A stretch of DNA of 64,000 nt from Deltaproteobacteria bacterium. Lineage in GTDB: Bacteria > Bdellovibrionota > UBA2394. The notes below the pieces were generated by a model. That model had not been told where the DNA came from, did no database searches, and saw only the letters and a program-made list of their open reading frames with translations. A program made the translations under genes and the position numbers. The stretch lies in the NCBI GenBank assembly GCA_017302715.1, contig JAFLCD010000004.1, positions 1 through 64,000 of the forward strand, in the 5' to 3' direction. Shown piece after piece: positions 1 through 64,000 of this stretch (position 1 is its first letter; the number at the start of each line of letters is the position of its first letter).

Positions 1-422
1 GATCGAATTTTTTCTTCACGAGTGAGAAGGTTTGTTTCTAAAATCACTTTCACGATTCGAGGCGAAGCGACTCGCACGATTTCTTTAATCTCATCAAAAA
101 CATATTCAGTGTTTCCGGTTTTCAAAGCACCGATCGATTGAACCATATCGATTTCATCGGCTCCGCACTGAATCACTTGCACCGTCTCACCAACTTTTGT
201 GGATGTAAGATTAGCGCCCAACGGAAAACCCACCACTGCACAAATTTTTACATCCGAATCTTCTAGTTCTTCTTTAGCTGTCGCCACCCATTGAGGATTT
301 ACACAGACCGAGAAAAATTTAAATTTTTTCGCTTCAGCGCATAGTTTTTGAATCATTTGCTGAGTGGCTTCAGGTCTGAGGAGAGTGTGATCGATATATT
401 GTGCAAGATTCTGACTCGGCAT
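1..422 (-). CDS. deoC: Deoxyribose-phosphate aldolase, N-terminal part (cut by window edge)
   Basis: My translation of the minus strand from the ATG at 422-420 runs open to the window edge (about 140 residues). It matches the class I aldolase Deo[12 protein letters not shown] near the start, [22 protein letters not shown], and RIVKVILET, where the Lys is expected to form the Schiff base. The family converts 2-deoxyribose 5-phosphate to glyceraldehyde 3-phosphate and acetaldehyde in deoxynucleoside catabolism. The C-terminal half lies outside the window, so operon partners are unknown. The upstream side holds a cluster of palindromic repeats. Confidence 0.93.
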
Positions 423-434
423 ATTTACTTCTTA

Positions 435-452
435 TTTGGTCCCGGGACCAAA
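435..452. repeat. Perfect 18-bp palindrome TTTGGTCCCGGGACCAAA
   Basis: This 18-bp perfect palindrome, centred on CCCGGG, lies just upstream of deoC. It resembles the CCTGTCCCGGGACAGG family seen at 479, 12677, 12920, 13810 and 25614 but has different arms. It could fold as a hairpin in the deoC leader or be a protein-binding site or a repetitive element. Its function is not known. Confidence 0.75.
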
Positions 453-478
453 ATCTATAGGGAATTCAAAGTTCAGTG

Positions 479-498
479 AGCCTGTCCCGGGACAGGCT
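479..498. repeat. CCCGGG-centred palindrome, AGCCTGTCCCGGGACAGGCT
   Basis: This is a perfect 20-bp palindrome. The same core is found intact at 12677-12696 and 25614-25633, as an 18-bp form at 12920-12937, and with one shortened arm at 13810-13826. It is followed after about 30 bp by an AT-rich hairpin (531-575), a pairing also seen near 12.6 and 13.7 kb. It is likely a REP-like repetitive element. Confidence 0.85.
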
Positions 499-530
499 GA
501 AAATTTTCTTAAGTCGAGCAAGCCAATAGC

Positions 531-575
531 AAAGGAAAAAGAAAAAGATTTTAAAGGTCTTTTCCTTTTTTCTTT
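531..575. repeat. AT-rich hairpin with 9-nt loop, possible terminator
   Basis: Arms 531-548 and 558-575 are complementary in 16 of 18 positions plus one G-T pair, around a 9-nt loop (549-557). The purine-rich left arm and T-rich right arm resemble a rho-independent terminator. Arm style and loop length match the hairpins at 12614-12660 and 13712-13763, so it may be a member of the same repeat family. Confidence 0.6.
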
Positions 576-589
576 GAGGTGCATATAAC

Positions 590-640
590 CTGGCCCGGGC
601 CAGCCTTACATGGGGGGGTATTGTCAGGTCGCAAGACCTG
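590..640. repeat. Two more short inverted repeats upstream of a small secreted gene
   Basis: A perfect palindrome, CTGGCCCGGGCCAG, spans 590-603. A 6-bp stem (CAGGTC/GACCTG) with a GCAA tetraloop spans 625-640, with a run of seven G between them. The second hairpin ends about 18 nt before the start codon at 659 and would lie in the leader of that gene. No function can be assigned. Confidence 0.5.
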
Positions 641-658
641 GAGTAAAGACTTGAAGCG

Positions 659-1003
659 ATGAAACAAATTTTTTGCCCTATTTATGTGTTTATTTTTTCA
701 ATACTTATTTCTATGGCCTCGGCTTCAGTTTCTGCTTCTGAATTGGAAGGGCGTATCGTCAAAGATTTAAAAGATTCTGTTAATAAATCTGTAAAATGTG
801 TCTGTTTAACGAGCGCTGGGGATGTCACTGTAAAAAATTGGACTACTTCTCCTACTGAAGAATCAGCAGAAGAAATTTCAAAATTTGCTTCAGAATGCCA
901 TGATTTTTCTCAAACTTCTTATTTTAAAGATCTTGGTATTACGAGTCGTAGCGGTAAAACACGTTATCTGGAACTTCGGGCCTGTGGTTTAGAGATCGAA
1001 TAA
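659..1003 (+). CDS. Small secreted hypothetical protein with four mature cysteines
   Basis: This 114-residue protein has a clear Sec signal peptide: MK, then a hydrophobic stretch to about residue 23, with likely cleavage after the SVSA segment. The mature part holds CVC at about 48-50 and single Cys near 80 and 109, so disulfides in the periplasm are plausible. No family is recognised. An ATG start is used but no strong ribosome binding site is evident; the leader contains a small CAGGTC hairpin. It ends 4 bp from the convergent methyltransferase gene. A real but unknown gene is likely because the signal peptide and cysteines form a coherent secreted product. Confidence 0.65.
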   Translation: MKQIFCPIYVFIFSILISMASASVSASELEGRIVKDLKDSVNKSVKCVCLTSAGDVTVKNWTTSPTEESAEEISKFASECHDFSQTSYFKDLGITSRSGKTRYLELRACGLEIE

Positions 1004-1007
1004 TTGT

Positions 1008-2882
1008 CTATTTCTCAATAAATTCCTGAACAACCGACAGCGCAATATCCGCTCGATTAAACGGCGGCATGATATAAGTTCCTTGAACTTCTTTTCGAAA
1101 TTCTTTCAAAGCTTCACGCGCGATTTTGATTCCTTCTTCGCGTTGAAGATCTGGACTTTCGGGTTTAGACATTCGTTTTAAAATTTCTTCGGGAATTTGC
1201 ATCCCCGGAACTTCGTTATGCAAAAATTCTGCATTTTTTAAACTCGCTAAAGGACAAATGCCGATCAACAAAGGTGGTTGCTTTGCAAATGTTTTGAATC
1301 TCTTTAAAAATTTCTCAAAAGTTTTGTGATCATAAACCGGCTGAGTCAAAATATATTCCGCTCCCGCATCTACTTTTTGCTGAAGTCGATTCATCTCTTC
1401 TTCAAAATTTAAAGTTCCAGGATTGCAGCCGACGCCTTGATGAAAAGCAGTGGGCTTTCCGATGGCATTACCTGCAAGATCCATTCCTAAATTAAGTTTG
1501 CGAACAATTTTTGTTAAGCCGATCGCATCTACATCAAAAACTGAAGCAGCTTCGGGGTAATCTCCAAGTTTGGGTGGATCGCCCGTGATGATCAGCACAT
1601 TTCTTAAGCCAAGCGCGTTCGCTCCGAGCAAATCACTTTGCATGCCGAGTAAATTTCGGTCGCGGCAACAATAGTGAATGATGGTTTCGATTCCGATATC
1701 GCGTTCTAAAATCACCGCCATACTCATCGGACTCATTCGCGCCGAAGCACGAGGCCCGTCGGCGATATTGATGCAATCGACTCCTGCATCTTTACAAATT
1801 TTTGCAGCTTCTAAAGCTTTAGCAAAAGCTGTTCCTTTAGGAGGGTCAATCTCTACACTCACTACGAATTTTTTGGCGCCAAGCTTTGAACTCAATTTAC
1901 TTTTTTTTGCGAGAGGAACTTCTTCGATTTGTGGTGCTGGTTTTGTGGATTCAAAAACTTTTGTCGTCGTTTTACCCGAATGTCCAGTTGATAAAATTGC
2001 ATCGCGAGTGCGACGCATATGCGTAGGCGTTGTTCCGCAACAGCCTCCTATTAAATTGACGCCGAGAGTGGCGAATTTTTTGGCAAAGCTTCCAAAATAT
2101 TCTGGAGTGGATAAATAAATATAACGGCCGCCCACTTGTTTTGGTACGCCCGCATTTGGAAAAGTGGCGATAGGCTTTTGAGTGAGTGGTCTAAAAATTT
2201 CTAAAGTATCTAAAATCGCCGAAGGCCCGTTCGAGCAATTGAGCCCTATAATATCAATCGGCATTTTGTTGAGCGCATTCACCATCGTCTCGGCGCTTTC
2301 CTGCAAAAGCGAAGTTCCTTCTTCTGTGATCGTCATCATTCCGATAATAGGTTTTGAAGAGACAGAACGAACAGCCGTTACGGCGGCTTCAAGTTGAGAT
2401 AGATGAGTAAATGTTTCTAAAATAAAAAGATCAACGCCCGCGTTTTCAAGGGCGCGAGCTTGTTCCTCGAAAATCGAAATCGCTTCAACATGTTTGAGTG
2501 GGCCGAAAGGTTCGGAATTTACGCCGAGTGGTCCCATGCTTCCAGCGATCCACGCAGACTTCAAAGATTTTTGAGAAAATTCATGGACAGCTTTTCGTGC
2601 GATCTCAACTCCTGCTCGATTGATTTCTTCAACTTGATGATCGAGCCCGTGAGTTTTGAGGCGCAATCGATTCGCTCCAAAAGTATTCGTTTCGATAAGT
2701 TCGCAACCCGCCTGCAAATATTCGGAGTGAATACCTTGAATCATCGCGGGCGATTCGAGATTGAGAGCGTCGTAACATCTATTTATATAGACGCCTTTTG
2801 CGTAAAGCATGGTGCCCATGGCGCCGTCGCCGAGAATAATTCGGTTTTGAAGCGCTTCTAATAGAGGATGGCCGGCCGACAT
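1008..2882 (-). CDS. Bifunctional homocysteine S-methyltransferase / 5,10-methylenetetrahydrofolate reductase
   Basis: This 624-residue two-domain cytoplasmic protein belongs to the YitJ type. Residues 1 to about 300 are a homocysteine methyltransferase barrel: GDGAMGTML near 18-25, ETNTFGANR, and Zn ligands expected at C215 (GLNCSNG) and C281/C282 (GGCCGTTPTH). Residues from about 335 to 624 are a MetF-like reductase (SVEIDPPKG, IITGDPPK, QPVYDHKTFEKFL), which makes 5-methyl-THF from methylene-THF. The fusion couples methyl group formation to methionine synthesis. The linker (about 305-330) is Lys/Thr rich. The start ATG at 2882 is the first Met and aligns with the family N-terminus. The gene is monocistronic in view. 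The full length and both active-site sets argue for a functional enzyme. Confidence 0.93.
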   Translation of the reverse strand: MSAGHPLLEALQNRIILGDGAMGTMLYAKGVYINRCYDALNLESPAMIQGIHSEYLQAGCELIETNTFGANRLRLKTHGLDHQVEEINRAGVEIARKAVHEFSQKSLKSAWIAGSMGPLGVNSEPFGPLKHVEAISIFEEQARALENAGVDLFILETFTHLSQLEAAVTAVRSVSSKPIIGMMTITEEGTSLLQESAETMVNALNKMPIDIIGLNCSNGPSAILDTLEIFRPLTQKPIATFPNAGVPKQVGGRYIYLSTPEYFGSFAKKFATLGVNLIGGCCGTTPTHMRRTRDAILSTGHSGKTTTKVFESTKPAPQIEEVPLAKKSKLSSKLGAKKFVVSVEIDPPKGTAFAKALEAAKICKDAGVDCINIADGPRASARMSPMSMAVILERDIGIETIIHYCCRDRNLLGMQSDLLGANALGLRNVLIITGDPPKLGDYPEAASVFDVDAIGLTKIVRKLNLGMDLAGNAIGKPTAFHQGVGCNPGTLNFEEEMNRLQQKVDAGAEYILTQPVYDHKTFEKFLKRFKTFAKQPPLLIGICPLASLKNAEFLHNEVPGMQIPEEILKRMSKPESPDLQREEGIKIAREALKEFRKEVQGTYIMPPFNRADIALSVVQEFIEK

Positions 2883-2941
2883 AAGTCCGAATTTAAGCAG
2901 ACTTTGAGGCGTGCAGCATTAACTTATTTATGGGGAATCTA

Positions 2942-3730
2942 TTATTTCTTATCTAACGGATATGCTTGCGTTGCATTCGTTAAAATTTCCCAATATAAAT
3001 TTTCATCTTGGACCATCAGTCCTTTCCGATTTATATCTTCGGCGACTTGCTCTAAATTTTTACCACGAAGAGTCGGAATAATAGGAAGCACATAGGCGGT
3101 AGTCTCTGTCTTTGCTGAGTTTTTGGGCGTCAAGAATACAAAAAGTTTATTTTGAAGCGGCCATTCGTAATCCCGAGTGACCCCTTTATCATCTGTTTGA
3201 GTGTGAATAATATTGTATTCTATTCCTGAATTGTCTTCGGATTTTTTTTCCATACGAATAGGTAAATATTGTGTTGAGTAAGGCAAATTCATTTCTCTCA
3301 TAGGAGGCGCTCTCAAAATTGCAACAGAGATTTCGTATTCTGAATCATCAAAATTTTTATTCATATGAATGGTAATCGGATTATCTTTTTCGACGTGAGT
3401 AAAATTACCAAACTTTTCAGCGAGCTCTTTAGCTTTTTTGTTATAGTCCTCGATTAACTGGTTCGTTTGTTTTTCATAATCAGCATATTCTGGAGAACCT
3501 TTAGAGACATCTTTAAATTTGTTTGCCAACTCGATTGCGAGGTTTTTATATTTAGCGAGTTCATTGATCATCGCGCCTTTGAATTCAAGAGAGGTGGATG
3601 GCGTTTGAGCGCTAGCTGCCTGTTCGATTTGATCCACATACTCTAAAGGACTTTTTACTTCTGAACTCGCGCAATTTGTAAGATTTGTATTCGCAAGGCC
3701 GACGGTGAGAATGAATAAATTGAAGATCAT
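2942..3730 (-). CDS. Secreted hypothetical protein
   Basis: This 262-residue protein has a hydrophobic N-terminus (MIFNLFILTVGLAN) and Cys20 in LTNC. It could be a lipoprotein, although Asn just before the Cys is unusual in a lipobox, so plain secretion is also possible. A charged, probably helical region with many Lys/Glu spans about 60-105. A mixed beta-type C-terminal half follows with no recognised motif. A strong AAGGAG lies 5 nt before the ATG. It stands alone between the methyltransferase and dnaE. Function unknown; the good Shine-Dalgarno and export signal make it a credible gene. Confidence 0.7.
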   Translation of the reverse strand: MIFNLFILTVGLANTNLTNCASSEVKSPLEYVDQIEQAASAQTPSTSLEFKGAMINELAKYKNLAIELANKFKDVSKGSPEYADYEKQTNQLIEDYNKKAKELAEKFGNFTHVEKDNPITIHMNKNFDDSEYEISVAILRAPPMREMNLPYSTQYLPIRMEKKSEDNSGIEYNIIHTQTDDKGVTRDYEWPLQNKLFVFLTPKNSAKTETTAYVLPIIPTLRGKNLEQVAEDINRKGLMVQDENLYWEILTNATQAYPLDKK

Positions 3731-3873
3731 AAATCTCCTTCTTCTGTCTTATATATGGAGGACATTTTGCATTTTTATCTTTTAAATGCAATTTCTATGC
3801 CCAGAAATTGAAATAGAAGTGAGTTTAAGCGTCGGTTTAAATTTGTTTATTTATTTAAGCCATTTAGGCCAAA

Positions 3874-6800
3874 GTGAACTTTCGTTTTATGATTCCCCTA
3901 AGATTACATACCGATTTTTCGCTGCTGAAGGCCATGGTCTCAGTCGAAAAATATGTCACGGCTTTGAAAGCTCGTGGATACGCGGGCGGCGCCATCACCG
4001 ACTTCGACAACGCCTTTGGTTGGGTGGATTTTTATTTTCAGATGAAGAAGGCGGGTTTGAAGGCTGTTCTTGGAACGACTTTAAGTTTAGCGCTCGATGG
4101 CCAAACAAGTGATCGGCAAAAATCCAAAGGTAATGTCAGTTTTTTAGTTCTCAATGCCGAAGGTTATCAAAATCTTTGTCTGCTTTTAAGTTCGTATTCG
4201 CTGCAAAATCTCACCATAGAAAAATGGAAAGAGCGCTCGGCCGGTTTGGTGATGTTGGTGTCACCCGATCATCCAAATCTGAGCGTCGATGTTTCGCCAT
4301 TGCTTGAGATTTGGCCAAAAGAAAATTTATTTTTTGAAATTCATCGTGTTGAAAATGGTCCTGACGAAGAAGCTGCGGTTGCTGCTGCAAAAAAGTGGGG
4401 AGCTCAGTGTGTAGCCACTCAGCCGGTTTATTTTTTAGATCCAGAGGATTGGAATGCGCACGAGGTCATGCTGAGTATTGGTGCATCCACTACGATCGCA
4501 GATGAGAATCGACCCAAACTTGTTTCGCGAGATTTTAATTTAAAAACAAGAGAGCAAATGGAAGGAATTTTTCGCGATCGCCCCGAATGGTTGCGAGCTT
4601 CTGAAGACATTTTGGCGCGGGTTAAATTTGAGTGGAAGTCAGATGATTATCATATTCCAAAATATGAAGACTTAAAAAAATCAGGATTCAAAAAAATTGA
4701 TGATTTGCTCGATGAAGAATGTCGAAAAGGTTTAGAGGCACGACTGGAGCTCGTCAAAACGTATACGCCGGCAGAAAAATTTCCGGCGCTCAAAAAGGTT
4801 TATGAGGATCGCCTCAAAGAAGAATGCGAAATCATTCATCGAATGAGATTTTCGGATTACTTTTTGGTGGTTGCGGATTTTATTCGTTGGAGTAAATCGC
4901 ATGATATTCCTGTGGGGCCTGGTCGGGGTTCGGGAGCGGGAAGTTTAGCAGCTTATTGCCTTTCGATCGTGGATATTGATCCTGTTCGCTACACTTTGCT
5001 CTTTGAAAGATTTTTGAATCCTGAGCGGGTCAGCATGCCAGACTTCGACGTGGACTTTTGTATCAAGGGTCGCGATCAAGTGATTCGTTACGTTCGCGAA
5101 AAATATAATTTAACGGCTCAAGAGTCCGGCAAAGAAGCCATCGAAGAAAATTTGAAAGTCGCGCAGATCATTACGTTTGGAAAAATGAAATCCAAAGCTG
5201 TGATTCGAGATGTGGGGCGTGCGCTTGGAATTCCTTATCAAGATGTAGATGCGATTGCAAAATTGATTCCGAATATTTTAAATATCACTTTGGCAGACGC
5301 TTACGAAAAAGAGCCCGAGTTTGCCAATCTTCGCGCACGAGATCCTAAGGCCGATGAATTATTAAAAATTGCGGATCGTCTCGAAGGTTTGAATCGACAT
5401 GCCTCGGTGCATGCTGCGGGAGTAGTGATCGCTGATGATATTTTAACAAAATATATTCCGCTCTATCGCGGATCTGATCAGGAAATTGTCTCTCAGTTTG
5501 AAATGAAGGGAGTTGAGAAACTTGGACTTTTGAAGTTCGACTTTTTGGGATTGCGAAACCTCACTGTCATTCAAGAATGTATTCGTCTGACGGGACAAGA
5601 AATCGATCTGTTAAAAATCAATTACGATGATCCTAAAGTGATGGGTGAACTTTCGCTCGGAGATACGGTTGGAATTTTTCAACTTGAATCTTCGGGGATG
5701 CGAGATGTTATTCGCAGATTAAAACCGACTTGCTTAGAAGATATTATCGCGATCGTGGCTCTCTATCGTCCTGGACCTCTCGAGGGCGGAATGGTGGACG
5801 ATTTTATTTTGCGAAAAGCGGGACGTACGCCAGTTGTTTATGATTCGCCCGTACTTGAGCCGATCTTAAAAGAAACTTACGGAGTTTTTGTTTATCAAGA
5901 GCAGGTCATGAAAACCGCCAATGTGATGGCGGGATTTTCGCTCGGTGAAGCCGATTTATTGAGACGGGCGATGGGTAAAAAAATCGCGTCTGAGATGGCT
6001 CAGCAAAGAGAAAAGTTTGTCGAAGGTGCAAAAAAACTCGGTCAGTCCGAACATCTTGCTCAGAAAATTTTCGATTTGATGTCGGAGTTTGCAAAATACG
6101 GTTTTAATAAATCTCATGCTGCTGCCTATGCCATGATCACCGTTCAAACGGCTTACTTAAAAACTTATTTTCCGGAAGCTTTTTTTGCGGCGCTTCTTTC
6201 TTCTGAGTCTGAAGATATTGATAAATTGGGGTACATCATTCGCGCGGCAACGGCTGGTGGAATCGAAGTACTTTCTCCTCATGTGAATTTTTCTCATACC
6301 GATTTTGCTCTTGAAGAAAGTGAAGATCGAAAAAAAATTCGTTATGGGCTCTCAGCGATTAAAAATTTAGGAGACAATGTTTCAGAAGCCATTGTGAAAG
6401 AACGCGAAGAGAACGGAAAATTTAAAAGTTTTGAGAATTTTTTCTCTCGTGCTCCAATTCAAATTTTAAATAAACGACAGGCGGAGTGTTTGATTCGATC
6501 TGGAGCTCTTGATGGCTTAGGTGCTACGCGGGCCAGTTTGTTCGCTTCTTTAGATTCGCTGATGGGAAATGCGGCAGCCGATGGGCAAGCTAAACTCGTA
6601 GGTCAAAAGGCTCTGTTTGCTTCGAAACCTAAAATGAAAATAGTCGAAGAGTGGGCGGATCGAATTCGCTTGAACGATGAAAAGCATTTGCTTGGTACTT
6701 ATATGACTGGGCATCCGCTTAAAGCTTTTCAAGCTTTGCTTCAAAGTTTTAAGACTCGATCGATTCAAGATCTTCATGAGAAAGCCGCCCCTTCAAAAGA

Positions 6801-7305
6801 TTCTGAAATTTCGGTCGCAGGCTTAGTGATTTCTGTAAAAGAAATTTTTACAAAAAAGGGAACGAAGATGGCCTTTTTTACTTTAGAAGATCGAGAGGCG
6901 AGTATCGAAGTGGTGATGTTCTCGGATCTTTTTGAGCGAAAAGGAAACTTGCTTGCTAAGGAACGCGTACTTTTGGTGAAAGCTCAAGTGAGCCGCGAGG
7001 GCGATATGACAAAATTACTCGCTCGAGATATTTCGGATTTATCTCAAGTTCAATTTTCTGAACTTCATATTCGTTTGGCGCAAAAATCTCACGTCGATCG
7101 CCTAGAGCTTTTCTCGGAGCGCGTTCGAAAATATCCAGGCGCCATTAAAGTGAAAGTGCATATTCCGGTCGATGCCGCCGTTGAAGGAAAAGAACTGCGA
7201 GAATCTCATGTGACCGTTGAAACTAATTTTGAAGTTTCGACTCATCCGGAACTTATGAATTGGTTAAGTAGTGAGTTCGGTGAAACCTCTTTAAGTTTGC
7301 ATTAA
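3874..7305 (+). CDS. dnaE: DNA polymerase III alpha subunit
   Basis: This is the replicative C-family polymerase, 1143 residues and close to full DnaE1 length. An N-terminal PHP domain (1 to about 200) precedes the palm: GPGRGSGAGS, catalytic Asp at 390 and 392 (PDFDVDF) and Asp556 (KFDFLGLRN). It is followed by the fingers, a tandem HhH region (AECLIRSGALDGLG) and an OB-fold (about 970-1050). The GTG at 3874 has an AGG 5 nt upstream; the ATG at 3889, which gives MIPLRLHTDFS, is an alternative. The PHP motif ITDFDN has Phe where active PHP domains usually carry His, so intrinsic proofreading is doubtful. The stop overlaps the convergent flagellin stop by 4 bp. Confidence 0.97.
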   Translation: MNFRFMIPLRLHTDFSLLKAMVSVEKYVTALKARGYAGGAITDFDNAFGWVDFYFQMKKAGLKAVLGTTLSLALDGQTSDRQKSKGNVSFLVLNAEGYQNLCLLLSSYSLQNLTIEKWKERSAGLVMLVSPDHPNLSVDVSPLLEIWPKENLFFEIHRVENGPDEEAAVAAAKKWGAQCVATQPVYFLDPEDWNAHEVMLSIGASTTIADENRPKLVSRDFNLKTREQMEGIFRDRPEWLRASEDILARVKFEWKSDDYHIPKYEDLKKSGFKKIDDLLDEECRKGLEARLELVKTYTPAEKFPALKKVYEDRLKEECEIIHRMRFSDYFLVVADFIRWSKSHDIPVGPGRGSGAGSLAAYCLSIVDIDPVRYTLLFERFLNPERVSMPDFDVDFCIKGRDQVIRYVREKYNLTAQESGKEAIEENLKVAQIITFGKMKSKAVIRDVGRALGIPYQDVDAIAKLIPNILNITLADAYEKEPEFANLRARDPKADELLKIADRLEGLNRHASVHAAGVVIADDILTKYIPLYRGSDQEIVSQFEMKGVEKLGLLKFDFLGLRNLTVIQECIRLTGQEIDLLKINYDDPKVMGELSLGDTVGIFQLESSGMRDVIRRLKPTCLEDIIAIVALYRPGPLEGGMVDDFILRKAGRTPVVYDSPVLEPILKETYGVFVYQEQVMKTANVMAGFSLGEADLLRRAMGKKIASEMAQQREKFVEGAKKLGQSEHLAQKIFDLMSEFAKYGFNKSHAAAYAMITVQTAYLKTYFPEAFFAALLSSESEDIDKLGYIIRAATAGGIEVLSPHVNFSHTDFALEESEDRKKIRYGLSAIKNLGDNVSEAIVKEREENGKFKSFENFFSRAPIQILNKRQAECLIRSGALDGLGATRASLFASLDSLMGNAAADGQAKLVGQKALFASKPKMKIVEEWADRIRLNDEKHLLGTYMTGHPLKAFQALLQSFKTRSIQDLHEKAAPSKDSEISVAGLVISVKEIFTKKGTKMAFFTLEDREASIEVVMFSDLFERKGNLLAKERVLLVKAQVSREGDMTKLLARDISDLSQVQFSELHIRLAQKSHVDRLELFSERVRKYPGAIKVKVHIPVDAAVEGKELRESHVTVETNFEVSTHPELMNWLSSEFGETSLSLH

Positions 7306-9176
7306 CTATCAAATTTTAAAAGCTGCAGCACGAGAGAAAGTTGTACGTTGGCTTGCGCAAGAATGGCGACTTGAGCTTGCTGCAGAATTTGATTTCTAAC
7401 GAGCTCGGCTGTTTCAAGAGCAAGATCTGTATCTTTTGCGTTTGATCGTGCCTCTTCTAAGCTTTCGCTAATCAGTAAATTATTAGCAGCCGCCATATCG
7501 AGTCGGCTATGTAGACCACCTAGTTTAGCTTGCTCACCTTTTAGACTTGTTAAGGCGTCATCCAAAATATCGAGAAGATTTTTTGCACTTGATTGAGTCG
7601 ACACATTCATATCAGCGCCCGATGCAGCAGATGTTGAGTAAGCTCTCGCGATGGCAATTTGAATACCGTCAGAGTCGCTAAGATTTACGATGTCAGCGAC
7701 TCCGTCGCCATTGAAGTCTCCATTCGTAAGATAACTCGAGCTGTTGAAATCATTGGTATCAGCTACGGTAAAAGTTCCAGCTCCATTATTGAGGTAAGTT
7801 TTTCCATTACCTCCAACTACGTCTAAAGCTCCGTCTCCATTGACATCGATGGCAACGAGATTTGTTCCCGAATTGTGAGAGTTGCCAGGAAGAGTAGCAC
7901 CCGCTGTGAAATTTACTCCTGTGCCGTCTCCGAAAAAAACTTGATTGTTTCCGGTTCCGATAAAATCCATTTTTCCATCGCCATTGAAGTCGCCTGTGAC
8001 TGAAATACCTCCAGCAAAACTTGTAGCAAATTCATAACTAGCGTTTGCTTCGAAATCGCCTTGTCCATTTGCGAGATAAATTCTGCTGAAATCGTTAGGA
8101 CCATCGTAGTTGATTAAATCTTTCAATCCATCGCCGTTCATGTCTGCAAGTTCAAAAACGGAGAAAGCGTCTATCGTGATAGGATTCATGGTCACTGCAC
8201 TTTGAAAAGTTCCATCTCCATTTCCGAGGTACTTAAAGAGATTATATCCAATAGCATTTGAAGTAATGATGTCTTGTTTTCCGTCACCGTTGATATCGGT
8301 AATAACGACATCTTGTCCTGCTGCAAGTGTCATTCGAGCTTTGAAAGTTCCATCTCCATTTCCGATAAAAATAGAAACGGTCTGGTCGCCAATATCACTG
8401 GTGATCAGATCAGAAACACCGTCACCGTTAAAGTCAGCTAAGCGAATGGTATAAGGAAAGCTTCCTGCAGAAAGAGAAGTGGAAGGGGTAAAAGTTCCGT
8501 CTCCTTTTCCGAGCAGGATTCTGACTTGATCTGCGCCAACATCTGCAGCGGCGATATCTTGTTTTCCGTCACCGTTAAAATCTCCGACGACAGCTTTGTA
8601 AGATTCAGTCGCAAAATAATTTACAGGCGTATCAAAAGATCCAGAGCCGACTGTTTTTGTAAAAACATTTGAAGAATTTAAATTTCCAATTTCAAATTGA
8701 ACAAGATCTTGTCCGCTTTGAGTGTTGGCAGAAATTTGCAAAGTCTTTTGTCCGAAACTTCCATCTAAAAGTTTTGTTCCATTGAATTCTGTTTGATTGG
8801 TAATTCTTTGGAATTCTTGAAGCAGTTGATTAAGTTCATTATTTAAATTATTTCGATCGCTCGTTGAAAGAATTCCATTTGAAGCCTCGATTGCAATTTC
8901 TCGCATTCGATTGACGATATTAATTTGAACATCGATAGCGGATTCGGCCGTATTGATCATTCCGATCGCTTGATTGATATTTTGATTTGCTTGGCGAAGT
9001 CCGCGAGTTTGCGCTTCGAGTTTATTACTTTGAGCGAGCGCGACCACATCACCATCGAAGGCGCTATTCGCACGACTGCCTGAAGAGAGGCGAGCGAGCG
9101 AGCGTGCAATCGCCTTTGTTGTCGTCGACAACTGGCGCTGCGCCATCAAGCTAGAAATGTTAGTCGTTATCCTCAT
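7302..9176 (-). CDS. Flagellin with an inserted seven-repeat FG-GAP/VCBS beta-propeller
   Basis: This 624-residue protein has flagellin ends. Residues 1 to about 165 carry the D0/D1 helices (ITTNISSLMAQRQL, RLSSGSRANSA, NRMREIAIEASNG, EFNGTKLLDG). About 530-624 carry the C-terminal coil (GLHSRLD, DTDLALETAELVRNQILQQA). In place of the usual variable surface domain lie seven D-x-NGDG-x-x-D motifs starting at residues 199, 248, 294, 345, 396, 444 and 487, spaced 43-51 residues apart. Most are followed by GNGDGTF-like turns. This is the signature of FG-GAP/VCBS repeats with Ca2+ loops, and seven units fit a closed propeller. If polymerised, the propellers would decorate the filament surface. The D1 segment around 39-50 diverges from the usual AGDDAAGLA. 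It lies alone, away from the flagellar operons. An AAAGGA lies about 12 nt before the ATG. Confidence 0.93.
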   Translation of the reverse strand: MRITTNISSLMAQRQLSTTTKAIARSLARLSSGSRANSAFDGDVVALAQSNKLEAQTRGLRQANQNINQAIGMINTAESAIDVQINIVNRMREIAIEASNGILSTSDRNNLNNELNQLLQEFQRITNQTEFNGTKLLDGSFGQKTLQISANTQSGQDLVQFEIGNLNSSNVFTKTVGSGSFDTPVNYFATESYKAVVGDFNGDGKQDIAAADVGADQVRILLGKGDGTFTPSTSLSAGSFPYTIRLADFNGDGVSDLITSDIGDQTVSIFIGNGDGTFKARMTLAAGQDVVITDINGDGKQDIITSNAIGYNLFKYLGNGDGTFQSAVTMNPITIDAFSVFELADMNGDGLKDLINYDGPNDFSRIYLANGQGDFEANASYEFATSFAGGISVTGDFNGDGKMDFIGTGNNQVFFGDGTGVNFTAGATLPGNSHNSGTNLVAIDVNGDGALDVVGGNGKTYLNNGAGTFTVADTNDFNSSSYLTNGDFNGDGVADIVNLSDSDGIQIAIARAYSTSAASGADMNVSTQSSAKNLLDILDDALTSLKGEQAKLGGLHSRLDMAAANNLLISESLEEARSNAKDTDLALETAELVRNQILQQAQVAILAQANVQLSLVLQLLKFDS

Positions 9177-9388
9177 CGCTTCTTTTTCAATCCTTTATGG
9201 AGCTATGCCCCAAGTTTTTTTTAAAAACGCAAACATCAGTTTTGAATCGGCGTCATCGTGAGAATCTAAAAGAAAACATTCATTAAAATGAAAGACGAGA
9301 AGCTTAATCAGGCGCTTAAGTGTGAGTTGTCGATCTGCATCAAAGTCGTTTACATCGCGCGTCGAAGGTGGCCAACTAGGGGTAAGTC
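9177..9388. promoter_or_regulatory. Divergent intergenic region between propeller flagellin and hflX
   Basis: These 212 bp separate two divergent genes and must hold both promoters. On the minus strand GCCGATTC (9251-9244) matches the FliA (sigma-28) -10 consensus GCCGATAA in 6 of 8 positions. The -35 partner at the expected distance is only TTTA, so the call is weak. The hflX side ends in AGGGG a few bases before the ATG at 9389. No terminator or RNA gene is seen. Confidence 0.35.
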
Positions 9389-10699
9389 ATGAGCACTTCA
9401 TCTACAAAAAAATTTCAAGAGAGAGCAGTTCTGGTTGGAACTTATTCTCCTCGAGTTAAAATTTCTCGCGAAATTCCTGAGCCAGATGTCGAAGACACCT
9501 TAGAAGAATTGAAAGCGCTTACTATTTCGGCTGGAGGAGAAGTGACCGAGATGGTCGCTTGTCGATTGGAGCGAATTAATCCGAGTACTTTTATTAATAA
9601 AGGTAAGGTTGAAGAGATTGCAGGTCTTATCAAAGACACGGATGCGCATCTTGTGATTTTTGATGATGAACTTTCTCCTCGTCAGTCGAGAAATTTGGAA
9701 GAAGCGTTTGGCGTTCGCACGATCGATAGGCGAGCTTTGATTCTCGATATTTTTGCGAAGCGAGCGCAGACACGCGAAGGGCAATTACAAGTTGAACTTG
9801 CGCAGTTGATGTATTTGCTTCCGCGCCTCACCGGACTTTGGACTCACTTAGAGAGACAAAAGGGTGGTATCGGGATGCGCGGTCCCGGAGAAACACAACT
9901 TGAAATTGATAAGCGTCTTATCAAAGAAAAAATGCGTCGGCTTAAAAAAGAACTCGCCGGCGTTGAGAACACTCGTCATTTACAAAGAGAAAAGCGAAAG
10001 CGAACTCCTGTTCCGCAAGTAGTTTTGGTCGGCTACACAAACTCCGGAAAATCCACTTTGTTTAATCAACTGACTCAAGCGGGAGTTCTTGCTGCAGATA
10101 AACTTTTTGCGACTCTGGATCCAACAACTAGAAAATTGAAATTATTAAATGAGCGCGAAGTTTTAATTACAGATTCTGTAGGATTTATTCGAAAACTTCC
10201 TCATGAACTCATTGAAGCTTTTAAGGCAACTCTTGAAGAAGTGCAAAATGCCGATTTGCTTTTGCATGTGATGGATGCATCCGATCCACTTTGGGAAAGT
10301 CACAAGCGATCGACTGAGCAAGTATTGGCTGAGCTCGATTGTCTTTCGAAGCCTACTTTAGAAATTTATAACAAGATCGATCGATTGCAAGATCATCGAT
10401 TTAATTTGGCACATTCTTCTCGTCGAATTTTTATTTCGGCCCTTCATCAGCAAAATTTGTCGGCTCTTCTAGACCGCATTGGTGAAGCGCTTTCGGGGGA
10501 TTTCAAGCGAGTGAAGTTGCTTCTTCCGCAGGGAAGAGGAGACTTATTGGCGGTCGTCCACCGAGAGGGTAGAATTGTGAAAGAGGATTATCAGGCCGAT
10601 CATGTAGAGATGACGGTTGATCTTCCAACGAAGAGGATTGAGCAATGGAAAAAATTTGGATTCGTCGTTTCGGATTTTCAGTCGTCTCAGCTGCATTGA
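9389..10699 (+). CDS. hflX: Ribosome-associated GTPase HflX
   Basis: This 436-residue protein has the HflX N-terminal domain ([44 protein letters not shown]) and the hallmark linker [20 protein letters not shown]. The G domain follows: GYTNSGKST at 215-223, [17 protein letters not shown] and NKID. HflX splits stalled or heat-damaged 70S ribosomes. Its start is supported by AGGGG 7 nt upstream. The last 55 bp overlap the next gene, suggesting translational coupling. No odd features in the catalytic motifs. Confidence 0.96.
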
Positions 10700-11472
10700 T
10701 TTTTTGTGTCGCGCTGAGAGCTGAAGAAAAACCCGAAATTAAATTAGTCACAGTCGATATCGAGATGCCTATTAAGGGTGGCGATTCTGCGGATGCTCGC
10801 AAGGCTTCGCAAAAATTAGCTTTTGAAAAAGCGATCGAGCAATTGCTTCCCGAAAACGTAGATCCAAAAGTGCGCGCTGATCGAATTAAATCAGCGTCTG
10901 CTTATATTAAAAGTTTTCGAGTGCTAGATGAAAAACAGGAAGGTGAAGTTTTAAAATTAAAATATCAATGCGATGTTTTGCCACTTGATCTGCCTAAGCC
11001 CGAAGATAAATTGGCTCCTAAAGCAGAAGTAAAAGTGGAAGCTTTAGCACCTGGTGAAAGTTCTTCAGCTTCAAATTTAAATCCAAATCTGGCTTCGCCT
11101 TCGACTCCAGCTGCTCCTTCCACTTCGAGTGAATCCAGTGAGATTACAACTTTTGAAGTTACTTGGAAGCCTTCGGAGTTCAGATTAAATTCTTTGGATT
11201 TAATGCAGTATATTCCTGAAGCCATGAAGGCGACGGTGGATTCATTCAAGTTAGGTCGAGGCTCGTTACTTTTAGGTTTGAAATTAAAAACAAATCCTGG
11301 CGAAGCGAGAACAATGCTTTCGCATTACTTAGGACCTAAAGTTGAAGTGAAACTTATGGACGGACATTTGCCGACTACTGAAACAAATCAGGATCCTCAT
11401 TTGCCATCGGGACCTCCTGCTCCTCCACAACCTTTAGTAGCACCGAATGCAGACAGTATTCAAAAAAATTAA
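10645..11472 (+). CDS. Secreted Pro/Ser-rich hypothetical protein
   Basis: This 275-residue product has a signal peptide ([21 protein letters not shown], cut near residue 26). The N-terminal domain (about 30-110, [33 protein letters not shown]) resembles periplasmic proteins that start with a repeated beta-alpha unit. A Pro/Ser/Ala linker lies around 125-165. A C-terminal domain and a Pro-rich tail follow. The ATG lies 55 nt inside hflX, with AGAGGA about 8 nt upstream. The 3' end overlaps the phosphoesterase by 26 nt, so the three genes look like one operon. The family is not recognised. Confidence 0.75.
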
Positions 11473-12535
11473 ACTTGTTGTCTCGGATTTTCATCTTGGA
11501 GCGGGTCATCGAAACCCAGATGGCTCCATTAATATTTTAGAAGATTTTTTTCACGATCGTGAATTCATTGAGTTCTTAGAATATTTTGCTTCGGGAGTTT
11601 ATGAAGATGCAGAAGTCGAAGTTATTTTAAATGGAGATTTTTTTAATCTCTTGATGATCGACTACGAAGAAATCGACCCTGATGTGGTGACTGAATTTGT
11701 TGCAATTCGGCGAATGAAGAAAATTATGGATGGGCATAAGGCTGTCATGAATGCTCTTAAATATTTTCAATCGCTTCCGCAAAAGCAAGTTACTTTTGTG
11801 ATGGGAAATCATGACCCAGGAATTTTATTCACTTCTGTTCAGACTTTGATTTCTTTGTACGTAGGGGATAAGACTAGATTTTTTCTAGAGAGCTATGAGT
11901 TTGATGGCGTGTATGTCGAACATGGTAATCAATATGAAGTCGCTAATCAGTTTGATCGAACCAATTATTTTTTAACAAAAAATTTGCCCGAACCTATTCT
12001 TAATCAACCCTGGGGAACTTTGTTTTTGGTTCATGTCGTCAATAAAATTAAAAGAACAAAGCCACATTTTGATAAAGTTCTGCCATTCGGAACTTATTTA
12101 AAGTGGTTAATGCTTTATGATTTTAGATTTGGAATGCAGACGATTTCTCGAATCGTGAAATTCTTTTTTAAATCTCGATTTCGAGATGATCCGCGAAGAA
12201 AAAATACTTTGCGACAGACTTTTAATATTTTAATCGAAGCTCCTCTTTTTCCTGATCTCGACGATGCTGCCGAAAGAATTCTAGCGACTCGAGAAGATAT
12301 TCACGCTGTCATTTTTGGTCACAACCATCGACCCACATTTAGACAATTTGGTCCTGGCAAAGAATATATCAACACAGGAACATGGAATAAGATGACTCAC
12401 CTTGATGTCGATCGCCTCGGTACTCGTCTCGTCTGCACCTTCGCCATGATCGAATATGGCGGCCGCGTTCCCGCAGTCTCTCTTAAAATCTGGAAGGGCA
12501 AACGCCGTCACTCTGTCGAAGCGGACGTGGCTTAG
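11447..12535 (+). CDS. Calcineurin-like metallophosphoesterase
   Basis: This 362-residue cytoplasmic protein carries the metal-binding set of the metallophosphatase fold: DFH at 14-16, NGDFFN near 61-66, GNHD near 121-124, and GHNHRP near 286-291. The pattern (an SDFHLGAG start and an HGNQYE middle motif) recalls LpxH/UDP-2,3-diacylglucosamine hydrolase-like and related phosphoesterases. It is longer than LpxH, and the substrate cannot be read from the sequence. It starts 26 nt inside the preceding secreted gene. A terminator hairpin follows at 12614. Confidence 0.85.
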   Translation: MQTVFKKIKLVVSDFHLGAGHRNPDGSINILEDFFHDREFIEFLEYFASGVYEDAEVEVILNGDFFNLLMIDYEEIDPDVVTEFVAIRRMKKIMDGHKAVMNALKYFQSLPQKQVTFVMGNHDPGILFTSVQTLISLYVGDKTRFFLESYEFDGVYVEHGNQYEVANQFDRTNYFLTKNLPEPILNQPWGTLFLVHVVNKIKRTKPHFDKVLPFGTYLKWLMLYDFRFGMQTISRIVKFFFKSRFRDDPRRKNTLRQTFNILIEAPLFPDLDDAAERILATREDIHAVIFGHNHRPTFRQFGPGKEYINTGTWNKMTHLDVDRLGTRLVCTFAMIEYGGRVPAVSLKIWKGKRRHSVEADVA

Positions 12536-12613
12536 TCTTTCTTGAAATAAATAATCTGCAGCCTATTCCGTTTGAATTTACACATCTCATTTGTTTTGAA
12601 GAGAACTTGTGAA

Positions 12614-12660
12614 AAAAATAAATAGAAAGAGACTTTTGGAATCTCTTTCTATTTATTTTT
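12614..12660. terminator. Strong AT-rich hairpin, bidirectional terminator between convergent genes
   Basis: A 19-bp perfect stem (614-632 with 642-660) and a 9-nt loop lie between the convergent phosphoesterase and HNH genes, with A-runs on one side and T-runs on the other. The core AATAGAAAGAGA recurs in the hairpin at 13712-13763 on the other side of the HNH gene. Confidence 0.8.
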
Positions 12661-12666
12661 AAACTT

Positions 12667-13608
12667 TTAAAGAGCAAGCCTGTCCCGGGACAGGCTGCCT
12701 ACTCCCATATGCCTTCGTTCATGATGCGCATGGCAGAGCACTTGTAGATTATCTTCCGCATGATTTCCGCCAAGCGACCACGGTCTTAGATGATGGATTT
12801 CAAGAAAAGCGGATTCTCCACAGATTTTCCCGCTACTTCCTTTAAAAGAACATTGACCATGATCTCTACGGAAAATCTTTCGACGTATGGCTTGTGGAAT
12901 AGCTCTCTTTAGTACTTTCACCTGTCCCGGGACAGGTCGGGCTGGCGAATTAATATCTAATTTAGAATGCTGAACTAAATTTCTTTCCTCTCTCAAGGTT
13001 CTCGCAGCTTCTTTCTTCTCAGCTCTCAATGGATCATTCTTTTTAAGAAAGCCTTCTAATAGTTCTTTTAAAGTTCCTTCGAGATCTAGGTTTTTTCGAC
13101 GCTTACTTATGAGTAAGACTTGAGCTCGCCTTAGATCTTTCAAGGTTTCATCCGATAAATGCATACTCACACGCGAAATATCTTTTGAAACAGGCCGTAC
13201 TGACTCTTTTATCTTGATGGCAAAAGGAGAAATATCTGCGACTTGTTTTTCTAATTCAGCCTTAGGAAGTTCCTTAGCTTTTTGAATCCATTCCTTTTGA
13301 TTTTCAGGTTTAAGAATGGGAACAATTTTTCGAGCTTTAGATAAACTTAGTCGACCTGCTTCAATTTCTGTTTTGAGTTCAGGCACTTCTTTGGATTTTC
13401 TTGCGACCGTCATAAATGAATAACTTTGAGCTTCACTTAATTTCAAAGCATCTACGCAATATTGAAAGAGGGAAGGATATCCAAGATCCAAATAAATTTT
13501 CTGATGATCTATTTTAATCAGCACATCCAGAAGCTTTGCTTCGCAAGTTCTATAATTTTCGGAGAGTTCTAAAGCTTGGATGTGAAGTTCAGAATTAATT
13601 TTATTCAT
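12667..13608 (-). CDS. HNH endonuclease family protein
   Basis: This 313-residue protein has a helical N-terminal region (RTCEAKLLDVLIKID, SYSFMTVARKSKEVP, LSLSKARKIVP) of a kind common in bacterial HNH proteins. The C-terminal HNH domain contains RRDHGQCSF, a further Cys in KICGE, EIHHLRPWSLGG and NLQVLCHAHHERRH. The fold cuts or nicks DNA; the target is unknown. Two palindromes of the CCCGGG family lie inside its frame (RPVPGQV at 12920-12937 and LSRDR in the last codons at 12677-12696), and related hairpins lie on both sides. It could be a mobile or selfish nuclease; a restriction or repair role cannot be excluded. Confidence 0.85.
   Translation of the reverse strand: MNKINSELHIQALELSENYRTCEAKLLDVLIKIDHQKIYLDLGYPSLFQYCVDALKLSEAQSYSFMTVARKSKEVPELKTEIEAGRLSLSKARKIVPILKPENQKEWIQKAKELPKAELEKQVADISPFAIKIKESVRPVSKDISRVSMHLSDETLKDLRRAQVLLISKRRKNLDLEGTLKELLEGFLKKNDPLRAEKKEAARTLREERNLVQHSKLDINSPARPVPGQVKVLKRAIPQAIRRKIFRRDHGQCSFKGSSGKICGESAFLEIHHLRPWSLGGNHAEDNLQVLCHAHHERRHMGVGSLSRDRLAL
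12677..12696. repeat. CCCGGG palindrome inside 3' end of HNH gene
   Basis: This 20-bp perfect palindrome is identical to the one at 479-498. Here it encodes SLSRDRL near the C-terminus of the HNH protein, so the element forms the end of the reading frame. Confidence 0.85.
12920..12937. repeat. CCCGGG palindrome inside HNH gene, frame PVPGQ
   Basis: ACCTGTCCCGGGACAGGT is a perfect 18-bp member of the family. It is read in frame as RPVPGQV at the junction between the helical region and the HNH domain. The same PVPGQ reading is present in the small ORF at 25443-25757. Confidence 0.85.
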
Positions 13609-13711
13609 ATAAATGGGTTAGCACAGAAAGTGAGATAAATAAAAAATATTTAAATTAATTTTCAGAAATAATTTTGGAAAATAAATTGAAAATGAAAATA
13701 GTGTTTTAGAA

Positions 13712-13763
13712 AAAACAAAAAAATAGAAAGAGATCCTTAAAGTCTCTTTCTATTTTTTTTGTT
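13712..13763. repeat. AT-rich hairpin with 9-nt loop, upstream of HNH gene
   Basis: A left arm ending at 13733 pairs with a right arm starting at 13743. The stem is about 20 bp (AACAAAAAAATAGAAAGAGA on the left) with a 9-nt loop. It shares AAATAGAAAGAGA with the hairpin at 12614-12660. It could terminate transcription, but no gene obviously ends here, which favours a repeat-element reading. Confidence 0.7.
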
Positions 13764-13809
13764 TTTTGCGAACAGATTGTGGAAATAAAATAAAAGGAAA
13801 TAGTAAGCA

Positions 13810-13826
13810 AGCCTGTCCCGGGACAG
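13810..13826. repeat. CCCGGG palindrome, one arm shortened
   Basis: AGCCTGTCCCGGGACAG matches the 20-bp palindrome for 17 bases and then diverges (CGTG instead of GCT). It lies between the AT-rich hairpin and the fliL promoter. Confidence 0.8.
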
Positions 13827-13894
13827 CGTGTTTTAGTTTCTAAATTCTCCGACGGCGTCTTGACAGATGCTCTGAGCCATTTGACGGTTTGATG

Positions 13895-13915
13895 CGGCAG
13901 TTTTTGCCGAGTCTT
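13895..13915. promoter_or_regulatory. Small GC hairpin upstream of fliL operon, shared with flgF operon upstream region
   Basis: CGGCA/TGCCG forms a 5-bp stem with a 5-nt loop, followed by AGTCTT. The 21-bp stretch matches 19 of 21 positions of a copy at 25679-25699 on the opposite strand, upstream of flgF. A shared operator or a repeat remnant are both possible. Confidence 0.4.
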
Positions 13916-13957
13916 AAAAAATGCTAATCAGCACAAATACTTACAGTCTTGCAGCAT

Positions 13958-13973
13958 TGGTATGACACTTGCT
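13958..13973 (+). promoter_or_regulatory. Sigma-54 (RpoN) type promoter for the fliL operon
   Basis: TGGTATGACACTTGCT fits TGGYAYR-N4-TTGCW, with exactly 10 bp between the GG and GC elements. Transcription would begin near 13984, about 40 nt before the fliL ATG at 14026. This also rules out any fliL start upstream of 13984. Confidence 0.75.
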
Positions 13974-14025
13974 CTTAAGATCTGCGGATCACTGTCTCTA
14001 TTTTTTGATTGGGGAGTATGCAGTT

Positions 14026-14565
14026 ATGGCAGAAGAAGCAAAAGCACCAGATGGAGCAACGCCTGAAGAGGGTGGAAAAAAGAAACTTCCACTGTGGGTA
14101 ATTATTTTAATTGCGAGTCAGGTCGTCGTCGTTGTTGCCGCGATTGTAGTTTTTAAAATGATGAGCGGAGCTTCGCATTCGAGCGAAGAGAAGCATGAGG
14201 AGCCATCGGCAGCTGAGCAGAAGGTGGATCCTGAAAAATTAAAAGATCCAAAAACTTTAACAGGTCCTCAATTCAACTTAGATGCGTTCATCATCAATTT
14301 GATCGATGACGGTCGAGGTCCTCGTTACCTCAAAGTTGAAATGAAATTTGAGTTAGAAAACGAAGCAGTACGCGAAGAACTCGATAGTCGCATTAGTCAA
14401 ATTCGTGACGAAATGCTCACTCTTCTTAGCTCAAAGCGTCAAACGGACATCGAGACGACCGATGGAAAAAGAATTCTCAAGGATGAAATTTATACTCGAA
14501 TTAATAAAATTCTTGTGACGGGACGCATCAAACGCGTTTTCTTCACTGAATTTGTTGTTCAGTAA
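14026..14565 (+). CDS. fliL: Flagellar basal body protein FliL
   Basis: This 179-residue single-pass inner membrane protein has a short acidic cytoplasmic tail, a TM helix at about 22-42 (PLWVIILIASQVVVVVAAIV), a charged linker and a periplasmic FliL domain (FNLDAFIINLID, RYLKVEMKFELEN, RISQIRDEMLTLLSSK, GRIKRVFFTEFVVQ). It supports the stator around the motor. The ATG at 14026 is chosen because GGGGAG lies 9 nt upstream and because an upstream TTG in frame at 13969 would precede the predicted transcription start. It is the first gene of the export/switch operon. Confidence 0.95.
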   Translation: MAEEAKAPDGATPEEGGKKKLPLWVIILIASQVVVVVAAIVVFKMMSGASHSSEEKHEEPSAAEQKVDPEKLKDPKTLTGPQFNLDAFIINLIDDGRGPRYLKVEMKFELENEAVREELDSRISQIRDEMLTLLSSKRQTDIETTDGKRILKDEIYTRINKILVTGRIKRVFFTEFVVQ

Positions 14566-14577
14566 GGAGACGGCAAA

Positions 14578-15594
14578 GTGGCAGACGAAGGTACAGGCGA
14601 TAAAATTCTATCCCAATCCGAAGTAGATGCGTTGCTCGGCGCCGTTAATCAAGGCGACGTGAAAACCGAATCGAAAATAGGAGCTGGATCGAATTTAGAC
14701 AAATACGATTTTTCGAAGCAAAGAAAGCTTGTCCGTGCACGTATGCCCGGACTCAAAATCGTTTACGATCGATTTCAGCGCTCTTATCGACAGACTCTTT
14801 CAAGTCTTGTTCGAAAAGTTGTTGTCGTTGAAGTTCTTCAAACAGAAATGATGCGATACAGCGAGTGGATTGCAACTTTGCCTGTTCCATCTTGTTTGAA
14901 CATCGTTCGTCTTTCTCCGCTCATTGGTCAAAGCATTATCTCTCTCGAAATTCCTTATGTGTACACGCTGATCGATAATATTTTCGGCGGCGGAAAATTT
15001 GGTCAGAACCGACAAAAAGAAGGTGATTTCACTTCTATCGAACTGAAGATGATTCAAAAGTTGATTCATTATTTTACGAATGATCTCGAAAAAGCTTGGT
15101 CAACTCTTTACGAACTCAATTACGAATTCGTTCGAACAGATATGAATCCTGAGTACGTAAGTATCGTTGCTCCGAGTGATATCGTTGTCGTTACAGATTT
15201 CGGCGTTAGCTTTGAAGAAACGACAACTCGAATGCAAATGGTAGTTCCACTTTTTGCATTGGATCCAATTAAGCAACTTCTTTCGGATCATACTTTCGTT
15301 GAACAATCTCAACCTAATCCAAACTGGAAAATCTGGCTGAGCCAATCCATCAATGGATCCAAAATTAATTCAAATGTTTTACTCGGAAAAACTGAGATCA
15401 CTATGGGTGAAGTTTTAGGTTTGAAATTAGGTGATACGATTCAACTCGATCAATACGTTTCAAATCCACTGACGATGTCGGTAGAAACGGTTCCAAAATA
15501 TGCCGTTCGCATGGGAACAAGTTGCGGACAAAAAGCAGTACAAGTCGAACAAGTTTTCGACAGAAAATCAAATTCAGAAGACGACGAAGAATAA
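14578..15594 (+). CDS. fliM: Flagellar motor switch protein FliM
   Basis: This 338-residue C-ring protein has the N-terminal LSQSEVDALLGAV (CheY-P binding segment), a middle CheC-like domain (TLPVPSCLNIVRLSPL, LIDNIFGGG) and a C-terminal SpoA/FliN-like domain (LGKTEITMGEVLGLKLGDTI). It starts with GTG at 14578 behind AAGGAG, 12 bp after fliL. It binds phospho-CheY and sets rotation direction with FliN and FliG. Confidence 0.97.
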   Translation: MADEGTGDKILSQSEVDALLGAVNQGDVKTESKIGAGSNLDKYDFSKQRKLVRARMPGLKIVYDRFQRSYRQTLSSLVRKVVVVEVLQTEMMRYSEWIATLPVPSCLNIVRLSPLIGQSIISLEIPYVYTLIDNIFGGGKFGQNRQKEGDFTSIELKMIQKLIHYFTNDLEKAWSTLYELNYEFVRTDMNPEYVSIVAPSDIVVVTDFGVSFEETTTRMQMVVPLFALDPIKQLLSDHTFVEQSQPNPNWKIWLSQSINGSKINSNVLLGKTEITMGEVLGLKLGDTIQLDQYVSNPLTMSVETVPKYAVRMGTSCGQKAVQVEQVFDRKSNSEDDEE

Positions 15595-15606
15595 AAGGAG
15601 AACGCC

Positions 15607-15972
15607 ATGGCAGATGAAACAACACCACCAGGAACAGACGCAGGAGCAACACCACCACCAGCTCAAGAGCATCAAGTGAATGAGCTGACTCCTACGCAAA
15701 ATGCCGGACCTGCTCGTCCGATAGATTTTTTGCTCGATGTTCCGCTGACAATGAGTGTGGAACTTGGACGAACAAGAATGCTTGTGAACGATTTACTTCA
15801 ACTCGGACAAGGTTCGGTTGTTGAATTAACAAAATTAGTGGGTGAGCCACTCGAAGTGATGGTGAATGAAAAACTTATCGCTCGAGGAGAAGTCGTTGTA
15901 CTCAACGATAAATTCGCAGTTCGTTTGACGGACATCATTTCACCTAAAGATCGTTTGGATAAATTGTCTTAA
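15607..15972 (+). CDS. fliN: Flagellar motor switch protein FliN
   Basis: This 121-residue protein has a Pro/Thr-rich N-terminal tail (1 to about 40) and then the SpoA domain: LLDVPLTMSVELGRTRMLVNDLLQLGQGSVVELTKLVGEPLEV with NEKLIARGEVVVLNDKFAVRLTDI (parts of a continuous domain). It forms the bottom of the C-ring with FliM. AAGGAG lies upstream of the ATG, 12 bp after fliM. Confidence 0.96.
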   Translation: MADETTPPGTDAGATPPPAQEHQVNELTPTQNAGPARPIDFLLDVPLTMSVELGRTRMLVNDLLQLGQGSVVELTKLVGEPLEVMVNEKLIARGEVVVLNDKFAVRLTDIISPKDRLDKLS

Positions 15973-15986
15973 GAGAAAGCTGAATT

Positions 15987-16307
15987 ATGGCGGATATGTC
16001 TCAATGGATGATTTTATTAAGAACGGTTGGAAGTCTTGCGCTCGTTATTGTTCTCATCATGGCGCTTTCTTGGGTCGCAAAAAAATATCTGCGACCAGAA
16101 AATTGGGCGGGCTCAGGACTAAAAGCGATCAAAATTATTCAAACTTATCCGATCGAACCTAAAAAGAAATTGATGATCGTAGAAATTGATCAAAAAAGAC
16201 TTCTTTTAGGTATTGCCGATTCTTCGATTTCTACCTTGTGCGAACTCGATCCGGCGATGATCTCGGCGACAGAGAATTCTTTGGAGGAAAAACGTTATGG
16301 TCTCTAA
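15987..16307 (+). CDS. fliO: Flagellar biosynthesis protein FliO
   Basis: This is a 106-residue protein with one TM helix at about 8-28 (LLRTVGSLALVIVLIMALSW) and a cytoplasmic domain (QTYPIEPKKKLMIVEIDQKRLLLGI) typical of FliO, which assists assembly of the FliP/Q/R export gate. The 3' end overlaps fliP by 11 bp. The position between fliN and fliP agrees with the assignment. Confidence 0.9.
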   Translation: MADMSQWMILLRTVGSLALVIVLIMALSWVAKKYLRPENWAGSGLKAIKIIQTYPIEPKKKLMIVEIDQKRLLLGIADSSISTLCELDPAMISATENSLEEKRYGL

Positions 16308-17061
16308 AAAAGTTCTCAGCTCGTTTGGCCTTGCGGCATTTGGATTTCTGTTCTTAGCCTCTTCGGTTTTTGCAGATGGAATTCCTTCTGTAAATTTAAG
16401 CGTGGGTGGAACGGCAGGTCCCAAAGAAATCAGCACCACTCTTCAAGTCTTGTTCATGATCACGATTTTATCTCTCGCTCCAGCGATCATCGTGACGATG
16501 ACGTCGTTCACTCGATTCGTGATTGTGTTTTCTTTACTTCGACAAGCGATCGGAGTTCATCAAGTTCCACCCAATCAAGTTTTGATTGGTTTAGCTTTTT
16601 TTATGAGCTTTATCGTGATGGGACCAACTCTCAAAAGAATGAATGAGGACGCACTTCAACCTTATCAACGAAATGAATTGAGCCAAAAAGAAGCTCTTGA
16701 AGCTGCAGGAAAACCTCTTCGCGAATTCATGCTGGCGCACACTCGCGAAAAAGATCTCGCTCTTTTTGTTTCTCTTTCAAATAAAGAAAAGCCAAAGACG
16801 ATGGATGAAGTTTCGATGGCCAATATTATTCCATCCTTCATTATCTCAGAACTAAAGACAGCCTTTCAAATCGGATTCATGATTTACGTTCCATTTCTTG
16901 TGATCGATATCGTGATCGCTTCGGTTTTGCTCGCGATGGGTATGTTGGTTCTTCCGCCCGTTATTATTTCGCTACCGTTTAAACTGATGCTTTTTGTTTT
17001 AGTGGATGGATGGAACCTGATCGTTGGCAGTCTTATTAAATCTTTCGAGGTGGGCGTATGA
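16297..17061 (+). CDS. fliP: Flagellar export gate protein FliP
   Basis: This 254-residue integral membrane protein has a cleavable signal (to about residue 27, SSVFADG) and the family motif LAPAIIVTMTSFTRFVIVFS with RQAIGVHQVPPNQVLIGLA, then IIPSFIISELKTAFQIGF and further TM helices. It forms the FliP5-Q4-R1 export gate. GGAGG precedes the ATG; the stop overlaps fliQ as ATGA. Confidence 0.97.
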   Translation: MVSKKVLSSFGLAAFGFLFLASSVFADGIPSVNLSVGGTAGPKEISTTLQVLFMITILSLAPAIIVTMTSFTRFVIVFSLLRQAIGVHQVPPNQVLIGLAFFMSFIVMGPTLKRMNEDALQPYQRNELSQKEALEAAGKPLREFMLAHTREKDLALFVSLSNKEKPKTMDEVSMANIIPSFIISELKTAFQIGFMIYVPFLVIDIVIASVLLAMGMLVLPPVIISLPFKLMLFVLVDGWNLIVGSLIKSFEVGV

Positions 17062-17327
17062 CGCCACAATTTATTGAAGGGTTTGCATTCGAAACATTGA
17101 AACTCATTCTTTTAGTTTCCGCTCCCGTTTTGTTGGTAGCGATGGTGGTTGGATTTGCGGTTTCTGTTTTGCAAGCTACGACTCAAATTAATGAAGCGAC
17201 AATTGGATTCGTTCCAAAAATTGTGGCGATCTATGCGACTCTGATTTTATTTTCAGGATTTATCATGGATCGATTGATGAATTTTTCAGCTGGCATTTTT
17301 GGAGATTTTTCGAGGTTTGTGAAATGA
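17058..17327 (+). CDS. fliQ: Flagellar export gate protein FliQ
   Basis: This 89-residue protein has two TM helices (about 15-38 and 50-75) and the motif QATTQINEATIGFVPKIVAI of FliQ. It overlaps fliP and fliR by 4 bp each (ATGA type). It is a subunit of the export gate. Confidence 0.96.
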   Translation: MTPQFIEGFAFETLKLILLVSAPVLLVAMVVGFAVSVLQATTQINEATIGFVPKIVAIYATLILFSGFIMDRLMNFSAGIFGDFSRFVK

Positions 17328-18124
17328 AGGGAAGTCTTGATTTCATGGAGATGATCAAGCCTGAGACGATTGTGCTTTTCACTCTCGTCTTGGTTCGCAT
17401 TGGTGGCATTTTTCTTGCTTCACCAATGCTCAGTAACTCAGCAGTTCCTCGTCGTGTAAAACTCGCGATTACAATCGCTTGTACTTTTTTACTTCTTCCT
17501 ATTTTAAAAGTTCCACCTCTCGATCAAGTGAAGACCGAAATTGGTCTCATTGTGCTCATTCTTCAAGAACTTACTATCGGAGTTGTTCTTGGATTTGCCG
17601 CTTCGGTTGTTTTTAGCGCGATTCAATCGGCGGGAGAAATTTTTGGAACTCAAATCGGATTCTCTATCGCCACTGTTTTTGATCCTGCGAACGAAGGATC
17701 TGCCGGAGTTCTGACAAGTCTTTACGTGATTCTTGGGGCTTTGATTTTTCTCTATCTCGATGGACATCATGTCATTCTCACTGCGATGGCAAAGAGTTTT
17801 GAAGTGCTTCCAATTTCTAAAGGGTTTGGATTTGGAGTCGGAATGGAAATCTCTCACCTCACCGCAAGATTATTTTTAATTGCGATTCAAGTGGCTGCTC
17901 CTGTGACGGTGGTGATGACTATCTTAAGTATTATTTTTGGTTTGCTCACCAAGCTATCACCTCAGATGAACGTCTATATGAACTTGGGTTTTATTTTAGG
18001 CCCCATGGTTGGAATGGTTATTTTGCTTTTGAGTTTGCCACTCTTTCGAGTGGTGATGACAAGTTTAACACAAGGAATGGCTCCTGATCTTTTAAAAGTA
18101 ATGAAAGAGCTTAAAGGAATTTAA
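17324..18124 (+). CDS. fliR: Flagellar export gate protein FliR
   Basis: This 266-residue polytopic membrane protein has the FliR pattern (VRIGGIFLASPMLSN near residue 24, VPRRVKLAITI, GEIFGTQIGFSIATVFDP, LSPQMNVYMNLGFILGPMVG). It is the single R subunit of the export gate. The start overlaps fliQ; flhB begins 2 bp after the stop. Confidence 0.97.
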   Translation: MKGSLDFMEMIKPETIVLFTLVLVRIGGIFLASPMLSNSAVPRRVKLAITIACTFLLLPILKVPPLDQVKTEIGLIVLILQELTIGVVLGFAASVVFSAIQSAGEIFGTQIGFSIATVFDPANEGSAGVLTSLYVILGALIFLYLDGHHVILTAMAKSFEVLPISKGFGFGVGMEISHLTARLFLIAIQVAAPVTVVMTILSIIFGLLTKLSPQMNVYMNLGFILGPMVGMVILLLSLPLFRVVMTSLTQGMAPDLLKVMKELKGI

Positions 18125-18126
18125 AC

Positions 18127-19230
18127 GTGGAAGATGCCGGCGATAAAACAGAAGACGCCACAGCTAGCCGCCTAGAGGAAGCGCGCGAACGCGGCGACGT
18201 TCCTCAGTCTAGAGAGTTTGGAAGCTTTATGGTCTTCTTAGGCTTCACCATTACTGCCTATTTTTTCGCAAAATTTTTTCTCTCTCATGTTTTGAAACTT
18301 TTTGATCGATATTTTGATTTCAAGTCCATGCAATTAGAAACATCCCAAGATTTTATGGTTCTTTCTGCAGCAATTCTAAAAGACATTCTTGTTTTGTGCT
18401 CGCCGATTTTAATCGGCACCGTTGTCTTTGGAATTGCAGCTTCTTTGGGTCAATTCGGGTTTTTATTTACGACTGAAAAAATTAGTCCGAGTTTTGAAAA
18501 AATAGATCCGATTAAAGGTTTTGCTAAAATTTTCTCAAAAGAAACCGTCGTAGAATTTATTAAATCATTTTTAAAACTCACCTTAGTTTCGTTTGTGCTC
18601 TATCTAGTGTTGAAAGGGGAGATTAAGCATCTCACTCAATTAGGCATTGAACCCATGTCGAATATCTTTCTGTATTTTATTCAACTCATCATGAAAGTTA
18701 TTTTTTCCATTTTGATTTTTTTAGCCATTCTTGGACTTTCGGATCTTGCTTATTCTAAATGGAGTTACGCTCAGAAAATGAAAATGAGTCTTCAAGAAAT
18801 TAAAGACGAATCAAAGCAAAAAGATGGAGATCCTTTTGTTAAAAGTCGTATTCGTCAGCTTCAGCGCGATCGAGTTCGAAAAATGATGATGAAAGAAGTT
18901 CCCACTGCGGATGTAATCGTTACAAATCCTACCCACGTCGCCGTTGCCCTTCGCTATCAAAGAGGTGTGATGCGAGCACCTGTTGTAGTTGCAAAAGGCG
19001 CAGGCGTCATTGCAGTTCGCATTAAAGAAATTGCAGCAAAAGCTGGCGTACCCATCGTCGAAAAGAAAACTCTCGCTCGATATTTATATCGCAATATTGA
19101 AATTAACGAAGTGATTCCGGAATCACTTTATACAGCGGTCGCAGAAGTTTTGGCCTACGTTTACAAAATTAAAAAGCAATTTACAGCAATGATTCAACCT
19201 CAAAGAAATGTGCAGGTTCTAAATGGCTGA
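18127..19230 (+). CDS. flhB: Flagellar export switch protein FlhB
   Basis: This 367-residue protein has four TM helices in residues 30-215 and a cytoplasmic domain with the autocleavage motif NPTH at 267-270 (VIVTNPTHVAVALRY). The N-terminus EDATASRLEEARERGDVPQS is classical. It uses a GTG start. Cleavage between N and P switches secretion from rod/hook to filament substrates. The end overlaps flhA by 8 bp. Confidence 0.97.
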   Translation: MEDAGDKTEDATASRLEEARERGDVPQSREFGSFMVFLGFTITAYFFAKFFLSHVLKLFDRYFDFKSMQLETSQDFMVLSAAILKDILVLCSPILIGTVVFGIAASLGQFGFLFTTEKISPSFEKIDPIKGFAKIFSKETVVEFIKSFLKLTLVSFVLYLVLKGEIKHLTQLGIEPMSNIFLYFIQLIMKVIFSILIFLAILGLSDLAYSKWSYAQKMKMSLQEIKDESKQKDGDPFVKSRIRQLQRDRVRKMMMKEVPTADVIVTNPTHVAVALRYQRGVMRAPVVVAKGAGVIAVRIKEIAAKAGVPIVEKKTLARYLYRNIEINEVIPESLYTAVAEVLAYVYKIKKQFTAMIQPQRNVQVLNG

Positions 19231-21352
19231 AACTAGAGAAGTTGAAATTCACGGCCACCCAACATTTGGTCTGCCAGTTTCAAGTTTAATCAAGAGCCGA
19301 GAAACGATGCTCGGCTTTGGATTGATCGCAGTCGTCCTAGTCATGATGATTCCTCTTCCGGCATTCATGCTGGATCTGATGCTTGTGCTTTCACTTGCAT
19401 CGTCGCTTGTGATTTTTTTGATTGCGATTTACACAGTTAAGCCCATCGACTTTACGATTTTTCCCACTGTTCTTTTGATGGTTACTATTTTTAGACTCGC
19501 TCTTAATATTGCATCCACTCGTTTGATTCTCACTCACGGAGGAACGGGATCCGATGCAGCCGGTCAGATCATTCAAACTTTCGGAAGCTTTGTTATCGGT
19601 GGAAATTACGTCGTCGGTATCATTGTTTTTATTATTCTGGTCGTTATCAATTTTATTGTTATCACCAAAGGTGCCGGTCGTATCGCTGAAGTCGCTGCTC
19701 GATTTACGTTGGACGGAATGCCTGGAAAACAGATGGCGATCGATGCCGATTTAAATGCCGGACTCATCGACGAAGATGGAGCGCGCGCTCGTCGAAAAGA
19801 AATTGAAACCGAAGCAGATTTTTATGGATCGATGGACGGTTCTTCGAAGTTTGTTCGCGGAGATGCGATCGCTGGTATCATCATTACGATCGTTAATATC
19901 GTCGCGGGTCTTATCATCGGTGTTCTTCAAAATGGTCAGAATATTATGCAGGCTGCGCAGAACTATACGATCTTAACAGTGGGTGAAGGTCTTGTTGCGC
20001 AAATTCCTGCGCTTATTGTTTCGACTGCCGCTGGTATCATCGTCACTAAAGCAAATACTTCTGGAAAAATGTCAGACGAAGTTCACAAACAAGTTTTCAT
20101 GCAGCCTCAAGCTTTCTTGGTTGCGGCTCTTGTTCTCGGAGTCGGAGCGCTTCATCCGAGCATGCCTACGATTCCATTCGCGATTGCAGCAGCTGTTCTT
20201 TTTTATATGGCCTCGAAAGCGAAGAAGCAAGTTGATCAAGATATCGCGCAAAAAACGGCTGATGAGATGCAAAAGAAAATGGCTGCCGGTGTTGAGAAAC
20301 CTCAAGAGTTCGATCCAACTTCTTGGGTTTCGCCTGTGGATCTTTTGGAACTCGAAGTGGGTTATGGTTTAGTAGCGCTTGTCGATGAAAGACAAAATGG
20401 AGATTTACTTAAACGTATGACTCATCTTCGTCGGCAGTTCGCTCAAGAAATGGGATTTGTTGTTCCGCCAATTCATATTCGAGATAATTTACAACTTCGC
20501 CAAGGTGAGTACGCCGTTTTAGTTCGAGGAGTACGCGTCGGCGGTGGAGAACTTTTCTGTGATCAATTCTTAGCGATTGATCCAGGAACCACGAGCGGAA
20601 AAATCGAAGGCGGAATCGATACCAAAGAACCTGCGTACGGACTTCCCGCATTTTGGATCACGGAAGATAAAAAAGAGAGAGCGCAACTTTTGGGCTACAC
20701 GGTGGTGGATAATTCAACCACTCTCGCTACCCATATCAGCGAAATTATTAAATCTCATTCAGCCGATTTGCTCGGCCGTCAAGAATTGCAGAAACTTTTG
20801 GATAAACTCAGAGAAACTCATCCAAAAGTTATCGAAGAACTTACACCTGAACTTATTTCAGTGGGCCAAGTACTTCGCGTTTTGAAAAATTTATTGAGAG
20901 AAGGAATTCCGGTTCGAGATCTGCCTACGATTTTAGAGACGATTGAAGATTATGCTTCTCGAACAAAAGATCCTGACGTTTTGACAGAGCATGTGCGCGA
21001 AGCCTTAGCGGCCACGATCACTCAAGCTTTCTCGCAAGACGCTAAATTAAAAGTTTTAGTTTTAGATCCAGATCTCGACGAAGCGATTTCAAGATCACTT
21101 ATCAAAACAGAAGATGGAGTTCAAATTACTCTCGATCCTAAGCGTGCGCTTGCAATGATTAATTCTCTTCAAGATGAATGTCAGCGCTTAGCCGATGAAG
21201 GTATTCAGCCCGTTGTGCTGACTTCGCCAAGTGTTCGTTTATATTTTAAAAAGTTAATCGAAAGACAAGTTCAAAATTGCGCAGTGATTTCTCATTCTGA
21301 AGTAACGGCGCTCAGTAAACTGGAAAGCTTGGGGGTAGTGAAGGTCTCTTAA
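19223..21352 (+). CDS. flhA: Flagellar export apparatus protein FlhA
   Basis: This 709-residue protein has about eight TM helices in the first 345 residues with the conserved cytoplasmic FHIPEP-type loop (KGAGRIAEVAARFTLDGMPG, MAIDADLNAGLID), then a large cytoplasmic nonameric ring domain (370-709). It docks chaperone-substrate complexes. Full length and all family blocks are present. Confidence 0.98.
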   Translation: MAETREVEIHGHPTFGLPVSSLIKSRETMLGFGLIAVVLVMMIPLPAFMLDLMLVLSLASSLVIFLIAIYTVKPIDFTIFPTVLLMVTIFRLALNIASTRLILTHGGTGSDAAGQIIQTFGSFVIGGNYVVGIIVFIILVVINFIVITKGAGRIAEVAARFTLDGMPGKQMAIDADLNAGLIDEDGARARRKEIETEADFYGSMDGSSKFVRGDAIAGIIITIVNIVAGLIIGVLQNGQNIMQAAQNYTILTVGEGLVAQIPALIVSTAAGIIVTKANTSGKMSDEVHKQVFMQPQAFLVAALVLGVGALHPSMPTIPFAIAAAVLFYMASKAKKQVDQDIAQKTADEMQKKMAAGVEKPQEFDPTSWVSPVDLLELEVGYGLVALVDERQNGDLLKRMTHLRRQFAQEMGFVVPPIHIRDNLQLRQGEYAVLVRGVRVGGGELFCDQFLAIDPGTTSGKIEGGIDTKEPAYGLPAFWITEDKKERAQLLGYTVVDNSTTLATHISEIIKSHSADLLGRQELQKLLDKLRETHPKVIEELTPELISVGQVLRVLKNLLREGIPVRDLPTILETIEDYASRTKDPDVLTEHVREALAATITQAFSQDAKLKVLVLDPDLDEAISRSLIKTEDGVQITLDPKRALAMINSLQDECQRLADEGIQPVVLTSPSVRLYFKKLIERQVQNCAVISHSEVTALSKLESLGVVKVS

Positions 21353-21378
21353 TCGAGAGATCTTTTGGAGGATAACAT

Positions 21379-22830
21379 ATGGGAATTCAAATAAAAAAAT
21401 TTCAAGCGGCGACATTACAAAAAGCGATTGAACAAGTGCGATCCGAGATGGGTGATAACGCCATCATTTTGCAAACAGAGCCTGTGCGCGGAAACAAAGC
21501 TCTCGGACTTTTTGGTCGAGAGATGATCGAAGTAACGGCCGCGATTGATCGAAAAGAACTCGCCCCTCGCTTTCATGCCACTGTTACGGACAAGGGCGAG
21601 ACTGCGACAACGACTTCAACAAAAACCACCGCTACCACCGATTCAAAAAATACCGGTTGGAAAGCACTTTTAGGTTTAGATCGAAAAGCTTTGAAAAAAG
21701 CTCAAGCAGAATTTATTCCTCTTAATCCTGCAACAACTTCGAAAGCTACAAAAGCTCTTGCTGCTTACGCTGCACCTACGACAGATGATGAAGGTACAAA
21801 GCCATCTGTTTCGGCTTCACAGATTTACGCGATGAAAACTTTCATCGAACCTCTTCAAAAAGAAGTTGAAACTTTAAAAGCGAAAATTTCTAAAACTGAA
21901 ACGACGCCTTCAACGATGACGACTCCTGCTAAAAAGCGAATTAAGGATCCTCTTGAGCATGAAGTTCAAATGCTTAGATCTCAACTTTCTGCTTTCATCA
22001 ACGAAAAAAGATTTGAAGGTCAGAATTTGCCTTCGTATTTCAAACAAATTTTAAATTTCTGGAACGATAAAGGGATGACCAATCGTCAGATATTTAATTT
22101 CTTTAAAGCCATGGAAAACTGGGGCTCTGAATTTAATGCTTCTACTTCGATGATCCATGCATCTCAAACTTTAACAACGGCTCTCGATGGAAATATCGCC
22201 GAAGCCAATGTTTTTGAAAAAAGAGAAAAGAGAATTGTCGTTCTCGTTGGACCGACTGGCGTTGGCAAAACCACCACCATGGCTAAGTTGGCCGCTCATG
22301 AAAAATTAAAGTTAAAAAAATCTGTCACTCTATTAACAATGGATGATTATAAAATTGGTGGAACCGATCAACTTAATCATTACGCGAGAATTTTAGAAGT
22401 TCCTTTTACTAAAACTCGCTCGGACATGACATTAGAAGACCAATGCAAGATCGATACTTCAGATACTTTGTTCATTGATACTTTTGGAGTGGCCGCTTCG
22501 GATACGCAAAAAATTGAAGGCTTAAAGAAAAGTCTGATATTTAAAGATCCTGAGCTCGCAAAGAGATTAGAAATTCATTTGGTACTTCCTGTGGGAATCG
22601 CTCCAGCGGATGTTTCGGATGCTCTTGCTCAGTTTGCAACTTTGAATCCAGCTTATTTGATTTTTACCAAATGGGATGAAACTCAGAACTGGGGTGGAAT
22701 GCTTACGACCATTTTAGAAAGTCGAAAGCCCGTTTCGTTTGTATGTAACGGTCAGAATGTTCCAGATGATGTTTCTCGTTTCTCTAAGAAAAAATTCATC
22801 GAAACGATTACAGAAGTTTATACGGATTAA
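21379..22830 (+). CDS. flhF: Flagellar SRP-like GTPase FlhF
   Basis: This 483-residue protein has a B domain at the start (IKKFQAATLQKAIEQVRSEMG, NAIILQTEPV), a long Thr/Ala/Lys-rich linker and an NG domain: P-loop GPTGVGKTTTMAKLAA near 293-308, DDYKIGGTDQL, DTFG and TKWDET. It controls flagellar placement and number with FlhG. GGAGG lies before the ATG. The position before flhG and fliA matches polar-flagellated bacteria. Confidence 0.95.
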   Translation: MGIQIKKFQAATLQKAIEQVRSEMGDNAIILQTEPVRGNKALGLFGREMIEVTAAIDRKELAPRFHATVTDKGETATTTSTKTTATTDSKNTGWKALLGLDRKALKKAQAEFIPLNPATTSKATKALAAYAAPTTDDEGTKPSVSASQIYAMKTFIEPLQKEVETLKAKISKTETTPSTMTTPAKKRIKDPLEHEVQMLRSQLSAFINEKRFEGQNLPSYFKQILNFWNDKGMTNRQIFNFFKAMENWGSEFNASTSMIHASQTLTTALDGNIAEANVFEKREKRIVVLVGPTGVGKTTTMAKLAAHEKLKLKKSVTLLTMDDYKIGGTDQLNHYARILEVPFTKTRSDMTLEDQCKIDTSDTLFIDTFGVAASDTQKIEGLKKSLIFKDPELAKRLEIHLVLPVGIAPADVSDALAQFATLNPAYLIFTKWDETQNWGGMLTTILESRKPVSFVCNGQNVPDDVSRFSKKKFIETITEVYTD

Positions 22831-22842
22831 GTTGGGGGATTT

Positions 22843-23697
22843 ATGGATCAGGCAAAAAATTTAAGAGATCAAGTTGCGAAAACCAAAACACATCGACCAA
22901 TCAAAGTGATTTCGATCACCAGTGGAAAGGGCGGAGTAGGCAAAACTCAAGTCGTTGCTAATTTGGCTTTGGCTTTAAAAGCAAAAGGCCAAGAAGTTTT
23001 GATTTTTGATGGAGATATGGGTCTTGCGAATATCGACATCATCTATAATATTTCTCCAAAATATAATTTGAAACATCTTATGGATGGTTCAAAAACAATA
23101 GATGAAGTTATTTTTAACGGTCCCGACAATGTGAAAATTATTCCGGCCGCTAGTGGAATTCAAGAGCTCACCGAACTCACTGATCAAAATAAAATGGCGC
23201 TCGTCGATCAGATCGATCAACTCGAAGGTAAGTTTGATGTTGTGCTGATCGATACGGCCGCAGGAATTTCGGACAACGTCATGTATTTAAATTCTGCCGC
23301 GCAGTCTATTTTCGTAGTGGTGACTCCAGAACCCACAAGCATCACTGACGCCTACGCGTTGATCAAAGTGATGGCGACACGATACGGAGAAAAAACTTTT
23401 TACATTGTTACGAATCAAGTTCGATCCGATGCCGAAGCCAAAACAATCTTTAATTCTTTGCAGAACGCAGCGGATCAATTCTTAGATTCGGTTCAGCTGT
23501 GGCATTTACACTCTTTTCCCTATGAAGAGAAAGTGCGTCAATCGATCGTGAAGCAACAACCCATGGTAAAATTTGATAAAGACGGAGCGATCGCGAAATC
23601 TTACAAAGAGCTCGCTGAGAAAGTCGTCAAATTAGAAACCAATAATCAAAAAGGCGGAATGCAATTCTTTTTGAAACAAGCGCTGATGGGAAAATAA
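22843..23697 (+). CDS. flhG: MinD-like ATPase FlhG (FleN)
   Basis: This 284-residue protein has a deviant Walker [11 protein letters not shown], near 27-36, DGDMGLANIDI, a DTAAGISDNV switch and VVTPEPTSITDAYALIK. These are hallmarks of FlhG/YlxH. It stimulates FlhF GTPase and limits flagellar number. The C-terminal tail (about 265-284) may be a membrane-targeting helix. It lies 12 bp after flhF. Confidence 0.95.
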   Translation: MDQAKNLRDQVAKTKTHRPIKVISITSGKGGVGKTQVVANLALALKAKGQEVLIFDGDMGLANIDIIYNISPKYNLKHLMDGSKTIDEVIFNGPDNVKIIPAASGIQELTELTDQNKMALVDQIDQLEGKFDVVLIDTAAGISDNVMYLNSAAQSIFVVVTPEPTSITDAYALIKVMATRYGEKTFYIVTNQVRSDAEAKTIFNSLQNAADQFLDSVQLWHLHSFPYEEKVRQSIVKQQPMVKFDKDGAIAKSYKELAEKVVKLETNNQKGGMQFFLKQALMGK

Positions 23698-23729
23698 GCG
23701 CGAGTTAAAATGGGTGAGGGTAGATTTCT

Positions 23730-24500
23730 TTGAAGAATCTGGGAGCTTATAAAAAGGTTTTGAAGCGTGATTTGAGCTCACAAGAAAAGACCGAGCTCAT
23801 CGAAAAATACGCTAACCTTGTCAAGATCATGGCCTATCGTTTGATTGGTCGTCTTCCTGCATCTCATTTTGTTGAGGATCTGATTTCTTGCGGAACGATT
23901 GGTTTGCTTGAGGCCATCGAAGCTTTTGATCCTACTTTAAATATTAAATTTGAAACCTTTGCAAAATTTAGAGTGCGCGGTGCCATGATTGATGAGATGC
24001 GATCTCGCGATTGGATTCCGCGATCGGTTCGTTCGAAAATTCGCGAGCTCGATTCGCTTCACAGAAAAGTTTCAAGTCAACTTGGTCGAGTTCCGAATGA
24101 CAACGATATGTCGAAAGCTTTGGGAATGGATTTAGAGCATTACTACAATTACATCGTCGACCTTCAGCCGGCTGGGATGATGTCCTATGAAGATATCGGC
24201 GGATCCGATATGCCAGAAAAAAGCATTATCGATTTCTTGGAAGATCGAACTTCACCTCATCCCGATCTTGAAGTGCAGATGAAAGAACTTAAATCTCGCA
24301 TCATCGAATCACTTGAGCAACTCGATCAAGATGAGCAACTTGCGATGGCGCTCTATTATTACGAAGGCTTAACGCTTAAAGAAATCGCAGAAGTTTTACA
24401 AGTTACCGAATCTCGCGTCAGTCAAATTCATTCCAAAGCTCTGATGAAACTGCACTGGCGGCTCGATCAATATAAAAACGATTTTAAGGAAAATGTGTAA
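23730..24500 (+). CDS. fliA: Flagellar sigma factor FliA (sigma-28)
   Basis: This 256-residue sigma-70 family group 3 factor has region 2 (YANLVKIMAYRLIGRLPASH, DLISCGTIGLLEAIEAFDP, KFETFAKFRVRGAMIDEMR, RDWIPRSVR), region 3, and region 4 (LTLKEIAEVLQVTESRVSQIHSKAL). The start is TTG at 23730; the ATG at 23710 is out of frame and stops at once, so TTG is preferred. Its anti-sigma factor FlgM is encoded at 30317. Confidence 0.95.
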   Translation: MKNLGAYKKVLKRDLSSQEKTELIEKYANLVKIMAYRLIGRLPASHFVEDLISCGTIGLLEAIEAFDPTLNIKFETFAKFRVRGAMIDEMRSRDWIPRSVRSKIRELDSLHRKVSSQLGRVPNDNDMSKALGMDLEHYYNYIVDLQPAGMMSYEDIGGSDMPEKSIIDFLEDRTSPHPDLEVQMKELKSRIIESLEQLDQDEQLAMALYYYEGLTLKEIAEVLQVTESRVSQIHSKALMKLHWRLDQYKNDFKENV

Positions 24501-24511
24501 GGAGAATGAAC

Positions 24512-24883
24512 ATGGAAGTAAAACAATTCGTCGTAGCTAACGGAACTAATATTATTTTCGGATTGATGATTTTTATTCAATGGGTGGCGTTGCAAGCTTT
24601 ACTCGTTCACTATCATTTATTTAGAAAAAATCTTAAGCAACCTCGGCCCGACGGCATTCGCTTACAACTGTTAGAAAAAACCGTCGCTGTTCAAAACGAA
24701 CAACTCGATCGCATTTATGGCAAGTTGGCTGAAATGAGAAAAGATCTTAACTACGCCGTCACTCGCGAACCTGTTGCGACTTCACGAGTGATCGAAGCCC
24801 CATCACTTGAAAAAACTTTCGCATCGGTCGGCGAGATGAATATGAAGAAGCGAATTCAAGAACTCAAAGCGATGACAAATTAA
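24512..24883 (+). CDS. Small membrane-anchored protein after fliA (possible export regulator)
   Basis: This 123-residue protein has one N-terminal TM helix (about 12-32, NIIFGLMIFIQWVALQALLV), then an amphipathic, probably coiled-coil segment (LQLLEKTVAVQNEQLDRIYGK, 45-75) and a charged tail. The ATG at 24512 is chosen because GGAG lies 7 nt upstream; the ATG at 24506 is only 1 nt from it. It is 11 bp after fliA in the same operon. Position and architecture resemble SwrB, which follows sigD in Bacillus, or DUF2802 proteins, but homology is not shown. Confidence 0.7.
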   Translation: MEVKQFVVANGTNIIFGLMIFIQWVALQALLVHYHLFRKNLKQPRPDGIRLQLLEKTVAVQNEQLDRIYGKLAEMRKDLNYAVTREPVATSRVIEAPSLEKTFASVGEMNMKKRIQELKAMTN

Positions 24884-25446
24884 TTTTTTTCTGGACGCAA
24901 CATGTCTGCATTTTCTTGGCTTGCAGAAGGAGGCAACTCTTCTTTTGCCTCCGAATATTTTTCAATATTTGTTCCTTCTATTTCAAGATAGTAAGGACGG
25001 CGAGGTTTTAATTTTTGCGATTCGAAATTTTTATTTAAATTATTTATCTCAGATATCATCTTTTTGACTTCTTCTTCAGTGATTAGATTATGGATCTTAA
25101 GTGTTTTGTGCTGTTCTTCATGTTCAAATGGTAATTCGCATATACCAGTTCCACACTCTTCATCTGATAGTTTGTTTGCTTCAGCAATTTCGGCTGCAGC
25201 GAAAGCTTCCTCTTCTTCGAGTGAGAGGGGATGATCATTCTCTACCGACAGTCTAATATCGGCCAACGTAAGCCCTGCATCTAAGGCATCCTGAATCATG
25301 GCTGGAGTGGCTTCTAAGTCTTGAGATTTTTGTTGAACTTTGCTTTGGGAAATATTTTCTATTGGCTTTTCTTTTGGATCGGCTTTTGCTTTTTCATTGA
25401 ATGCTAAAATTCCAACTGCTGCCAAAATAATAAATAAATTTTTCAT
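24880..25446 (-). CDS. Secreted acidic hypothetical protein
   Basis: This 188-residue protein has a signal peptide (MKNLFIILAAVGILAFNEKAKA, cut before DPKE). The mature protein is Glu-rich and includes ECGTGICELPFE, a CxxxxC pair. A start at 25446 is preferred because GGAG lies about 9 nt upstream and the start overlaps the stop of the upstream ORF as ATGA; the Met at 25461 is the alternative. The 3' end overlaps the convergent gene at 24883 by 4 bp. Function unknown. Confidence 0.65.
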   Translation of the reverse strand: MKNLFIILAAVGILAFNEKAKADPKEKPIENISQSKVQQKSQDLEATPAMIQDALDAGLTLADIRLSVENDHPLSLEEEEAFAAAEIAEANKLSDEECGTGICELPFEHEEQHKTLKIHNLITEEEVKKMISEINNLNKNFESQKLKPRRPYYLEIEGTNIEKYSEAKEELPPSASQENADMLRPEKN

Positions 25447-25757
25447 GCGATCAGTCTCCATCTCGGTTTTCTTAAATATCCACTGCTAAGAAATGCAAAT
25501 TTGATGCCGGGACGCTTTTTTACTAAGTCGCTATAACGCTTGGACTTTTTTACCCATCTCAATATTGAGACAGTCATACCTTCATATCTCATCTGCATTC
25601 TTTGCGAGCCTACAGCCTGTCCCGGGACAGGCTTGTGATCTGGCACCTTCGGGGCCCGACCCCTAAAATCACTCGGCAAAGACTCGGCAAGAGCTGCCGT
25701 TCGCGCAGAGAAATTTTGCTCTGCAGCAACTCGCAACAACTTAAAATTATTCAACAA
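25443..25757 (-). CDS. Doubtful small ORF containing an in-frame CCCGGG palindrome
   Basis: This 104-residue ORF ends with an ATGA overlap on the secreted gene, which argues for translation. The Arg/Lys-rich C-terminus (SILRWVKKSKRYSDLVKKR, FAFLSSGYLRKPRWRL) looks protein-like. The middle (KVPDHKPVPGQAVGS) is made of repetitive palindromic DNA, and the N-terminal part overlaps the region shared with the fliL upstream sequence. It may be a degraded gene into which repeats were inserted. No family is recognised. Confidence 0.35.
   Translation of the reverse strand: MLNNFKLLRVAAEQNFSARTAALAESLPSDFRGRAPKVPDHKPVPGQAVGSQRMQMRYEGMTVSILRWVKKSKRYSDLVKKRPGIKFAFLSSGYLRKPRWRLIA
25614..25666. repeat. Two adjacent repeat families: CCCGGG palindrome and truncated GGCACCTT/CCGACCCC element
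   Basis: Bases 25614-25633 are the 20-bp palindrome AGCCTGTCCCGGGACAGGCT. Seven bases on, CTGGCACCTT (25640-25649) and CCCGACCCCT (25655-25664) match the right half of the larger element behind fliC (36190-36231). Two repetitive families thus sit together here. Confidence 0.7.
25679..25699. promoter_or_regulatory. Second copy of the small GC hairpin found upstream of fliL
   Basis: AAGACTCGGCAAGAGCTGCCG is the reverse complement of the 13895-13915 element with two differences. ACTCGGCAA is also directly repeated at 25671 and 25682 (11-bp period). It lies about 115 bp before flgF. Confidence 0.4.
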
Positions 25758-25775
25758 ATCTACGACGCGGCACGC

Positions 25776-25791
25776 AGGAATGAAGATTGCT
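25776..25791 (+). promoter_or_regulatory. Candidate sigma-54 promoter for the flgF operon
   Basis: AGGAATGAAGATTGCT has GG and GC with the obligatory 10-bp spacing and a good TTGCT -12 box, but the -24 box is imperfect. Transcription would start near 25802, leaving a leader of only about 13 nt before the GTG at 25815. It is weaker than the fliL promoter. Confidence 0.4.
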
Positions 25792-25814
25792 AGTAAAGCG
25801 GTAGGGAGACACTT

Positions 25815-26561
25815 GTGTATTCATCAGTGAGCGGACAATTAGCAGTTTTCAAACAACTCGATGTGATCGCGAATAATCTTGCGAACCTCACAACGACAGG
25901 TTTCAAAGCTGAAAAAGTTTTATTCGAACAAGCTCTCAATAAACACACTATGAGTGCTTCTGCTTCATTAGATAAAGATGTTGCTCCTCCCGATAATTTT
26001 AGAGGTGAAGAGTTTGTAAAAATTCGCGGCAGTCGATCTGATTTCACTCAAGGCCCAACCGAAATCACTGGCAACAATTTAGACGTTGCGATTCAAGGCG
26101 AAGGTTTCTTTGTTGTTCAAACCCCTCAAGGCGAAAGATATACACGCGCCGGAAATTTTAAACTCGATGCAAGTAACAAACTTGTCACTCAAACCGGATA
26201 TCCAGTTCTTGGACAAGGTGGAGAAATTACTATTCAAGGCGCCAATGTTTCTGTCTCTGACAACGGTGCGATCATTGCCGATAAGCAATTAGTAGGAAAT
26301 TTGCGCGTCGTCAAACTCGATGGATTACAAACGCGAAGAGAGGCTAGTCAGCTTTTTCAATTAAGAGAAGGCGCTACACCTGAAGAAGTGACCACGATTT
26401 CTGTCAAAGGCGGCGCGCTCGAGGGCAGCAACGTCAATGCAGTGCGTGAATTAACAGATATGATTTTGGCATCGCGTTTATTTGAAAGTTTTCAAAAATC
26501 TCAAGACGCCGGTGGCCGAATGGCTCAAGCGAGAAATCAATATTTAGGAACACAAGGTTAA
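25815..26561 (+). CDS. flgF: Flagellar proximal rod protein FlgF
   Basis: This 248-residue protein has the rod/hook N-terminal block (LDVIANNLANLTTTGFKAEK), a central flagellar basal body domain (GNNLDVAIQGEGFFVVQTPQGERYTRAGNF as pieces) and a C-terminal block (GSNVNAVRELTDMILASRLFE). It starts with GTG behind AGGGAG; there is no earlier in-frame start because TAA lies at 25794. It lacks the MxxGIY-type first residues common in FlgF. It is the first gene of the rod/ring operon. Confidence 0.92.
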   Translation: MYSSVSGQLAVFKQLDVIANNLANLTTTGFKAEKVLFEQALNKHTMSASASLDKDVAPPDNFRGEEFVKIRGSRSDFTQGPTEITGNNLDVAIQGEGFFVVQTPQGERYTRAGNFKLDASNKLVTQTGYPVLGQGGEITIQGANVSVSDNGAIIADKQLVGNLRVVKLDGLQTRREASQLFQLREGATPEEVTTISVKGGALEGSNVNAVRELTDMILASRLFESFQKSQDAGGRMAQARNQYLGTQG

Positions 26562-26576
26562 GAGGAAAAATAATTT

Positions 26577-27362
26577 ATGATTAAAGCACTTTTTACAGCC
26601 GCAACAGGAATGGAAGCTCAACAAACTCGAATCGCGGTTATTTCAAATAACCTTTCGAATATGAATACGACAGGCTTCAAGGCTTCTCGCGCAGAATTCG
26701 AAGATTTAATTTACGAAACTCGATCTCTTCCTGGCGGACAATCTGCCTCAGGATTAAGCACTCCCGGTGGAATTCAAATTGGTAGCGGAGTAGCCGTTGT
26801 TTCAACTCCATCTCAATTTTCTCAAGGAACTTTGGAGCAAACCGGTGGAGCGCTGGATGTCGCGATCGAAGGCGATGGATTTTTTGGTGTGACGCTTCCA
26901 AATGGTACAACTGGTTATACTCGAGCCGGATCTTTAGCGATCGATTCAACAGGTAAGTTGGTTACTCAATCGGGATTGCCAATTTCGCCAGCTATCACTT
27001 TAAATACTGCTGCCGTTGATCGAAAAATTGGTGCTGACGGAACAATCACTTCTCGCATTCCTCCAGCAAGCACAACGACTAGCGAAGGTACTCTTACACT
27101 TTATAGTTTTGCAAACCCAGGTGGTCTTCAAGCAGTAGGTAAAAATACTTTTCAAGAAACTACAGCTTCTGGAACTCCAACTTCTGGAACTCCTGGAACC
27201 AGCAGTCTCGGAACTCTGCAGCAAGGATTTTTAGAAAGTTCCAACGTCAATATCGCCGAAGAACTTATTCGCATGATTATGGCTCAACGCGGTTATGAAT
27301 TGAACGGAAAGGTGATTTCGACAGCAGATCAAATGCTGAACTCGACGAATCAATTAAGATAA
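26577..27362 (+). CDS. flgG: Flagellar distal rod protein FlgG
   Basis: This 261-residue protein has the typical start MIKALFTAATGMEAQQTRIA, NNLSNMNTTGFKASRAEFEDL, DVAIEGDGFF and the C-terminal ESSNVNIAEELIRMIMAQRGYE. It forms the distal rod that crosses the P and L rings. It lies 15 bp after flgF. Confidence 0.96.
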   Translation: MIKALFTAATGMEAQQTRIAVISNNLSNMNTTGFKASRAEFEDLIYETRSLPGGQSASGLSTPGGIQIGSGVAVVSTPSQFSQGTLEQTGGALDVAIEGDGFFGVTLPNGTTGYTRAGSLAIDSTGKLVTQSGLPISPAITLNTAAVDRKIGADGTITSRIPPASTTTSEGTLTLYSFANPGGLQAVGKNTFQETTASGTPTSGTPGTSSLGTLQQGFLESSNVNIAEELIRMIMAQRGYELNGKVISTADQMLNSTNQLR

Positions 27363-27364
27363 AA

Positions 27365-28099
27365 ATGATGAAGAATATTTTTAAATTTGTTCTTTTGATA
27401 GTGGCGATGATCCCGGTTTGGTTGACGATTGTTGCTTTGGGCGCAACGACTACAGAAAAATCTGTATCTGAAGCCAGCTTAATCAATACTTGGAAAGACA
27501 AAATCAATTCTAAGTTGTTGCTCGTTCGCGATCGCAGAATTCAAGTCATCGAACTCGCTCCACCATTTAAAGATCTTTTTGAAACATCTCTCACTCAAAC
27601 TTTTGAACTTGATCTTTCAGATCTTAAAGCCAGAGGAAATTCTACAATCGGACTTAAAATTTTAGATACCGAAGGTCGACTAGCTCAATTTAAACGAGTG
27701 AACTGCCGACTTCTTATTCAAGAACAAGTTCCTGTAGCGACTCGCGATCTATCTCGTGACTCTGTGATTCGTGTTTCTGATTTCAAAATGGAATGGCGAG
27801 ATGCTTCAACTTTTTCTTCGATGGTCGCTAAGTCAAACGAACTCGTTGGTAAAGTGATTCGCAATCAAGTTCGTCAGAACGATATTCTTCTTCAAGCTGG
27901 TCTTCAAAATGAAACCATCGTTGCACGCGGAGATCGCGTCAAAATTTCTGTAGTAGGTAAGGGACTTAGTCTCACTGCAACTGGGATTGCTCAAGAGGCT
28001 GGAGTGAAAGGTCAATCGATCAAAATTCAAAATCCAGAATCTCGAAAAGAACTTGTAGGCGTTGTTACAGATACACGCGAAGTCGAGGTGAGATTATGA
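27365..28099 (+). CDS. flgA: Flagella basal body P-ring formation protein FlgA
   Basis: This 244-residue periplasmic chaperone of P-ring assembly has an N-terminal signal (FKFVLLIVAMIPVWLTIVA) and a C-terminal SAF domain with VATRDLSRDSVIRVSDFKMEWR and the terminal AQEAGVKGQSIKIQNPESRK...GVVTDTREVEV pattern. Two adjacent ATGs (27365, 27368) are possible starts. The stop overlaps flgH (ATGA). Confidence 0.93.
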   Translation: MMKNIFKFVLLIVAMIPVWLTIVALGATTTEKSVSEASLINTWKDKINSKLLLVRDRRIQVIELAPPFKDLFETSLTQTFELDLSDLKARGNSTIGLKILDTEGRLAQFKRVNCRLLIQEQVPVATRDLSRDSVIRVSDFKMEWRDASTFSSMVAKSNELVGKVIRNQVRQNDILLQAGLQNETIVARGDRVKISVVGKGLSLTATGIAQEAGVKGQSIKIQNPESRKELVGVVTDTREVEVRL

Positions 28100-28812
28100 A
28101 AATTCTATTAGCACTGATCATGTCATTAAGTTTTGTAGCTTGCGGCGCACTTCGTAAACCTTCTGAGCCCACTTTCAATCAAAAAATGTTGAAAGTTCAA
28201 GAAGAGCGAATGAAAGCTGGCGAAGATCTTAGCGCGCAACAAGACGCCACTCCAACAGCCGATACTGTTCAAGCAAGTTTATGGGCGAAGTCAGGTGGCA
28301 GTCCTTATATTATTCGAAATCAAAGGGCTCAAAAAGTTGGAGATCTTTTAACCATCGTCATCGTTGAAGATGCCAAAGCAACTGCTGGTGCAAAAACGGA
28401 TGCAAAGCGAGATGGCAGCAATAATCTTGGACTCACCGTTGGAGCCGGACAAGGTGCGAGCACTCAACTCGGAACTCTCTCAGGCGTGATGAATAATAAA
28501 AATAATTTTAAAGGTGAAGGTCAGACCAATCGTTCCGGAACTTTCAACGCGACTGTGCAAGCCGTTGTTGAAAATGTTCTTCCTACAGGAACTCTCTATA
28601 TTCGAGGAAAGAAAAAAATCAACATCAACAACGAAGATCAAGATGTTGAAATTTCAGGCTTCGTAAGACCTGATGATATTCGTATTAACAACACTGTGAT
28701 TTCAACCTTACTTGCCGATGCATCGATTCGATATTCGGGAGAAGGCGTAGTTTCAGACAAACAGTACACAGGATGGGGTACACGTTTGCTTGATTCGATT
28801 TGGCCATTTTAA
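28096..28812 (+). CDS. flgH: Flagellar L-ring lipoprotein FlgH
   Basis: This 238-residue outer membrane lipoprotein has a signal with likely lipidated Cys16 (SLSFVACGAL). The conserved KVGDLLTIVIVEDAKA and later VLPTGTLYIRGKKKININNEDQ, VEISGFVRPDDI and a VSDKQYTGWGTRLLD end are present. It forms the L ring. Presence of FlgH and FlgI shows a diderm envelope. Confidence 0.96.
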   Translation: MKILLALIMSLSFVACGALRKPSEPTFNQKMLKVQEERMKAGEDLSAQQDATPTADTVQASLWAKSGGSPYIIRNQRAQKVGDLLTIVIVEDAKATAGAKTDAKRDGSNNLGLTVGAGQGASTQLGTLSGVMNNKNNFKGEGQTNRSGTFNATVQAVVENVLPTGTLYIRGKKKININNEDQDVEISGFVRPDDIRINNTVISTLLADASIRYSGEGVVSDKQYTGWGTRLLDSIWPF

Positions 28813-28830
28813 AAAAGGGATTTTATAAAA

Positions 28831-29967
28831 ATGAAACGACTGGATGTCAAAACCAAAACTCTCAGCTGGCTAAAACTTAGTTTTGCTACGCTTGGATTTG
28901 TTCTCGCTTTCTCGCACTCGATCACTCACGCAAGTGTTCGCGTCAAAGATATTTCTTCTTTGAAAGGCGTTCGAAATAACCAACTCATTGGTTACGGACT
29001 TGTGGTCGGTCTTCAAGGAACGGGTGACGGAACGAGCAGCCAATTTACGATGCAATCTTTAGCAACCATGCTCAATAATCTTGGAGTAGGTATTGATTCT
29101 TCAACGATCAACGTAAAAAACGTTGCAGGAGTTATTGTTACTGCCTATTTGCCTCCATTCGCTCGACAAGGTTCGAAAATGGATATCTTGGTTTCTTCTT
29201 TAGGTGATGCAAAAAGTTTACAAGGTGGAACACTTTTACTTACTCCACTTAAAGGTGCCGATGGACAAGTTTACGCTGTCGCTCAAGGACCTATCACTAT
29301 CGGCGGATTTGCCTCTGAAAAAGCGGGCGCGACTGCCCAGAAAAATCATCCCACCGTTGGAAAAGTTCCTGGCGGCGCGAATATCGAGCGAGAACTTAAT
29401 TTTGATTTCTCAAAAGTTGAAGAACTTACCTATTCACTTCACAATCCTGATTTCACAACCGCTCAACGAGTGGTCAAGGCCATCAACGCTCAACTTCAAG
29501 GCCGATTTGCTTCTGCAAAAGATTCAGGAACGATCGAAGTTAAAGTTCCGCAAGGTTTTCAAGAAAAAGTTGTTCAACTCGTTGCCGAAATCGAAGTTGT
29601 CAAAATCAGACCAGATACAAATGCCAAAGTGGTCGTCAACGAAAGAACGGGAACGGTTGTCGTCGGTCAAGATGTGCGCATCTCAACTGTTGCAGTGGCG
29701 CACGGAAGTTTAACCATTAATATTCAGCCAAACATTTCGGTTAGCCAACCCGAGTCTTTCTCAAATGGCGAAACTCAAGTGATTGAAAATCCAACAGTGG
29801 TCGCTAAGGAAGGCGAAAACAAACTCGCGATTTTGCCTGAAGGTGTCTCGATCGGTGATCTCGTCAAAGCTTTGAATGCCGTTGGTGTAACACCTCGAGA
29901 TTTGATCGCCGTATTTCAAGCGATTCAAGCGGCTGGAGCTTTGCAAGCGGAGTTAGAAATTATATGA
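28831..29967 (+). CDS. flgI: Flagellar P-ring protein FlgI
   Basis: This 378-residue periplasmic protein has a signal peptide ending near SITHA. Family blocks: VRVKDISSLKGVRNNQLIGYG, VGLQGTGDGT, FTMQSLATMLNNLG, NVKNVAGVIVTAYLPPFARQGS, and near the end ILPEGVSIGDLVKALNAVGVTPRDLIA. It forms the ring in the peptidoglycan layer. The stop overlaps flgJ as ATGA. Confidence 0.97.
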   Translation: MKRLDVKTKTLSWLKLSFATLGFVLAFSHSITHASVRVKDISSLKGVRNNQLIGYGLVVGLQGTGDGTSSQFTMQSLATMLNNLGVGIDSSTINVKNVAGVIVTAYLPPFARQGSKMDILVSSLGDAKSLQGGTLLLTPLKGADGQVYAVAQGPITIGGFASEKAGATAQKNHPTVGKVPGGANIERELNFDFSKVEELTYSLHNPDFTTAQRVVKAINAQLQGRFASAKDSGTIEVKVPQGFQEKVVQLVAEIEVVKIRPDTNAKVVVNERTGTVVVGQDVRISTVAVAHGSLTINIQPNISVSQPESFSNGETQVIENPTVVAKEGENKLAILPEGVSIGDLVKALNAVGVTPRDLIAVFQAIQAAGALQAELEII

Positions 29968-30320
29968 GTAGCGATTTCTTAACTCCTATTAAGCCAACAG
30001 CTCCTTTGATGCCTACAAAAAGCATGGGCATTTCGAAATCTGTTGCGTCAGATAAAGCTAAGCTTGAAAAAGCTGCTAAAGAATTTGAAAGCGTTTTCAT
30101 GGATATCGTTGTGAAGTCCATGCGAGATACCGTCGAGACATCCGATGTCACGGGTGAAACTGAAAAAGTAAAACTTTTTCAAGGAATGCTCGATTCTGAA
30201 TATTCAAAAATTTCTGCAAACAAAAATAAACTTGGCATCGCCCAAATGATTATCAAACAGATGACTCCAAAAGAACCTTCAGCAGAAGTTCTTTTAAAAA
30301 TGGAGGCTCTTAAGAAATGA
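29964..30320 (+). CDS. flgJ: Rod-binding protein, FlgJ N-terminal domain only
   Basis: This 118-residue protein corresponds to the rod-cap half of FlgJ (LEKAAKEFESVFMDIVVKSMRDTV, KLFQGMLDSEYSKISANKNKLGIAQMI in pieces). The muramidase half present in enteric FlgJ is absent, so a separate peptidoglycan hydrolase must open the wall. Such single-domain forms are known in other phyla. It overlaps flgI and flgM by 4 bp. Confidence 0.9.
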   Translation: MSSDFLTPIKPTAPLMPTKSMGISKSVASDKAKLEKAAKEFESVFMDIVVKSMRDTVETSDVTGETEKVKLFQGMLDSEYSKISANKNKLGIAQMIIKQMTPKEPSAEVLLKMEALKK

Positions 30321-30658
30321 AAATTTCGGGAACCAAAGCAGGTGGCGTAAGCGGAGCTAAAGGATCAAAAGCTTCTGCAAAGTCAGCTCCAAAGAAATCG
30401 GCCGATAAAGTGGATGCCGTTTTAAGCTCTTTAGGAAGTCAGGCCGCAGATGCTGTCGAAGTAACCGATCACGCTGCGACGATCGATTTGATTAAAAGTT
30501 TGGTCGCCGATACTCCCGATATTCGCACAGGCGAAGTAGAGAGAATCGCAAGCCAGTTAAGAAGTGGAAAATTTAAGATCGATTTCGCCAAAGTGGCAGA
30601 GAGTTTTATTAAAGAAGTGATTTCATCTGAAATTTCGAAAAAGGCAAAGCAAAGGTAA
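30317..30658 (+). CDS. flgM: Anti-sigma-28 factor FlgM
   Basis: This 113-residue protein has a basic, low-complexity N-terminus (Ala/Ser/Lys to about 35) and a C-terminal FlgM motif (VRTG-like DIRTGEVERIASQLRSGKFKI, then DFAKVAESFIKEVIS). It holds FliA until export on hook completion. It sits between flgJ and flgN with a 4-bp overlap upstream. Confidence 0.9.
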   Translation: MKISGTKAGGVSGAKGSKASAKSAPKKSADKVDAVLSSLGSQAADAVEVTDHAATIDLIKSLVADTPDIRTGEVERIASQLRSGKFKIDFAKVAESFIKEVISSEISKKAKQR

Positions 30659-30662
30659 GTAT

Positions 30663-31184
30663 ATGTCGAAGGTCACAATCACTGAAAATCAAATCGCAGA
30701 TCTTGAACAAGTTTTAAAACAACAACTTGAGTTGTATGCCACTTACCTGACGCATTTAAAAGCTGACGCTGAACTCATGGCTCATCTTAAAATAGATGAG
30801 CTCGAAAAAAATAATAAAGCTAAAACAACTTTGCTTTTGAAAATCGAAGCCATGGACCAGGCTCGTAAAAATTTTGTTAAACAAATCGCGAGAAATTTAG
30901 AGATCAAGGAAGATCAAGTGACAATCGCCGAAATTTGTAAAAATCTTTCGACGACTGCTGCTCAAAAATTACTCGATTTAAAAGCTAAACTTCACACCTT
31001 GATCGCTGAATTAAAAATGGTTCAAGAAAATACTTCGAACTTAGCCAATGCTTCATTGATTTGGATCACCGGTTCGATGTCTACCTTGAAACAATTACTC
31101 ACACCAACCGCACTCTATAATCCTCAGGGCCAAGTCAGCCAGACAGGAATGTTTTCAGGAAGAAACGTGGAGAGACAAGCATGA
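30663..31184 (+). CDS. flgN: FlgN-like chaperone for hook-filament junction proteins
   Basis: This 173-residue all-helical protein (TITENQIADLEQVLKQQLE, LMAHLKIDELEKNNKAKTTLLLKIEAMDQAR in pieces) has the FlgN pattern and lies directly before flgK and flgL, its expected clients. It overlaps flgK by 4 bp. Sequence signatures are weak in this family, so context carries part of the call. Confidence 0.85.
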   Translation: MSKVTITENQIADLEQVLKQQLELYATYLTHLKADAELMAHLKIDELEKNNKAKTTLLLKIEAMDQARKNFVKQIARNLEIKEDQVTIAEICKNLSTTAAQKLLDLKAKLHTLIAELKMVQENTSNLANASLIWITGSMSTLKQLLTPTALYNPQGQVSQTGMFSGRNVERQA

Positions 31185-32587
31185 GTATTACTTCAGTTTT
31201 CAATCGTGGCTTAGATGGAATGAACGTAGCTTCTCGCGCGTTAGGAGTTACTTCAAACAATATAGCCAATATCAATACTAAAGGTTACGCACGACAAGAA
31301 ATTCAAATTGGTTCGCGCGCAACAAACTCTCGCGTCCCGGGTCAGGGTGGTGGCGTAGAAGTTTTAGGTGTTGAATCCATCACCAGTCCTTTTATTGAAA
31401 TGCAACTTTTTGGAATCTCCAATTCTTATGGAACTTATGATTCGCGAAGACAAACGGTAGGACAGATTGAATCCATTTGGGCCGATTCTCAAACGAATGG
31501 TATCGGAAAATCTCTCAATGAATTTTTTGGTTCTTTTCAAGAGCTCAATAACAATCCTACTTTGCCAGGACTTCGCGAGACGGTTAAAGAAAAAGCAAAT
31601 ATTTTAACAGATCAATTTAATTCGATGTCTCGTCAGTTTAATCAAATGAGACTCGATGTTTCTTCTGAAATTTCTACTCGATTGACGACGATTAATTCTT
31701 TAGCCAGCGATATCGCTCAATTAAATCAAGCCATCGTCAACGGTGGTGGAGTTGCCGTAAACGGAGACACGATTGCGCGAAGACAAGATTTACTCAGACA
31801 ACTTTCTGAAGAAGTAAACATTAGCTACAACCAAAATTCTAATGGTGGCGTTGAAGTTCGAGTGGCTGGTGGAGCTTCTCTTGTCTCTGGTTTTAATGCG
31901 GGAAGTTTAAGTTTTACAGATAATCAAAATTACGGTGGCACAGCTTCGATCACTTTAACTTTGCCTGGTGGAACAGGTTCGATCGATGTGACCGCAGGAA
32001 TCAATGGCGGAAGACTTTACGGAAATCTCTATGATCGAAATACAACATTAAATAATCAAATTTCTAGTATCGATACCTTAGCGTATCAATTGGCGACTCA
32101 ATTTAATGCAGTCCACTCGACAGGTTACGGAATTGATTCAAGCACAGGAAATAATTTCTTCGCAGCACTTGCTTCTGCAAATGGCGCAGCCGGTTCGATC
32201 GCTGTTGATGCTCAGATCAAGGCGAATACTGCAAAAATTTCTATCGCCGAGCAAGATCCAACGGTTTCGGGCAAGGGCGATAACCGAATTGGTATGCAGT
32301 TAGCTGCTCTCCAAAATTCAATGACAATGAGTAGTTCCACTCAAACTTTCGCTCAGTATTTTCAAGGCCTCGTAGGAAGCGCAGGTACGATGTCGGCGAG
32401 CGTGCAAAAGCAAGCTGCCACTCAAGCTTCACTTCTCAATCAAGTTCAACTTCAACGCGAAAGTGTTTCGGGTGTGAATATGGATGAAGAGGGTGCCAAC
32501 ATCATTCGCTATCAAAAAGCATTTCAAGCTTCGTCAAAAATGCTGCAGATCGCGGATCAACTTTTGGATGATTTGTTGAGGATATAA
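31181..32587 (+). CDS. flgK: Hook-associated protein FlgK (HAP1)
   Basis: This 468-residue protein has an N-terminal rod/hook block (GLDGMNVASRALGVTSNNIA, NINTKGYARQEI), helical middle (SLNEFFGSFQELNNNPTLPG, QFNQMRLDVSSEI) and C-terminal block (SGVNMDEEGANIIRYQKAFQ, SSKMLQIADQLLDDLL). It joins hook and filament. Normal length for a FlgK with a small variable domain. Confidence 0.96.
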   Translation: MSITSVFNRGLDGMNVASRALGVTSNNIANINTKGYARQEIQIGSRATNSRVPGQGGGVEVLGVESITSPFIEMQLFGISNSYGTYDSRRQTVGQIESIWADSQTNGIGKSLNEFFGSFQELNNNPTLPGLRETVKEKANILTDQFNSMSRQFNQMRLDVSSEISTRLTTINSLASDIAQLNQAIVNGGGVAVNGDTIARRQDLLRQLSEEVNISYNQNSNGGVEVRVAGGASLVSGFNAGSLSFTDNQNYGGTASITLTLPGGTGSIDVTAGINGGRLYGNLYDRNTTLNNQISSIDTLAYQLATQFNAVHSTGYGIDSSTGNNFFAALASANGAAGSIAVDAQIKANTAKISIAEQDPTVSGKGDNRIGMQLAALQNSMTMSSSTQTFAQYFQGLVGSAGTMSASVQKQAATQASLLNQVQLQRESVSGVNMDEEGANIIRYQKAFQASSKMLQIADQLLDDLLRI

Positions 32588-32588
32588 T

Positions 32589-33539
32589 ATGGGATCAAGA
32601 GTAACGGGACTTTCAAATTACTATCTTTTTCAACGATCGCTTTCTTTGAGAAATATTGAAATGTCACGAGCGGCAGAACAATTATCGAGTGAAAAAAGAA
32701 TCAATCGTCCATCGGATGATCCAACTGGCAGCGTTCAAGTTTTGGCCATGAGACAAAGTATTGCAAAACTTGAGCAATACGATCGAAATTTAAATGCCGC
32801 TAATCAAGCTTTAATTCAAACCGAATCGACTTTGAGTTCTGTAAATGAAGAAGTTATTTTGAAAGCTCGAGATATCGCGATTAAAGCGAATGCGCCGCAG
32901 AATAAAAGCCCTGAATCAAGAGCAGCGCTGGCTGCTGAAGTTCAGCAACTTCAGCAACATTTATTAACGCTTTCAAATACACAAATTAACGGCAAATATC
33001 TTTTTGCTGGATATAAAACAGATACCACGCCTTTCACTCTGGATGCTGCACAACCTAATGCAGATCCAGTTGAAACTTATGCAGGCGATACGAATGTTCA
33101 AAGCATTCAAATCAGTGATAGCTCCACGCTGGTTATACAATCTCGCGGCGATCAACTTTTTCAAGGCGATGGAACAGCAAACACCGTTAATTTATTTCAA
33201 AGTTTAGCAAATTTAGAAGCGGCGATTCGCTCAGGTGACTATTCGACAACTTCAGCTACTGGAGTTCCTCAGATGCTTGAAGATCTGAATAAAGGTTCTC
33301 AGCAAATTATTAATGAGATTACTTCGATTGGAGCAAAAACAAATCGACTCGATACTGCAAAAATTCAACTTGCAGGTCAGCGAACTACTTTGAGCAGTTT
33401 TATTTCGGATATCGAAGATGCAGATATGGCTGAAGTCGCTACCAATTTTTCAAGAGCGAACACGGCATTACAAGCAACTTTGCAATCAGCGGGTGCAATT
33501 TTAAATCTGCCAAGCTTGATTAATTTTATTGGAAGGTAA
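32589..33539 (+). CDS. flgL: Hook-associated protein FlgL (HAP3)
   Basis: This 316-residue flagellin-like junction protein has EQLSSEKRINRPSDDPTGSV near residue 30, the NTQINGKYLFAGYKTDTTPF block and a C-terminal coil (DIEDADMAEVATNFSRANTA, LQATLQSAGAILNLPSLINF). The start is 1 bp after the flgK stop. It connects FlgK to the filament. Confidence 0.95.
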   Translation: MGSRVTGLSNYYLFQRSLSLRNIEMSRAAEQLSSEKRINRPSDDPTGSVQVLAMRQSIAKLEQYDRNLNAANQALIQTESTLSSVNEEVILKARDIAIKANAPQNKSPESRAALAAEVQQLQQHLLTLSNTQINGKYLFAGYKTDTTPFTLDAAQPNADPVETYAGDTNVQSIQISDSSTLVIQSRGDQLFQGDGTANTVNLFQSLANLEAAIRSGDYSTTSATGVPQMLEDLNKGSQQIINEITSIGAKTNRLDTAKIQLAGQRTTLSSFISDIEDADMAEVATNFSRANTALQATLQSAGAILNLPSLINFIGR

Positions 33540-33606
33540 TTAGGTTTTTTAAAAATGAAACCAAGGAATGGAAATTCAAAAATCGAATCTATGGAAGGAG
33601 GGGCTT

Positions 33607-33846
33607 ATGCTCGTACTGACCCGTCGCTTAGGCGAGTCGATCTGCATCAACGACAATATCAAGATCGTGATTCAGAGTATCAAGGGACATCAAGTGAGGG
33701 TGGGAATTTCAGCACCCAAAGAAACGGTCATTCATCGCGAAGAAATTTATCAGAAAATTCAACGCGAGAACAAACAAGCGGTGGATCTACCCGCAGAAAT
33801 GGGACCGATCAAAGAGTTGTATTTATCGTTGAGGGAAGAGACATGA
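33607..33846 (+). CDS. csrA: Carbon storage regulator CsrA
   Basis: This 79-residue RNA-binding protein starts [16 protein letters not shown] and has [22 protein letters not shown], the CsrA signature with the RNA-contacting Arg in the GISAP block. The ATG at 33607 with GGAGG just upstream is chosen over a longer frame beginning at 33568. It lies immediately before fliW, its known antagonist, and the flagellin gene, its known target in other bacteria. The C-terminal extension after QRENKQ is longer than in minimal CsrA. Confidence 0.95.
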
Positions 33847-33892
33847 AAAACCATACAAAAACAAAAGCATTTTCTATTGGAGGGAAAATTAT

Positions 33893-34447
33893 ATGATGAT
33901 TCATTCAAAACGATTCGGATCGATTGAAGTCAGGGAAGATAGAATCATAAAAGTCGAAGACGGACTTTTAGGTTTTGCTCATCTCAAACAATTTGTGCTC
34001 GCAGATGATCCACACGATATCTCGATGCCTTTTAAATGGCTTATTTCTATCGAAGAACCAGATGTGGTTTTTTTAGTAACTGATCCTGGCATTTTCTTTA
34101 AAGATTATGTTTTCGATCTTCCTCCTGAAGAAGGAAAAAGAATCGACGCAAAATCTGAAGATGATGTTAGCGTGATTACCATTTTAACGGTGCCAGCTGA
34201 TCCCAAACAAATCACTGCGAACCTAAGAGGTCCGCTTGTGATCAATTGGAGAACATTGGTTGGGCGACAAATAATTTTAAAAGATACGGAATATACGACG
34301 AAGCATTATATCTTCATCCAAAAAACGGGAGCGAATGACGGTGCCAAAGGTTCTTCTTCAGGTGTAACGGAGACATCTGTAGATACTTTAACGACTAGCG
34401 CCTCATCTGCGACAGCGATGAAAGATGTAGCAACTTCAAGAAATTAA
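33893..34447 (+). CDS. fliW: Flagellar assembly factor FliW
   Basis: This 184-residue protein has the FliW fold motifs: RFGSIEVREDRIIKVEDGLLGF near the start, FKWLISIEEPDVVFLVTDP, VSVITILTVP and TANLRGPLVIN. FliW binds flagellin or CsrA and thereby ties flagellin translation to its export. A Ser/Thr/Ala-rich tail (about 150-184) is added beyond the usual length. Two ATGs (33893, 33896) are possible starts. Confidence 0.94.
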   Translation: MMIHSKRFGSIEVREDRIIKVEDGLLGFAHLKQFVLADDPHDISMPFKWLISIEEPDVVFLVTDPGIFFKDYVFDLPPEEGKRIDAKSEDDVSVITILTVPADPKQITANLRGPLVINWRTLVGRQIILKDTEYTTKHYIFIQKTGANDGAKGSSSGVTETSVDTLTTSASSATAMKDVATSRN

Positions 34448-34538
34448 ATAACGGATGAATTGAAAACGGAGAATAGAGAACAAACGATAATTCGCTTAGG
34501 GAAAAACGAGCGATAAATCAACTCAAGGAGGGATACTT
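34448..34538 (+). promoter_or_regulatory. Flagellin leader with three CsrA-type ANGGA motifs
   Basis: The 91-bp gap before fliC holds ACGGA at 34451 and 34466 and AAGGAGGGA (34525-34533) as the Shine-Dalgarno. This arrangement resembles CsrA-repressed flagellin leaders in which FliW relieves repression. AGCGATAA at 34509 partly matches a sigma-28 -10 box but lacks a well-spaced TAAA. Confidence 0.4.
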
Positions 34539-36068
34539 ATGGGTCTTAGAATTAATACAAACGTTATTTCGCTAAAAGCTCAGCGAAACTTACTTTCTAA
34601 CCGCGATGTTTTGAACAAAGCTTTAGAAAGACTTTCTTCAGGAAGTCGAATTAACCAAGCAGGCGATGATGCTGCAGGTTTAGCTGTTTCTGAAGGGTTA
34701 CGATCTCAAGTGCGAGGTCTTCATCAAGCCATTCGTAATTCGAATGACGGAGTAGGATTTTTACAAACTGCTGAAGGAGCTTTGCAAGAATCTACCAATA
34801 TCGCTCAACGTGTTCGCGAGCTTGCGATCCAAGCAGCGAACGGTACAATCTCAAACGAAGATCGAGCTAACTTAAATAACGAAGCTCAATCTTTGATCGC
34901 TGAGTTTGATCGAATTGCGACATCGACAGAATTTAACGGCGTTTTCTTATTGGACGGAACTTTTTCAACCACTGATCTTCAAGTCGGCATTCGAAAAGGC
35001 CAATCCATTTCGTTCGCTATCGGTAGCGCTCGCGCTTCTTCATTGGGAGCGTTGGCAAGCATTTCGGGAGTTCAGCACTCTCTCACAGCCGCATCTGGAT
35101 TTACGATCGTGGGTAACAATACGACGACGACTTTTACTACTCCTGTTGCAGCAGACGATACGACTTCGTATAGCGGAAATTCTTTCTCGGCAATCGCGAT
35201 TGCAAAAAAAGTAAATTCGCAATCTGGAACAACCGGCGTTTATGCAGACGTTCTTGCGAACGTTGTTCAATTGAACAATATGACTTTCAGCGGTGTGATG
35301 ACGAGTACGGCCTCCACTTTGACTTCAGGTCAGTTCAAAATTAATAACGTTTCGATTGTTGGTGACGTAAGTACACTCAATAATTTTATTGCAGCGGTTA
35401 ATAATGCAACTAACTCGACAGGTGTTAAAGCATCCTTGGCAACAGGTACAACTGCCAATATCGTTTTGACAGCTGCAGACGGTAGAAATATTACTTTCGC
35501 ATTTACTACTGCAAACGTAACTACGGGTGGAGCTTTCTTGACTTGTGGTTTCTCGATGAACCTTGCTCCGTCTTCTACGCTTTCAACAACCACAGCTTTC
35601 TCTGCCGGTGCGATTACTTCTGCTGGTATTGCTAGCGCAACTATTTCTGGAGCGATTAAACTTCGTTCATCTGCTGCGTTTACGATCAACGGTTCTCCTT
35701 CGGCAACTCTTGGAGTTGCAGGTCAATCGATTGCGATCGATACATCGACAGCATTTAACTCGATCAATATCGGAACGAAGGCTCAAGCTTCTGATGGTTT
35801 GGCAGTTGTGGATGCTGCGTTAAGACAATTAGCTACGATGCGAGCAGGATTCGGAGCGGTGCAGAATCGATTAAGCTCTTCAGTGTCGAACCTCTCGGTG
35901 ACAGTAGAGAACTTAGCGGCTGCTCAATCTCAAATCCGTGATGCAGATATCGCAGAAGAAACTGCAAACTTGACCAAAGCTCAGATCTTGCAACAAGCAG
36001 GTATCGCGGTTCTTGGCCAAGCGAACACTTCAGCTCAAGCAGCTCTGCAGCTTCTTAGATTCCAATAA
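34539..36068 (+). CDS. fliC: Flagellin
   Basis: This 509-residue major filament protein has N-terminal D0/D1 (MGLRINTNVISLKAQRNL, RLSSGSRINQAGDDAAGLAV, RVRELAIQAANGTISNEDR) and C-terminal D1/D0 (AVQNRLSSSVSNLSVTVENL, DIAEETANLTKAQILQQAG, QLLRFQ). The variable domain (about 175-410) is Thr/Ser/Ala rich with one Cys. AAGGAGGG precedes the ATG. It lies behind csrA-fliW and ahead of hairpin repeats that probably end the transcript. Unlike the flagellin at 7302, its D1 motifs are canonical. Confidence 0.97.
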   Translation: MGLRINTNVISLKAQRNLLSNRDVLNKALERLSSGSRINQAGDDAAGLAVSEGLRSQVRGLHQAIRNSNDGVGFLQTAEGALQESTNIAQRVRELAIQAANGTISNEDRANLNNEAQSLIAEFDRIATSTEFNGVFLLDGTFSTTDLQVGIRKGQSISFAIGSARASSLGALASISGVQHSLTAASGFTIVGNNTTTTFTTPVAADDTTSYSGNSFSAIAIAKKVNSQSGTTGVYADVLANVVQLNNMTFSGVMTSTASTLTSGQFKINNVSIVGDVSTLNNFIAAVNNATNSTGVKASLATGTTANIVLTAADGRNITFAFTTANVTTGGAFLTCGFSMNLAPSSTLSTTTAFSAGAITSAGIASATISGAIKLRSSAAFTINGSPSATLGVAGQSIAIDTSTAFNSINIGTKAQASDGLAVVDAALRQLATMRAGFGAVQNRLSSSVSNLSVTVENLAAAQSQIRDADIAEETANLTKAQILQQAGIAVLGQANTSAQAALQLLRFQ

Positions 36069-36074
36069 TCTTCT

Positions 36075-36231
36075 TAATAGGGGTCGGGTCGGAAAGGTAC
36101 CAGACCTGCCCCTATTAGCTTCTATAACGCTCAGCTTCAGGGGGTCGGGTTAAAAAGGTGCCAGGTCAGCGCTCGTTTTAGGGTAATTAGCTGACCTGGC
36201 ACCTTCTCTGGCTCCTTTTTCGGCCGACCCC
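36075..36231. repeat. REP-like hairpins behind fliC (GGGGTCGGG / AAGGTGCCAGG elements)
   Basis: The first unit (36075-36117) has a 9-bp stem TAATAGGGG/CCCCTATTA starting 7 bp after the fliC stop and could end transcription. The second (36141-36231) has GGGGTCGG pairing with CCGACCCC outside and a perfect 16-bp stem inside (36155-36170 with 36190-36205). Both begin with GGGGTCGGGT. A truncated relative lies at 25640-25664. The style resembles REP elements mobilised by Y1 transposases (TnpA-REP), but no such gene is in the window. Confidence 0.75.
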
Positions 36232-36280
36232 TTATATAATAGAGGGATCGGGGTCGTTCTTTTGGGGGGTAATTCACAAC

Positions 36281-38125
36281 TTGAGAAGTATTCGCGTAAA
36301 ACTCATCGCCGTCGTTTTATTAATTGCATTCTCGGGACTCGCAGCCGTTGTTCTTTCGAGCTTAACAATTGTGCGCGACTCACAGCATTCGATTGTTGAA
36401 AATGCAAACATTCAAGTTTCGGATCTCGTTTCAAAATCTATTTTGGCGCAGATTTCTGAATATCGACGAAAAATCGAATTCGTTTTCAATTCTTGGAAAG
36501 CAAATCCATCTGTCAAAATTGAACAAGGACTTTTTCCTGATTATCTCTGGGTTGGTTTTTATGATGCAAAAGGCAAATCCGTTTTTGAATGGTCAGCCGA
36601 CGATAAACTCAAAGAGCAGGGACTCAGTCGCGAACTTTTAATTGGTTATAAAAATCGCGACGAACTTTTTCAAGAAATCAAACGCCAAGTTCTCGGTCTT
36701 AAAGTTAAAAAAAATACATGGATGATTTTTAACTCATCTATCAAAACTCTTTTTCCTACTTTTCTTTTAGCGACTGCCCTTTTTCAACCTGCCGCTGCTG
36801 AAGGCGAAGATGAAATTCTTTATGTGGGTTTTGCAGAAATTCAAGCAGAACGACTCTACGCCAGTATTCAAGCGCGTCGCGGCCAAGAACTAACTCTTAT
36901 CGATTCTCATCAAAATGTTTTACTTTCGACGCGAGAGAAGTGGGATCCTAGTGAAATTGTTTTTAACGATGACGAAGTCATGAAAGCAGTCGGAGATTTA
37001 AAACTAGGAAAACCCTCATTCGTCACTCTCGACTATCCAAAAGAAGAATCTAAATTTACTTCGCTTTATAAATTTGAAGAGGGTGGAGGCCTTACTCTCG
37101 TTTTACAAGAGCCTTTTAGTGGACTTCGCTCAGGAGAAAAACAAATTCAAACTCGATCGATGATGATCGCCTTGATCGTTCTCATCTTCACGGTCAACTT
37201 ACTTATCTTTTTTGGAAATTCTATCACCGCACCTTTATTGCAGTTGATGAAAATGATGGAGAAAGCCGGTAAGGGAGAATTCACTGGTCGAATTAAAGTT
37301 GCATCCAAAGATGAAATCGGTCGTCTCGCTACGATGTTCAATAAAATGCTTAACGATCTACGCGAGCGCGAAGACGAAATTGAAAATGCAAAATCTCGTC
37401 TTATTCAGTCCGAGAAAATGTCTGCGTTTGGTCAGATGTCGGCGGGTATCGCGCACGAAGTAAAAAATCCTCTCGCAGGTATTTTGGGTTATGCACAGAT
37501 GAGCAAGAAAAAATTGGATGCGAGCTCCGAAGTTCTGCCTTACGTCGAGATTATTGAAAAAGAAGCCTTACGCTGCAAAGAAATTGTTGAAAATCTGATG
37601 CGCTTTGCACGACAAGAGAAAGCTAATCTCACTCGAATTGATATCAACAAAGCTGTGAAAGATTCTGTTCGCTTAGTCGAACATCAAATGAGTATTTCGG
37701 GAATCAAGCTGGTTCAAATGTTTGCGCTAGAAGGTGCGCCGATTTGGATTAAGGGAAATTCCAATCAAGTTCAACAGGTGATGATGAATTTAATGTTGAA
37801 TGCACAACAAGCGATGGAGAATAAAGGTTCGCTCACCGTCAGTACGCATTACGATCAAGAAAACCAAAAAGTTTTGATCATGGTTTCGGATACGGGCATG
37901 GGGATGTCGGACGAAGTTAAAGCAAGAATTTTCGAACCTTTTTACACCACGAAGGGAGTGGGCAAGGGAACCGGGCTTGGTCTTTCTGTGAGCATCGGAA
38001 TTATTAAAGATCATGGCGGAAATATCGAGGTCGAAAGTTCTCCAGGTAAAGGAACCACATTCACGATCACATTGCCTTGCGATACACAGGAGGCTGAAGC
38101 TCCACCCACGGAGAATGTGGCATGA
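36281..38125 (+). CDS. Membrane sensor histidine kinase
   Basis: This 614-residue protein has TM1 at about 8-29, a periplasmic sensor region of some 260 residues (Cache-like by size, not proven) and TM2 at about 294-312. A HAMP domain (313-365), HisKA with His392 (SAGIAHEVKNPLAGILGYAQ), and HATPase (NLMLNAQQAMEN, SDTGMGMSD, GKGTGLGLSVSIGI) follow. It starts with TTG at 36281 behind a GGGGGG run. The stop overlaps the next gene (ATGA), so the two response regulators downstream are its likely partners. Confidence 0.92.
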   Translation: MRSIRVKLIAVVLLIAFSGLAAVVLSSLTIVRDSQHSIVENANIQVSDLVSKSILAQISEYRRKIEFVFNSWKANPSVKIEQGLFPDYLWVGFYDAKGKSVFEWSADDKLKEQGLSRELLIGYKNRDELFQEIKRQVLGLKVKKNTWMIFNSSIKTLFPTFLLATALFQPAAAEGEDEILYVGFAEIQAERLYASIQARRGQELTLIDSHQNVLLSTREKWDPSEIVFNDDEVMKAVGDLKLGKPSFVTLDYPKEESKFTSLYKFEEGGGLTLVLQEPFSGLRSGEKQIQTRSMMIALIVLIFTVNLLIFFGNSITAPLLQLMKMMEKAGKGEFTGRIKVASKDEIGRLATMFNKMLNDLREREDEIENAKSRLIQSEKMSAFGQMSAGIAHEVKNPLAGILGYAQMSKKKLDASSEVLPYVEIIEKEALRCKEIVENLMRFARQEKANLTRIDINKAVKDSVRLVEHQMSISGIKLVQMFALEGAPIWIKGNSNQVQQVMMNLMLNAQQAMENKGSLTVSTHYDQENQKVLIMVSDTGMGMSDEVKARIFEPFYTTKGVGKGTGLGLSVSIGIIKDHGGNIEVESSPGKGTTFTITLPCDTQEAEAPPTENVA

Positions 38126-39849
38126 TCAATACGTTCGACAAAAGCAAGGTTCGCATCTTGATTGTCGATGATGAGCCCTCTCTTCGCGAACTGATTCAGA
38201 CCGCTCTCAAAGAGGATGGCTGGTCCGTGGATACGGCTGAAAACGGAAAGCTTGCATTCGAAAAAATTTCTCAATCTCCCTTTCATATTGTTCTCAGTGA
38301 TATTCAGATGCCCGAAATGACGGGAATCGAATTACTCGAAGCCGCAAAGAAATCTCATCCTCATATTGAATTTGTAATCATGACTTCGAATGCGACTCTC
38401 GACACCGCAGTGAAAGCTTTGAAAGCGGGAGCTTACGATTATCTCAACAAACCTTTTGAAGATATTTTGGTCGTTCCAAAAAAAATGACCCACGTAGCGG
38501 AGAAAATTTTACTTCGTCAGCAAAATGCCGAGCTTCTCAAACGATTAAAAAAGGCGAGCCAAGATTTAAAAAGACTTTTTGATTTTACATCGAGTTTGAA
38601 CGGAATTTTAGATGAAGAAGCATTGCAAAAAGCTGTTCTCGCTGGCCTTCCACAAGTTTTTCAACAGCCCGATGTGCGCGCTGTCTGGTTTGCCGAAGAA
38701 AATCAAAAGTGGGTAAAGCGCGGAATGATTCCCGCTGATGATTCTTTTCAAATCACTCCTGAATTTAAAGATCCCTCAGAGCTTTTAGAGCGAACGGTAA
38801 ACGGAAGAATATTAAGACTTCAAAAATTTCCTCGCGAAGGAAACCCAAAGCACCAATTTATTTTTGAAGATCTTGGAAATTCGATTTCAGATATTTTTTT
38901 AGAAGAAGTTCTCACTTGTTATTCTAAAGTTGAGATGCATCAAGATATTTTGAGCATGGCGAATCGAGATGGGCTTACACGTCTTTACAATCATCGCTAT
39001 TTTCAAGATCGCATTCGTCAAGAGCTCGCGACGGTTCAAAGACAGAATGCGCAGATGAGTTTGATTTTGATGGATGTCGATCATTTTAAAAATTACAATG
39101 ACTCGAACGGGCATCCTGCGGGCGATAAAATTCTTAAACAACTTGCGCTGATTTTAGATCCTGAAGAAGGTAAGCGAGTTTCAGATATCACGGCTCGTTA
39201 TGGCGGCGAAGAGTTTGTGATGCTTCTTCCTTTTACTCCTTATGACGGAGCTCTCATCAAAGCAGAGCGCATTCGAAAAGCCGTAGAAGACTTTGAATTT
39301 GATCATCGTGAAAAGCAACCACTTAAAAAAGTGACTTTGAGTATTGGGGTAGCGACTTATCCTGATCACGCTAAGCTTCCCGTCGATTTAATTGAAGCCG
39401 CAGATCAATCGCTTTACCAAGCAAAGCACGGTGGAAGAAATCGAGTTGTAGGATTTGCCGATATTCTTTCTGGCGTTTTGAAAAAAGTTGAACCTAGAGA
39501 AAGCATTACTGTTCCGCCACCTCTGCCAGAATCCACGGGTGGCAAACCGACTCTCGCATCTGTTTTAGAAACGGCAGATAAACCTGAAGCAGAAGCACCT
39601 CTTATTTCAGTGGAAGAAGAAATCGTAGAGATGGAACTTCCAGAACCTGTCGAAGAAGTTCAAGAATTTGATATCAATACTTTTATTTCATCTATTGATT
39701 CAGCAATCGAAGATGCAAAGAAAAAAGAAATACCTAATATTGAAACGGTTCCTTTTGGCGACAAAGAGCCAGAAGTAGAATCAGAGCCTACTTCTCCCGA
39801 AGAACTCGAAAAATCTTTAAGGAAGAGCGATGGAAACCCCAGCACTTAA
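38122..39849 (+). CDS. Response regulator diguanylate cyclase (REC-linker-GGDEF)
   Basis: This 575-residue protein has a receiver with DDE at 16-18, phosphoacceptor Asp60 and Lys110 (LNKPFED), then a helical and GAF-sized linker (about 130-270). The GGDEF domain has GGEEF at 361-365 and an intact RxxD inhibitory site (RVSD, 352-355). It should make c-di-GMP with product inhibition. An acidic tail of about 130 residues (445-575) is rich in Glu and Pro and looks disordered. The end overlaps the PilZ regulator by 20 bp. Confidence 0.93.
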   Translation: MINTFDKSKVRILIVDDEPSLRELIQTALKEDGWSVDTAENGKLAFEKISQSPFHIVLSDIQMPEMTGIELLEAAKKSHPHIEFVIMTSNATLDTAVKALKAGAYDYLNKPFEDILVVPKKMTHVAEKILLRQQNAELLKRLKKASQDLKRLFDFTSSLNGILDEEALQKAVLAGLPQVFQQPDVRAVWFAEENQKWVKRGMIPADDSFQITPEFKDPSELLERTVNGRILRLQKFPREGNPKHQFIFEDLGNSISDIFLEEVLTCYSKVEMHQDILSMANRDGLTRLYNHRYFQDRIRQELATVQRQNAQMSLILMDVDHFKNYNDSNGHPAGDKILKQLALILDPEEGKRVSDITARYGGEEFVMLLPFTPYDGALIKAERIRKAVEDFEFDHREKQPLKKVTLSIGVATYPDHAKLPVDLIEAADQSLYQAKHGGRNRVVGFADILSGVLKKVEPRESITVPPPLPESTGGKPTLASVLETADKPEAEAPLISVEEEIVEMELPEPVEEVQEFDINTFISSIDSAIEDAKKKEIPNIETVPFGDKEPEVESEPTSPEELEKSLRKSDGNPST

Positions 39850-41476
39850 AGATCAATATCAGTTTAATGTGCTTGTCATCGATGATGACGCCACGATTTT
39901 AAATTTGCTTAAAGAAATTATTTCTCTTGTGCCTGGATGTAACGTCACCACTGTCAGTAATCCCGCAGATGGAATGATCGAGGTCGTCAAAGGAAATACC
40001 GATATCGTTTTTACCGATGTTCATCTTCCGGGAGTCACCGGATTAGAGATGATCAAAGATATTACTTCGCTTCAACAATCTCCCGAAATCGTAGTAATGA
40101 CTGCTTATCCATCCGAAGAAATTTCTCAGCAAGCGATGGAGCTTGGTGCCATCAGCTTACTCGCAAAACCATTTGAAGATATCACGATGGTTGAACTTGA
40201 ACTTGAAAAAGCGGTTAAAAGAATTTTAAGAAAACGAACGGTCCAAAAATCTAATTTTAAATCTACTCTTCCTGAGATGAAAGTTGCTATTGTTGAATCC
40301 GCTGAAGTTGCCGCTACCGAAGAAGATCCAGCGAGTCGCAGAAACAAAAAGACAGATCAAGGCATTCGAAAAGTTTACGATTCTCGAGTTCTATCTCCTT
40401 TAGCTGAGATCGAAATCGAGAGATGTAAAAGATATAATCGACCTTTCGTTTTAGGTTATGTGGATATTCCAGAAAATTTTCAGCTCATCACTCAGGATGA
40501 TCATACCGAATATCGAAAGCTACAAATGGAACGACTCGAAAATTGTGTGCGTCGTTCGGATGTTTTGTTTGATATGGGCAAAGAGGGAGCCGCGATCGTC
40601 GGTTTCGAATGTAATAAAGTAGGCTCCGAGGTGATGGAGCATAAACTTTCTTCGTCGGGTTTCGCTCACTCGGGTTTCGCCGTCTATCCTCATGATGGCA
40701 AAGATGTGGTCAGTTTAACCGAAGCCGCAAAAGCCAACCTGCAAAATAAAAGAAAGCTTCAAGTTTTACTCTATGAGCCCGAAGAATTTTTTGGTCGTAT
40801 GGTACAAAATATGCTTTCGGATCCGAAGTACCATGTGACGTGGGCGAAGACTGCTGAAACGACTTATCAAAGTGTTAATCGCAATACCGAAAATATCCGC
40901 TTACTTATTCTTTCTCTTTCAAAAGATCCTCAACAGTGGGAATTACTTGTTCGTTTTCTTAAAGAAAATTTAACTCGTTGGCCGATTTTACTTTTTATCG
41001 ATATTCCTCTGACAAAAGATCTAAAGCAAAAGCTTCGTCAGCTGGGCGTTCGCGCTGTTGTTCACAAAGGAATCAGCCAAGAAGAATTTATTTATATCGT
41101 GCAATCTTTCGTCGTGCCTCGTCCTGCGATGGACGAAAGAAAAAATTTCCGCGCGCTTGTTCCTGTTCCTGTGGTCTATCGATTTAATGGTCAGGAAGTT
41201 TCTTCTAATACATTCACAGTTTCTCGCGACGGACTTTTCATTCGGGATCTCAACCCACCTTCCAGCGGAAGCATTATCGATGTCGAAATATTCGTGCCTG
41301 GCCTTCTTCAATCGCTCAAATGTCGATGTGAAGCGCTTTATGTGGTTCCTTACTTCGTGGGAGTCAATCGATTTCACGTAGCGGGATTAGCCGTAAAGTT
41401 TATCGATCTCTCTTCTGAAGATCGCGAAAAACTCGATAAATTCGTCAACGACTGTCTCACTAGCTATTTAATTTAA
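39830..41476 (+). CDS. Response regulator with degenerate GGDEF and C-terminal PilZ domain
   Basis: In this 548-residue protein, residues 10-130 form a receiver (DDD 18-20, Asp63, Lys113). Residues 185-308 have the fold pattern of a GGDEF domain (LAEIEIERCKRYNRPFVLGY, RRSDVLFDMGKEGAAIVGF, SGFAVYPHDG) but GKEGA replaces GGDEF, so it is inactive as a cyclase. Residues 309-430 resemble a second, degenerate receiver. Residues 435-548 are PilZ, with RKNFR at 437-441 and TVSRDG at 463-468 as the c-di-GMP-binding signature (RxxxR, xxSxxG). The product is therefore a likely c-di-GMP effector under phosphorylation control. Confidence 0.85.
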   Translation: METPALKDQYQFNVLVIDDDATILNLLKEIISLVPGCNVTTVSNPADGMIEVVKGNTDIVFTDVHLPGVTGLEMIKDITSLQQSPEIVVMTAYPSEEISQQAMELGAISLLAKPFEDITMVELELEKAVKRILRKRTVQKSNFKSTLPEMKVAIVESAEVAATEEDPASRRNKKTDQGIRKVYDSRVLSPLAEIEIERCKRYNRPFVLGYVDIPENFQLITQDDHTEYRKLQMERLENCVRRSDVLFDMGKEGAAIVGFECNKVGSEVMEHKLSSSGFAHSGFAVYPHDGKDVVSLTEAAKANLQNKRKLQVLLYEPEEFFGRMVQNMLSDPKYHVTWAKTAETTYQSVNRNTENIRLLILSLSKDPQQWELLVRFLKENLTRWPILLFIDIPLTKDLKQKLRQLGVRAVVHKGISQEEFIYIVQSFVVPRPAMDERKNFRALVPVPVVYRFNGQEVSSNTFTVSRDGLFIRDLNPPSSGSIIDVEIFVPGLLQSLKCRCEALYVVPYFVGVNRFHVAGLAVKFIDLSSEDREKLDKFVNDCLTSYLI

Positions 41477-41478
41477 TT

Positions 41479-44316
41479 TTATTTTTGAGAACTCTCGGCA
41501 AGTTTCTTAAGTTCTCGATAATTTGTCTTGCCCGTTCCCAAGGTGGGAAGTTCGCTCACTTGAATTATTCTAGAAATTCGACTCAATCCTGAAAATCCTT
41601 TTTCGAAAAGATATCGATTCGCTTCTTCGACGTTTAAAGAGTTTCGTGAAACAACAACAAATTCAGCTCTTTCTTTTGTTTCGTCGGCCACGACGGCGAG
41701 AGGAGGGCCTTCTTTTGAATCAGAATATTTTTCCAGAAGAGCGGTTTCAATCGCTGGCATGGATACCATTTCTCCGCCAATTTTTACGAAACGTTTCAAT
41801 CGACCTTTAAAGAAAAGATAACCGTCTGCATCCATGCGAACAATATCGCCTGTATTATAAAAAGATTTTCCACCGATCTCTTGAAAAGGGGATGCCCCTG
41901 AATAATTAAGATAATTCGACATCACACTTTTTCCGCGAACGAGCAAAATGCCTTCGACATCTCTATGAGTTGTCGAAGGTGCGATCAGATTTCCTTTTTT
42001 ATCCATATTGCCTCGACCTTCAGTCAATACGGCTCCCGTCTCGGGATGAATCAAAACAAATTCCACCCAAGGAAGTGGAAACCCGATACTTCCTCGTCGA
42101 ATCGCGGAGGCAGGATTAGCAGAAATAATCGGTCCGGTTTCTGTAATGCCGTAACCTTCTCCGATTTGTATTTTAGAATTTTTATTTCTCACTAATTCAA
42201 TCACAGAATCAGGAAGTGCTTCTCCGCCCGTCATGACAGATCGAAGTGACTTCAGTTGCTCTGAAGTTGCGGCTTCAGCCATTCCCTTTATAAAAGTGGG
42301 AGTGCCAGCGGTGAAAGTGACGCCGTAAGCTTCTACGATTTTTGCAAGCATCGTGCTATCGAGAGGGTTCGGAGAATAAACAACGGGAATTCCAAAAATA
42401 AGTGGAGCCACTTGCATCACCGTGCTTCCGAACGAATGAAAGGGAGGCAAAAATCCAAGCATTTTATCTTCATGCGAGAGCGCACCAAAACTTAAAGCGC
42501 TGACAATATTACTCAGATGATTTTCGTGCGAAAGTGGCACGGCCTTTGGTAAATTTTCAGATCCACTTGTAAAAAGTATAACCGAAGTATCTTTAATATT
42601 TTCTCTCAGCCCCCGTATTCTGAAAGGATTAAACGTAGCCAATCGTGCAAAAATTTTATCTTTGAGTGTAACTTGTGTGCCTAAAGATTCCGCGAGAAAA
42701 AATTTATTTTGCAGAGCGGATAGATTCACTCCTTGTCCTTCAAGTTTATCGATCAGCGCTTGCGCGGTAACAATTTTTTGAATTCCTTGAGACTCAATCA
42801 TATGCTGAAGATTTCTTTCGCCCACCGTCCAATTGAGTTGTACAGGAATTTTTCCTGCAAATTGCGCAGCTAAAAGAAAAACATCTGCGCCTACAGAGGC
42901 TGGCAACATGAGACCTATTTTGTCTCCGGGCATTTTTTCAATAAGAGGTTTTAAAATAAAGACCGCGGTCAACAAATCTCGATTCGTCAAAACGCCTTTC
43001 ATCTGATCGGCGACGACAGGTAAGTTGGGTTGGCGAAGCGCTTGATCTAAAAAGGCTTCGGCCACACTTTTAGCTGTTGGTAATTTAAATTCTTGAGGTT
43101 TTGCGTCTTTCCATTTTTGAGGAACAGCCTTGAGTTCTATGTCTCCCGAAAGTACTTGGCCATTCATGGCGAGCATGCAGTCGGCGACGGTAAGAATCGA
43201 ATCTGGATTCGACTGCTGAACTCCAGATTGTTTTTCGATCCAAAGAATCAAATCCACTTTGCTAAGTGAATCGAGACCTAGGTCTTGCAGCTTCATTGTC
43301 TCTGAAAAAGTATTTTTGGATTTAAGAATCTCTTGAATTTTTAAAATCACTAAATTTTTTATATTTTCAGGCACCGCTTCAGCTGAGCGCTTGCTTTCGA
43401 ACTCCGATATAGTTGGCTCTGGAAGCGTCTTTGGTGTTCGTCCTTGCCAGAGGCCGTAATAGGGCACCCAGGTATTCGGCAAAACTTTTGAATTATAAAT
43501 TTTTTCCAAAAATCGATTGATGGTGGCGACATCCGCTTGTCTTGGAAAATCGGAAGCATCGACGAGAGTGAGTGAGACATTTCGCTTAGGCCCAAAGAAA
43601 ATTCCATTCGCAGTGGCAAAAGGAATTCCTCTAAGCATTGAAATTTTTGCATTGGGATATTTTCCAGTCGCCCCAAAGGTAAATGAGCTTCCCCAAAGTC
43701 CTTCTATTTTAAGAACGGCGATATTTGCATTGGGAACGGCGTCTAAAATTTGTTTTACACCCGAACGATTTCCTAAACTCTCTTCGGCTGATTTAGTGAT
43801 ATGTCCCGATGGATAAAGTAAAAAATTTTCTCCTCGATCGATTCCTTCGATGATTTCTTTTAAAGCATCCTTCGCTCGCTCCATCGATTCCTTTGTTCCC
43901 GAAGATAAATCGGGAATAATCACTGCTTTTAATTTTTCAGCAATCCATTTCATTGCGGGATAACCCAGCACCGATTCGGCCATCACAGGTCGCGGTCGTA
44001 ACTTCGAATCTAATGTTGACAGGACGATCGGCGGATCAATTAATCCTGGATGTTGAGGCAGCAGTAAAGTTCCCTTACCATTTTTTGAGGATGAAATATT
44101 TTCCAATCCATTAAGTTGAATGTGGTAACGAAGTTTTAAAATTTTTTGCAAAGTAGAAAGCGTTATGGATCTTATAAAACTCGGCTGAGTGCCGATCGCA
44201 GTCAGGGGGCCCTTGCATTTATCGTCTTTAGCGAACGCGGGCTGCACTAAAATTAAGAAACTGAATGCAGAGATAAAAAAATGATGAATGGCTGAATTGT
44301 CTTTGAAGAGACCCAT
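41479..44316 (-). CDS. Acyltransferase-ACP-AMP ligase fusion protein
   Basis: This 945-residue fusion starts with a signal-like hydrophobic segment (11-29, ending QPAFAK). A PlsC-type acyltransferase follows (about 80-290; HPGLID at 89-94 is the HX4D motif, and YPSGHI near 168 the third block). An acyl carrier segment has the phosphopantetheine Ser350 (DLGLDSLSK), and an adenylate-forming ligase occupies 415-945 (TSGSENLPKAVPLSH, GYGITETGP, YNTGDIVRMDADGYLFFKGR). It resembles Aas/acyl-ACP synthetase-acyltransferases but with a built-in ACP. The leader-like N-terminus conflicts with the ATP-using ligase being cytosolic; a membrane anchor is more plausible than export. Confidence 0.85.
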   Translation of the reverse strand: MGLFKDNSAIHHFFISAFSFLILVQPAFAKDDKCKGPLTAIGTQPSFIRSITLSTLQKILKLRYHIQLNGLENISSSKNGKGTLLLPQHPGLIDPPIVLSTLDSKLRPRPVMAESVLGYPAMKWIAEKLKAVIIPDLSSGTKESMERAKDALKEIIEGIDRGENFLLYPSGHITKSAEESLGNRSGVKQILDAVPNANIAVLKIEGLWGSSFTFGATGKYPNAKISMLRGIPFATANGIFFGPKRNVSLTLVDASDFPRQADVATINRFLEKIYNSKVLPNTWVPYYGLWQGRTPKTLPEPTISEFESKRSAEAVPENIKNLVILKIQEILKSKNTFSETMKLQDLGLDSLSKVDLILWIEKQSGVQQSNPDSILTVADCMLAMNGQVLSGDIELKAVPQKWKDAKPQEFKLPTAKSVAEAFLDQALRQPNLPVVADQMKGVLTNRDLLTAVFILKPLIEKMPGDKIGLMLPASVGADVFLLAAQFAGKIPVQLNWTVGERNLQHMIESQGIQKIVTAQALIDKLEGQGVNLSALQNKFFLAESLGTQVTLKDKIFARLATFNPFRIRGLRENIKDTSVILFTSGSENLPKAVPLSHENHLSNIVSALSFGALSHEDKMLGFLPPFHSFGSTVMQVAPLIFGIPVVYSPNPLDSTMLAKIVEAYGVTFTAGTPTFIKGMAEAATSEQLKSLRSVMTGGEALPDSVIELVRNKNSKIQIGEGYGITETGPIISANPASAIRRGSIGFPLPWVEFVLIHPETGAVLTEGRGNMDKKGNLIAPSTTHRDVEGILLVRGKSVMSNYLNYSGASPFQEIGGKSFYNTGDIVRMDADGYLFFKGRLKRFVKIGGEMVSMPAIETALLEKYSDSKEGPPLAVVADETKERAEFVVVSRNSLNVEEANRYLFEKGFSGLSRISRIIQVSELPTLGTGKTNYRELKKLAESSQK

Positions 44317-44457
44317 TTCTTATTAATCTTTCCCTCAAGTTCTTTGATTGCAAAACCTATGCCATCAAAGGCGCGAGTTCCGCGCGAGGAAGATCAATAA
44401 GAACAAGACTATATATAAGGAGAGTTTACGCAGATGCCCTCCACAGCGACTCGGATG

Positions 44458-44502
44458 CCCCAAACCTTGGGGACGGAGCAAAGCTAAAGTGGGGACGGAG
44501 CA
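44458..44502. repeat. CCCCAA/TTGGGG hairpin and two GGGGACGGAGCA repeats
   Basis: CCCCAA (44458-44463) pairs with TTGGGG (44467-44472) around ACC. GGGGACGGAGCA occurs at 44469-44480 and 44491-44502, 22 bp apart. Repeats with this core are typical of REP-like elements in several deltaproteobacteria-related genomes. They lie in the 220-bp gap upstream of fmdB-groESL, where no other gene is seen. A TTGACA follows at 44522, but no good -10 box pairs with it. Confidence 0.65.
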
Positions 44503-44556
44503 GTTTTTTAGGCCTCGATTCTTGACAATTTAGCAGTGCAACCTAAGTTCACTTTC

Positions 44557-44793
44557 GTGCCAATTTACGAGTATAAGTGCCTAAAAAATGGGCATATTTT
44601 CGAAGTTTTGCAGAGCGCTCGAGATAAGCCGGTTAAGAATTGTGAAATTTGCCAGAGTCCGGTAGAAAAACTCGTCTCGTCGTCAGCATTTCATTTGAAG
44701 GGCTCAGGCTGGTACGTGACGGATTATAAAAATTCGAAGAAAACTGAAAGTTTAAAGAAACCTGAAAAAACGGAGAAGAAGGAGAAAGCATGA
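44557..44793 (+). CDS. FmdB-family zinc ribbon protein
   Basis: This 78-residue protein starts [19 protein letters not shown] and continues with [20 protein letters not shown] and GSGWYVTDY. The Cys pairs (KC...CEIC) form a zinc ribbon, although the first pair has only one Cys where CxxCG is common. GTG at 44557 gives the family N-terminus; GTG at 44536 is an alternative. Such proteins are putative regulators of unknown action. The stop overlaps groES as ATGA, so they are co-translated. Confidence 0.85.
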
Positions 44794-45080
44794 AAATTCG
44801 ACCATTACAAGATCGAGTGATCGTTAAACGTGTAGCAGAAGAAGAACGAACCAAAGGTGGAATCTTGATTCCTGATACCGCTAAAGAAAAGCCAATGGAA
44901 GGCAAAGTCATTGCGGTTGGTAACGGAAAAATTTTAGAGAATGGTACGAAAGTCACTCCTGAAGTTAAAAAGGGCGACAAGATTTTGTTCGGTAAATATT
45001 CAGGCACAGAAGTTAAAATCGACGGCGAAGAACATTTGATTCTCCGCGAAGATGATATTTTAGGCGTACTCGAAGCTTAA
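44790..45080 (+). CDS. groES: Co-chaperonin GroES
   Basis: This 96-residue protein has [27 protein letters not shown] (in part the mobile loop), [28 protein letters not shown] and [12 protein letters not shown]. It is the lid of the GroEL cage. GGAG lies upstream of the ATG. The operon is fmdB-groES-groEL, and I found no CIRCE inverted repeat upstream. Confidence 0.98.
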
Positions 45081-45113
45081 GTGATTCGAGCAACAAAAAG
45101 TTTAATTGATTAA

Positions 45114-46766
<1,653 letters not shown>

Positions 46767-46799
46767 CCAGTTTCTGTTGCTCTTTCGGAAAATTATTTC

Positions 46800-46830
46800 A
46801 AAAAGCCCCGGGAAACTGGGGCTTTTTTTT
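46800..46830 (+). terminator. Rho-independent terminator after groEL
   Basis: The stem AAAAAGCCCC/GGGGCTTTTT (46800-46809 with 46818-46827) has an 8-nt loop and a following T-run. Confidence 0.9.
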
Positions 46831-46872
46831 GGCCCGATTCTTGCTTATTTATAAGTTTTGAAGGTTTATGTA

Positions 46873-48114
46873 ATGATCTTGGTCCTTAGAAATTTTTTCA
46901 TTTTTTTGGCGATTTTACTGGTGCCTTATTTTTTGGTGGCTGAGCCCTTTCGTTTTCCAAAAAACTTAGATGAAGCCATAGCCATTCTTAAAGATACGAA
47001 ACCATTAAAAACTTCGGCTGAGGCGGACGCGATGGAGCCTGAGAATCGTCCAGACATAAGATATGCTTTAGATATTCTTCTTCAAAACTGGAACGATCCA
47101 AAAGCCCTTCCGGTTATCTTGAATTTGATTCATCCAGATCAGTTGTATGCCGTGATGGATGATATTTTAAATACCGAACGTTATCGAAATCTAAAAAGTA
47201 TTCCTGAAAATCCTGCAATTATTCGCGAGCTGCTTGCTTTGCTTGAGTTTGAAAAGTTTGATCCAAGTGATGCGGGAGAAGCTTTTTATTTTAAAAGCAA
47301 AAATTTAGAGTCTGAAGTGCGAACCTTTGCGGCCTTTTGTTTAGGTAAAATAAATTTTCAAACTCTCGATTTAAAAGACAAAGTTGTAAAGGCCTTAAGA
47401 AATTATATTTCAGATTCAGTCGATGAGTATGGACCCTCAACGGCTATGAGCGCTCTGAAAGATTTAGGCTTTAGGCATTTTCATTCAATCGTTTTATCTC
47501 ATTTAAGTTCTGCATCGTCTGCTCCAGCTCGTGTAGCTGCTTTGAATATATTGGCAGAGCAAGGCGCAAGGTTAACTCGAAGTGATCGCATTCTCATTGC
47601 TTCTGTTTTTCGGGACCATTTGCCGATACCTAGGCCTTTTAGAAGTGAAAAAAAATTAGAGAGAGCGAGAGATCGTTTAGATGTCAATGAAGCAGCCGCC
47701 ATTGCCTTTGGGTTAGATGAGCATTCCCTTAAGTCTCCATCTGGGGATCTTACAGATTTTGGTTTTATTTCAGTGGTTGAAAAAGTTTTAGAAAGAAAAT
47801 TGCAACCTGCAGAGCGCAAATTTTTGTTGCAGCTTCGCCCAGCCTCTGATTTTGCTACTTCGGATAATGCATCCCTCATAGATCCCTCTGAAGAGAAAGA
47901 TTTTAATCAATGGATGAAAAATAAATTTCCTCTCTTTGACCATGCCGGCATTTTAGATTTTAATTCTGTCACGGGAATCGCTGAAAAAAGAACTTTACTT
48001 GAAACGGGCCTTTTTGGAGTGACGATTCCACAGCGCTGGGCTCCGAATGCAGAATCAAAATGTATAAATCCGTTAAGAGATTTAGGTGTAAGCCATATCT
48101 GGGAAAATCTGTGA
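46873..48114 (+). CDS. Secreted helical-repeat hypothetical protein, copy 1
   Basis: This 413-residue product has a signal peptide (LRNFFIFLAILLVPYFLVA, cut before EPFRF). The mature part is alpha-helical with regular pairs suggesting HEAT-type repeats (FAAFCLGKINFQTLDLKDKV, APARVAALNILAEQGARLT). The C-terminus TGIAEKRTLLETGLFGV and DLGVSHIWENL is shared with the next gene. ATG at 46873 is chosen because AAGG lies 8 nt upstream; TTG at 46858 is an alternative. The stop overlaps the next GTG start by 4 bp. Family unknown; probably periplasmic or outer-membrane associated. Confidence 0.7.
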   Translation: MILVLRNFFIFLAILLVPYFLVAEPFRFPKNLDEAIAILKDTKPLKTSAEADAMEPENRPDIRYALDILLQNWNDPKALPVILNLIHPDQLYAVMDDILNTERYRNLKSIPENPAIIRELLALLEFEKFDPSDAGEAFYFKSKNLESEVRTFAAFCLGKINFQTLDLKDKVVKALRNYISDSVDEYGPSTAMSALKDLGFRHFHSIVLSHLSSASSAPARVAALNILAEQGARLTRSDRILIASVFRDHLPIPRPFRSEKKLERARDRLDVNEAAAIAFGLDEHSLKSPSGDLTDFGFISVVEKVLERKLQPAERKFLLQLRPASDFATSDNASLIDPSEEKDFNQWMKNKFPLFDHAGILDFNSVTGIAEKRTLLETGLFGVTIPQRWAPNAESKCINPLRDLGVSHIWENL

Positions 48115-49301
48115 AAATTGCTTTCATTTTTCTTTTCTTTATTTTTTCTGCTGCAACTTTTGCGCAAACCGGCTCTATTCAGCATGCGATCTCGATCCTT
48201 AAATCTGAAGGCTACGTTGAAGAAACATCCCAAATAAGCGCGATCAAAGATTTAACTGAACATTGGGATAAGCCAGAAGTTCTCGAAACTTTAATTTCTC
48301 TTATTCATCCTGAACAATCCGTCGAAATTGTAGAGGCTCTTGTGAAGTGTGAGGATTGTTATTGGAAGCTTACGCAAAGACCTGCCAAGCGAGAGACGGT
48401 CGAAGCTCTATTTAAACTGACTTCATTTAAATCTTTCGAGGGAGAAATAAATGATCAAATCAATAGAGAAATGTCTGCTGAAGTGAGGATATTTGCTCTT
48501 AATGCTCTTGGACTTCTGGATTATTACCAAGATGAAGAATTAAAACGCCAAGTCTTTGATCATTTTTATGACCTACTCTACGAATTCCAATTAGATAATT
48601 TTACGAAAGATTGGTATTCGGCCGCAATCATTCTGACGCGTCTTCGTCAGCAAAAAGAATCTTCTAAGCTGGATTTTTATTTAAGAAATATTTTAGAAAA
48701 TTTTTCAGGTGCAGAAATTAAGAAGGAGGCTTTGGCTATCTTAAGACAGAGAAACAGGTCATCCAAGTCTAGCAAGCTGGCTGTTGTACACGGTTTGATG
48801 AGCACTCGACCTCGCTTCTTAGGAAAAAATGCGAAAGTTATTCACGAAAGCGATGACAGTTTTTCGGTAAGAGCTTTAGAGTTTTTACGTATTCCCACAG
48901 AGCCCGAATATTGGTCGATGCCTCGAAATTCACCCACCGACGAAGGGGTTGTTGCGATGATTGAAACTCTCTTTGATCGCAGGCTTGTAAAGGATGAGTC
49001 AAAAAAACTTTTGAAAATCCGAAAAGAATTTCGAACAGAAGATGGAAGTAATCGATTTGAAATTAATTTCGAAGCAGAAAATGAAAATGTTCTCAAATCT
49101 TTAGAGCCGCTATTAGCGAGACTTCGCGCCGCCGGTGTTCAAGATTTAAATCCAGCAACAGGCGTAGCCGAAACTCGAATGCTTTTAGAGACTGGAATTC
49201 TTGGGATCAAAGTACCGCTGCGTTGGGGAATGCGCAGCCCTACACTTTGTTCAGTTCTTCTCAAGGATTTAGGGACGACCCATATTTGGGAAAAAATTTA
49301 G
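48111..49301 (+). CDS. Secreted helical-repeat hypothetical protein, copy 2 (paralog)
   Basis: This 396-residue paralog of the preceding gene has signal peptide KIAFIFLFFIFSAATFA cut before QTGS. Shared blocks are AISIL, LISLIHPEQ versus LNLIHPDQ, FALNALGLLDYY versus FAAFCLGKINF, TGVAETRMLLETGILGI and DLGTTHIWEKI. GTG at 48111 overlaps the TGA of copy 1; a longer frame from 48060 would place 17 residues before the signal and is rejected. The pair arose by tandem duplication. Function unknown. Confidence 0.7.
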   Translation: MKIAFIFLFFIFSAATFAQTGSIQHAISILKSEGYVEETSQISAIKDLTEHWDKPEVLETLISLIHPEQSVEIVEALVKCEDCYWKLTQRPAKRETVEALFKLTSFKSFEGEINDQINREMSAEVRIFALNALGLLDYYQDEELKRQVFDHFYDLLYEFQLDNFTKDWYSAAIILTRLRQQKESSKLDFYLRNILENFSGAEIKKEALAILRQRNRSSKSSKLAVVHGLMSTRPRFLGKNAKVIHESDDSFSVRALEFLRIPTEPEYWSMPRNSPTDEGVVAMIETLFDRRLVKDESKKLLKIRKEFRTEDGSNRFEINFEAENENVLKSLEPLLARLRAAGVQDLNPATGVAETRMLLETGILGIKVPLRWGMRSPTLCSVLLKDLGTTHIWEKI

Positions 49302-49316
49302 AAAGTTCTGGCTGAG

Positions 49317-49667
49317 TTATTCGAGAGTGGTCTCGGTATAATATCTAAAAGAATCATCGATAAAAGCAGAGTAGCGCGAGCCAAAAACTTTACGGAGATC
49401 GACTAAAAAGCTGCTAATTCTTTCGTCAATTTCGCTGAGCACTTCAGAACTAAAGCGCTTCTGCGGCATCGGCGTAACATTTTTGCCAAAGCGATCTTTA
49501 AATTCGTGTCGTCTCAAAGTTTCAAAAATTTCAGAGAATGGATATTCGAGAGTGAGATCTCGTAAGAATTCTTCGACTTCCTGTTGAATGCGAATTTGAA
49601 AAGGATCCAAGCCCGTATGCGGATCTCTCGTCTCTCGCAATTTGGAATCAGTCGAAGTCTGTTTCAC
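49317..49667 (-). CDS. Small hypothetical cytoplasmic protein
   Basis: This 116-residue, helix-rich, charged protein has no signal peptide (QQEVEEFLRDLTLEYPFSEIF, SEIDERISSFLVDLRKVFG). The GTG start has GGAGGG about 5 nt upstream. It is transcribed away from phoH. No family is recognised. Confidence 0.65.
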   Translation of the reverse strand: MKQTSTDSKLRETRDPHTGLDPFQIRIQQEVEEFLRDLTLEYPFSEIFETLRRHEFKDRFGKNVTPMPQKRFSSEVLSEIDERISSFLVDLRKVFGSRYSAFIDDSFRYYTETTLE

Positions 49668-49762
49668 GATCCCTCCACTTTTAGTGTAACAGATTTTTTA
49701 GTTTTTGCAGCCGTGTTTTTGATTGCTTAAAACAAGCGCAGCCAGGTACTACTAGAATTACT

Positions 49763-51178
49763 TTGGGTTTTGTTCATCATCTTGCAAAAAGTAAAGGGGA
49801 CGAAGATGTCTCCACGGGTCAAAAGAAATTTTTCATCTTAGATACAAATGTACTTTTGCATGATCCCAATGCGCTTTTTGCGTTTGGCGATAATACCGTT
49901 ATTATTCCTATTAAAGTTATTGAAGAGGTCGATAAATTTAAGCGCGATCTTACAGAGACCGGAAAGAGCGCTCGAACTTTTTGTCGAATGCTCGATGCAA
50001 TGCGTCAGTTTGGAAGTCTCGCCAATGGCGTGCCTTTGCAAGTAGCTGTAGATGCTATTTTGCCGAATAAATCGAAGAAGGTTCAAGGCGAGCTCAGAGT
50101 TTTTATTCGAGATGTATCGGCCGAAACAGAGAATTTGTTTAGAGCCGCGAACGACGCCGATTTACAGATTTTAATGGCGGCGATTGATCTCGCTAAAACT
50201 CATAAGCGAGTCGTTCTTGTTACTAAAGATGTTAACTTTAGAGTTCGTGCCGACGCTTATGGCATCACTGCTGTCGATTATGAATCTGAATCTCAGGTTG
50301 ATATCGATGAACTTTATTCAGGTTGGAGAGATCTAAAATTATCTGCTGAGGATCTTTCGCTATTTTATAAAAAGCGCGAACTCACCATTGAGCAGTGGGA
50401 AGAAGCTCCGCATGCAAATGAATATTTTGTTTTGCGTGATCGCGAGAATGATAAAAATACAGCTCTTGCAAAATGGGATTCTCATCAAAAGAAGATTGTT
50501 CCGATAATCGAATTAGCCAAAGGTCTTTGGGGAGTTCAGCCTCGAAACAAAGAGCAGAGATTCGCCATTGATATGTTGATGAATGATCAAATTCAACTCA
50601 TCACTTTGGTTGGAAAAGCTGGAACGGGAAAAACCATGCTCGCTTTGGCGGCAGGGCTTACGAAAGTTCTCGACGAAAATGTTTATACGAAGATGCTCGT
50701 TTCGCGATCTATTTTTCCTTTGGGTCGAGATTTGGGTGCGCTGCCTGGAGAGCTTGAAGAAAAACTTCGCCCATGGATGCAGCCTATTTTCGACAATTTT
50801 GAGTTTTTGCTTTCTTCTAAATCCGCGGGACGCGATCGCAGGGTTTCTTACAAAACAATTATGGAGTTTGGTGAGGTAGAGATCGAAGCTTTAAGTTATA
50901 TTCGCGGTCGAACGATTCCTAATCAATGGCTTGTCGTCGACGAGGCGCAAAATTTAACTCCGCATGAAATTAAAACTATCGTCACGCGTGCGGGCGAGGG
51001 AACCAAAGTTATTTTAACGGGCGATCCCTACCAAATCGATAATCCGTATATCGATGCTTCAAACAATGCGATCACCTTTGTGGCCGAGAAGTTTAAGAAT
51101 GAAGCTTTGGGTGCACATATTTTCATGACCAAAGGCGAAAGATCTCCATTGGCTGAATTAGCTTCGAATATTCTTTAA
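49763..51178 (+). CDS. PIN domain-PhoH ATPase fusion
   Basis: In this 471-residue protein, residues 20-150 are a PIN nuclease domain (FILDTNVLLHDP, IIPIKVIEEVDKFK, NDADLQILMAAIDLA, VVLVTKDVNFRVRADAYGI). The acidic residues needed for metal binding are visible. Residues 255-471 are a PhoH-like ATPase (Walker A GKAGTGKTM near 283, VSRSIFPLGRDLGALPG, Walker B WLVVDEAQNL, ILTGDPYQID). This is the YlaK/PhoH2 type, implicated in RNA processing. The start TTG at 49763 is the best in-frame option but lacks a close Shine-Dalgarno. Confidence 0.88.
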   Translation: MGFVHHLAKSKGDEDVSTGQKKFFILDTNVLLHDPNALFAFGDNTVIIPIKVIEEVDKFKRDLTETGKSARTFCRMLDAMRQFGSLANGVPLQVAVDAILPNKSKKVQGELRVFIRDVSAETENLFRAANDADLQILMAAIDLAKTHKRVVLVTKDVNFRVRADAYGITAVDYESESQVDIDELYSGWRDLKLSAEDLSLFYKKRELTIEQWEEAPHANEYFVLRDRENDKNTALAKWDSHQKKIVPIIELAKGLWGVQPRNKEQRFAIDMLMNDQIQLITLVGKAGTGKTMLALAAGLTKVLDENVYTKMLVSRSIFPLGRDLGALPGELEEKLRPWMQPIFDNFEFLLSSKSAGRDRRVSYKTIMEFGEVEIEALSYIRGRTIPNQWLVVDEAQNLTPHEIKTIVTRAGEGTKVILTGDPYQIDNPYIDASNNAITFVAEKFKNEALGAHIFMTKGERSPLAELASNIL

Positions 51179-51193
51179 AATAATCTTAAAAAA

Positions 51194-51733
51194 TTAAGGA
51201 AACATTCCGGGCAAGTTTTGAGTTGAATGCGTTCGACTTGCAATTTGCGCACATGAACCGTGGGATATCGTTCTTGAAGTGCTCGGGATCTTTCTCAGAA
51301 CATGAGTTTCAATTCCTGAAAGATCGTAAGAATGAACTTCAGAAATCGAAGGAACTTTTTGAGGGTTTGATTTTGAACTTAAGAAGAATTCGATTCGCAA
51401 TCCCTCTGTTTGTGCAGATCTTAAACTCGTGGCAATTTCTACTAAAGCTCTTACTTTCACATCCGGCGGAAGGCCTTCGTGAAGAGCTTTTGCAGACTCC
51501 AAAAAGCTTGAGCGAGCTAAACTAAACTGATTAAGCAGATGAGTAGTATTCACAAATCCAGAATTCTTTAAAACTTGAAGAGTAGAAGAAGATTCAAGTT
51601 TCGATGTATCTAAAGGAATGAGATGAAAATATCTGTAGGGATCAAGAGCGCTAGAATCTTTTGCTATTGCAGAAGTACTTGCGCTTAAACTTAAAATTAA
51701 AATATAAAATAAATTCCCCCAGCCCTTACCCAT
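51194..51733 (-). CDS. Secreted hypothetical protein
   Basis: This 179-residue protein has a signal peptide (NLFYILILSLSASTSAIA, cut before KDSS). The mature part is Ser-rich with no recognised motif and one Cys near residue 162. ATG at 51733 has AGAAGG only 2 nt upstream, which is close. It lies between phoH and hpf; function unknown. Confidence 0.55.
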   Translation of the reverse strand: MGKGWGNLFYILILSLSASTSAIAKDSSALDPYRYFHLIPLDTSKLESSSTLQVLKNSGFVNTTHLLNQFSLARSSFLESAKALHEGLPPDVKVRALVEIATSLRSAQTEGLRIEFFLSSKSNPQKVPSISEVHSYDLSGIETHVLRKIPSTSRTISHGSCAQIASRTHSTQNLPGMFP

Positions 51734-51804
51734 GCCTTCTAAGATTATTTAAAAGCCGCATTGCGTCAAGCTTTTCGAGCTGGGGTACTCCATATTTTTT
51801 TAAA

Positions 51805-52146
51805 TTAATCCCGAGAGCCTAAGGAAGCCTTTTTAAGTGGCTCTTTATGGTGATGCTTAGTCACCAACTTATCGTGCGCTTTGTGAATCTGAGTGCAAAT
51901 TTTATCGAACGCGACATCGATTTGCGCATATAAATTATCGCCTTCCTCTTTGGCAAAATAATCTTTTTTTTGAGTTTTATCGTGCCAGAAGACCTCGCAG
52001 TATTGTCGGTGTCTTTCGGCGCCAACGATCACGCGGATCAGCTCGCCCTCGGTGATATATCTTCTGATTTTTTCGGCCTGATCTTCGATATGGGTTTTAA
52101 GTCCATCTGTGCTGTGCATATCGCGGAAGTGAATTTCAAGTTTCAT
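51805..52146 (-). CDS. hpf: Ribosome hibernation promoting factor (short HPF/RaiA family)
   Basis: This 113-residue protein starts MKLEIHFRDMHSTDGLKTHIEDQAEKI (read as pieces) and includes KDYFAKEEGDNLYAQIDVAFDKICTQIHKAHDKL in its beta-alpha-beta fold, with a His/Lys-rich tail. The family binds the 30S subunit in stationary phase and blocks mRNA and tRNA sites. It is the short type because the C-terminal dimer domain of long HPF is absent. GGAGA lies before the ATG. Confidence 0.9.
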   Translation of the reverse strand: MKLEIHFRDMHSTDGLKTHIEDQAEKIRRYITEGELIRVIVGAERHRQYCEVFWHDKTQKKDYFAKEEGDNLYAQIDVAFDKICTQIHKAHDKLVTKHHHKEPLKKASLGSRD

Positions 52147-52320
52147 TTTTTCTCCTCTCTAGTCAGTCTATGGTTCAGTCTAGTAGCTTATATTATTAAG
52201 CGAAGAAAACGTTCTCACTCTTAGGTCAGAAGACGCCTATTTAAATAAAAGAACAACTTAAATCCATTGTCGCACAGCTTCGATTTTTTTAAACTTACGG
52301 CAAAGCGAGGCCAATAAAAG

Positions 52321-53736
52321 ATGACAAAAAATGCGTCAGAAACTCGAATAGAGCATGATTCTTTAGGGGAAGTACCCGTTCCCAAAAACGCCTACTATGG
52401 TGTTCAGACTCAACGGGGAATTGAAAATTGGAAGATTTCTGGACTCAAAGAACCTGAAGTTTTTACTCGAGCTTATGTCGCCATTAAGCGCGCCGCCGCC
52501 ACTGTTAACGAAAGCTTTGGAATGTTGTCTAAAGATAAAGCAGAAGCCATTCGAAAAGCTTGTGATCAAGTTCTCAAAGACAAAAAACATTTAGATCAAT
52601 TTGTGATCGATGTTTATCAAGCGGGTGCCGGAACTTCCTTCAATATGAATGTGAATGAAGTGATTGCTAATTTGGCTGCTGAAATTTCGGGCAAGCCTTT
52701 AGGTGAATATAAATTTGTGCATCCCAATGATGACGTCAATATGGCGCAGTCGACGAACGATTCTTTTCCGACGGCGATGAGATTGAGTTTGCTTGAGGAA
52801 CATAAAAATTTAGCGAACGTTCTTTCGCATGCAATCGCGACCTTTCGAACTCAAGAAAAAGCTATGGAGCATGTTTTGACTTCTGCACGAACGCATTTGC
52901 AAGATGCGGTTCCGATTTCACTGGGCCAGGAGTTCGGAGCTTTTGCCGACACACTTGAAAAAGATTTGCAGAGACTTGAATTTGCAAAGGATGGATTGGC
53001 CGAACTCAATATCGGTGGAACAGCAGCGGGAACGGGAATGAATTCCCATCCTGATTACGCCGCCAAAATGGCGAGTGAACTTTCTTCGGTGACGGGAATT
53101 AAAGTGCGAGCTGGCAAAAATTTAGTCGAGCTTTCGCAGAATATGTCGGACTTAAGTTTTTATTCAGGAACTTTAAGAAATATCGCGCTCAGTTTAACTA
53201 AAATTGCAAATGATCTTCGTTTGCTGAGCTCTGGTCCGACAACTGGTTTCAATGAAATTTTTCTTCCCGCTACTCAGCCCGGCTCGAGTATTATGCCAGG
53301 CAAAGTAAATCCTTCGATGCTCGAGATGCTCAACCAAGTTTGCTTTCAAGTGATCGGTAACGACACGGCGGTGAGTTATTCAACTCAAGCTGGGCAATTG
53401 CAACTCAATGTGATGATGCCAGTGATTTCTTATAATATGCTGATGAGCCAAAAAATTCTCACCAACGCCGTTCGTATTTGTGACGATCGCTGTTTTGCCG
53501 GAATCAAACCGAACGAAGAACAATGCTCGAAATATTTTGAGGGAAGCATGGGACTTGCAACCGCTCTGAATACAGTGATCGGTTATGAAAAAGCCGCCAA
53601 AGTAGTGAAGCAGGCTATGGCGGAAAAGAAAAAAATTACCGACTTGGTGGTTGAGCTTGGATATTTGACTAAGGATGAGATTAAAAAATATTTTTCAAAG
53701 AATCTGACGAAGCCAGGATTCATTCAAAAGAAATAA
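52321..53736 (+). CDS. aspA: Aspartate ammonia-lyase (fumarase/aspartase superfamily)
   Basis: This 471-residue enzyme has RIEHDSLGEVPVPKNAYYGVQT, GAGTSFNMNVNEVIAN, STNDSFPTAMRL, QDAVPISLGQEF and the signature GSSIMPGKVNPSMLEM. It converts aspartate to fumarate and ammonia. The N-terminus and NEVIAN/LGQEF blocks fit aspartase better than fumarase C, though the GKVNP loop is shared by both. Normal length. The next gene starts 14 bp downstream behind AGGAG. Confidence 0.88.
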   Translation: MTKNASETRIEHDSLGEVPVPKNAYYGVQTQRGIENWKISGLKEPEVFTRAYVAIKRAAATVNESFGMLSKDKAEAIRKACDQVLKDKKHLDQFVIDVYQAGAGTSFNMNVNEVIANLAAEISGKPLGEYKFVHPNDDVNMAQSTNDSFPTAMRLSLLEEHKNLANVLSHAIATFRTQEKAMEHVLTSARTHLQDAVPISLGQEFGAFADTLEKDLQRLEFAKDGLAELNIGGTAAGTGMNSHPDYAAKMASELSSVTGIKVRAGKNLVELSQNMSDLSFYSGTLRNIALSLTKIANDLRLLSSGPTTGFNEIFLPATQPGSSIMPGKVNPSMLEMLNQVCFQVIGNDTAVSYSTQAGQLQLNVMMPVISYNMLMSQKILTNAVRICDDRCFAGIKPNEEQCSKYFEGSMGLATALNTVIGYEKAAKVVKQAMAEKKKITDLVVELGYLTKDEIKKYFSKNLTKPGFIQKK

Positions 53737-53750
53737 GTGCAGGAGAACTC

Positions 53751-55250
53751 ATGGAAGAATATAAATTCAAAGAAAAAATTAATTTAATTAGCGACCCTTA
53801 TTTCGATAGAGAATTTTTTACCAATCTCATCTACTGCATTGATCGAAAGAAAACGATTCGCGAAGTTTTTGAAGCGGTGATGAATGAAATTCAATTGACC
53901 CCGTCTTACTCAGAAGATTTTGATAGAGCTCTTTTGCAATTATTTTACTCTTATCAAGCTTCGAGTTTTGTGCGCGAAAACTATCAGTGGTTGCCGCTGA
54001 CTCAAGGCATTTACTCGATTGCCCTTCAAAGAGGTAAAGGTCAAAAGCCACTCGGACATCACCAGTGGTTGCCGGTGAAAACTCAAGCCTCTACGCCTGA
54101 GCAATTTGATGAACTCGTTCGAAAAGATCTTCGTGCCGTCGAATCTCAATCTTTTGCATGGGGCGCACTTTTATTTTTACTCGATAATCGCACCACCCGT
54201 GCGAAAGCAGTTGCTTCGATTGTTAAGCATGCCGTAACTGACTCTGATCCACAGACTGTGGAGATGATGGTGAAGGCATTTGATATCGCGCTTTCAAGTG
54301 GATGGAAGGCGAATTCAAATATTATGAAGAGACCTTTCGATCGTTTTTGGAAGGCGAGTAAGGCTCCAGAGTTTGTAGCTAAAGCTGCTCAACTTTCAAA
54401 GTCTATTCCTTTAGAAGAGTCGGCGACGACTTCGGTTTGGAAATCTGAATGGACAGAAAATCTTTGGAAAAGAATTTCTGAGCAATCGGTGGAGTCCGCA
54501 TGGGAGTATTTAGTAACTTTGTTTAAAGAGGGCGCAGGTTTCGAGCAGGCGTTTGCTTTGCTAGGTGTTTTTAGAGGACGGTGTTTGTTTTCGATGAAGA
54601 CCGAGCAGTGGCCCTACGTCACCGCAAGTTTAAGTTATTCCGAAGCTTTGCAAAGTTCTGCTCGATGGGTAAGTGAAGAGCAAAGTTTTTTCTTGGCGAT
54701 TAGTTTGTTTGATCTCGTTCAACTCTCTCAGCGTCTTCAAACTCAACCAATTCCTCGTCCAACGGGTGCCACCGTTTTAGATGGTGTTTCGAAGAATATT
54801 TCTAAAGATCGTTTGATTTTAAGATTGGATGATAAAATTGAGCTGGGTCATCGAGCAGATGCCCTCGATTTAAGCGTTGTCATTTTAAACGACGAAGGGC
54901 TTTCACATTCGATCAGCGATCGATTGATTTTGATGGCGAGCAAGCAAGACGGATGGACTTTTGGTTCGAGAACTATTTCGACGGCGATGATTTTAGTGAA
55001 AGCTTTTGATGAGTGCCGTCGCTTAGGAATGAATGGGGAAACTATTCGTGATGCAGTGTATGGTTTGATTCGATTTTTAACAGATCAACGTGCTTTATCT
55101 TTGCAGGTTGTTCCACTGACGGGAACTTATGGAGAAGGAATGAAGCCTTCTCAGTTTGATGTTTCGGGTGGAGCTCGCATTGTTGATCGATTCGTTTTTA
55201 ATCAAATGCGAAATGCTCAGCGAATTAAAATTTGGCCATCAGATAATTAA
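53751..55250 (+). CDS. Hypothetical protein coupled to aspA
   Basis: This 499-residue protein has no signal peptide and is mostly helical. QWLPL and QWLPV recur (near residues 83 and 105), and the middle reads like tetratricopeptide or HEAT-type helices (AVASIVKHAVTDSDPQTVEMM). A C-terminal region has RLILRLDDKIELGHRADALD. AGGAG lies upstream and the gene follows aspA by 14 bp, so the two are probably co-transcribed. Its end overlaps the convergent hydrolase by 26 bp. No family is recognised. Confidence 0.7.
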   Translation: MEEYKFKEKINLISDPYFDREFFTNLIYCIDRKKTIREVFEAVMNEIQLTPSYSEDFDRALLQLFYSYQASSFVRENYQWLPLTQGIYSIALQRGKGQKPLGHHQWLPVKTQASTPEQFDELVRKDLRAVESQSFAWGALLFLLDNRTTRAKAVASIVKHAVTDSDPQTVEMMVKAFDIALSSGWKANSNIMKRPFDRFWKASKAPEFVAKAAQLSKSIPLEESATTSVWKSEWTENLWKRISEQSVESAWEYLVTLFKEGAGFEQAFALLGVFRGRCLFSMKTEQWPYVTASLSYSEALQSSARWVSEEQSFFLAISLFDLVQLSQRLQTQPIPRPTGATVLDGVSKNISKDRLILRLDDKIELGHRADALDLSVVILNDEGLSHSISDRLILMASKQDGWTFGSRTISTAMILVKAFDECRRLGMNGETIRDAVYGLIRFLTDQRALSLQVVPLTGTYGEGMKPSQFDVSGGARIVDRFVFNQMRNAQRIKIWPSDN

Positions 55251-56190
55251 TTTTTTCACGCATCAAGACAGCAAAAGTTTTCATCATTCGTTTTCGATCA
55301 AAGTCAACGAAGGGTGATTTCCCAATCGAAGTGGCATGATCCACCCCTGGAATCAAGACATAGTCTGCGCCTGGTAGAACGGACGATTGCCAAGGAAGTA
55401 AGCCATCATTGCGATAACCTTTTTTCAGTAAAATATTTCTTGGGATTTGAAAATTTGTATTCCAAGTATTTTTGATGCGATCAATAAAAGTAGAGAGGGT
55501 GATGATTGAAATTTTCTTCTGAATATTTTCGATTTTATCTTTATTGTCTCTTAGAAAGTCTTGTCGCTCTTCCACTTCAAGGCTTCTCAGCGAATCAATC
55601 GAGCCGCCAAATCTTTCAAAAAACTCAGTCATCATCCAGCGAGTGATATTGTTTTGCATGGCTTGATTGGCAAGGGGAGTGCCTTGAAACGCCGGGTTAA
55701 GCGCGAGCCAAGCCACCACTTTATTTTGGATTTCTGGATATTCGGTAAGGGCTACCAAAGTATCTGGCCCACCCTTGCTTTGAGAAATAATGAAAACTTT
55801 TTTATCAGAGTTTTCGATTTCTTTTTTAATAATTGATGAATTAAAAAGTGGAGTTTGTTCGGTGTCGGTTTCTACAATTTTAAAATCAAAATCGTTTTCA
55901 GTTAGCCATTCAATTTGATCTCTAAAATGATCAAATATTTTTGTATCTTTAACACCGGGGATTTTTTGTATTTTCTCAAACCAGTTTCCAAAATAGCCGC
56001 GAATAATTAAAAACTTATAATTCTTAAAATCATTAAAATTTTCATTGCTGGTATCTGGAGTATTATTCCAAGCCTGAAGATAATGTTCCGTAATATTGTT
56101 TCCGTTATCTAAAAATTGGTAAGTGGTTGATGAAGAAGCTTCTAAAACTGAAGTGAAAAAAAGCCCTGTAAAAACAAGTCTTAAGAACAT
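55225..56190 (-). CDS. Secreted alpha/beta hydrolase-like protein
   Basis: This 321-residue protein starts at the ATG at 56190 (GGGGGTT upstream), which gives a signal peptide MFLRLVFTGLFFTSVLEA; a longer frame from 56280 would bury it. The likely nucleophile lies in ISQSKGGPD (GxSxG variant with Gln), followed by TEYPEI, AWLALNPAFQGTP, and the probable catalytic His in PGVDHATSIG. Esterase or lipase activity is inferred; the substrate is unknown. It is divergent from merR with 42 bp between starts and convergent on the aspA partner. Confidence 0.7.
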   Translation of the reverse strand: MFLRLVFTGLFFTSVLEASSSTTYQFLDNGNNITEHYLQAWNNTPDTSNENFNDFKNYKFLIIRGYFGNWFEKIQKIPGVKDTKIFDHFRDQIEWLTENDFDFKIVETDTEQTPLFNSSIIKKEIENSDKKVFIISQSKGGPDTLVALTEYPEIQNKVVAWLALNPAFQGTPLANQAMQNNITRWMMTEFFERFGGSIDSLRSLEVEERQDFLRDNKDKIENIQKKISIITLSTFIDRIKNTWNTNFQIPRNILLKKGYRNDGLLPWQSSVLPGADYVLIPGVDHATSIGKSPFVDFDRKRMMKTFAVLMREKINYLMAKF

Positions 56191-56232
56191 CCCGAACCCC
56201 CGTCTTTCTATTTTAATGAAAGGATTTTCGGA

Positions 56233-56796
56233 TTGGCAATGAAATATGCTTACGTTAACGTCACGCCTATGAATGCGCATGCGCTCAAAGCAACAGCTCC
56301 TGAACTGCCTGTTCGTAGCTATAAAATAGGCGAGCTCGCCGAAATGACAGGGGCCACCACTCGGACTCTTCGCTATTACGAAGAGCTCGGTTTACTTCAG
56401 CCCATACGAAATACTTCTGGTCAGCGCATTTATGGAGATTCTGCACTCAGCCGGCTCGGTTTTATTAATGAATTAAAATCGGGAGGCTTTTCTCTTTTAG
56501 AAATCAAAAGTTTTTTTGAATCTTGGCAGAATAATAAAACGGGTTCGAAGGCTGCGACGGCTACCATTGCTGTGATTGAGCAAAAGCTTTTGCAGATTTC
56601 AGAACTGCAAAAAAAAATTACAAAGTTAAATGATGAGCTGAAATCTTTGGTTAATTTTATGACCGCTTGTCGAGCTTGCGAAGATCAACCCAGCGTTGAA
56701 AACTGTGGGGGATGCGATAAGCATGATGGAAAACCCGCGCCTGAATTTTTATTGAATTTGTTGCGGGATACTTCAAAGCCTGTAGGCTCAAACTAA
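56233..56796 (+). CDS. MerR-family regulator with CX2C-X8-CX2C effector region
   Basis: This 187-residue protein has the MerR HTH (YKIGELAEMTGATTRTLRYYEELGLL) at 30-55, wing and dimerisation helix (115-140) and a C-terminal segment with Cys at 146, 149, 158 and 161. Those four Cys could ligate a metal or Fe-S cluster, as the Cys-rich loops of SoxR or ZntR do. A TTG start at 56233 (AAAGGA 9 nt upstream) or ATG at 56239 is possible. The stop is 4 bp before the Fe-S carrier gene mrp. The autoregulated promoter presumably lies in the 42-bp divergent gap. Confidence 0.9.
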   Translation: MAMKYAYVNVTPMNAHALKATAPELPVRSYKIGELAEMTGATTRTLRYYEELGLLQPIRNTSGQRIYGDSALSRLGFINELKSGGFSLLEIKSFFESWQNNKTGSKAATATIAVIEQKLLQISELQKKITKLNDELKSLVNFMTACRACEDQPSVENCGGCDKHDGKPAPEFLLNLLRDTSKPVGSN

Positions 56797-56800
56797 TTTT

Positions 56801-57898
56801 ATGATTCTCACTCAAGAAAATCTTTTAGCGGCGTTGAAAATGGTGCGTTTACCAGGTGCTCGATCCGATATCGTTGAAGCTGGTCAAATATCTAGACTCG
56901 ATCTTTCGGAGAACACTGTTTTTATCGAAATTCAAATGTCTGAACTCAATCCGACTTTTGAAAAATCTTTGCGTTTTCAAATTGAAAAAGAAATTCAACG
57001 AGTAGATGCGAATGCACAAATTGCCGTTGAATTTAGAAAAATTGGCGCGGTTACCGAAGAGGCAAAAGCTCCCGTAACAGAGAAAAAAATCTCAAGTCGA
57101 GTGGCGACGATGATAGCGGTGGGTTCGGGTAAAGGTGGAGTTGGAAAATCCTCTCTTTCAGTTAATTTAGCGATTGCGTTTCAGCAGCTTGGATACACTG
57201 TCGGTATTTTAGATTGCGATGTTTATGGTCCTAGTATTCCGACCATGTTGAAAGTCGTTGATCAAAAGCCCATGCTTCTCAACGGAAAAATTCAGCCGAT
57301 CGAAGCTTACGGTTTAAAAATTATGTCCGCTGGTTTTTTTGTTGAAGAAGGCCAAAGTATTATTTGGCGTGGACCAATGATTCATAAACTTATTCAGCAA
57401 TTTGTAAATGATGTGGCTTGGGATGGAACGGATATTTTAATCGTCGATTTACCTCCAGGTACCGGAGACGCGCCACTTTCGTTGGCACAAACTATGCCCC
57501 TTACGGGCGCCGTGATGGTGAGCATGCCTCAACAAGTTTCGATCATCGATGTTCACAAAGGTATTTCGATGTTCAATCAAGTGAAGGTTCCTATTTTGGG
57601 TGTGATCGAAAATATGAGTCATTTTATTTGTCCGCATTGCGATCATTCGTCAGAAATTTTTGATCGTGGAAAAGTAAAAAAATTCTGTGAAAATTTAGGC
57701 GTCTCTTATTTAGGAGACGTTCCGATCGAGCCCAAGCTTCGGGAGCTAAGTGATGCGGGTAAGCCTTTTATGCTCGATCATCAGAACTCTTCTGCCGGTA
57801 AAGCCATCACTCAAATCGCCAAGCGTCTTCAGCCTTTTGTAAAAACTTACGATGATTTGAAATCTAATGGTGGGGAAGAAATTAAACTGGTTCTCTAA
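56801..57898 (+). CDS. mrp: Mrp/ApbC-type Fe-S cluster carrier ATPase
   Basis: This 365-residue protein has an N-terminal DUF59/MIP18-like domain (1-90) and a P-loop of the Mrp/NBP35 family, [17 protein letters not shown], near 108. It also has [13 protein letters not shown] and [15 protein letters not shown], and the bridging CPHC pair at Cys277 and Cys280 that binds the cluster between subunits. It inserts or carries Fe-S clusters. It is co-transcribed with the MerR regulator and DnaJ-like gene (TAATG overlap at 57898). Confidence 0.95.
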
Positions 57899-58818
57899 TG
57901 GCATCTCAAAAAAATTATTACGATACATTAGGAGTTTCAAAGACGGCGAGCGTCGAGGAAATTAAAAAATCGTATAAAAAATTAGCTCGTCAATATCATC
58001 CGGATTTAAATCCGAACAACAAAGAAGCCGAATCTAAATTTAAAGAAATTTCTGAGGCTTATGCCGTTTTGTCAGATGCAGATAAGCGCGCCAAATACGA
58101 TAGATTTGGCAGCGGAAATTTTGGCTCCGATTTTGATCGAGCTTGGCAACAGTCGCATTCCAATCAAGGTTTTAATTACGAGCAGATGGGTGATTTTGGT
58201 TTCGATATCGGAGATATCTTAGGCGATATTTTTGGGGGACGAGGAGGCCGAGGTTTTGGCGGCGGTAGTGGAGGTCGTGGCCGAGGACGCGCACGCGCGC
58301 AAGCCGAAGATCTTGAAATGGAATTGCCTTTGAGTTTTCTTGAAAGTGTTCGCGGTGCGAAACGCGCACTCAATATTGGTGACGCTGTTATCGACGTAAA
58401 TATTCCTAAGGGAGTTGAAACAAAATCTAAAATTCGCGTCGCTGGAAAAGGTCGAAACGGCGGGGATATTTATTTAATCGCAAAAGTGGAAGAACATCCT
58501 TTTTTCAAACGACTAGGTTCAAATATCGAAGTCACGATTCCGATCAGTCTTAAAGAAGCCCTTGAAGGTGCTACGATCGAAGTGCCTACGATTTCGGGGC
58601 AAGTCGATTTAAAAATTCCCGCAGGCTCTACGAGTGGAATGAAAATGAAACTCAAAGGAAGGGGTATCGAGAATTCAAAAGCTAAAACGAGTGGCGATCA
58701 GATTATTACGCTTCAAGTCGTCGTGCCTAAGCTTACTCCTGAAGTTCGCGAGGAGATCGTTAAAGCTCTTTCAAAAGTTCCAAGTGATAATGCTCTTCGC
58801 GCACACTTAGCTATTTAA
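57898..58818 (+). CDS. DnaJ-like co-chaperone (CbpA type)
   Basis: This 306-residue protein has a J domain (residues 5-70) with HPD at 34-36, a Gly/Arg-rich stretch (about 105-140), no zinc-finger Cys pairs, then C-terminal beta-barrel domains ([41 protein letters not shown]). It has the CbpA/DnaJ type II layout. It stimulates DnaK. The tail overlaps the convergent peptidase by 8 bp. Confidence 0.93.
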
Positions 58819-60013
58819 TTTTTTCTGTGTTCATTTCGTTTAGCAGAAATTTTTCTATCAATCGCAGTCTTGGAAGTGCTGAACTTAAATATAAAACTTC
58901 TTTGTCGCTGTGATAACCAGATCCGTACGGTCCCATTGCATCGAGAGTGGGAATACCAGCTGCGGCTAAAATGCTACTGCCCGATCGAGCAAGACTGACG
59001 GCGGGCTCTGGAATTCTCTGCCCCAGTTCGCTCGCAGCTTTTTGCATTTTTTGAAAAAGGTCTGCGCTCGCAATAGTTTGCGGATGCCATCTAAAAAAAA
59101 GCTCGCTCTGAATTTTAATTCCATCTTTTTGAAATTTTTCTAAAGCTTCTTCAACTGATTTTTCGATAAATTTCTCATCACTTTCATATCGAAATCGAAT
59201 CGCGGCGCGAAATTCGGCTTCGCCTGGTCGAACGTTGAGTTTTGTTCCGCCAGTAATTTGTCCCACATTAAAATAAAGTTCTCGCTTTGGGTTCGTTAGA
59301 TTTTCAAAAAAAAGAATATGCTCCGCGAGTGCGCGAATGGCCGATCTGCCTTTTTCAAAATTAATTCCGGCGTGAGATTCTATGCCTTTTACTTTCCAGT
59401 AAAGATGAGCATTGCCGCCGACCGACATCGGAATACGAATCGAGTTACTCGGTTCATCAAACCAGCCGGGCTCAAAAACCAAACCGAGTGTGGCGCCTTT
59501 TGCAAATTCAATGAGAGAGCTTTTAGAAAGTTCAGAGCCTGTCTCTTCGTCTGCAGCACCAAAAACTTTCCATTCAATTTGTTCGTTTTCAGGAAGCTTT
59601 TGAAAAGCTCGAAGCAATTCTAAAATCAAAACTAATCCACCCTTGTCATCGATGACTCCTGGGCCAGATAAAACAGCCGCACCTTCTTTTTTTTCTGAAA
59701 TGATTTTTGCTTTTTGAAAGGCGTGATCGGCTTCAAAAACGGTGTCTAAGTGATAGACGAGCAAAAAGGTGAAGCGAGGTTTCGCGGGCTTACGAACGGC
59801 ACTGAGATATCTTTTATTTAAATTCCATTCGGTTTTAAATCCTAATTTTTTAAATTCAGGGGCTACTTTATTCGCGAGTTTAATTAAACCGGCTAAATTT
59901 TTAGATCCGGAATTGATATCGGCGAATTCCGCCACTTGAGATGCAAAATTTTTATTAAAATTTTGTGCATCAACGGCAGATATAAGTTGGAGAAATAAAA
60001 AAAAAGTCAGCAT
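58811..60013 (-). CDS. Secreted M20-family metallopeptidase (carboxypeptidase G2-like)
   Basis: This 400-residue protein has a signal peptide ([16 protein letters not shown]). The M20 metal and catalytic set is visible: HLDTVF, DDKGG, DEETGS and VFEPG, plus a terminal YHSDKE. This layout is typical of carboxypeptidase G2 and peptidase T-like enzymes, which need two zinc ions. It probably cleaves peptides or N-acyl amino acids in the periplasm. Confidence 0.9.
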
Positions 60014-60050
60014 TAATATTTTAAAAAACCTTGTTCACCCCAAATCACCT

Positions 60051-61352
60051 TCAGCCCAAATCACGCTCAGCATAGACGCGATCGATAATTCGAGAATTTC
60101 GATAACGTTGAAAAAGTTCTGTCGCCTGCGAAAGCAATTCATGAGTGGTGCCAGGTTTATGACTCGAAAGAAATCGTGGATCTCGATAAACCGCGTAAAT
60201 GGGATTCGATTGAACTTTGGCGCCCGCTTGAGCGTAGCGACTGAGAAGTCCTGTTGACGACGATCGAAAATAATTAATATTCGCGTCTTTAAGTTTTCTC
60301 TCAAGGTCATCGGCGTAAGTTTTTGCCTCTTCGTTTTGTTCTGAATGAATTTCAAGCAGCATTTTGTAGGGCTTCTGCTCGATAATTCGTTTTGCCCAGG
60401 GATTTTGCGTCTGACGTAAGCGAGATCGAAGCCAGTAATCATCCACTTGTAAATAATCTTCTACGGAAGAGGGCAGGCGAGTATCGCTTGCGCTGGATTT
60501 CAAAAACTGAAAAAGCATTTCATCATAAATCACCGATTTATGATGCAGATAAACCATCAAGTATAAATGATAGCGAGAGAGCAAAAAATCTTCGAAGGCA
60601 TACATTGCTCGCGCATCGAGTGCCAAGAACACTGAAGAATCTTTCTCTAAAAAAGTCAGATTCGATAAAATCCAGTCGCGATCAAAATGTCCGTACGGAA
60701 TTCCGCAGTAAAGCGAATCGCGCACCATATAATCCATTCGATCCACGTCGAGTTCACCCGAGATTAAAGCTGAAAGAAGTGGAAAAATATTGAGATTGGA
60801 TTTTCCCGCTTTAAAAAATTCTGGATTTGAATTTTCGCAGCGAATAAGTGCCGCTACTTTTTGAGGCATCTGCTTAGAAAAAACTTTTTGTAATTTCTCA
60901 GTCAGTGAAGATTTTAATAAAATCGCTTCAGTGTAATCTTCGTGGCTTGCTTGTTGATCGGGAAATTCTGAATGTCCAACCACATCTTTTTTAAGAGGCA
61001 TGGCCTGCTCGATCGCGTGTGAAAGGGGGCCGTGACCGCTATCGTGTAAAAGAGCGCCCATCCGCAAAATAAATCGAAAACTTTCTCGCTCTTCTGTGTC
61101 TTTCCAATCGAAGTCTTTAAAAATTCGATCAAACGCGCGGCCCGCTAAATAAAAAGCTCCGAGCGAATGCGAGTAGCGATTATGAGTGGCGCCCGGAAAA
61201 GCCAGTTCGGCAAACCCAAGTTGCTTGATGCCGCGAAGGCGTTGCACATAGGGTGAGTCGACGATTTCGATTTCTTCTCGCGAAACGCTGATAGGCCCAT
61301 GGATGGGGTCGCGAATTTCGACGCTGCCTTTATGGGATCCTACGATGCTCAT
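60051..61352 (-). CDS. HD-domain phosphohydrolase (dNTPase-like)
   Basis: This 433-residue protein has RLRGIKQLGFAELAFPGATHNRYSHSLG, where His62 is the first metal ligand. HD at 103-104 (LLHDSGHGPLSHAIE) and a later Asp in LDVDRMDYMVRDS complete the HD set, as in SAMHD1- and dGTPase-like enzymes. The substrate is not defined. ATG at 61352 begins MSIVGSHKGSVEIRDPIHGP. It is divergent from oppA. Confidence 0.88.
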   Translation of the reverse strand: MSIVGSHKGSVEIRDPIHGPISVSREEIEIVDSPYVQRLRGIKQLGFAELAFPGATHNRYSHSLGAFYLAGRAFDRIFKDFDWKDTEERESFRFILRMGALLHDSGHGPLSHAIEQAMPLKKDVVGHSEFPDQQASHEDYTEAILLKSSLTEKLQKVFSKQMPQKVAALIRCENSNPEFFKAGKSNLNIFPLLSALISGELDVDRMDYMVRDSLYCGIPYGHFDRDWILSNLTFLEKDSSVFLALDARAMYAFEDFLLSRYHLYLMVYLHHKSVIYDEMLFQFLKSSASDTRLPSSVEDYLQVDDYWLRSRLRQTQNPWAKRIIEQKPYKMLLEIHSEQNEEAKTYADDLERKLKDANINYFRSSSTGLLSRYAQAGAKVQSNPIYAVYRDPRFLSSHKPGTTHELLSQATELFQRYRNSRIIDRVYAERDLG

Positions 61353-61450
61353 GGATGAGATTGATTTGCCCGCGAATTAGGCCTTTAACAAGCGAAATTG
61401 CGGTATTTGCCTTGATCCCAAGCTTAAGCCTTCGATAGCCTGCTTTCACT

Positions 61451-63058
61451 ATGAAAAAATCCCTGATTTCTTTTTTAGGAATACTTCTTTTGATTCCCGT
61501 AGGGGTCGTTTCTGCCCAAACTCCTGCCAACGAATTTGTCTATAATAACTCGGCTGAGCCCGAGAGCCTTGATCCTCATCGACTGACCACTCACAATGAC
61601 GGGCTTTTGGTTTTGCAAATGTTTGAAGGTCTTCTCACTCGCGATCGCGATTACACGACGTTGAAGGGCGCCGCCGCGGAGAAATGGGATATTTCGAAAG
61701 ATGGAAAAACTTATACGTTTACGATTCGTCCAAATCTTAAGTGGTCGAATGGCGATCCGCTCACGCTCGAGCACATTCGCAATTCATTTATTCGCGCGCT
61801 CGATCCACTCGTTTCGAATCAATATATTCTTTGGTACACCGATACGATTGTAGGTGCGAGAGAGCTCGCCGATGGTTTTAAAAATGCGGATAAGAGAAAA
61901 GAGCTTGAAGAAAAATTCGGCGTTAAGATCAAAGGTAAAAATCAAATTCAAATCATTTTGAAAGCGCCTTCGGCTGCATTTATTCAATATGTTACTCAGC
62001 CCCCATTTTCTTTTGTGCACCCATCGATGTACGATCCCCAATCCAAAGCTTGGAATGACCCTTCTAAATTTATCGTCAACGGTGCTTACAAAATGACGGA
62101 GTGGAAAGTGAACCAAGCCGTGAAGCTCGAAAAAAATCCGCAATTTCGTGAAGCCAATTCCGTAGCCATTCCAAAAATCACGGCGATGGCGATGAATGAT
62201 GAAGGCGCGACTTTAAATTTATTTCGAACTAACAAAATCGATTGGACGGGAGAGAGCACACTCTCTTCGACGAGAGTACCTTCGTTGCGTGGCGATCCCG
62301 CTTTTCGTATCACTCCTTATTTTGCGACAGCGACTTATTTATTTAATATGACGAGAGCACCCTTTACAGATGTTCGCGTACGTAGAGCTCTCTCGCTTGC
62401 GATTCATCGCGCCGAACTTGCAGACAAAGTCATGAAAGGCGGACAAATTCCGACGACGAGATTTATTCCTCCCGGGGTAAAAAATTACGAATATCCTGTG
62501 GTGCCACCAAAACCTTTTGATCGATCCATTGAAGAGGCAAAAAAACTTTTAGCTGCAGCAGGATTTCCTGAGGGCAAAAATTTTCCAAAAGCGGTGATTT
62601 TGTACAACACTCAAGAACAAAATCATCGCGTGGCTCAGGCCATTCAGCAGATGTGGAAAAAATATTTGAATATCAATCTCGAGCTTCAAAATATGGAGTG
62701 GAAGGTTTTTATTCAGGAACAACGGGCTCGTCATTTTGATGTCTCTCGACAGTCTTGGATTGCGGACTATCCGGATCCAGCGCAATTGCTCGATATTTAT
62801 ATGAGCGATAGTGGTAACAACCATACCGGTTGGGCAAATGCCAAGTTCGATAAGCTTTTAAGAGATTCGGCTTCAGAAATGAACGTTAAGAAACGTATGG
62901 CTATGCTTGGTCAGGCAGAGAAGATTCTGATGGAAGAAGTGCCTGTGGTTCCGCTCTATCATTCGGTTTATTTTTCTTTGATGTCGCCTCGGATGGAGGG
63001 TTTTCAGACCAATATGTTTGGGATGTATCAGTTTAGATATCTCTCAAAGAAGAAATAG
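61451..63058 (+). CDS. oppA: Peptide ABC transporter substrate-binding protein (OppA family)
   Basis: This 535-residue secreted protein has signal peptide KKSLISFLGILLLIPVGVVSA cut before QTPA. The family pattern SAEPESLDPHRLTTHNDGLL, EGLLTRD, YTFTIRPNLKWSNGDPLT and DVRVRRALSLAIHRAEL matches solute-binding protein family 5. It delivers oligopeptides to an inner-membrane permease; the permease genes are not in the window. It is followed 95 bp on by tRNA-Glu. Confidence 0.92.
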   Translation: MKKSLISFLGILLLIPVGVVSAQTPANEFVYNNSAEPESLDPHRLTTHNDGLLVLQMFEGLLTRDRDYTTLKGAAAEKWDISKDGKTYTFTIRPNLKWSNGDPLTLEHIRNSFIRALDPLVSNQYILWYTDTIVGARELADGFKNADKRKELEEKFGVKIKGKNQIQIILKAPSAAFIQYVTQPPFSFVHPSMYDPQSKAWNDPSKFIVNGAYKMTEWKVNQAVKLEKNPQFREANSVAIPKITAMAMNDEGATLNLFRTNKIDWTGESTLSSTRVPSLRGDPAFRITPYFATATYLFNMTRAPFTDVRVRRALSLAIHRAELADKVMKGGQIPTTRFIPPGVKNYEYPVVPPKPFDRSIEEAKKLLAAAGFPEGKNFPKAVILYNTQEQNHRVAQAIQQMWKKYLNINLELQNMEWKVFIQEQRARHFDVSRQSWIADYPDPAQLLDIYMSDSGNNHTGWANAKFDKLLRDSASEMNVKKRMAMLGQAEKILMEEVPVVPLYHSVYFSLMSPRMEGFQTNMFGMYQFRYLSKKK

Positions 63059-63153
63059 ACGTTCTTGAAAATATGCACTTTTAGGGTGTTTATTTTTCGG
63101 AATTCTTTCGATAGTGTTTTTTGATTCCGCTAGTCGAATAGATTAGCTGACGC

Positions 63154-63231
63154 GTCCCCGTCGTCTAGCCCGGTCCAGGACACCTCCCTTTCACGGAGGT
63201 AACCAGGGTTCGAATCCCTGCGGGGACGCCA
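63154..63231 (+). tRNA. tRNA-Glu (anticodon TTC)
   Basis: The 7-bp acceptor GTCCCCG/CGGGGAC pairs perfectly and CCA is encoded (63229-63231). The anticodon stem CCTCC/GGAGG carries loop CTTTCAC with anticodon TTC at 63190-63192. The T-arm reads CAGGGTTCGAATCCCTG. These are the usual bacterial tRNA-Glu positions. Sequences like its 3' half recur downstream. Confidence 0.97.
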
Positions 63232-63358
63232 TTTCCTGATCACTTTTTCCCGCCAACTTCTTCAGACTGCGATACTCGGGTTTCGCGGCCTCAATAGGCC
63301 AGCTCAACCACTGCGTTTCTCGTCTTCATCGTTGGCGGAAAAAATTGATTCAGGAAAT
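63231..63358. repeat. Long imperfect inverted repeat directly behind tRNA-Glu
   Basis: The left arm (63231-63257) and right arm (63331-63358) are complementary in about 25 of 28 positions. The 73-bp loop contains a nested hairpin GGCCT-CAAT-AGGCC (63287-63300). The left arm starts at the last base of the encoded CCA. This could be a MITE-like insertion, a recombination scar or a structured RNA. Confidence 0.6.
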
Positions 63359-63365
63359 TGGAGAT

Positions 63366-63536
63366 CGTCCCGCAGGTTGATTCGAACCCTGTCAGTGAAA
63401 CGGTTGGGTTTGAATCCCTCGACGGTACTTGAAATCTCCGGGGGAGATTTCAAGACAGGAGAGAAACGTGAGAGATTTTGTTTTGGAATATTTGTAGTGA
63501 AGCAAATTAAAAGACGGTTTTGTTGCGGGGACGCCA
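63366..63536. repeat. tRNA-Glu-like fragments and a perfect 12-bp hairpin
   Basis: Three pieces resemble the tRNA 3' half. An inverted copy of T-arm plus acceptor lies at about 63366-63400. A direct T-arm-like stretch GGGTTTGAATCCC lies near 63407-63419. GCGGGGACGCCA at 63525-63536 is identical to the tRNA end (63220-63231). Between them CTTGAAATCTCC/GGAGATTTCAAG (63428-63439 with 63443-63454) forms a perfect stem with a GGG loop but no T-run. The region to 63620 holds no convincing gene. Confidence 0.6.
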
Positions 63537-63620
63537 ATTTCTTACCAGAGATACCTTGTAAAATTTCATTCAAATTTAAACTCAATTGAAAAATGAAAAT
63601 TACTGAGGCATAGTCCTCGC

Positions 63621-64000
63621 TTGATTATCACCCCCTTTCTTATCGGACATGGGCGAGCAGGTGCTGCACTTCAGAAATCACTGGCATTAATTGGGACGCA
63701 ATATCCGCAATATAAAATTGCCGATTGTAGAATTCTCGCCCGTGGTGCGCGTCTTGAGGGAATGGCAAAGGACACAGACAATCCTATTCTTTTAATCGCA
63801 AATCCGCCTGGCTTACACTCTATATATATTGAAGAAGCTGCGCGGAGTGGTTTCAAAGCGGTGGTTGTTGAAAAACCTTCTTGCGTGCGGCATGAAGAAA
63901 TTTCTGTTTTGGAGAAAGTAAAAATTCCCGTCGCCGTCTGTCATATCTATCGGCAGATGTGGGGACCTCAAACTTTAAAAGCCATGATCGATTCTGGAGA
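63621..64000 (+). CDS. Gfo/Idh/MocA-type oxidoreductase, N-terminal part (cut by window edge)
   Basis: Read from the TTG at 63621, the frame is open to the window end: IITPFLIGHGRAGAALQKSL (NAD(P) fold with GHGRAG), ILLIANPPGLHSIYIEEA, SGFKAVVVEKPS (the EKP of the family), HIYRQMWGPQ. It is likely an NAD(P)-dependent sugar or related dehydrogenase. The start is uncertain; GAGG lies 12 nt upstream. No ATG is available earlier in frame. The rest of the gene is outside the window. Confidence 0.8.
   Translation, partial: MIITPFLIGHGRAGAALQKSLALIGTQYPQYKIADCRILARGARLEGMAKDTDNPILLIANPPGLHSIYIEEAARSGFKAVVVEKPSCVRHEEISVLEKVKIPVAVCHIYRQMWGPQTLKAMIDSG

Follow-up and report, generated by a model that had tools for sequence, protein, structure and literature searches.

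The window, i.e. the whole 64,000-nucleotide stretch of DNA that was analysed, contains a flagellar gene cluster, an ordinary flagellin gene beside it and, on the opposite strand, a gene in which the two ends of a flagellin enclose a domain of FG-GAP repeats. The features are:

7302..9176, minus strand: flagellin coding sequence with a predicted FG-GAP seven-bladed propeller as outer domain (624 aa, ATG start, Pfam)
8664..9176, minus strand: N-terminal D0/D1 half of the shell, residues 1-171 (Flagellin_N 9.2e-31; matches solved filament flagellins; long AF2 helices 5-32, 44-98 and 105-128)
8607..8663, minus strand: junction and predicted ring-closing ("velcro") strand, residues 172-190 (GxGxF turn, here GSGSF, and the strand absent from the last repeat)
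7617..8606, minus strand: FG-GAP/VCBS propeller, seven predicted blades, residues 191-520 (FG-GAP_3 1.9e-40; seven repeats; AF2; Foldseek)
8556..8582, minus strand: putative Ca2+ loop, blade 1, DFNGDGKQD
8409..8435, minus strand: putative Ca2+ loop, blade 2, DFNGDGVSD
8271..8297, minus strand: putative Ca2+ loop, blade 3, DINGDGKQD
8118..8144, minus strand: putative Ca2+ loop, blade 4, DMNGDGLKD
7965..7991, minus strand: putative Ca2+ loop, blade 5, DFNGDGKMD
7821..7847, minus strand: putative Ca2+ loop, blade 6, DVNGDGALD
7692..7718, minus strand: putative Ca2+ loop, blade 7, DFNGDGVAD
7305..7616, minus strand: C-terminal D1/D0 half of the shell, residues 521-624 (Flagellin_C 9.5e-12; single AF2 helix 528-623)
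13969..33539, plus strand: flagellar gene cluster with FliL-, FliM-, FliP/FliR/FlhB/FlhA-, FlhF-, FliA-, FlgF/G/A/H/I-, FlgK- and FlgL-like ORFs (names from inspecting translations)
34539..36068, plus strand: ordinary flagellin beside the cluster, 509 aa (Flagellin_N 2.5e-45, Flagellin_C 5.9e-24, no FG-GAP)

Since the cluster is present, a flagellum is encoded, and the ordinary flagellin is probably its main filament subunit; its shell also served for comparison. The gene at 7302..9176, which overlaps the 3' end of a convergent dnaE-like ORF by 4 nt, had been read in the original prediction as a flagellin with D0/D1 ends whose D2/D3 region was replaced by an FG-GAP/VCBS propeller, and profile searches of the ends and the middle bear this out. 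Flagellin_N matches residues 3-140 (E = 9.2e-31; 107.2 bits vs a cut-off of 26.6) and Flagellin_C residues 535-620 (E = 9.5e-12; 45.5 bits vs 23), in the expected order, and FG-GAP_3 (E = 1.9e-40, in six stretches) and FG-GAP (E = 2e-20) lie between them; every one of these Pfam matches exceeds its curated cut-off, and E-values of this size exclude a chance origin of the architecture. The shell resembles solved filament flagellins by sequence and by fold (Foldseek E down to 1.7e-17), and its D0/D1 helices are arranged in the AF2 model as in solved filaments. The window copy departs from other flagellins in a shell motif near residues 41-50, which reads SAFDGDVVALAQ vs SAxDDAAGLAIS and could mean an altered assembly.

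All seven D-x-N-G-D-G-x-x-D loops that had been predicted within residues 199-495 were located, evenly spaced, with starts at residues 199, 248, 294, 345, 396, 444 and 487 (43-51 residues apart). Among 49 fusion relatives, each of five positions of the motif is conserved in 88-100% of the proteins at all seven blades; judging from the loop motif only, the blades would bind Ca2+. The number of full FG-GAP repeats is exactly seven in all 49, including a giant protein from a UBA2394 genome (L139, 1596 aa) in which three plus four repeats flank an insert of roughly 980 aa. A simple pattern search finds a ring-closing GxGxF strand directly before repeat 1 in 39 of the 49, and in eight fusions 11-14 residues at the position of the closing strand match part of an eighth repeat. 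Modelled alone, the domain forms four-stranded blades (pLDDT 79, pTM 0.79), and its best Foldseek matches in the PDB are the seven-bladed lectins PVL and AAL2, aligned over the whole domain (TM 0.61-0.63 by query length), followed by KICSTOR, CRTAC1 and integrin propellers. Since the invariant repeat number, the closing strand, the model and the lectin matches agree, we predict a closed seven-bladed ring with a shifted closing strand, as originally proposed. The AF2 model of the full-length protein has moderate scores (pLDDT 79, pTM 0.57; weak around residues 426-436). By topology, the propeller would be joined to the shell through the C-D loop of blade 7. Both connections would then exit on the calcium-loop face, and the opposite face, which bears the BC and DA' loops, should be turned outward from the filament.

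The window's genome encodes seven propeller flagellins, i.e. the window copy and six paralogues, one of which ends at a contig edge without its C end. The window copy sits outside the flagellar cluster, and the other six are solitary and distant from recognisable flagellar operons. A sigma-28 promoter of the E. coli type upstream of the seven fusion genes was considered and rejected, as the best scores did not exceed those obtained for control genes. A common upstream block (about TTTATAAAnAnTTnGATGCACnGC) is clear for the C9 and C6 genes only and weak in the rest (leave-one-out).

We sampled genomes of four phyla; in the large searches, the three or four best candidates of each genome were scored. 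Propeller flagellins recur in all five sampled genomes of the window's family and in a second lineage, the phylum of another Bdellovibrionales-labelled MAG, where they occur in up to 19 of 46 genomes; one genome (G1109) has about 20 copies. In 364 further genomes of the window's phylum, 294 genomes of a Planctomycetota-type phylum and 399 Pseudomonadota genomes, the three or four candidates scored per genome included no propeller flagellin. Since in shell trees the fusions of each lineage group with their own lineage, and a single joint clade is rejected (p-AU 0.03), these trees suggest two separate origins of propeller flagellins. A phage or plasmid origin was considered and rejected, as no phage or plasmid record covered 80% of the query; the plasmid matches listed were for the most part FG-GAP proteins, with a coverage of no more than about two thirds.

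The original prediction pictured a filament rigidly decorated by one protein, which proves too simple, because the family has many copies, in which the shell is conserved and the propeller varies. Nor did it include the six paralogues, the GxGxF closing strand or the second lineage. In one tandem array (L152), the copies are 88-95% identical at the N end and 91-94% at the C end vs 31-35% in the propeller, a divergence equal to that between phyla. Shell dN is 0.04-0.12 vs a dS of 0.45 to saturated, so recent gene conversion can be rejected as the sole cause of the near-identical shells. As synonymous sites have already strongly diverged, purifying selection is the main cause, and by this measure the polymerising part, its C-terminal half included, is under strong purifying selection. 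The propellers of the array have a dN of about 0.75 and saturated synonymous sites. Apart from the Ca and CD loops, the loops and strands of different copies show near-random matching (0.13-0.16 in the DA' and BC loops vs a random baseline of 0.086, and 0.70 in the Ca loops), and the most variable loops map to the face predicted by topology to point outward. Loop divergence alone is no proof of selection for diversity, since loops vary in FG-GAP proteins generally and synonymous sites of the propellers are saturated. The propeller tree, looked at for cassette exchange, is poorly resolved.

We lean towards an explanation in which these proteins are built into the filament and expose a binding surface that varies. 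The resemblance of the shell to solved filament flagellins and the purifying selection on it speak for a filament subunit, and the copy number and the divergent loops for a displayed repertoire. The fusion flagellin would be exported and polymerised through its D0/D1 shell like other flagellins, carrying in place of D2/D3 a closed seven-bladed FG-GAP/VCBS propeller with a calcium-type loop in each blade. Several paralogues would most likely be incorporated beside ordinary flagellins, and the filament would thus show a repertoire of surfaces through which the propellers may bind other cells or surfaces by their glycans or proteins. A bolder version, which we put forward as possible but tentative, is a combinatorial display array that evolved twice, with a near-constant shell and up to about 20 propeller faces per genome that would recognise varied partners, for example prey cells, surfaces or polymers. 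The flagellum may also be sheathed, as in Bdellovibrio (PMC2791853), which would hide the propellers from the outside.

One may also consider a purely mechanical role for the propeller, which would stiffen or thicken the filament or link neighbouring subunits and bind nothing external. Dimerisation of outer domains that tunes motility is established in other flagellins (PMC8931119), giant flagellins build thick filaments (PMC6248924), and the conservation of all seven Ca loops fits a rigid module. Nevertheless, such a role needs conserved contacts between subunits, whereas outside the Ca and CD loops the expected neighbours are near random, and a mechanical role would not readily account for genomes with seven to about 20 strongly differing versions; we regard it as unlikely. 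Near-random outward loops on near-constant shells would also be expected if the outer domains served to evade flagellotropic phages or other recognition, with the propeller merely a scaffold tolerant of variation. In other bacteria a flagellotropic phage interacts with flagellins (PMC10399903), and flagellin expression is affected by phages (PMC13418256). Yet seven blades and seven Ca loops in every main-family copy are more constraint than a decoy needs, and a diversity-generating retroelement is rejected for the window's genome, which has no reverse transcriptase (RVT_1) match (G001 has one and G1109 three), so that we think defensive diversity rather improbable. Finally, the protein might leave the cell through the flagellar system, with the shell ends as export signal, yet contribute little or nothing to the filament, being released or remaining on the cell surface. 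This would suit the position of the window copy away from the flagellar cluster and of the six solitary copies, the altered shell motif, the sequence and fold matches to PDB 3k8v, a flagellin of the cell surface, and the precedent of Campylobacter FlaC, a non-structural secreted flagellin (PMC5466977), but is very improbable, because an export signal alone would require the N terminus only, whereas in the arrays the whole of D0/D1, C-terminal half included, is under strong purifying selection.

If display of variable binding surfaces is indeed what these flagellins do, Bdellovibrio-like bacteria would have turned a motility organelle into a multi-specific surface for recognition, and the filament may serve for gripping, with a variable surface, as well as for swimming. 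How such bacteria recognise prey and surfaces is poorly understood. Foreign outer domains have been described in other flagellins, mostly as single enzymes or unassigned inserts; here a paralogous family would hold the filament shell constant while an integrin/lectin-type fold, with which other organisms grip sugars or proteins, diversifies outside, a natural design for high-density display of seven-bladed propellers on filaments. Searches of the open literature yielded no published description of a flagellin-propeller fusion.

The closest parallel in architecture is with the flagellinolysins (Eckhard et al. 2017, PMC5595980), where a foreign folded domain likewise replaces the hypervariable surface region between the D0/D1 ends. 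Theirs, however, is a laterally transferred gluzincin protease, whereas the propeller has no HExxH (0 of 49 fusions), which rejects a protease of that type, and occurs as large sets of paralogues in two lineages resembling Bdellovibrio. The ten commonest of the 61 domains listed in that paper do not include FG-GAP/VCBS. With PVL, AAL2, integrin alpha and CRTAC1 (PMC8023676, PMC4483166) all members of the VCBS/FG-GAP superfamily, the predicted propeller shares seven four-stranded blades, one shifted closing strand and, in the AB turn, a Ca2+ loop of the DxDxDG type, but it sits within a flagellin. The Ca loop is retained in each of its seven blades, whereas AAL2 binds two ions; its repeats are shorter (49 vs about 56 residues), and the GW and Asn/Asp-Trp-His sugar pocket of PVL and AAL2 (PMC4483166, PMC8023676) is absent. 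A PVL-type GlcNAc lectin is rejected on the pocket residues; 22 of the 49 propellers, the window's included, lack Trp altogether, and GW occurs just seven times across the 49. Several flagellins per genome are also found in Bdellovibrio bacteriovorus, whose fliC1-6 products form blocks in one filament (PMC2791853), but in the window's genome plain flagellins coexist with seven propeller flagellins. Flagellins in other genomes of the window's phylum are mostly 277-330 aa among the matches listed. Giant flagellins (PMC6248924) similarly have a large central insert in place of D2/D3, although the sequences inserted there are different ones (DE and DX regions), and the 1596-aa L139 combines both kinds, with a large insert inside a seven-repeat propeller.

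The gene under study reads as follows.

7302-9176, minus strand: fusion ORF of 624 aa

In the encoded protein, Flagellin_N matches residues 3-140 (E=9.2e-31), Flagellin_C matches residues 535-620 (E=9.5e-12) and FG-GAP_3 (E=1.9e-40) lies between them, all above the curated Pfam cut-offs, while D-x-N-G-D-G-x-x-D loops start at residues 199, 248, 294, 345, 396, 444 and 487. These matches and loop positions confirm the original prediction that flagellin ends flank seven such motifs, and profile comparison assigns the ends to flagellin and the middle to FG-GAP, as had been proposed. Where the flagellin ends (the D0/D1 shell) otherwise conserve SAxDDAAGLAIS, residues 38-52 (about 9021-9065) read SAFDGDVVALAQ, one residue longer, and a paralogue, C12b, carries a similar change, SAFDGDTASLSI; in the window protein the altered motif may affect assembly.

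The middle had also been proposed to form a closed seven-bladed propeller, and this is well supported as a prediction. An HMM built from the repeats found exactly seven full repeats in all 49 fusions examined. In eight of the 49, the HMM also matches a fragment of a repeat, 11-14 residues long, immediately before repeat 1. This element consists of a GxGxF turn and a strand; a simple pattern detects it in 39 of the 49, and it is this part that the last repeat lacks. VCBS propellers such as AAL2 close by a one-strand shift (PMC4483166), and the fusions are alike in having the closing strand at the front and missing from the last repeat. AlphaFold2 gave helical ends and four-stranded blades for the full window protein (pLDDT 79, pTM 0.57), and a pTM of 0.79 for the propeller alone. 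Foldseek matched the full model to flagellar filaments. For the propeller it gave domain-wide matches to PVL and AAL2, both seven-bladed lectins, and to a KICSTOR propeller, CRTAC1 and integrin, neighbours with which a sequence search agreed. Repeat count, closing strand and models all agree, and with the model weak near residues 426-436 the closed ring is a strong prediction rather than a measurement.

Some members depart from this plan. The known exceptions to the seven-repeat count, L157:1625-3001 and L181:1468-2832 (both in G1109), are short flagellins (455-459 aa) whose middle of 205-214 residues holds only about three FG-GAP repeats, too few for a ring; they perhaps adopt a different fold or oligomerize. 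In the UBA2394 genome, a giant 1596-aa flagellin (L139:553-5340) still keeps seven repeats, split 3+4 around an insert of ~980 aa that has no significant match in Pfam, and in 889-aa fusions (L145:527-3193 in G002, and L024) ~250 extra residues without a domain assignment lie between the N-terminal shell and the seven repeats. One copy (L053/L143, G004:C50) is broken by a TAG, just ahead of which the translation appears frame-shifted; it is either a decayed gene or an assembly error.

The window's propeller flagellin is not a lone oddity. The genome that holds the window, 2.39 Mb in 19 contigs and 96% complete, was searched with the Flagellin_N and FG-GAP_3 profiles and the loci were then read. 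The window gene has six fusion paralogues there, two of them on contig C12 and single copies on C9, C6, C1 and C17, for a total of seven. Domain order is identical in all seven, except that the C6 copy is broken off by the contig end and lacks its C-terminal end, and the paralogues are 35-52% identical to the window protein. Ordinary flagellins coexist with them, one adjoining FliD- and FliS-like ORFs and another adjoining the window's flagellar gene cluster:

34539-36068: ordinary flagellin without insert

The fusion genes weakly share an upstream block (around TTTATAAAnAnTTnGATGCACnGC, ~25-70 nt from the gene), strong only in the C9 and C6 copies, possibly a common promoter or regulatory site:

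9177-9250, minus strand: block upstream of 9176, with counterparts at L012:6480, L013:6794, L015:5756, L014:6021 and L011:6598

By eye, the C9 gene (L012:8440-9928) directly adjoins an apparent rRNA operon 3' end at the contig end. On C12, a 1097-aa ORF (G000:C12:137552-138616) has FG-GAP repeats and no flagellin match, and is possibly a relative of the propeller's source. Elsewhere in the window, two adjacent, overlapping ORFs (46858-48114 and 48060-49301) look alike by eye in their C termini and probably arose by tandem duplication of a gene for an uncharacterised secreted protein.

For the wider search we used a profile built from the seven fusion proteins; in the large scans the best three candidates per genome were scored, a setting that, as a positive control, recovered the fusions of the window's family. 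They occur in all five genomes (five genera) of that family, which in GenBank includes Bacteriovoracaceae bacterium UBA2394 (Bdellovibrionota per NCBI) and Deltaproteobacteria bacterium CG11_big_fil_rev_8_21_14_0_20_45_16. At the same setting, none was found among 364 other genomes of the phylum, where matches were to an ordinary flagellin or an FG-GAP protein, never both in one gene. A further fusion-bearing MAG is Bdellovibrionales bacterium HKST-UBA19, in whose phylum (as classified by the genome collection's own scheme) 19 of 46 genomes searched had matches, mostly full-length fusions, with up to ~20, partly in tandem arrays, in a single genome (G1109); genomes there without fusions still have ordinary-size flagellins. 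No fusion was found among 399 Pseudomonadota genomes searched, or among 294 of a Planctomycetota-type phylum, where the top hits were FG-GAP proteins lacking any flagellin end.

In a tree of D0/D1 only, one clade (support 99) unites the fusions of the window's family and another (99) those of the HKST-UBA19 phylum, the latter grouping with ordinary flagellins of their own lineage. One may also consider a single old origin with later replacement of the shells. Forcing all fusions into a single clade lowers the log-likelihood by 54 units (p-AU 0.03), and thus two independent acquisitions are the better reading.

Shell and propeller have evolved very differently. In an array of four fusions head to tail (L152:4963-12381, G1109:C33), N ends are 88-95% and C ends 91-94% identical, the propellers only 31-35%; three junctions of 27 nt there are identical (GGGAGGTAGATAGAATGCCGATTACCC). 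Across 49 proteins, N-shell identity falls from 67% within genomes to 43% between them, whereas mean propeller identity is 33% and 31%. Between members of the L152 array the shells differ by a dN of 0.04-0.12, and their dS ranges from 0.45 up to saturation; propeller dN is ~0.75. The shell is under strong purifying selection, as one would expect of parts obliged to co-polymerise. Within arrays, identity is 0.68-0.70 in the calcium loop and 0.52-0.58 in the CD loop, and only 0.13-0.16 in the BC and DA' loops (random baseline about 0.087), about the same as across both lineages. In our reading, the frame stays constant and the outward face varies. Diversifying selection on the loops is only inferred, because loops are in any case more variable than cores and saturated sites preclude a test for positive selection.

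In such propellers the AB (calcium) and CD loops share one face. In the predicted ring the chain enters at strand D closing blade 7 and exits after strand C of that blade, so that the insertion point would be its CD loop; the D1 shell would therefore attach at the AB/CD face, with the BC and DA' loops outward. The latter form the sugar site in PVL and AAL2 (PMC4483166).

The evidence best fits a filament subunit that would display a rigid recognition domain, probably calcium-loaded, each cell having several versions of it. Glycans or proteins are bound by known propellers of the superfamily. The adhesive role proposed at the outset is plausible, with prey contact one option among others. The GlcNAc pocket of PVL/AAL2 type is absent (tryptophan is missing from 22 of the 49 propellers, the window's included, and GW pairs are rare). 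Among rival roles, a mechanical one has a precedent in outer domains of other flagellins (PMC8931119); the diversity of the outer domain might instead serve phage evasion, or the protein might be a released minor flagellin. A membrane sheath like that of the Bdellovibrio bacteriovorus flagellum (PMC2791853), if present, would hide the propellers.

Among 5.39 million open papers searched by full text, none was found to describe a flagellin fused to FG-GAP, VCBS or a beta-propeller, and the main text of a survey of the VCBS superfamily makes no mention of flagellins (PMC8023676). A survey of 26,587 flagellins gives 61 outer domains, and neither FG-GAP nor VCBS is among the ten commonest (PMC5595980). 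What emerges beyond the window gene is a multi-copy propeller-flagellin family, probably evolved twice, with a constant shell and a variable propeller.

Follow-up and report, generated by a model that had tools for sequence, protein, structure and literature searches.

Why should a long inverted repeat begin at the very base that follows the CCA of a tRNA gene, and is it part of that gene's transcript or an element in its own right? The question is raised by a tRNA-Glu(TTC) gene with encoded CCA, located on the plus strand at 63154 to 63231 (ARAGORN; Rfam RF00005, 59.4 bits) of the window, by which we mean the whole stretch of 64,000 nucleotides that was analyzed. Folding and repeat analysis place a palindromic element of 126 bp, the first copy considered here, at 63232 to 63357, with its conserved fold on the minus strand. 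Its tRNA-side arm (63232 to 63257) starts at the base directly after the CCA and varies in sequence among copies while being complementary to the other arm of the same copy, here the distal arm at 63331 to 63357. The core captured by our covariance models R1 and R2 lies on the minus strand at 63248 to 63339 and consists of short helices, with G-A/G-A(A) internal loops between them and a GGCC hairpin as cap.

The inverted repeat with an inner hairpin that the first-pass annotation had described at this CCA end was confirmed by the pairing of the arms and by folding against dinucleotide shuffles. In the plus-strand fold, 63232-63257 and 63331-63357 form 24 arm pairs, with more pairs on the minus strand, and the inner part between the arms has its own hairpin. 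The CCA of tRNA-Glu takes part as well, pairing with UGG at 63359-63361 with one bulged base between. The window hairpin reaches −49.5 kcal/mol, compared to −28.3 ± 3.4 kcal/mol for the shuffles (z of −6.2; 0 of 200 shuffles as stable), and folding of 63229-63362 gives a z of −6.9 on the plus strand and −8.8 on the minus strand, so that the strand antisense to tRNA-Glu folds better than the sense strand. The T run that would mark an intrinsic terminator for tRNA-Glu is absent after the element, and the single match of the terminator scan, at 63221-63238, uses the tRNA acceptor stem.

The element is not alone. A search for other copies in the genome, proposed in the first pass, was successful with both blastn and the covariance model. 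By blastn, three more copies, sharing ∼55 to 105 nt of the core, were found in the same genome: beside tRNA-Leu(caa), beside tRNA-Arg(acg), and between tRNA-Thr(tgt) and tRNA-Gly(tcc). Inspection of the flanks of the 41 tRNA matches in this genome of 2.39 Mb added copies that have diverged further, next to tRNA-Met(cat), -Val(tac), -Asp(gtc), and -Arg(tcg), as well as fragments of the element after tRNA-Thr(cgt) and tRNA-Leu(gag). When the window copy was compared by blastn with 59 genomes, only short, chance-level matches appeared outside its own genome, so a covariance model was needed. R1 was built on five copies and R2 from 29 matches (in alignment A4, 28 of the 29 rows are distinct, L087 and L056 being one place). 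The window core scores 104.2 bits (E of 1.6e-27) with R1 and 95.1 bits with R2, matches that follow by construction because both models include the window copy. R1 found matches in 13 of 144 relatives; R2 found 9 in the window's genome at an E of ≤1e-3 and hit 49 of the 368 genomes searched in the phylum, the window's own among them.

The family also reaches beyond the phylum. A pattern scan of genome contigs returned one contig of “Candidatus Yanofskybacteria,” a member of the Patescibacteria group, whose element folds at a z of −7.0; the genome has four matches at an E of ≤4e-5, the pattern-scan hit included, plus one weak match, and one of the four (L247) is not recognizable by eye as an element. 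Across the Patescibacteria phylum, 9 of 379 genomes have matches. We thus have 149 copies in hand—127 with flanks read plus 22 from Patescibacteria—with lengths of ∼110 to 190 bp across the family; three R2 matches (G078:C508, G020:C9, and G023:C6) were left out of the copies read. Pattern scanning of viral contigs gave 0 matches, as did blastn of two elements against plasmids and of two against phages; in Rfam scans, tRNA alone scored above its gathering score, and no Rfam family matched the element. An earlier description of the family was not found in a literature search limited to open-license PMC papers, and it is apparently a previously undescribed family of short hairpin-forming DNA. 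Some of its copies (L101 in G002:C192, L098 in G104:C119, and L086 in G000:C5:10291) have long arms and no abutting tRNA; the stretch at L098 has a folding energy of −103.7 kcal/mol.

In each copy, the strand with the G-A loops (the GA strand) takes the shape of a rod, in which the arm is followed by helices of 1 to 5 pairs separated by internal loops and closed by a capped hairpin. Each internal loop has G-A facing either G-A or G-A-A, and the most conserved motif, CGAGG opposite GACGAAG, forms a “GA ladder” of tandem G-A loops. The arms flanking the core vary by family group, yet remain complementary. The covariation test suggested by the first-pass annotation has a positive outcome in both alignments used, A2 and A5. 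In A2, made with MAFFT before any model and scored on a structure taken from one of its own rows, 15 of 30 pairs show two-sided changes, compared to 5.8 after shuffling. The larger alignment, A5, combines 87 copies from the window's phylum with 13 from Patescibacteria, or 100 of the 149, near-identical and some weak copies having been left out. Its values lean toward structure because the alignment was fitted to the model: standard pairs fill 86.3% of cells (55.0% shuffled), two-sided changes occur in 878 cells (252 shuffled), the covariation score is 0.723 (0.190 shuffled; ≤0.087 for slid structures), and 29 of 29 pairs have changes on both sides, a measure that, taken alone, is equaled by 14 of 500 shuffles. 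Conservation of sequence is highest where bases are unpaired: in columns that are at least 70% filled, the commonest base has a mean frequency of 0.75 in 33 unpaired columns and 0.58 in 58 paired ones. Nearly invariant are the A's at columns 12 and 153 and the G's at columns 14 and 140, together with the surrounding C-G and G-C pairs. Template switching, that is, quasi-palindrome correction, can make complementary arms without selection, but it would not keep the G-A loops. We also compared the core by eye with two known motifs. A hammerhead ribozyme, brought to mind by a CUGANGA-like string on the 3′ side, does not fit in order or junction, and the loops, being 2×2 and 2×3, lack the three-base bulge plus G-A steps of a kink-turn.

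The two strands of the element are not equivalent. The GA strand is the more stable one as RNA in 122 of 126 copies, by a median of 11 kcal/mol; when DNA parameters are used instead, the same holds for 123 of 126. The isolated mismatches of the arms point in the same direction, with G-T outnumbering A-C by 64 to 26 in total; in a sign test per genome, G-T exceeds A-C in 22 genomes, the reverse holds in 5, and 6 are ties (P = 0.0015). In the core, the two mismatches are equally frequent (31 to 29), which speaks against a strand bias; the core alignment used for this comparison is crude, and related copies are counted in it, which is why the sign test was made by genome. The asymmetry fits a folding RNA and a folding single-stranded DNA alike.

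A second polarity appears where the elements meet tRNA genes. We read the flanks of 127 copies, 126 from the window's phylum and one from Patescibacteria. A tRNA gene lies within 30 nt of 45 of them, a number that counts ARAGORN hits only, so that copies by tRNA remnants (for example, L107, L099, and L081b) or contig ends are scored as misses. In every one of these 45 copies, it is the 3′ end of the GA strand that faces the tRNA; the end of the tRNA facing the element is its 3′ end in 38 copies and its 5′ end in 7. These copies span 23 isoacceptors and 26 of the 49 genomes, and in the window's own genome 8 of 9 copies are within 30 nt of a tRNA gene. None of the 22 Patescibacteria copies has a tRNA within that distance, and one has a tRNA at 129 nt. 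The same rule can be seen at single genes. Elements flank tRNA-Arg(tcg) of the window's genome on both sides, each with its GA-strand 3′ end toward the gene; the model matches the upstream element, and the downstream element is recognized by its fold only. For a tRNA-Met beside an ORF that we take to be rpoD-like, the element lies 3′ of the gene in two genomes and 5′ of it in three. These sites share the outer edge of the acceptor stem rather than a direction of transcription, and the acceptor stem may be what a machine reads at these sites.

Is the family mobile? It has the features of a miniature inverted-repeat transposable element (MITE), namely, terminal inverted repeats and a short noncoding body. 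In genome G191, three copies with identical cores, and a similar fourth, sit in unrelated flanks, and in G015 and G055 near-identical copies are scattered with their own terminal repeats. Direct repeats of 4 bp, recognized by eye, lie just outside the ends of some copies (CTAA at L138, AAAT at L140 and L142, AAGT at L143, and AGGT at L145), whereas L139 and L141 have none and L135 matches in 3 of 4 positions. Those of L132, L134, L144, and G191 are uninformative because the four bases are self-complementary; most of those in G015 are indistinguishable from the palindrome, and inspection by eye revealed no such repeat at tRNA sites. Transposition of the family appears likely from these patterns, and the palindromic element was presumably moved by an enzyme, itself a putative agent.

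The genes that might provide such an activity were sought in several ways. A search for shared neighboring proteins found no recurring neighbor gene except one syntenic cluster of an ORF that we take to be rpoD-like; a cluster of AAA_14 neighbors was a chained grouping that dissolved on retesting. No autonomous partner with the same ends was found in the draft genome G015, where the ORFs of three end-only loci were read, or in the draft genomes G468, G471, G368, and G426. When the end pattern was sought in four Patescibacteria genomes, each of its 15 matches proved to belong to a short hairpin, two of them (L276 and L279) with an altered apex, and no transposase there carries these ends. A Y1_Tnp domain is present in 12 of 16 element-bearing genomes but absent from the multicopy genomes G013, G015, G051, and G468, and none of the 16 Y1 loci examined adjoins an element (best E of 0.18). 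Of the small mobile element at a tRNA end that the first-pass annotation had envisaged, the mobile-looking features, the further copies, and the covariation stand; no integrase or transposase was tied to it. In L276 (G468:C48) and L279 (G471:C15), other sequence replaces or enlarges the apex, as if the loop tolerated insertions.

The surroundings of the window copy contain further pieces of the tRNA. An inverted partial copy of the T-arm/acceptor end of tRNA-Glu lies on the minus strand at 63366 to 63391 (its extent to 63366 judged by eye); within it, 63379-63391 pairs exactly over 13 nt with 63204-63216, so that the palindrome extends into the tRNA. An inverted tRNA piece past the far arm was also seen by eye at tRNA-Arg(cct) (L094). 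On the plus strand follow a degenerate direct copy of the T-arm (63405 to 63418) and an exact copy, 12 of 12 nt, of the tRNA-Glu 3′ end (63525 to 63536). A third, degenerate 3′-end copy (10 of 12) lies outside the window at C14:64631, ahead of another, weaker element (C14:64660-64748; 22.7 bits). The inverted copies may stem from template switching at the palindrome and the direct ones from repeated integration at the tRNA. Several other features of tRNA flanks deserve mention in their own right. Between the tRNA-Glu 3′-end copies at 63525 and 64631, an ORF starts at 63621, an arrangement resembling a small insert at a tRNA, and a perfect 12-bp inverted repeat with a 3-nt loop (63428-63454) also lies between 3′-end copies. 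At positions 350 to 650 of L010 (G000:C1:273249-273549), tRNA-Thr(cgt) is followed by a second tRNA 3′-end copy and then a collapsed element without apex. A second kind of repeat, of ∼75 nt, occurs after tRNA-Leu(tag) (L073; G000:C1:283600-285700) and tRNA-Leu(cag) (L075; G000:C15:56200-58300), the two being alike and each ending in a copy of its own tRNA's 3′ end. At tRNA-Arg(acg), beyond the element's far arm, positions 511 to 530 of L008 (G000:C15:41310-41329) form a perfect 8-bp hairpin with a GAAA loop, adjoining a GCACCC piece that resembles the acceptor end of tRNA-Arg.

How, then, are the copies best explained? The family, its fold and covariation, the strand asymmetry, the docking polarity, and the dispersed near-identical copies are observed directly; beyond them, we consider it probable that we are dealing with a family of short, palindromic, nonautonomous mobile elements with a conserved strand-specific G-A hairpin core and a tRNA-end polarity. 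Most likely, an enzyme acting in trans would recognize the GA strand in its folded state, be it RNA or single-stranded DNA, and then place the element. In many genomes, the 3′ end of this strand is docked at a tRNA gene, on the outer edge of the acceptor stem; the side is usually that of the CCA, in some cases the 5′ side. Elsewhere, copies would enter intergenic DNA. Since the acceptor stem is an inverted repeat, one recognition would explain both sides of the tRNA with a single polarity. Recognition of the folded strand and of the acceptor stem are thus the two conjectural steps of this scheme. A bolder version would make the family a mobile structured nucleic acid of a new kind, with a folded single strand recognized through its tandem G-A ladder and delivered in fixed polarity to acceptor-stem ends by a previously undescribed enzyme or RNA-guided machine in two distant bacterial groups; it seems to us possible but doubtful. 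The reading closest to the tRNA itself, a trailer hairpin acting on pre-tRNA 3′ processing or termination, agrees with an element that starts directly after the CCA and pairs with it and with the 38 copies at tRNA 3′ ends. Yet in those same 38 copies the strand of the conserved fold is antisense to the tRNA, 7 copies sit at 5′ ends, and many have no tRNA nearby, so that we regard this function as very improbable. For tRNA-Glu, too, the hairpin in a read-through pre-tRNA that the first pass had imagined is an unlikely target of conservation, because the conserved folding strand is the antisense one. The tRNA 3′-end copies suggest another reading, a tyrosine-recombinase attachment site in which the tRNA-Glu 3′ ends at 63220, 63525, and 64631 are att copies and the hairpin is attC-like. 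Direct copies do surround the first element and immediately precede the second, and similar ones follow tRNA-Thr(cgt), tRNA-Leu(tag), and tRNA-Leu(cag), but beyond most of the copies that abut a tRNA, reading the flanks by eye revealed no further tRNA 3′ end, and we hold such a site to be improbable.

Two further explanations start from the element rather than from the tRNA. The GA strand could be the source of a structured noncoding RNA, carried as cargo of miniature transposons and having a cellular role, for example, in protein binding through its tandem G-A loops. Covariation alongside conserved unpaired purines, the G-T bias in the arms, and a core kept over two phyla while the arms change would all be expected of it; near the window copy, however, the GA strand has no promoter-like site or terminator, most genomes of the phylum have no match, and there is no Rfam family. 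Moreover, the GA strand runs into the tRNA antisense in 38 of 45 copies and sense in 7, and with this mixed orientation read-through would yield no common transcript. We therefore think an RNA of this kind rather unlikely. The other explanation is an ordinary MITE of a DDE transposase, presumably IS5-like or IS630-like judging from TA-centered targets, whose core reflects inherited ancestry only and whose arms owe their lasting complementarity to template-switch repair. Such an element would be expected to show terminal inverted repeats, 4-bp direct repeats, and dispersed copies. But neutral ancestry leaves unexplained why G-A mismatches are conserved beside covarying pairs in two phyla, the one-way docking at tRNA ends and the strand bias find no explanation either, and no full-length element with matching ends was found in G015, G468, G471, G368, or G426; an origin of this sort is, in our judgment, unlikely.

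Under the reading we favor, a nonautonomous mobile element with a structured core, the family adds a covarying, strand-specific structure to a part of bacterial DNA usually treated as junk hairpins. Its countable rule, with one end always toward the tRNA, points to an insertion mechanism. And its presence in a Patescibacteria genome as small as 0.7 Mb may be a sign that elements are exchanged across distant lineages.

Several known systems share some of these properties. Integron attC sites are strand-specific folded hairpins in which structure outweighs sequence, a likeness to the present family; a tandem G-A ladder is not known among their features. In the rtT/tyrT repeats of E. coli, repeated units lie downstream of a tRNA gene together with copies of its 3′ end, and the tRNA-Glu array of the window, with its downstream 3′-end copies, resembles them; the rtT/tyrT repeats are not known as a dispersed, covarying hairpin family. 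Among long stem-loop MITEs, RUP, Correia/NEMIS, and RU are likewise short, palindromic, intergenic, and noncoding, with terminal inverted repeats. The targets of RUP contain TA (PMC2229807). Its ends tie RUP to one transposase, whereas the ends of the present family vary by genome; unlike RUP, our family has a strand-specific G-A core over two phyla and docks one way at tRNA ends. Rickettsia palindromic elements, compared here by description, resemble it in size and terminal inverted repeats, being long stem-loops of 105 to 146 bp (PMC2229807, a paper with 0 mentions of tRNA). The closest published description that we found is that of the CGTC REP superfamily. REPs of the GTAG and CGTC superfamilies are palindromic and dispersed, as the present elements are. 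They measure 20 to 40 bp, and the CGTC REPs have stems of 8 to 9 bp, loops of 4 to 5 nt, mostly a CCA-like tail, a predominant arrangement as head-to-head dimers, and no dedicated transposase (PMC3733652). The present family differs from REPs so described in its length of 110 to 190 bp, its G-A internal-loop ladder, and its lack of a tie to a Y1 transposase. For each named family considered, at least one defining feature is missing or lacks clear support, be it the autonomous partner, the Y1 tie, or an Rfam family; in its manner of working, what we describe resembles a palindromic mobile element of the MITE type whose core has a conserved fold.
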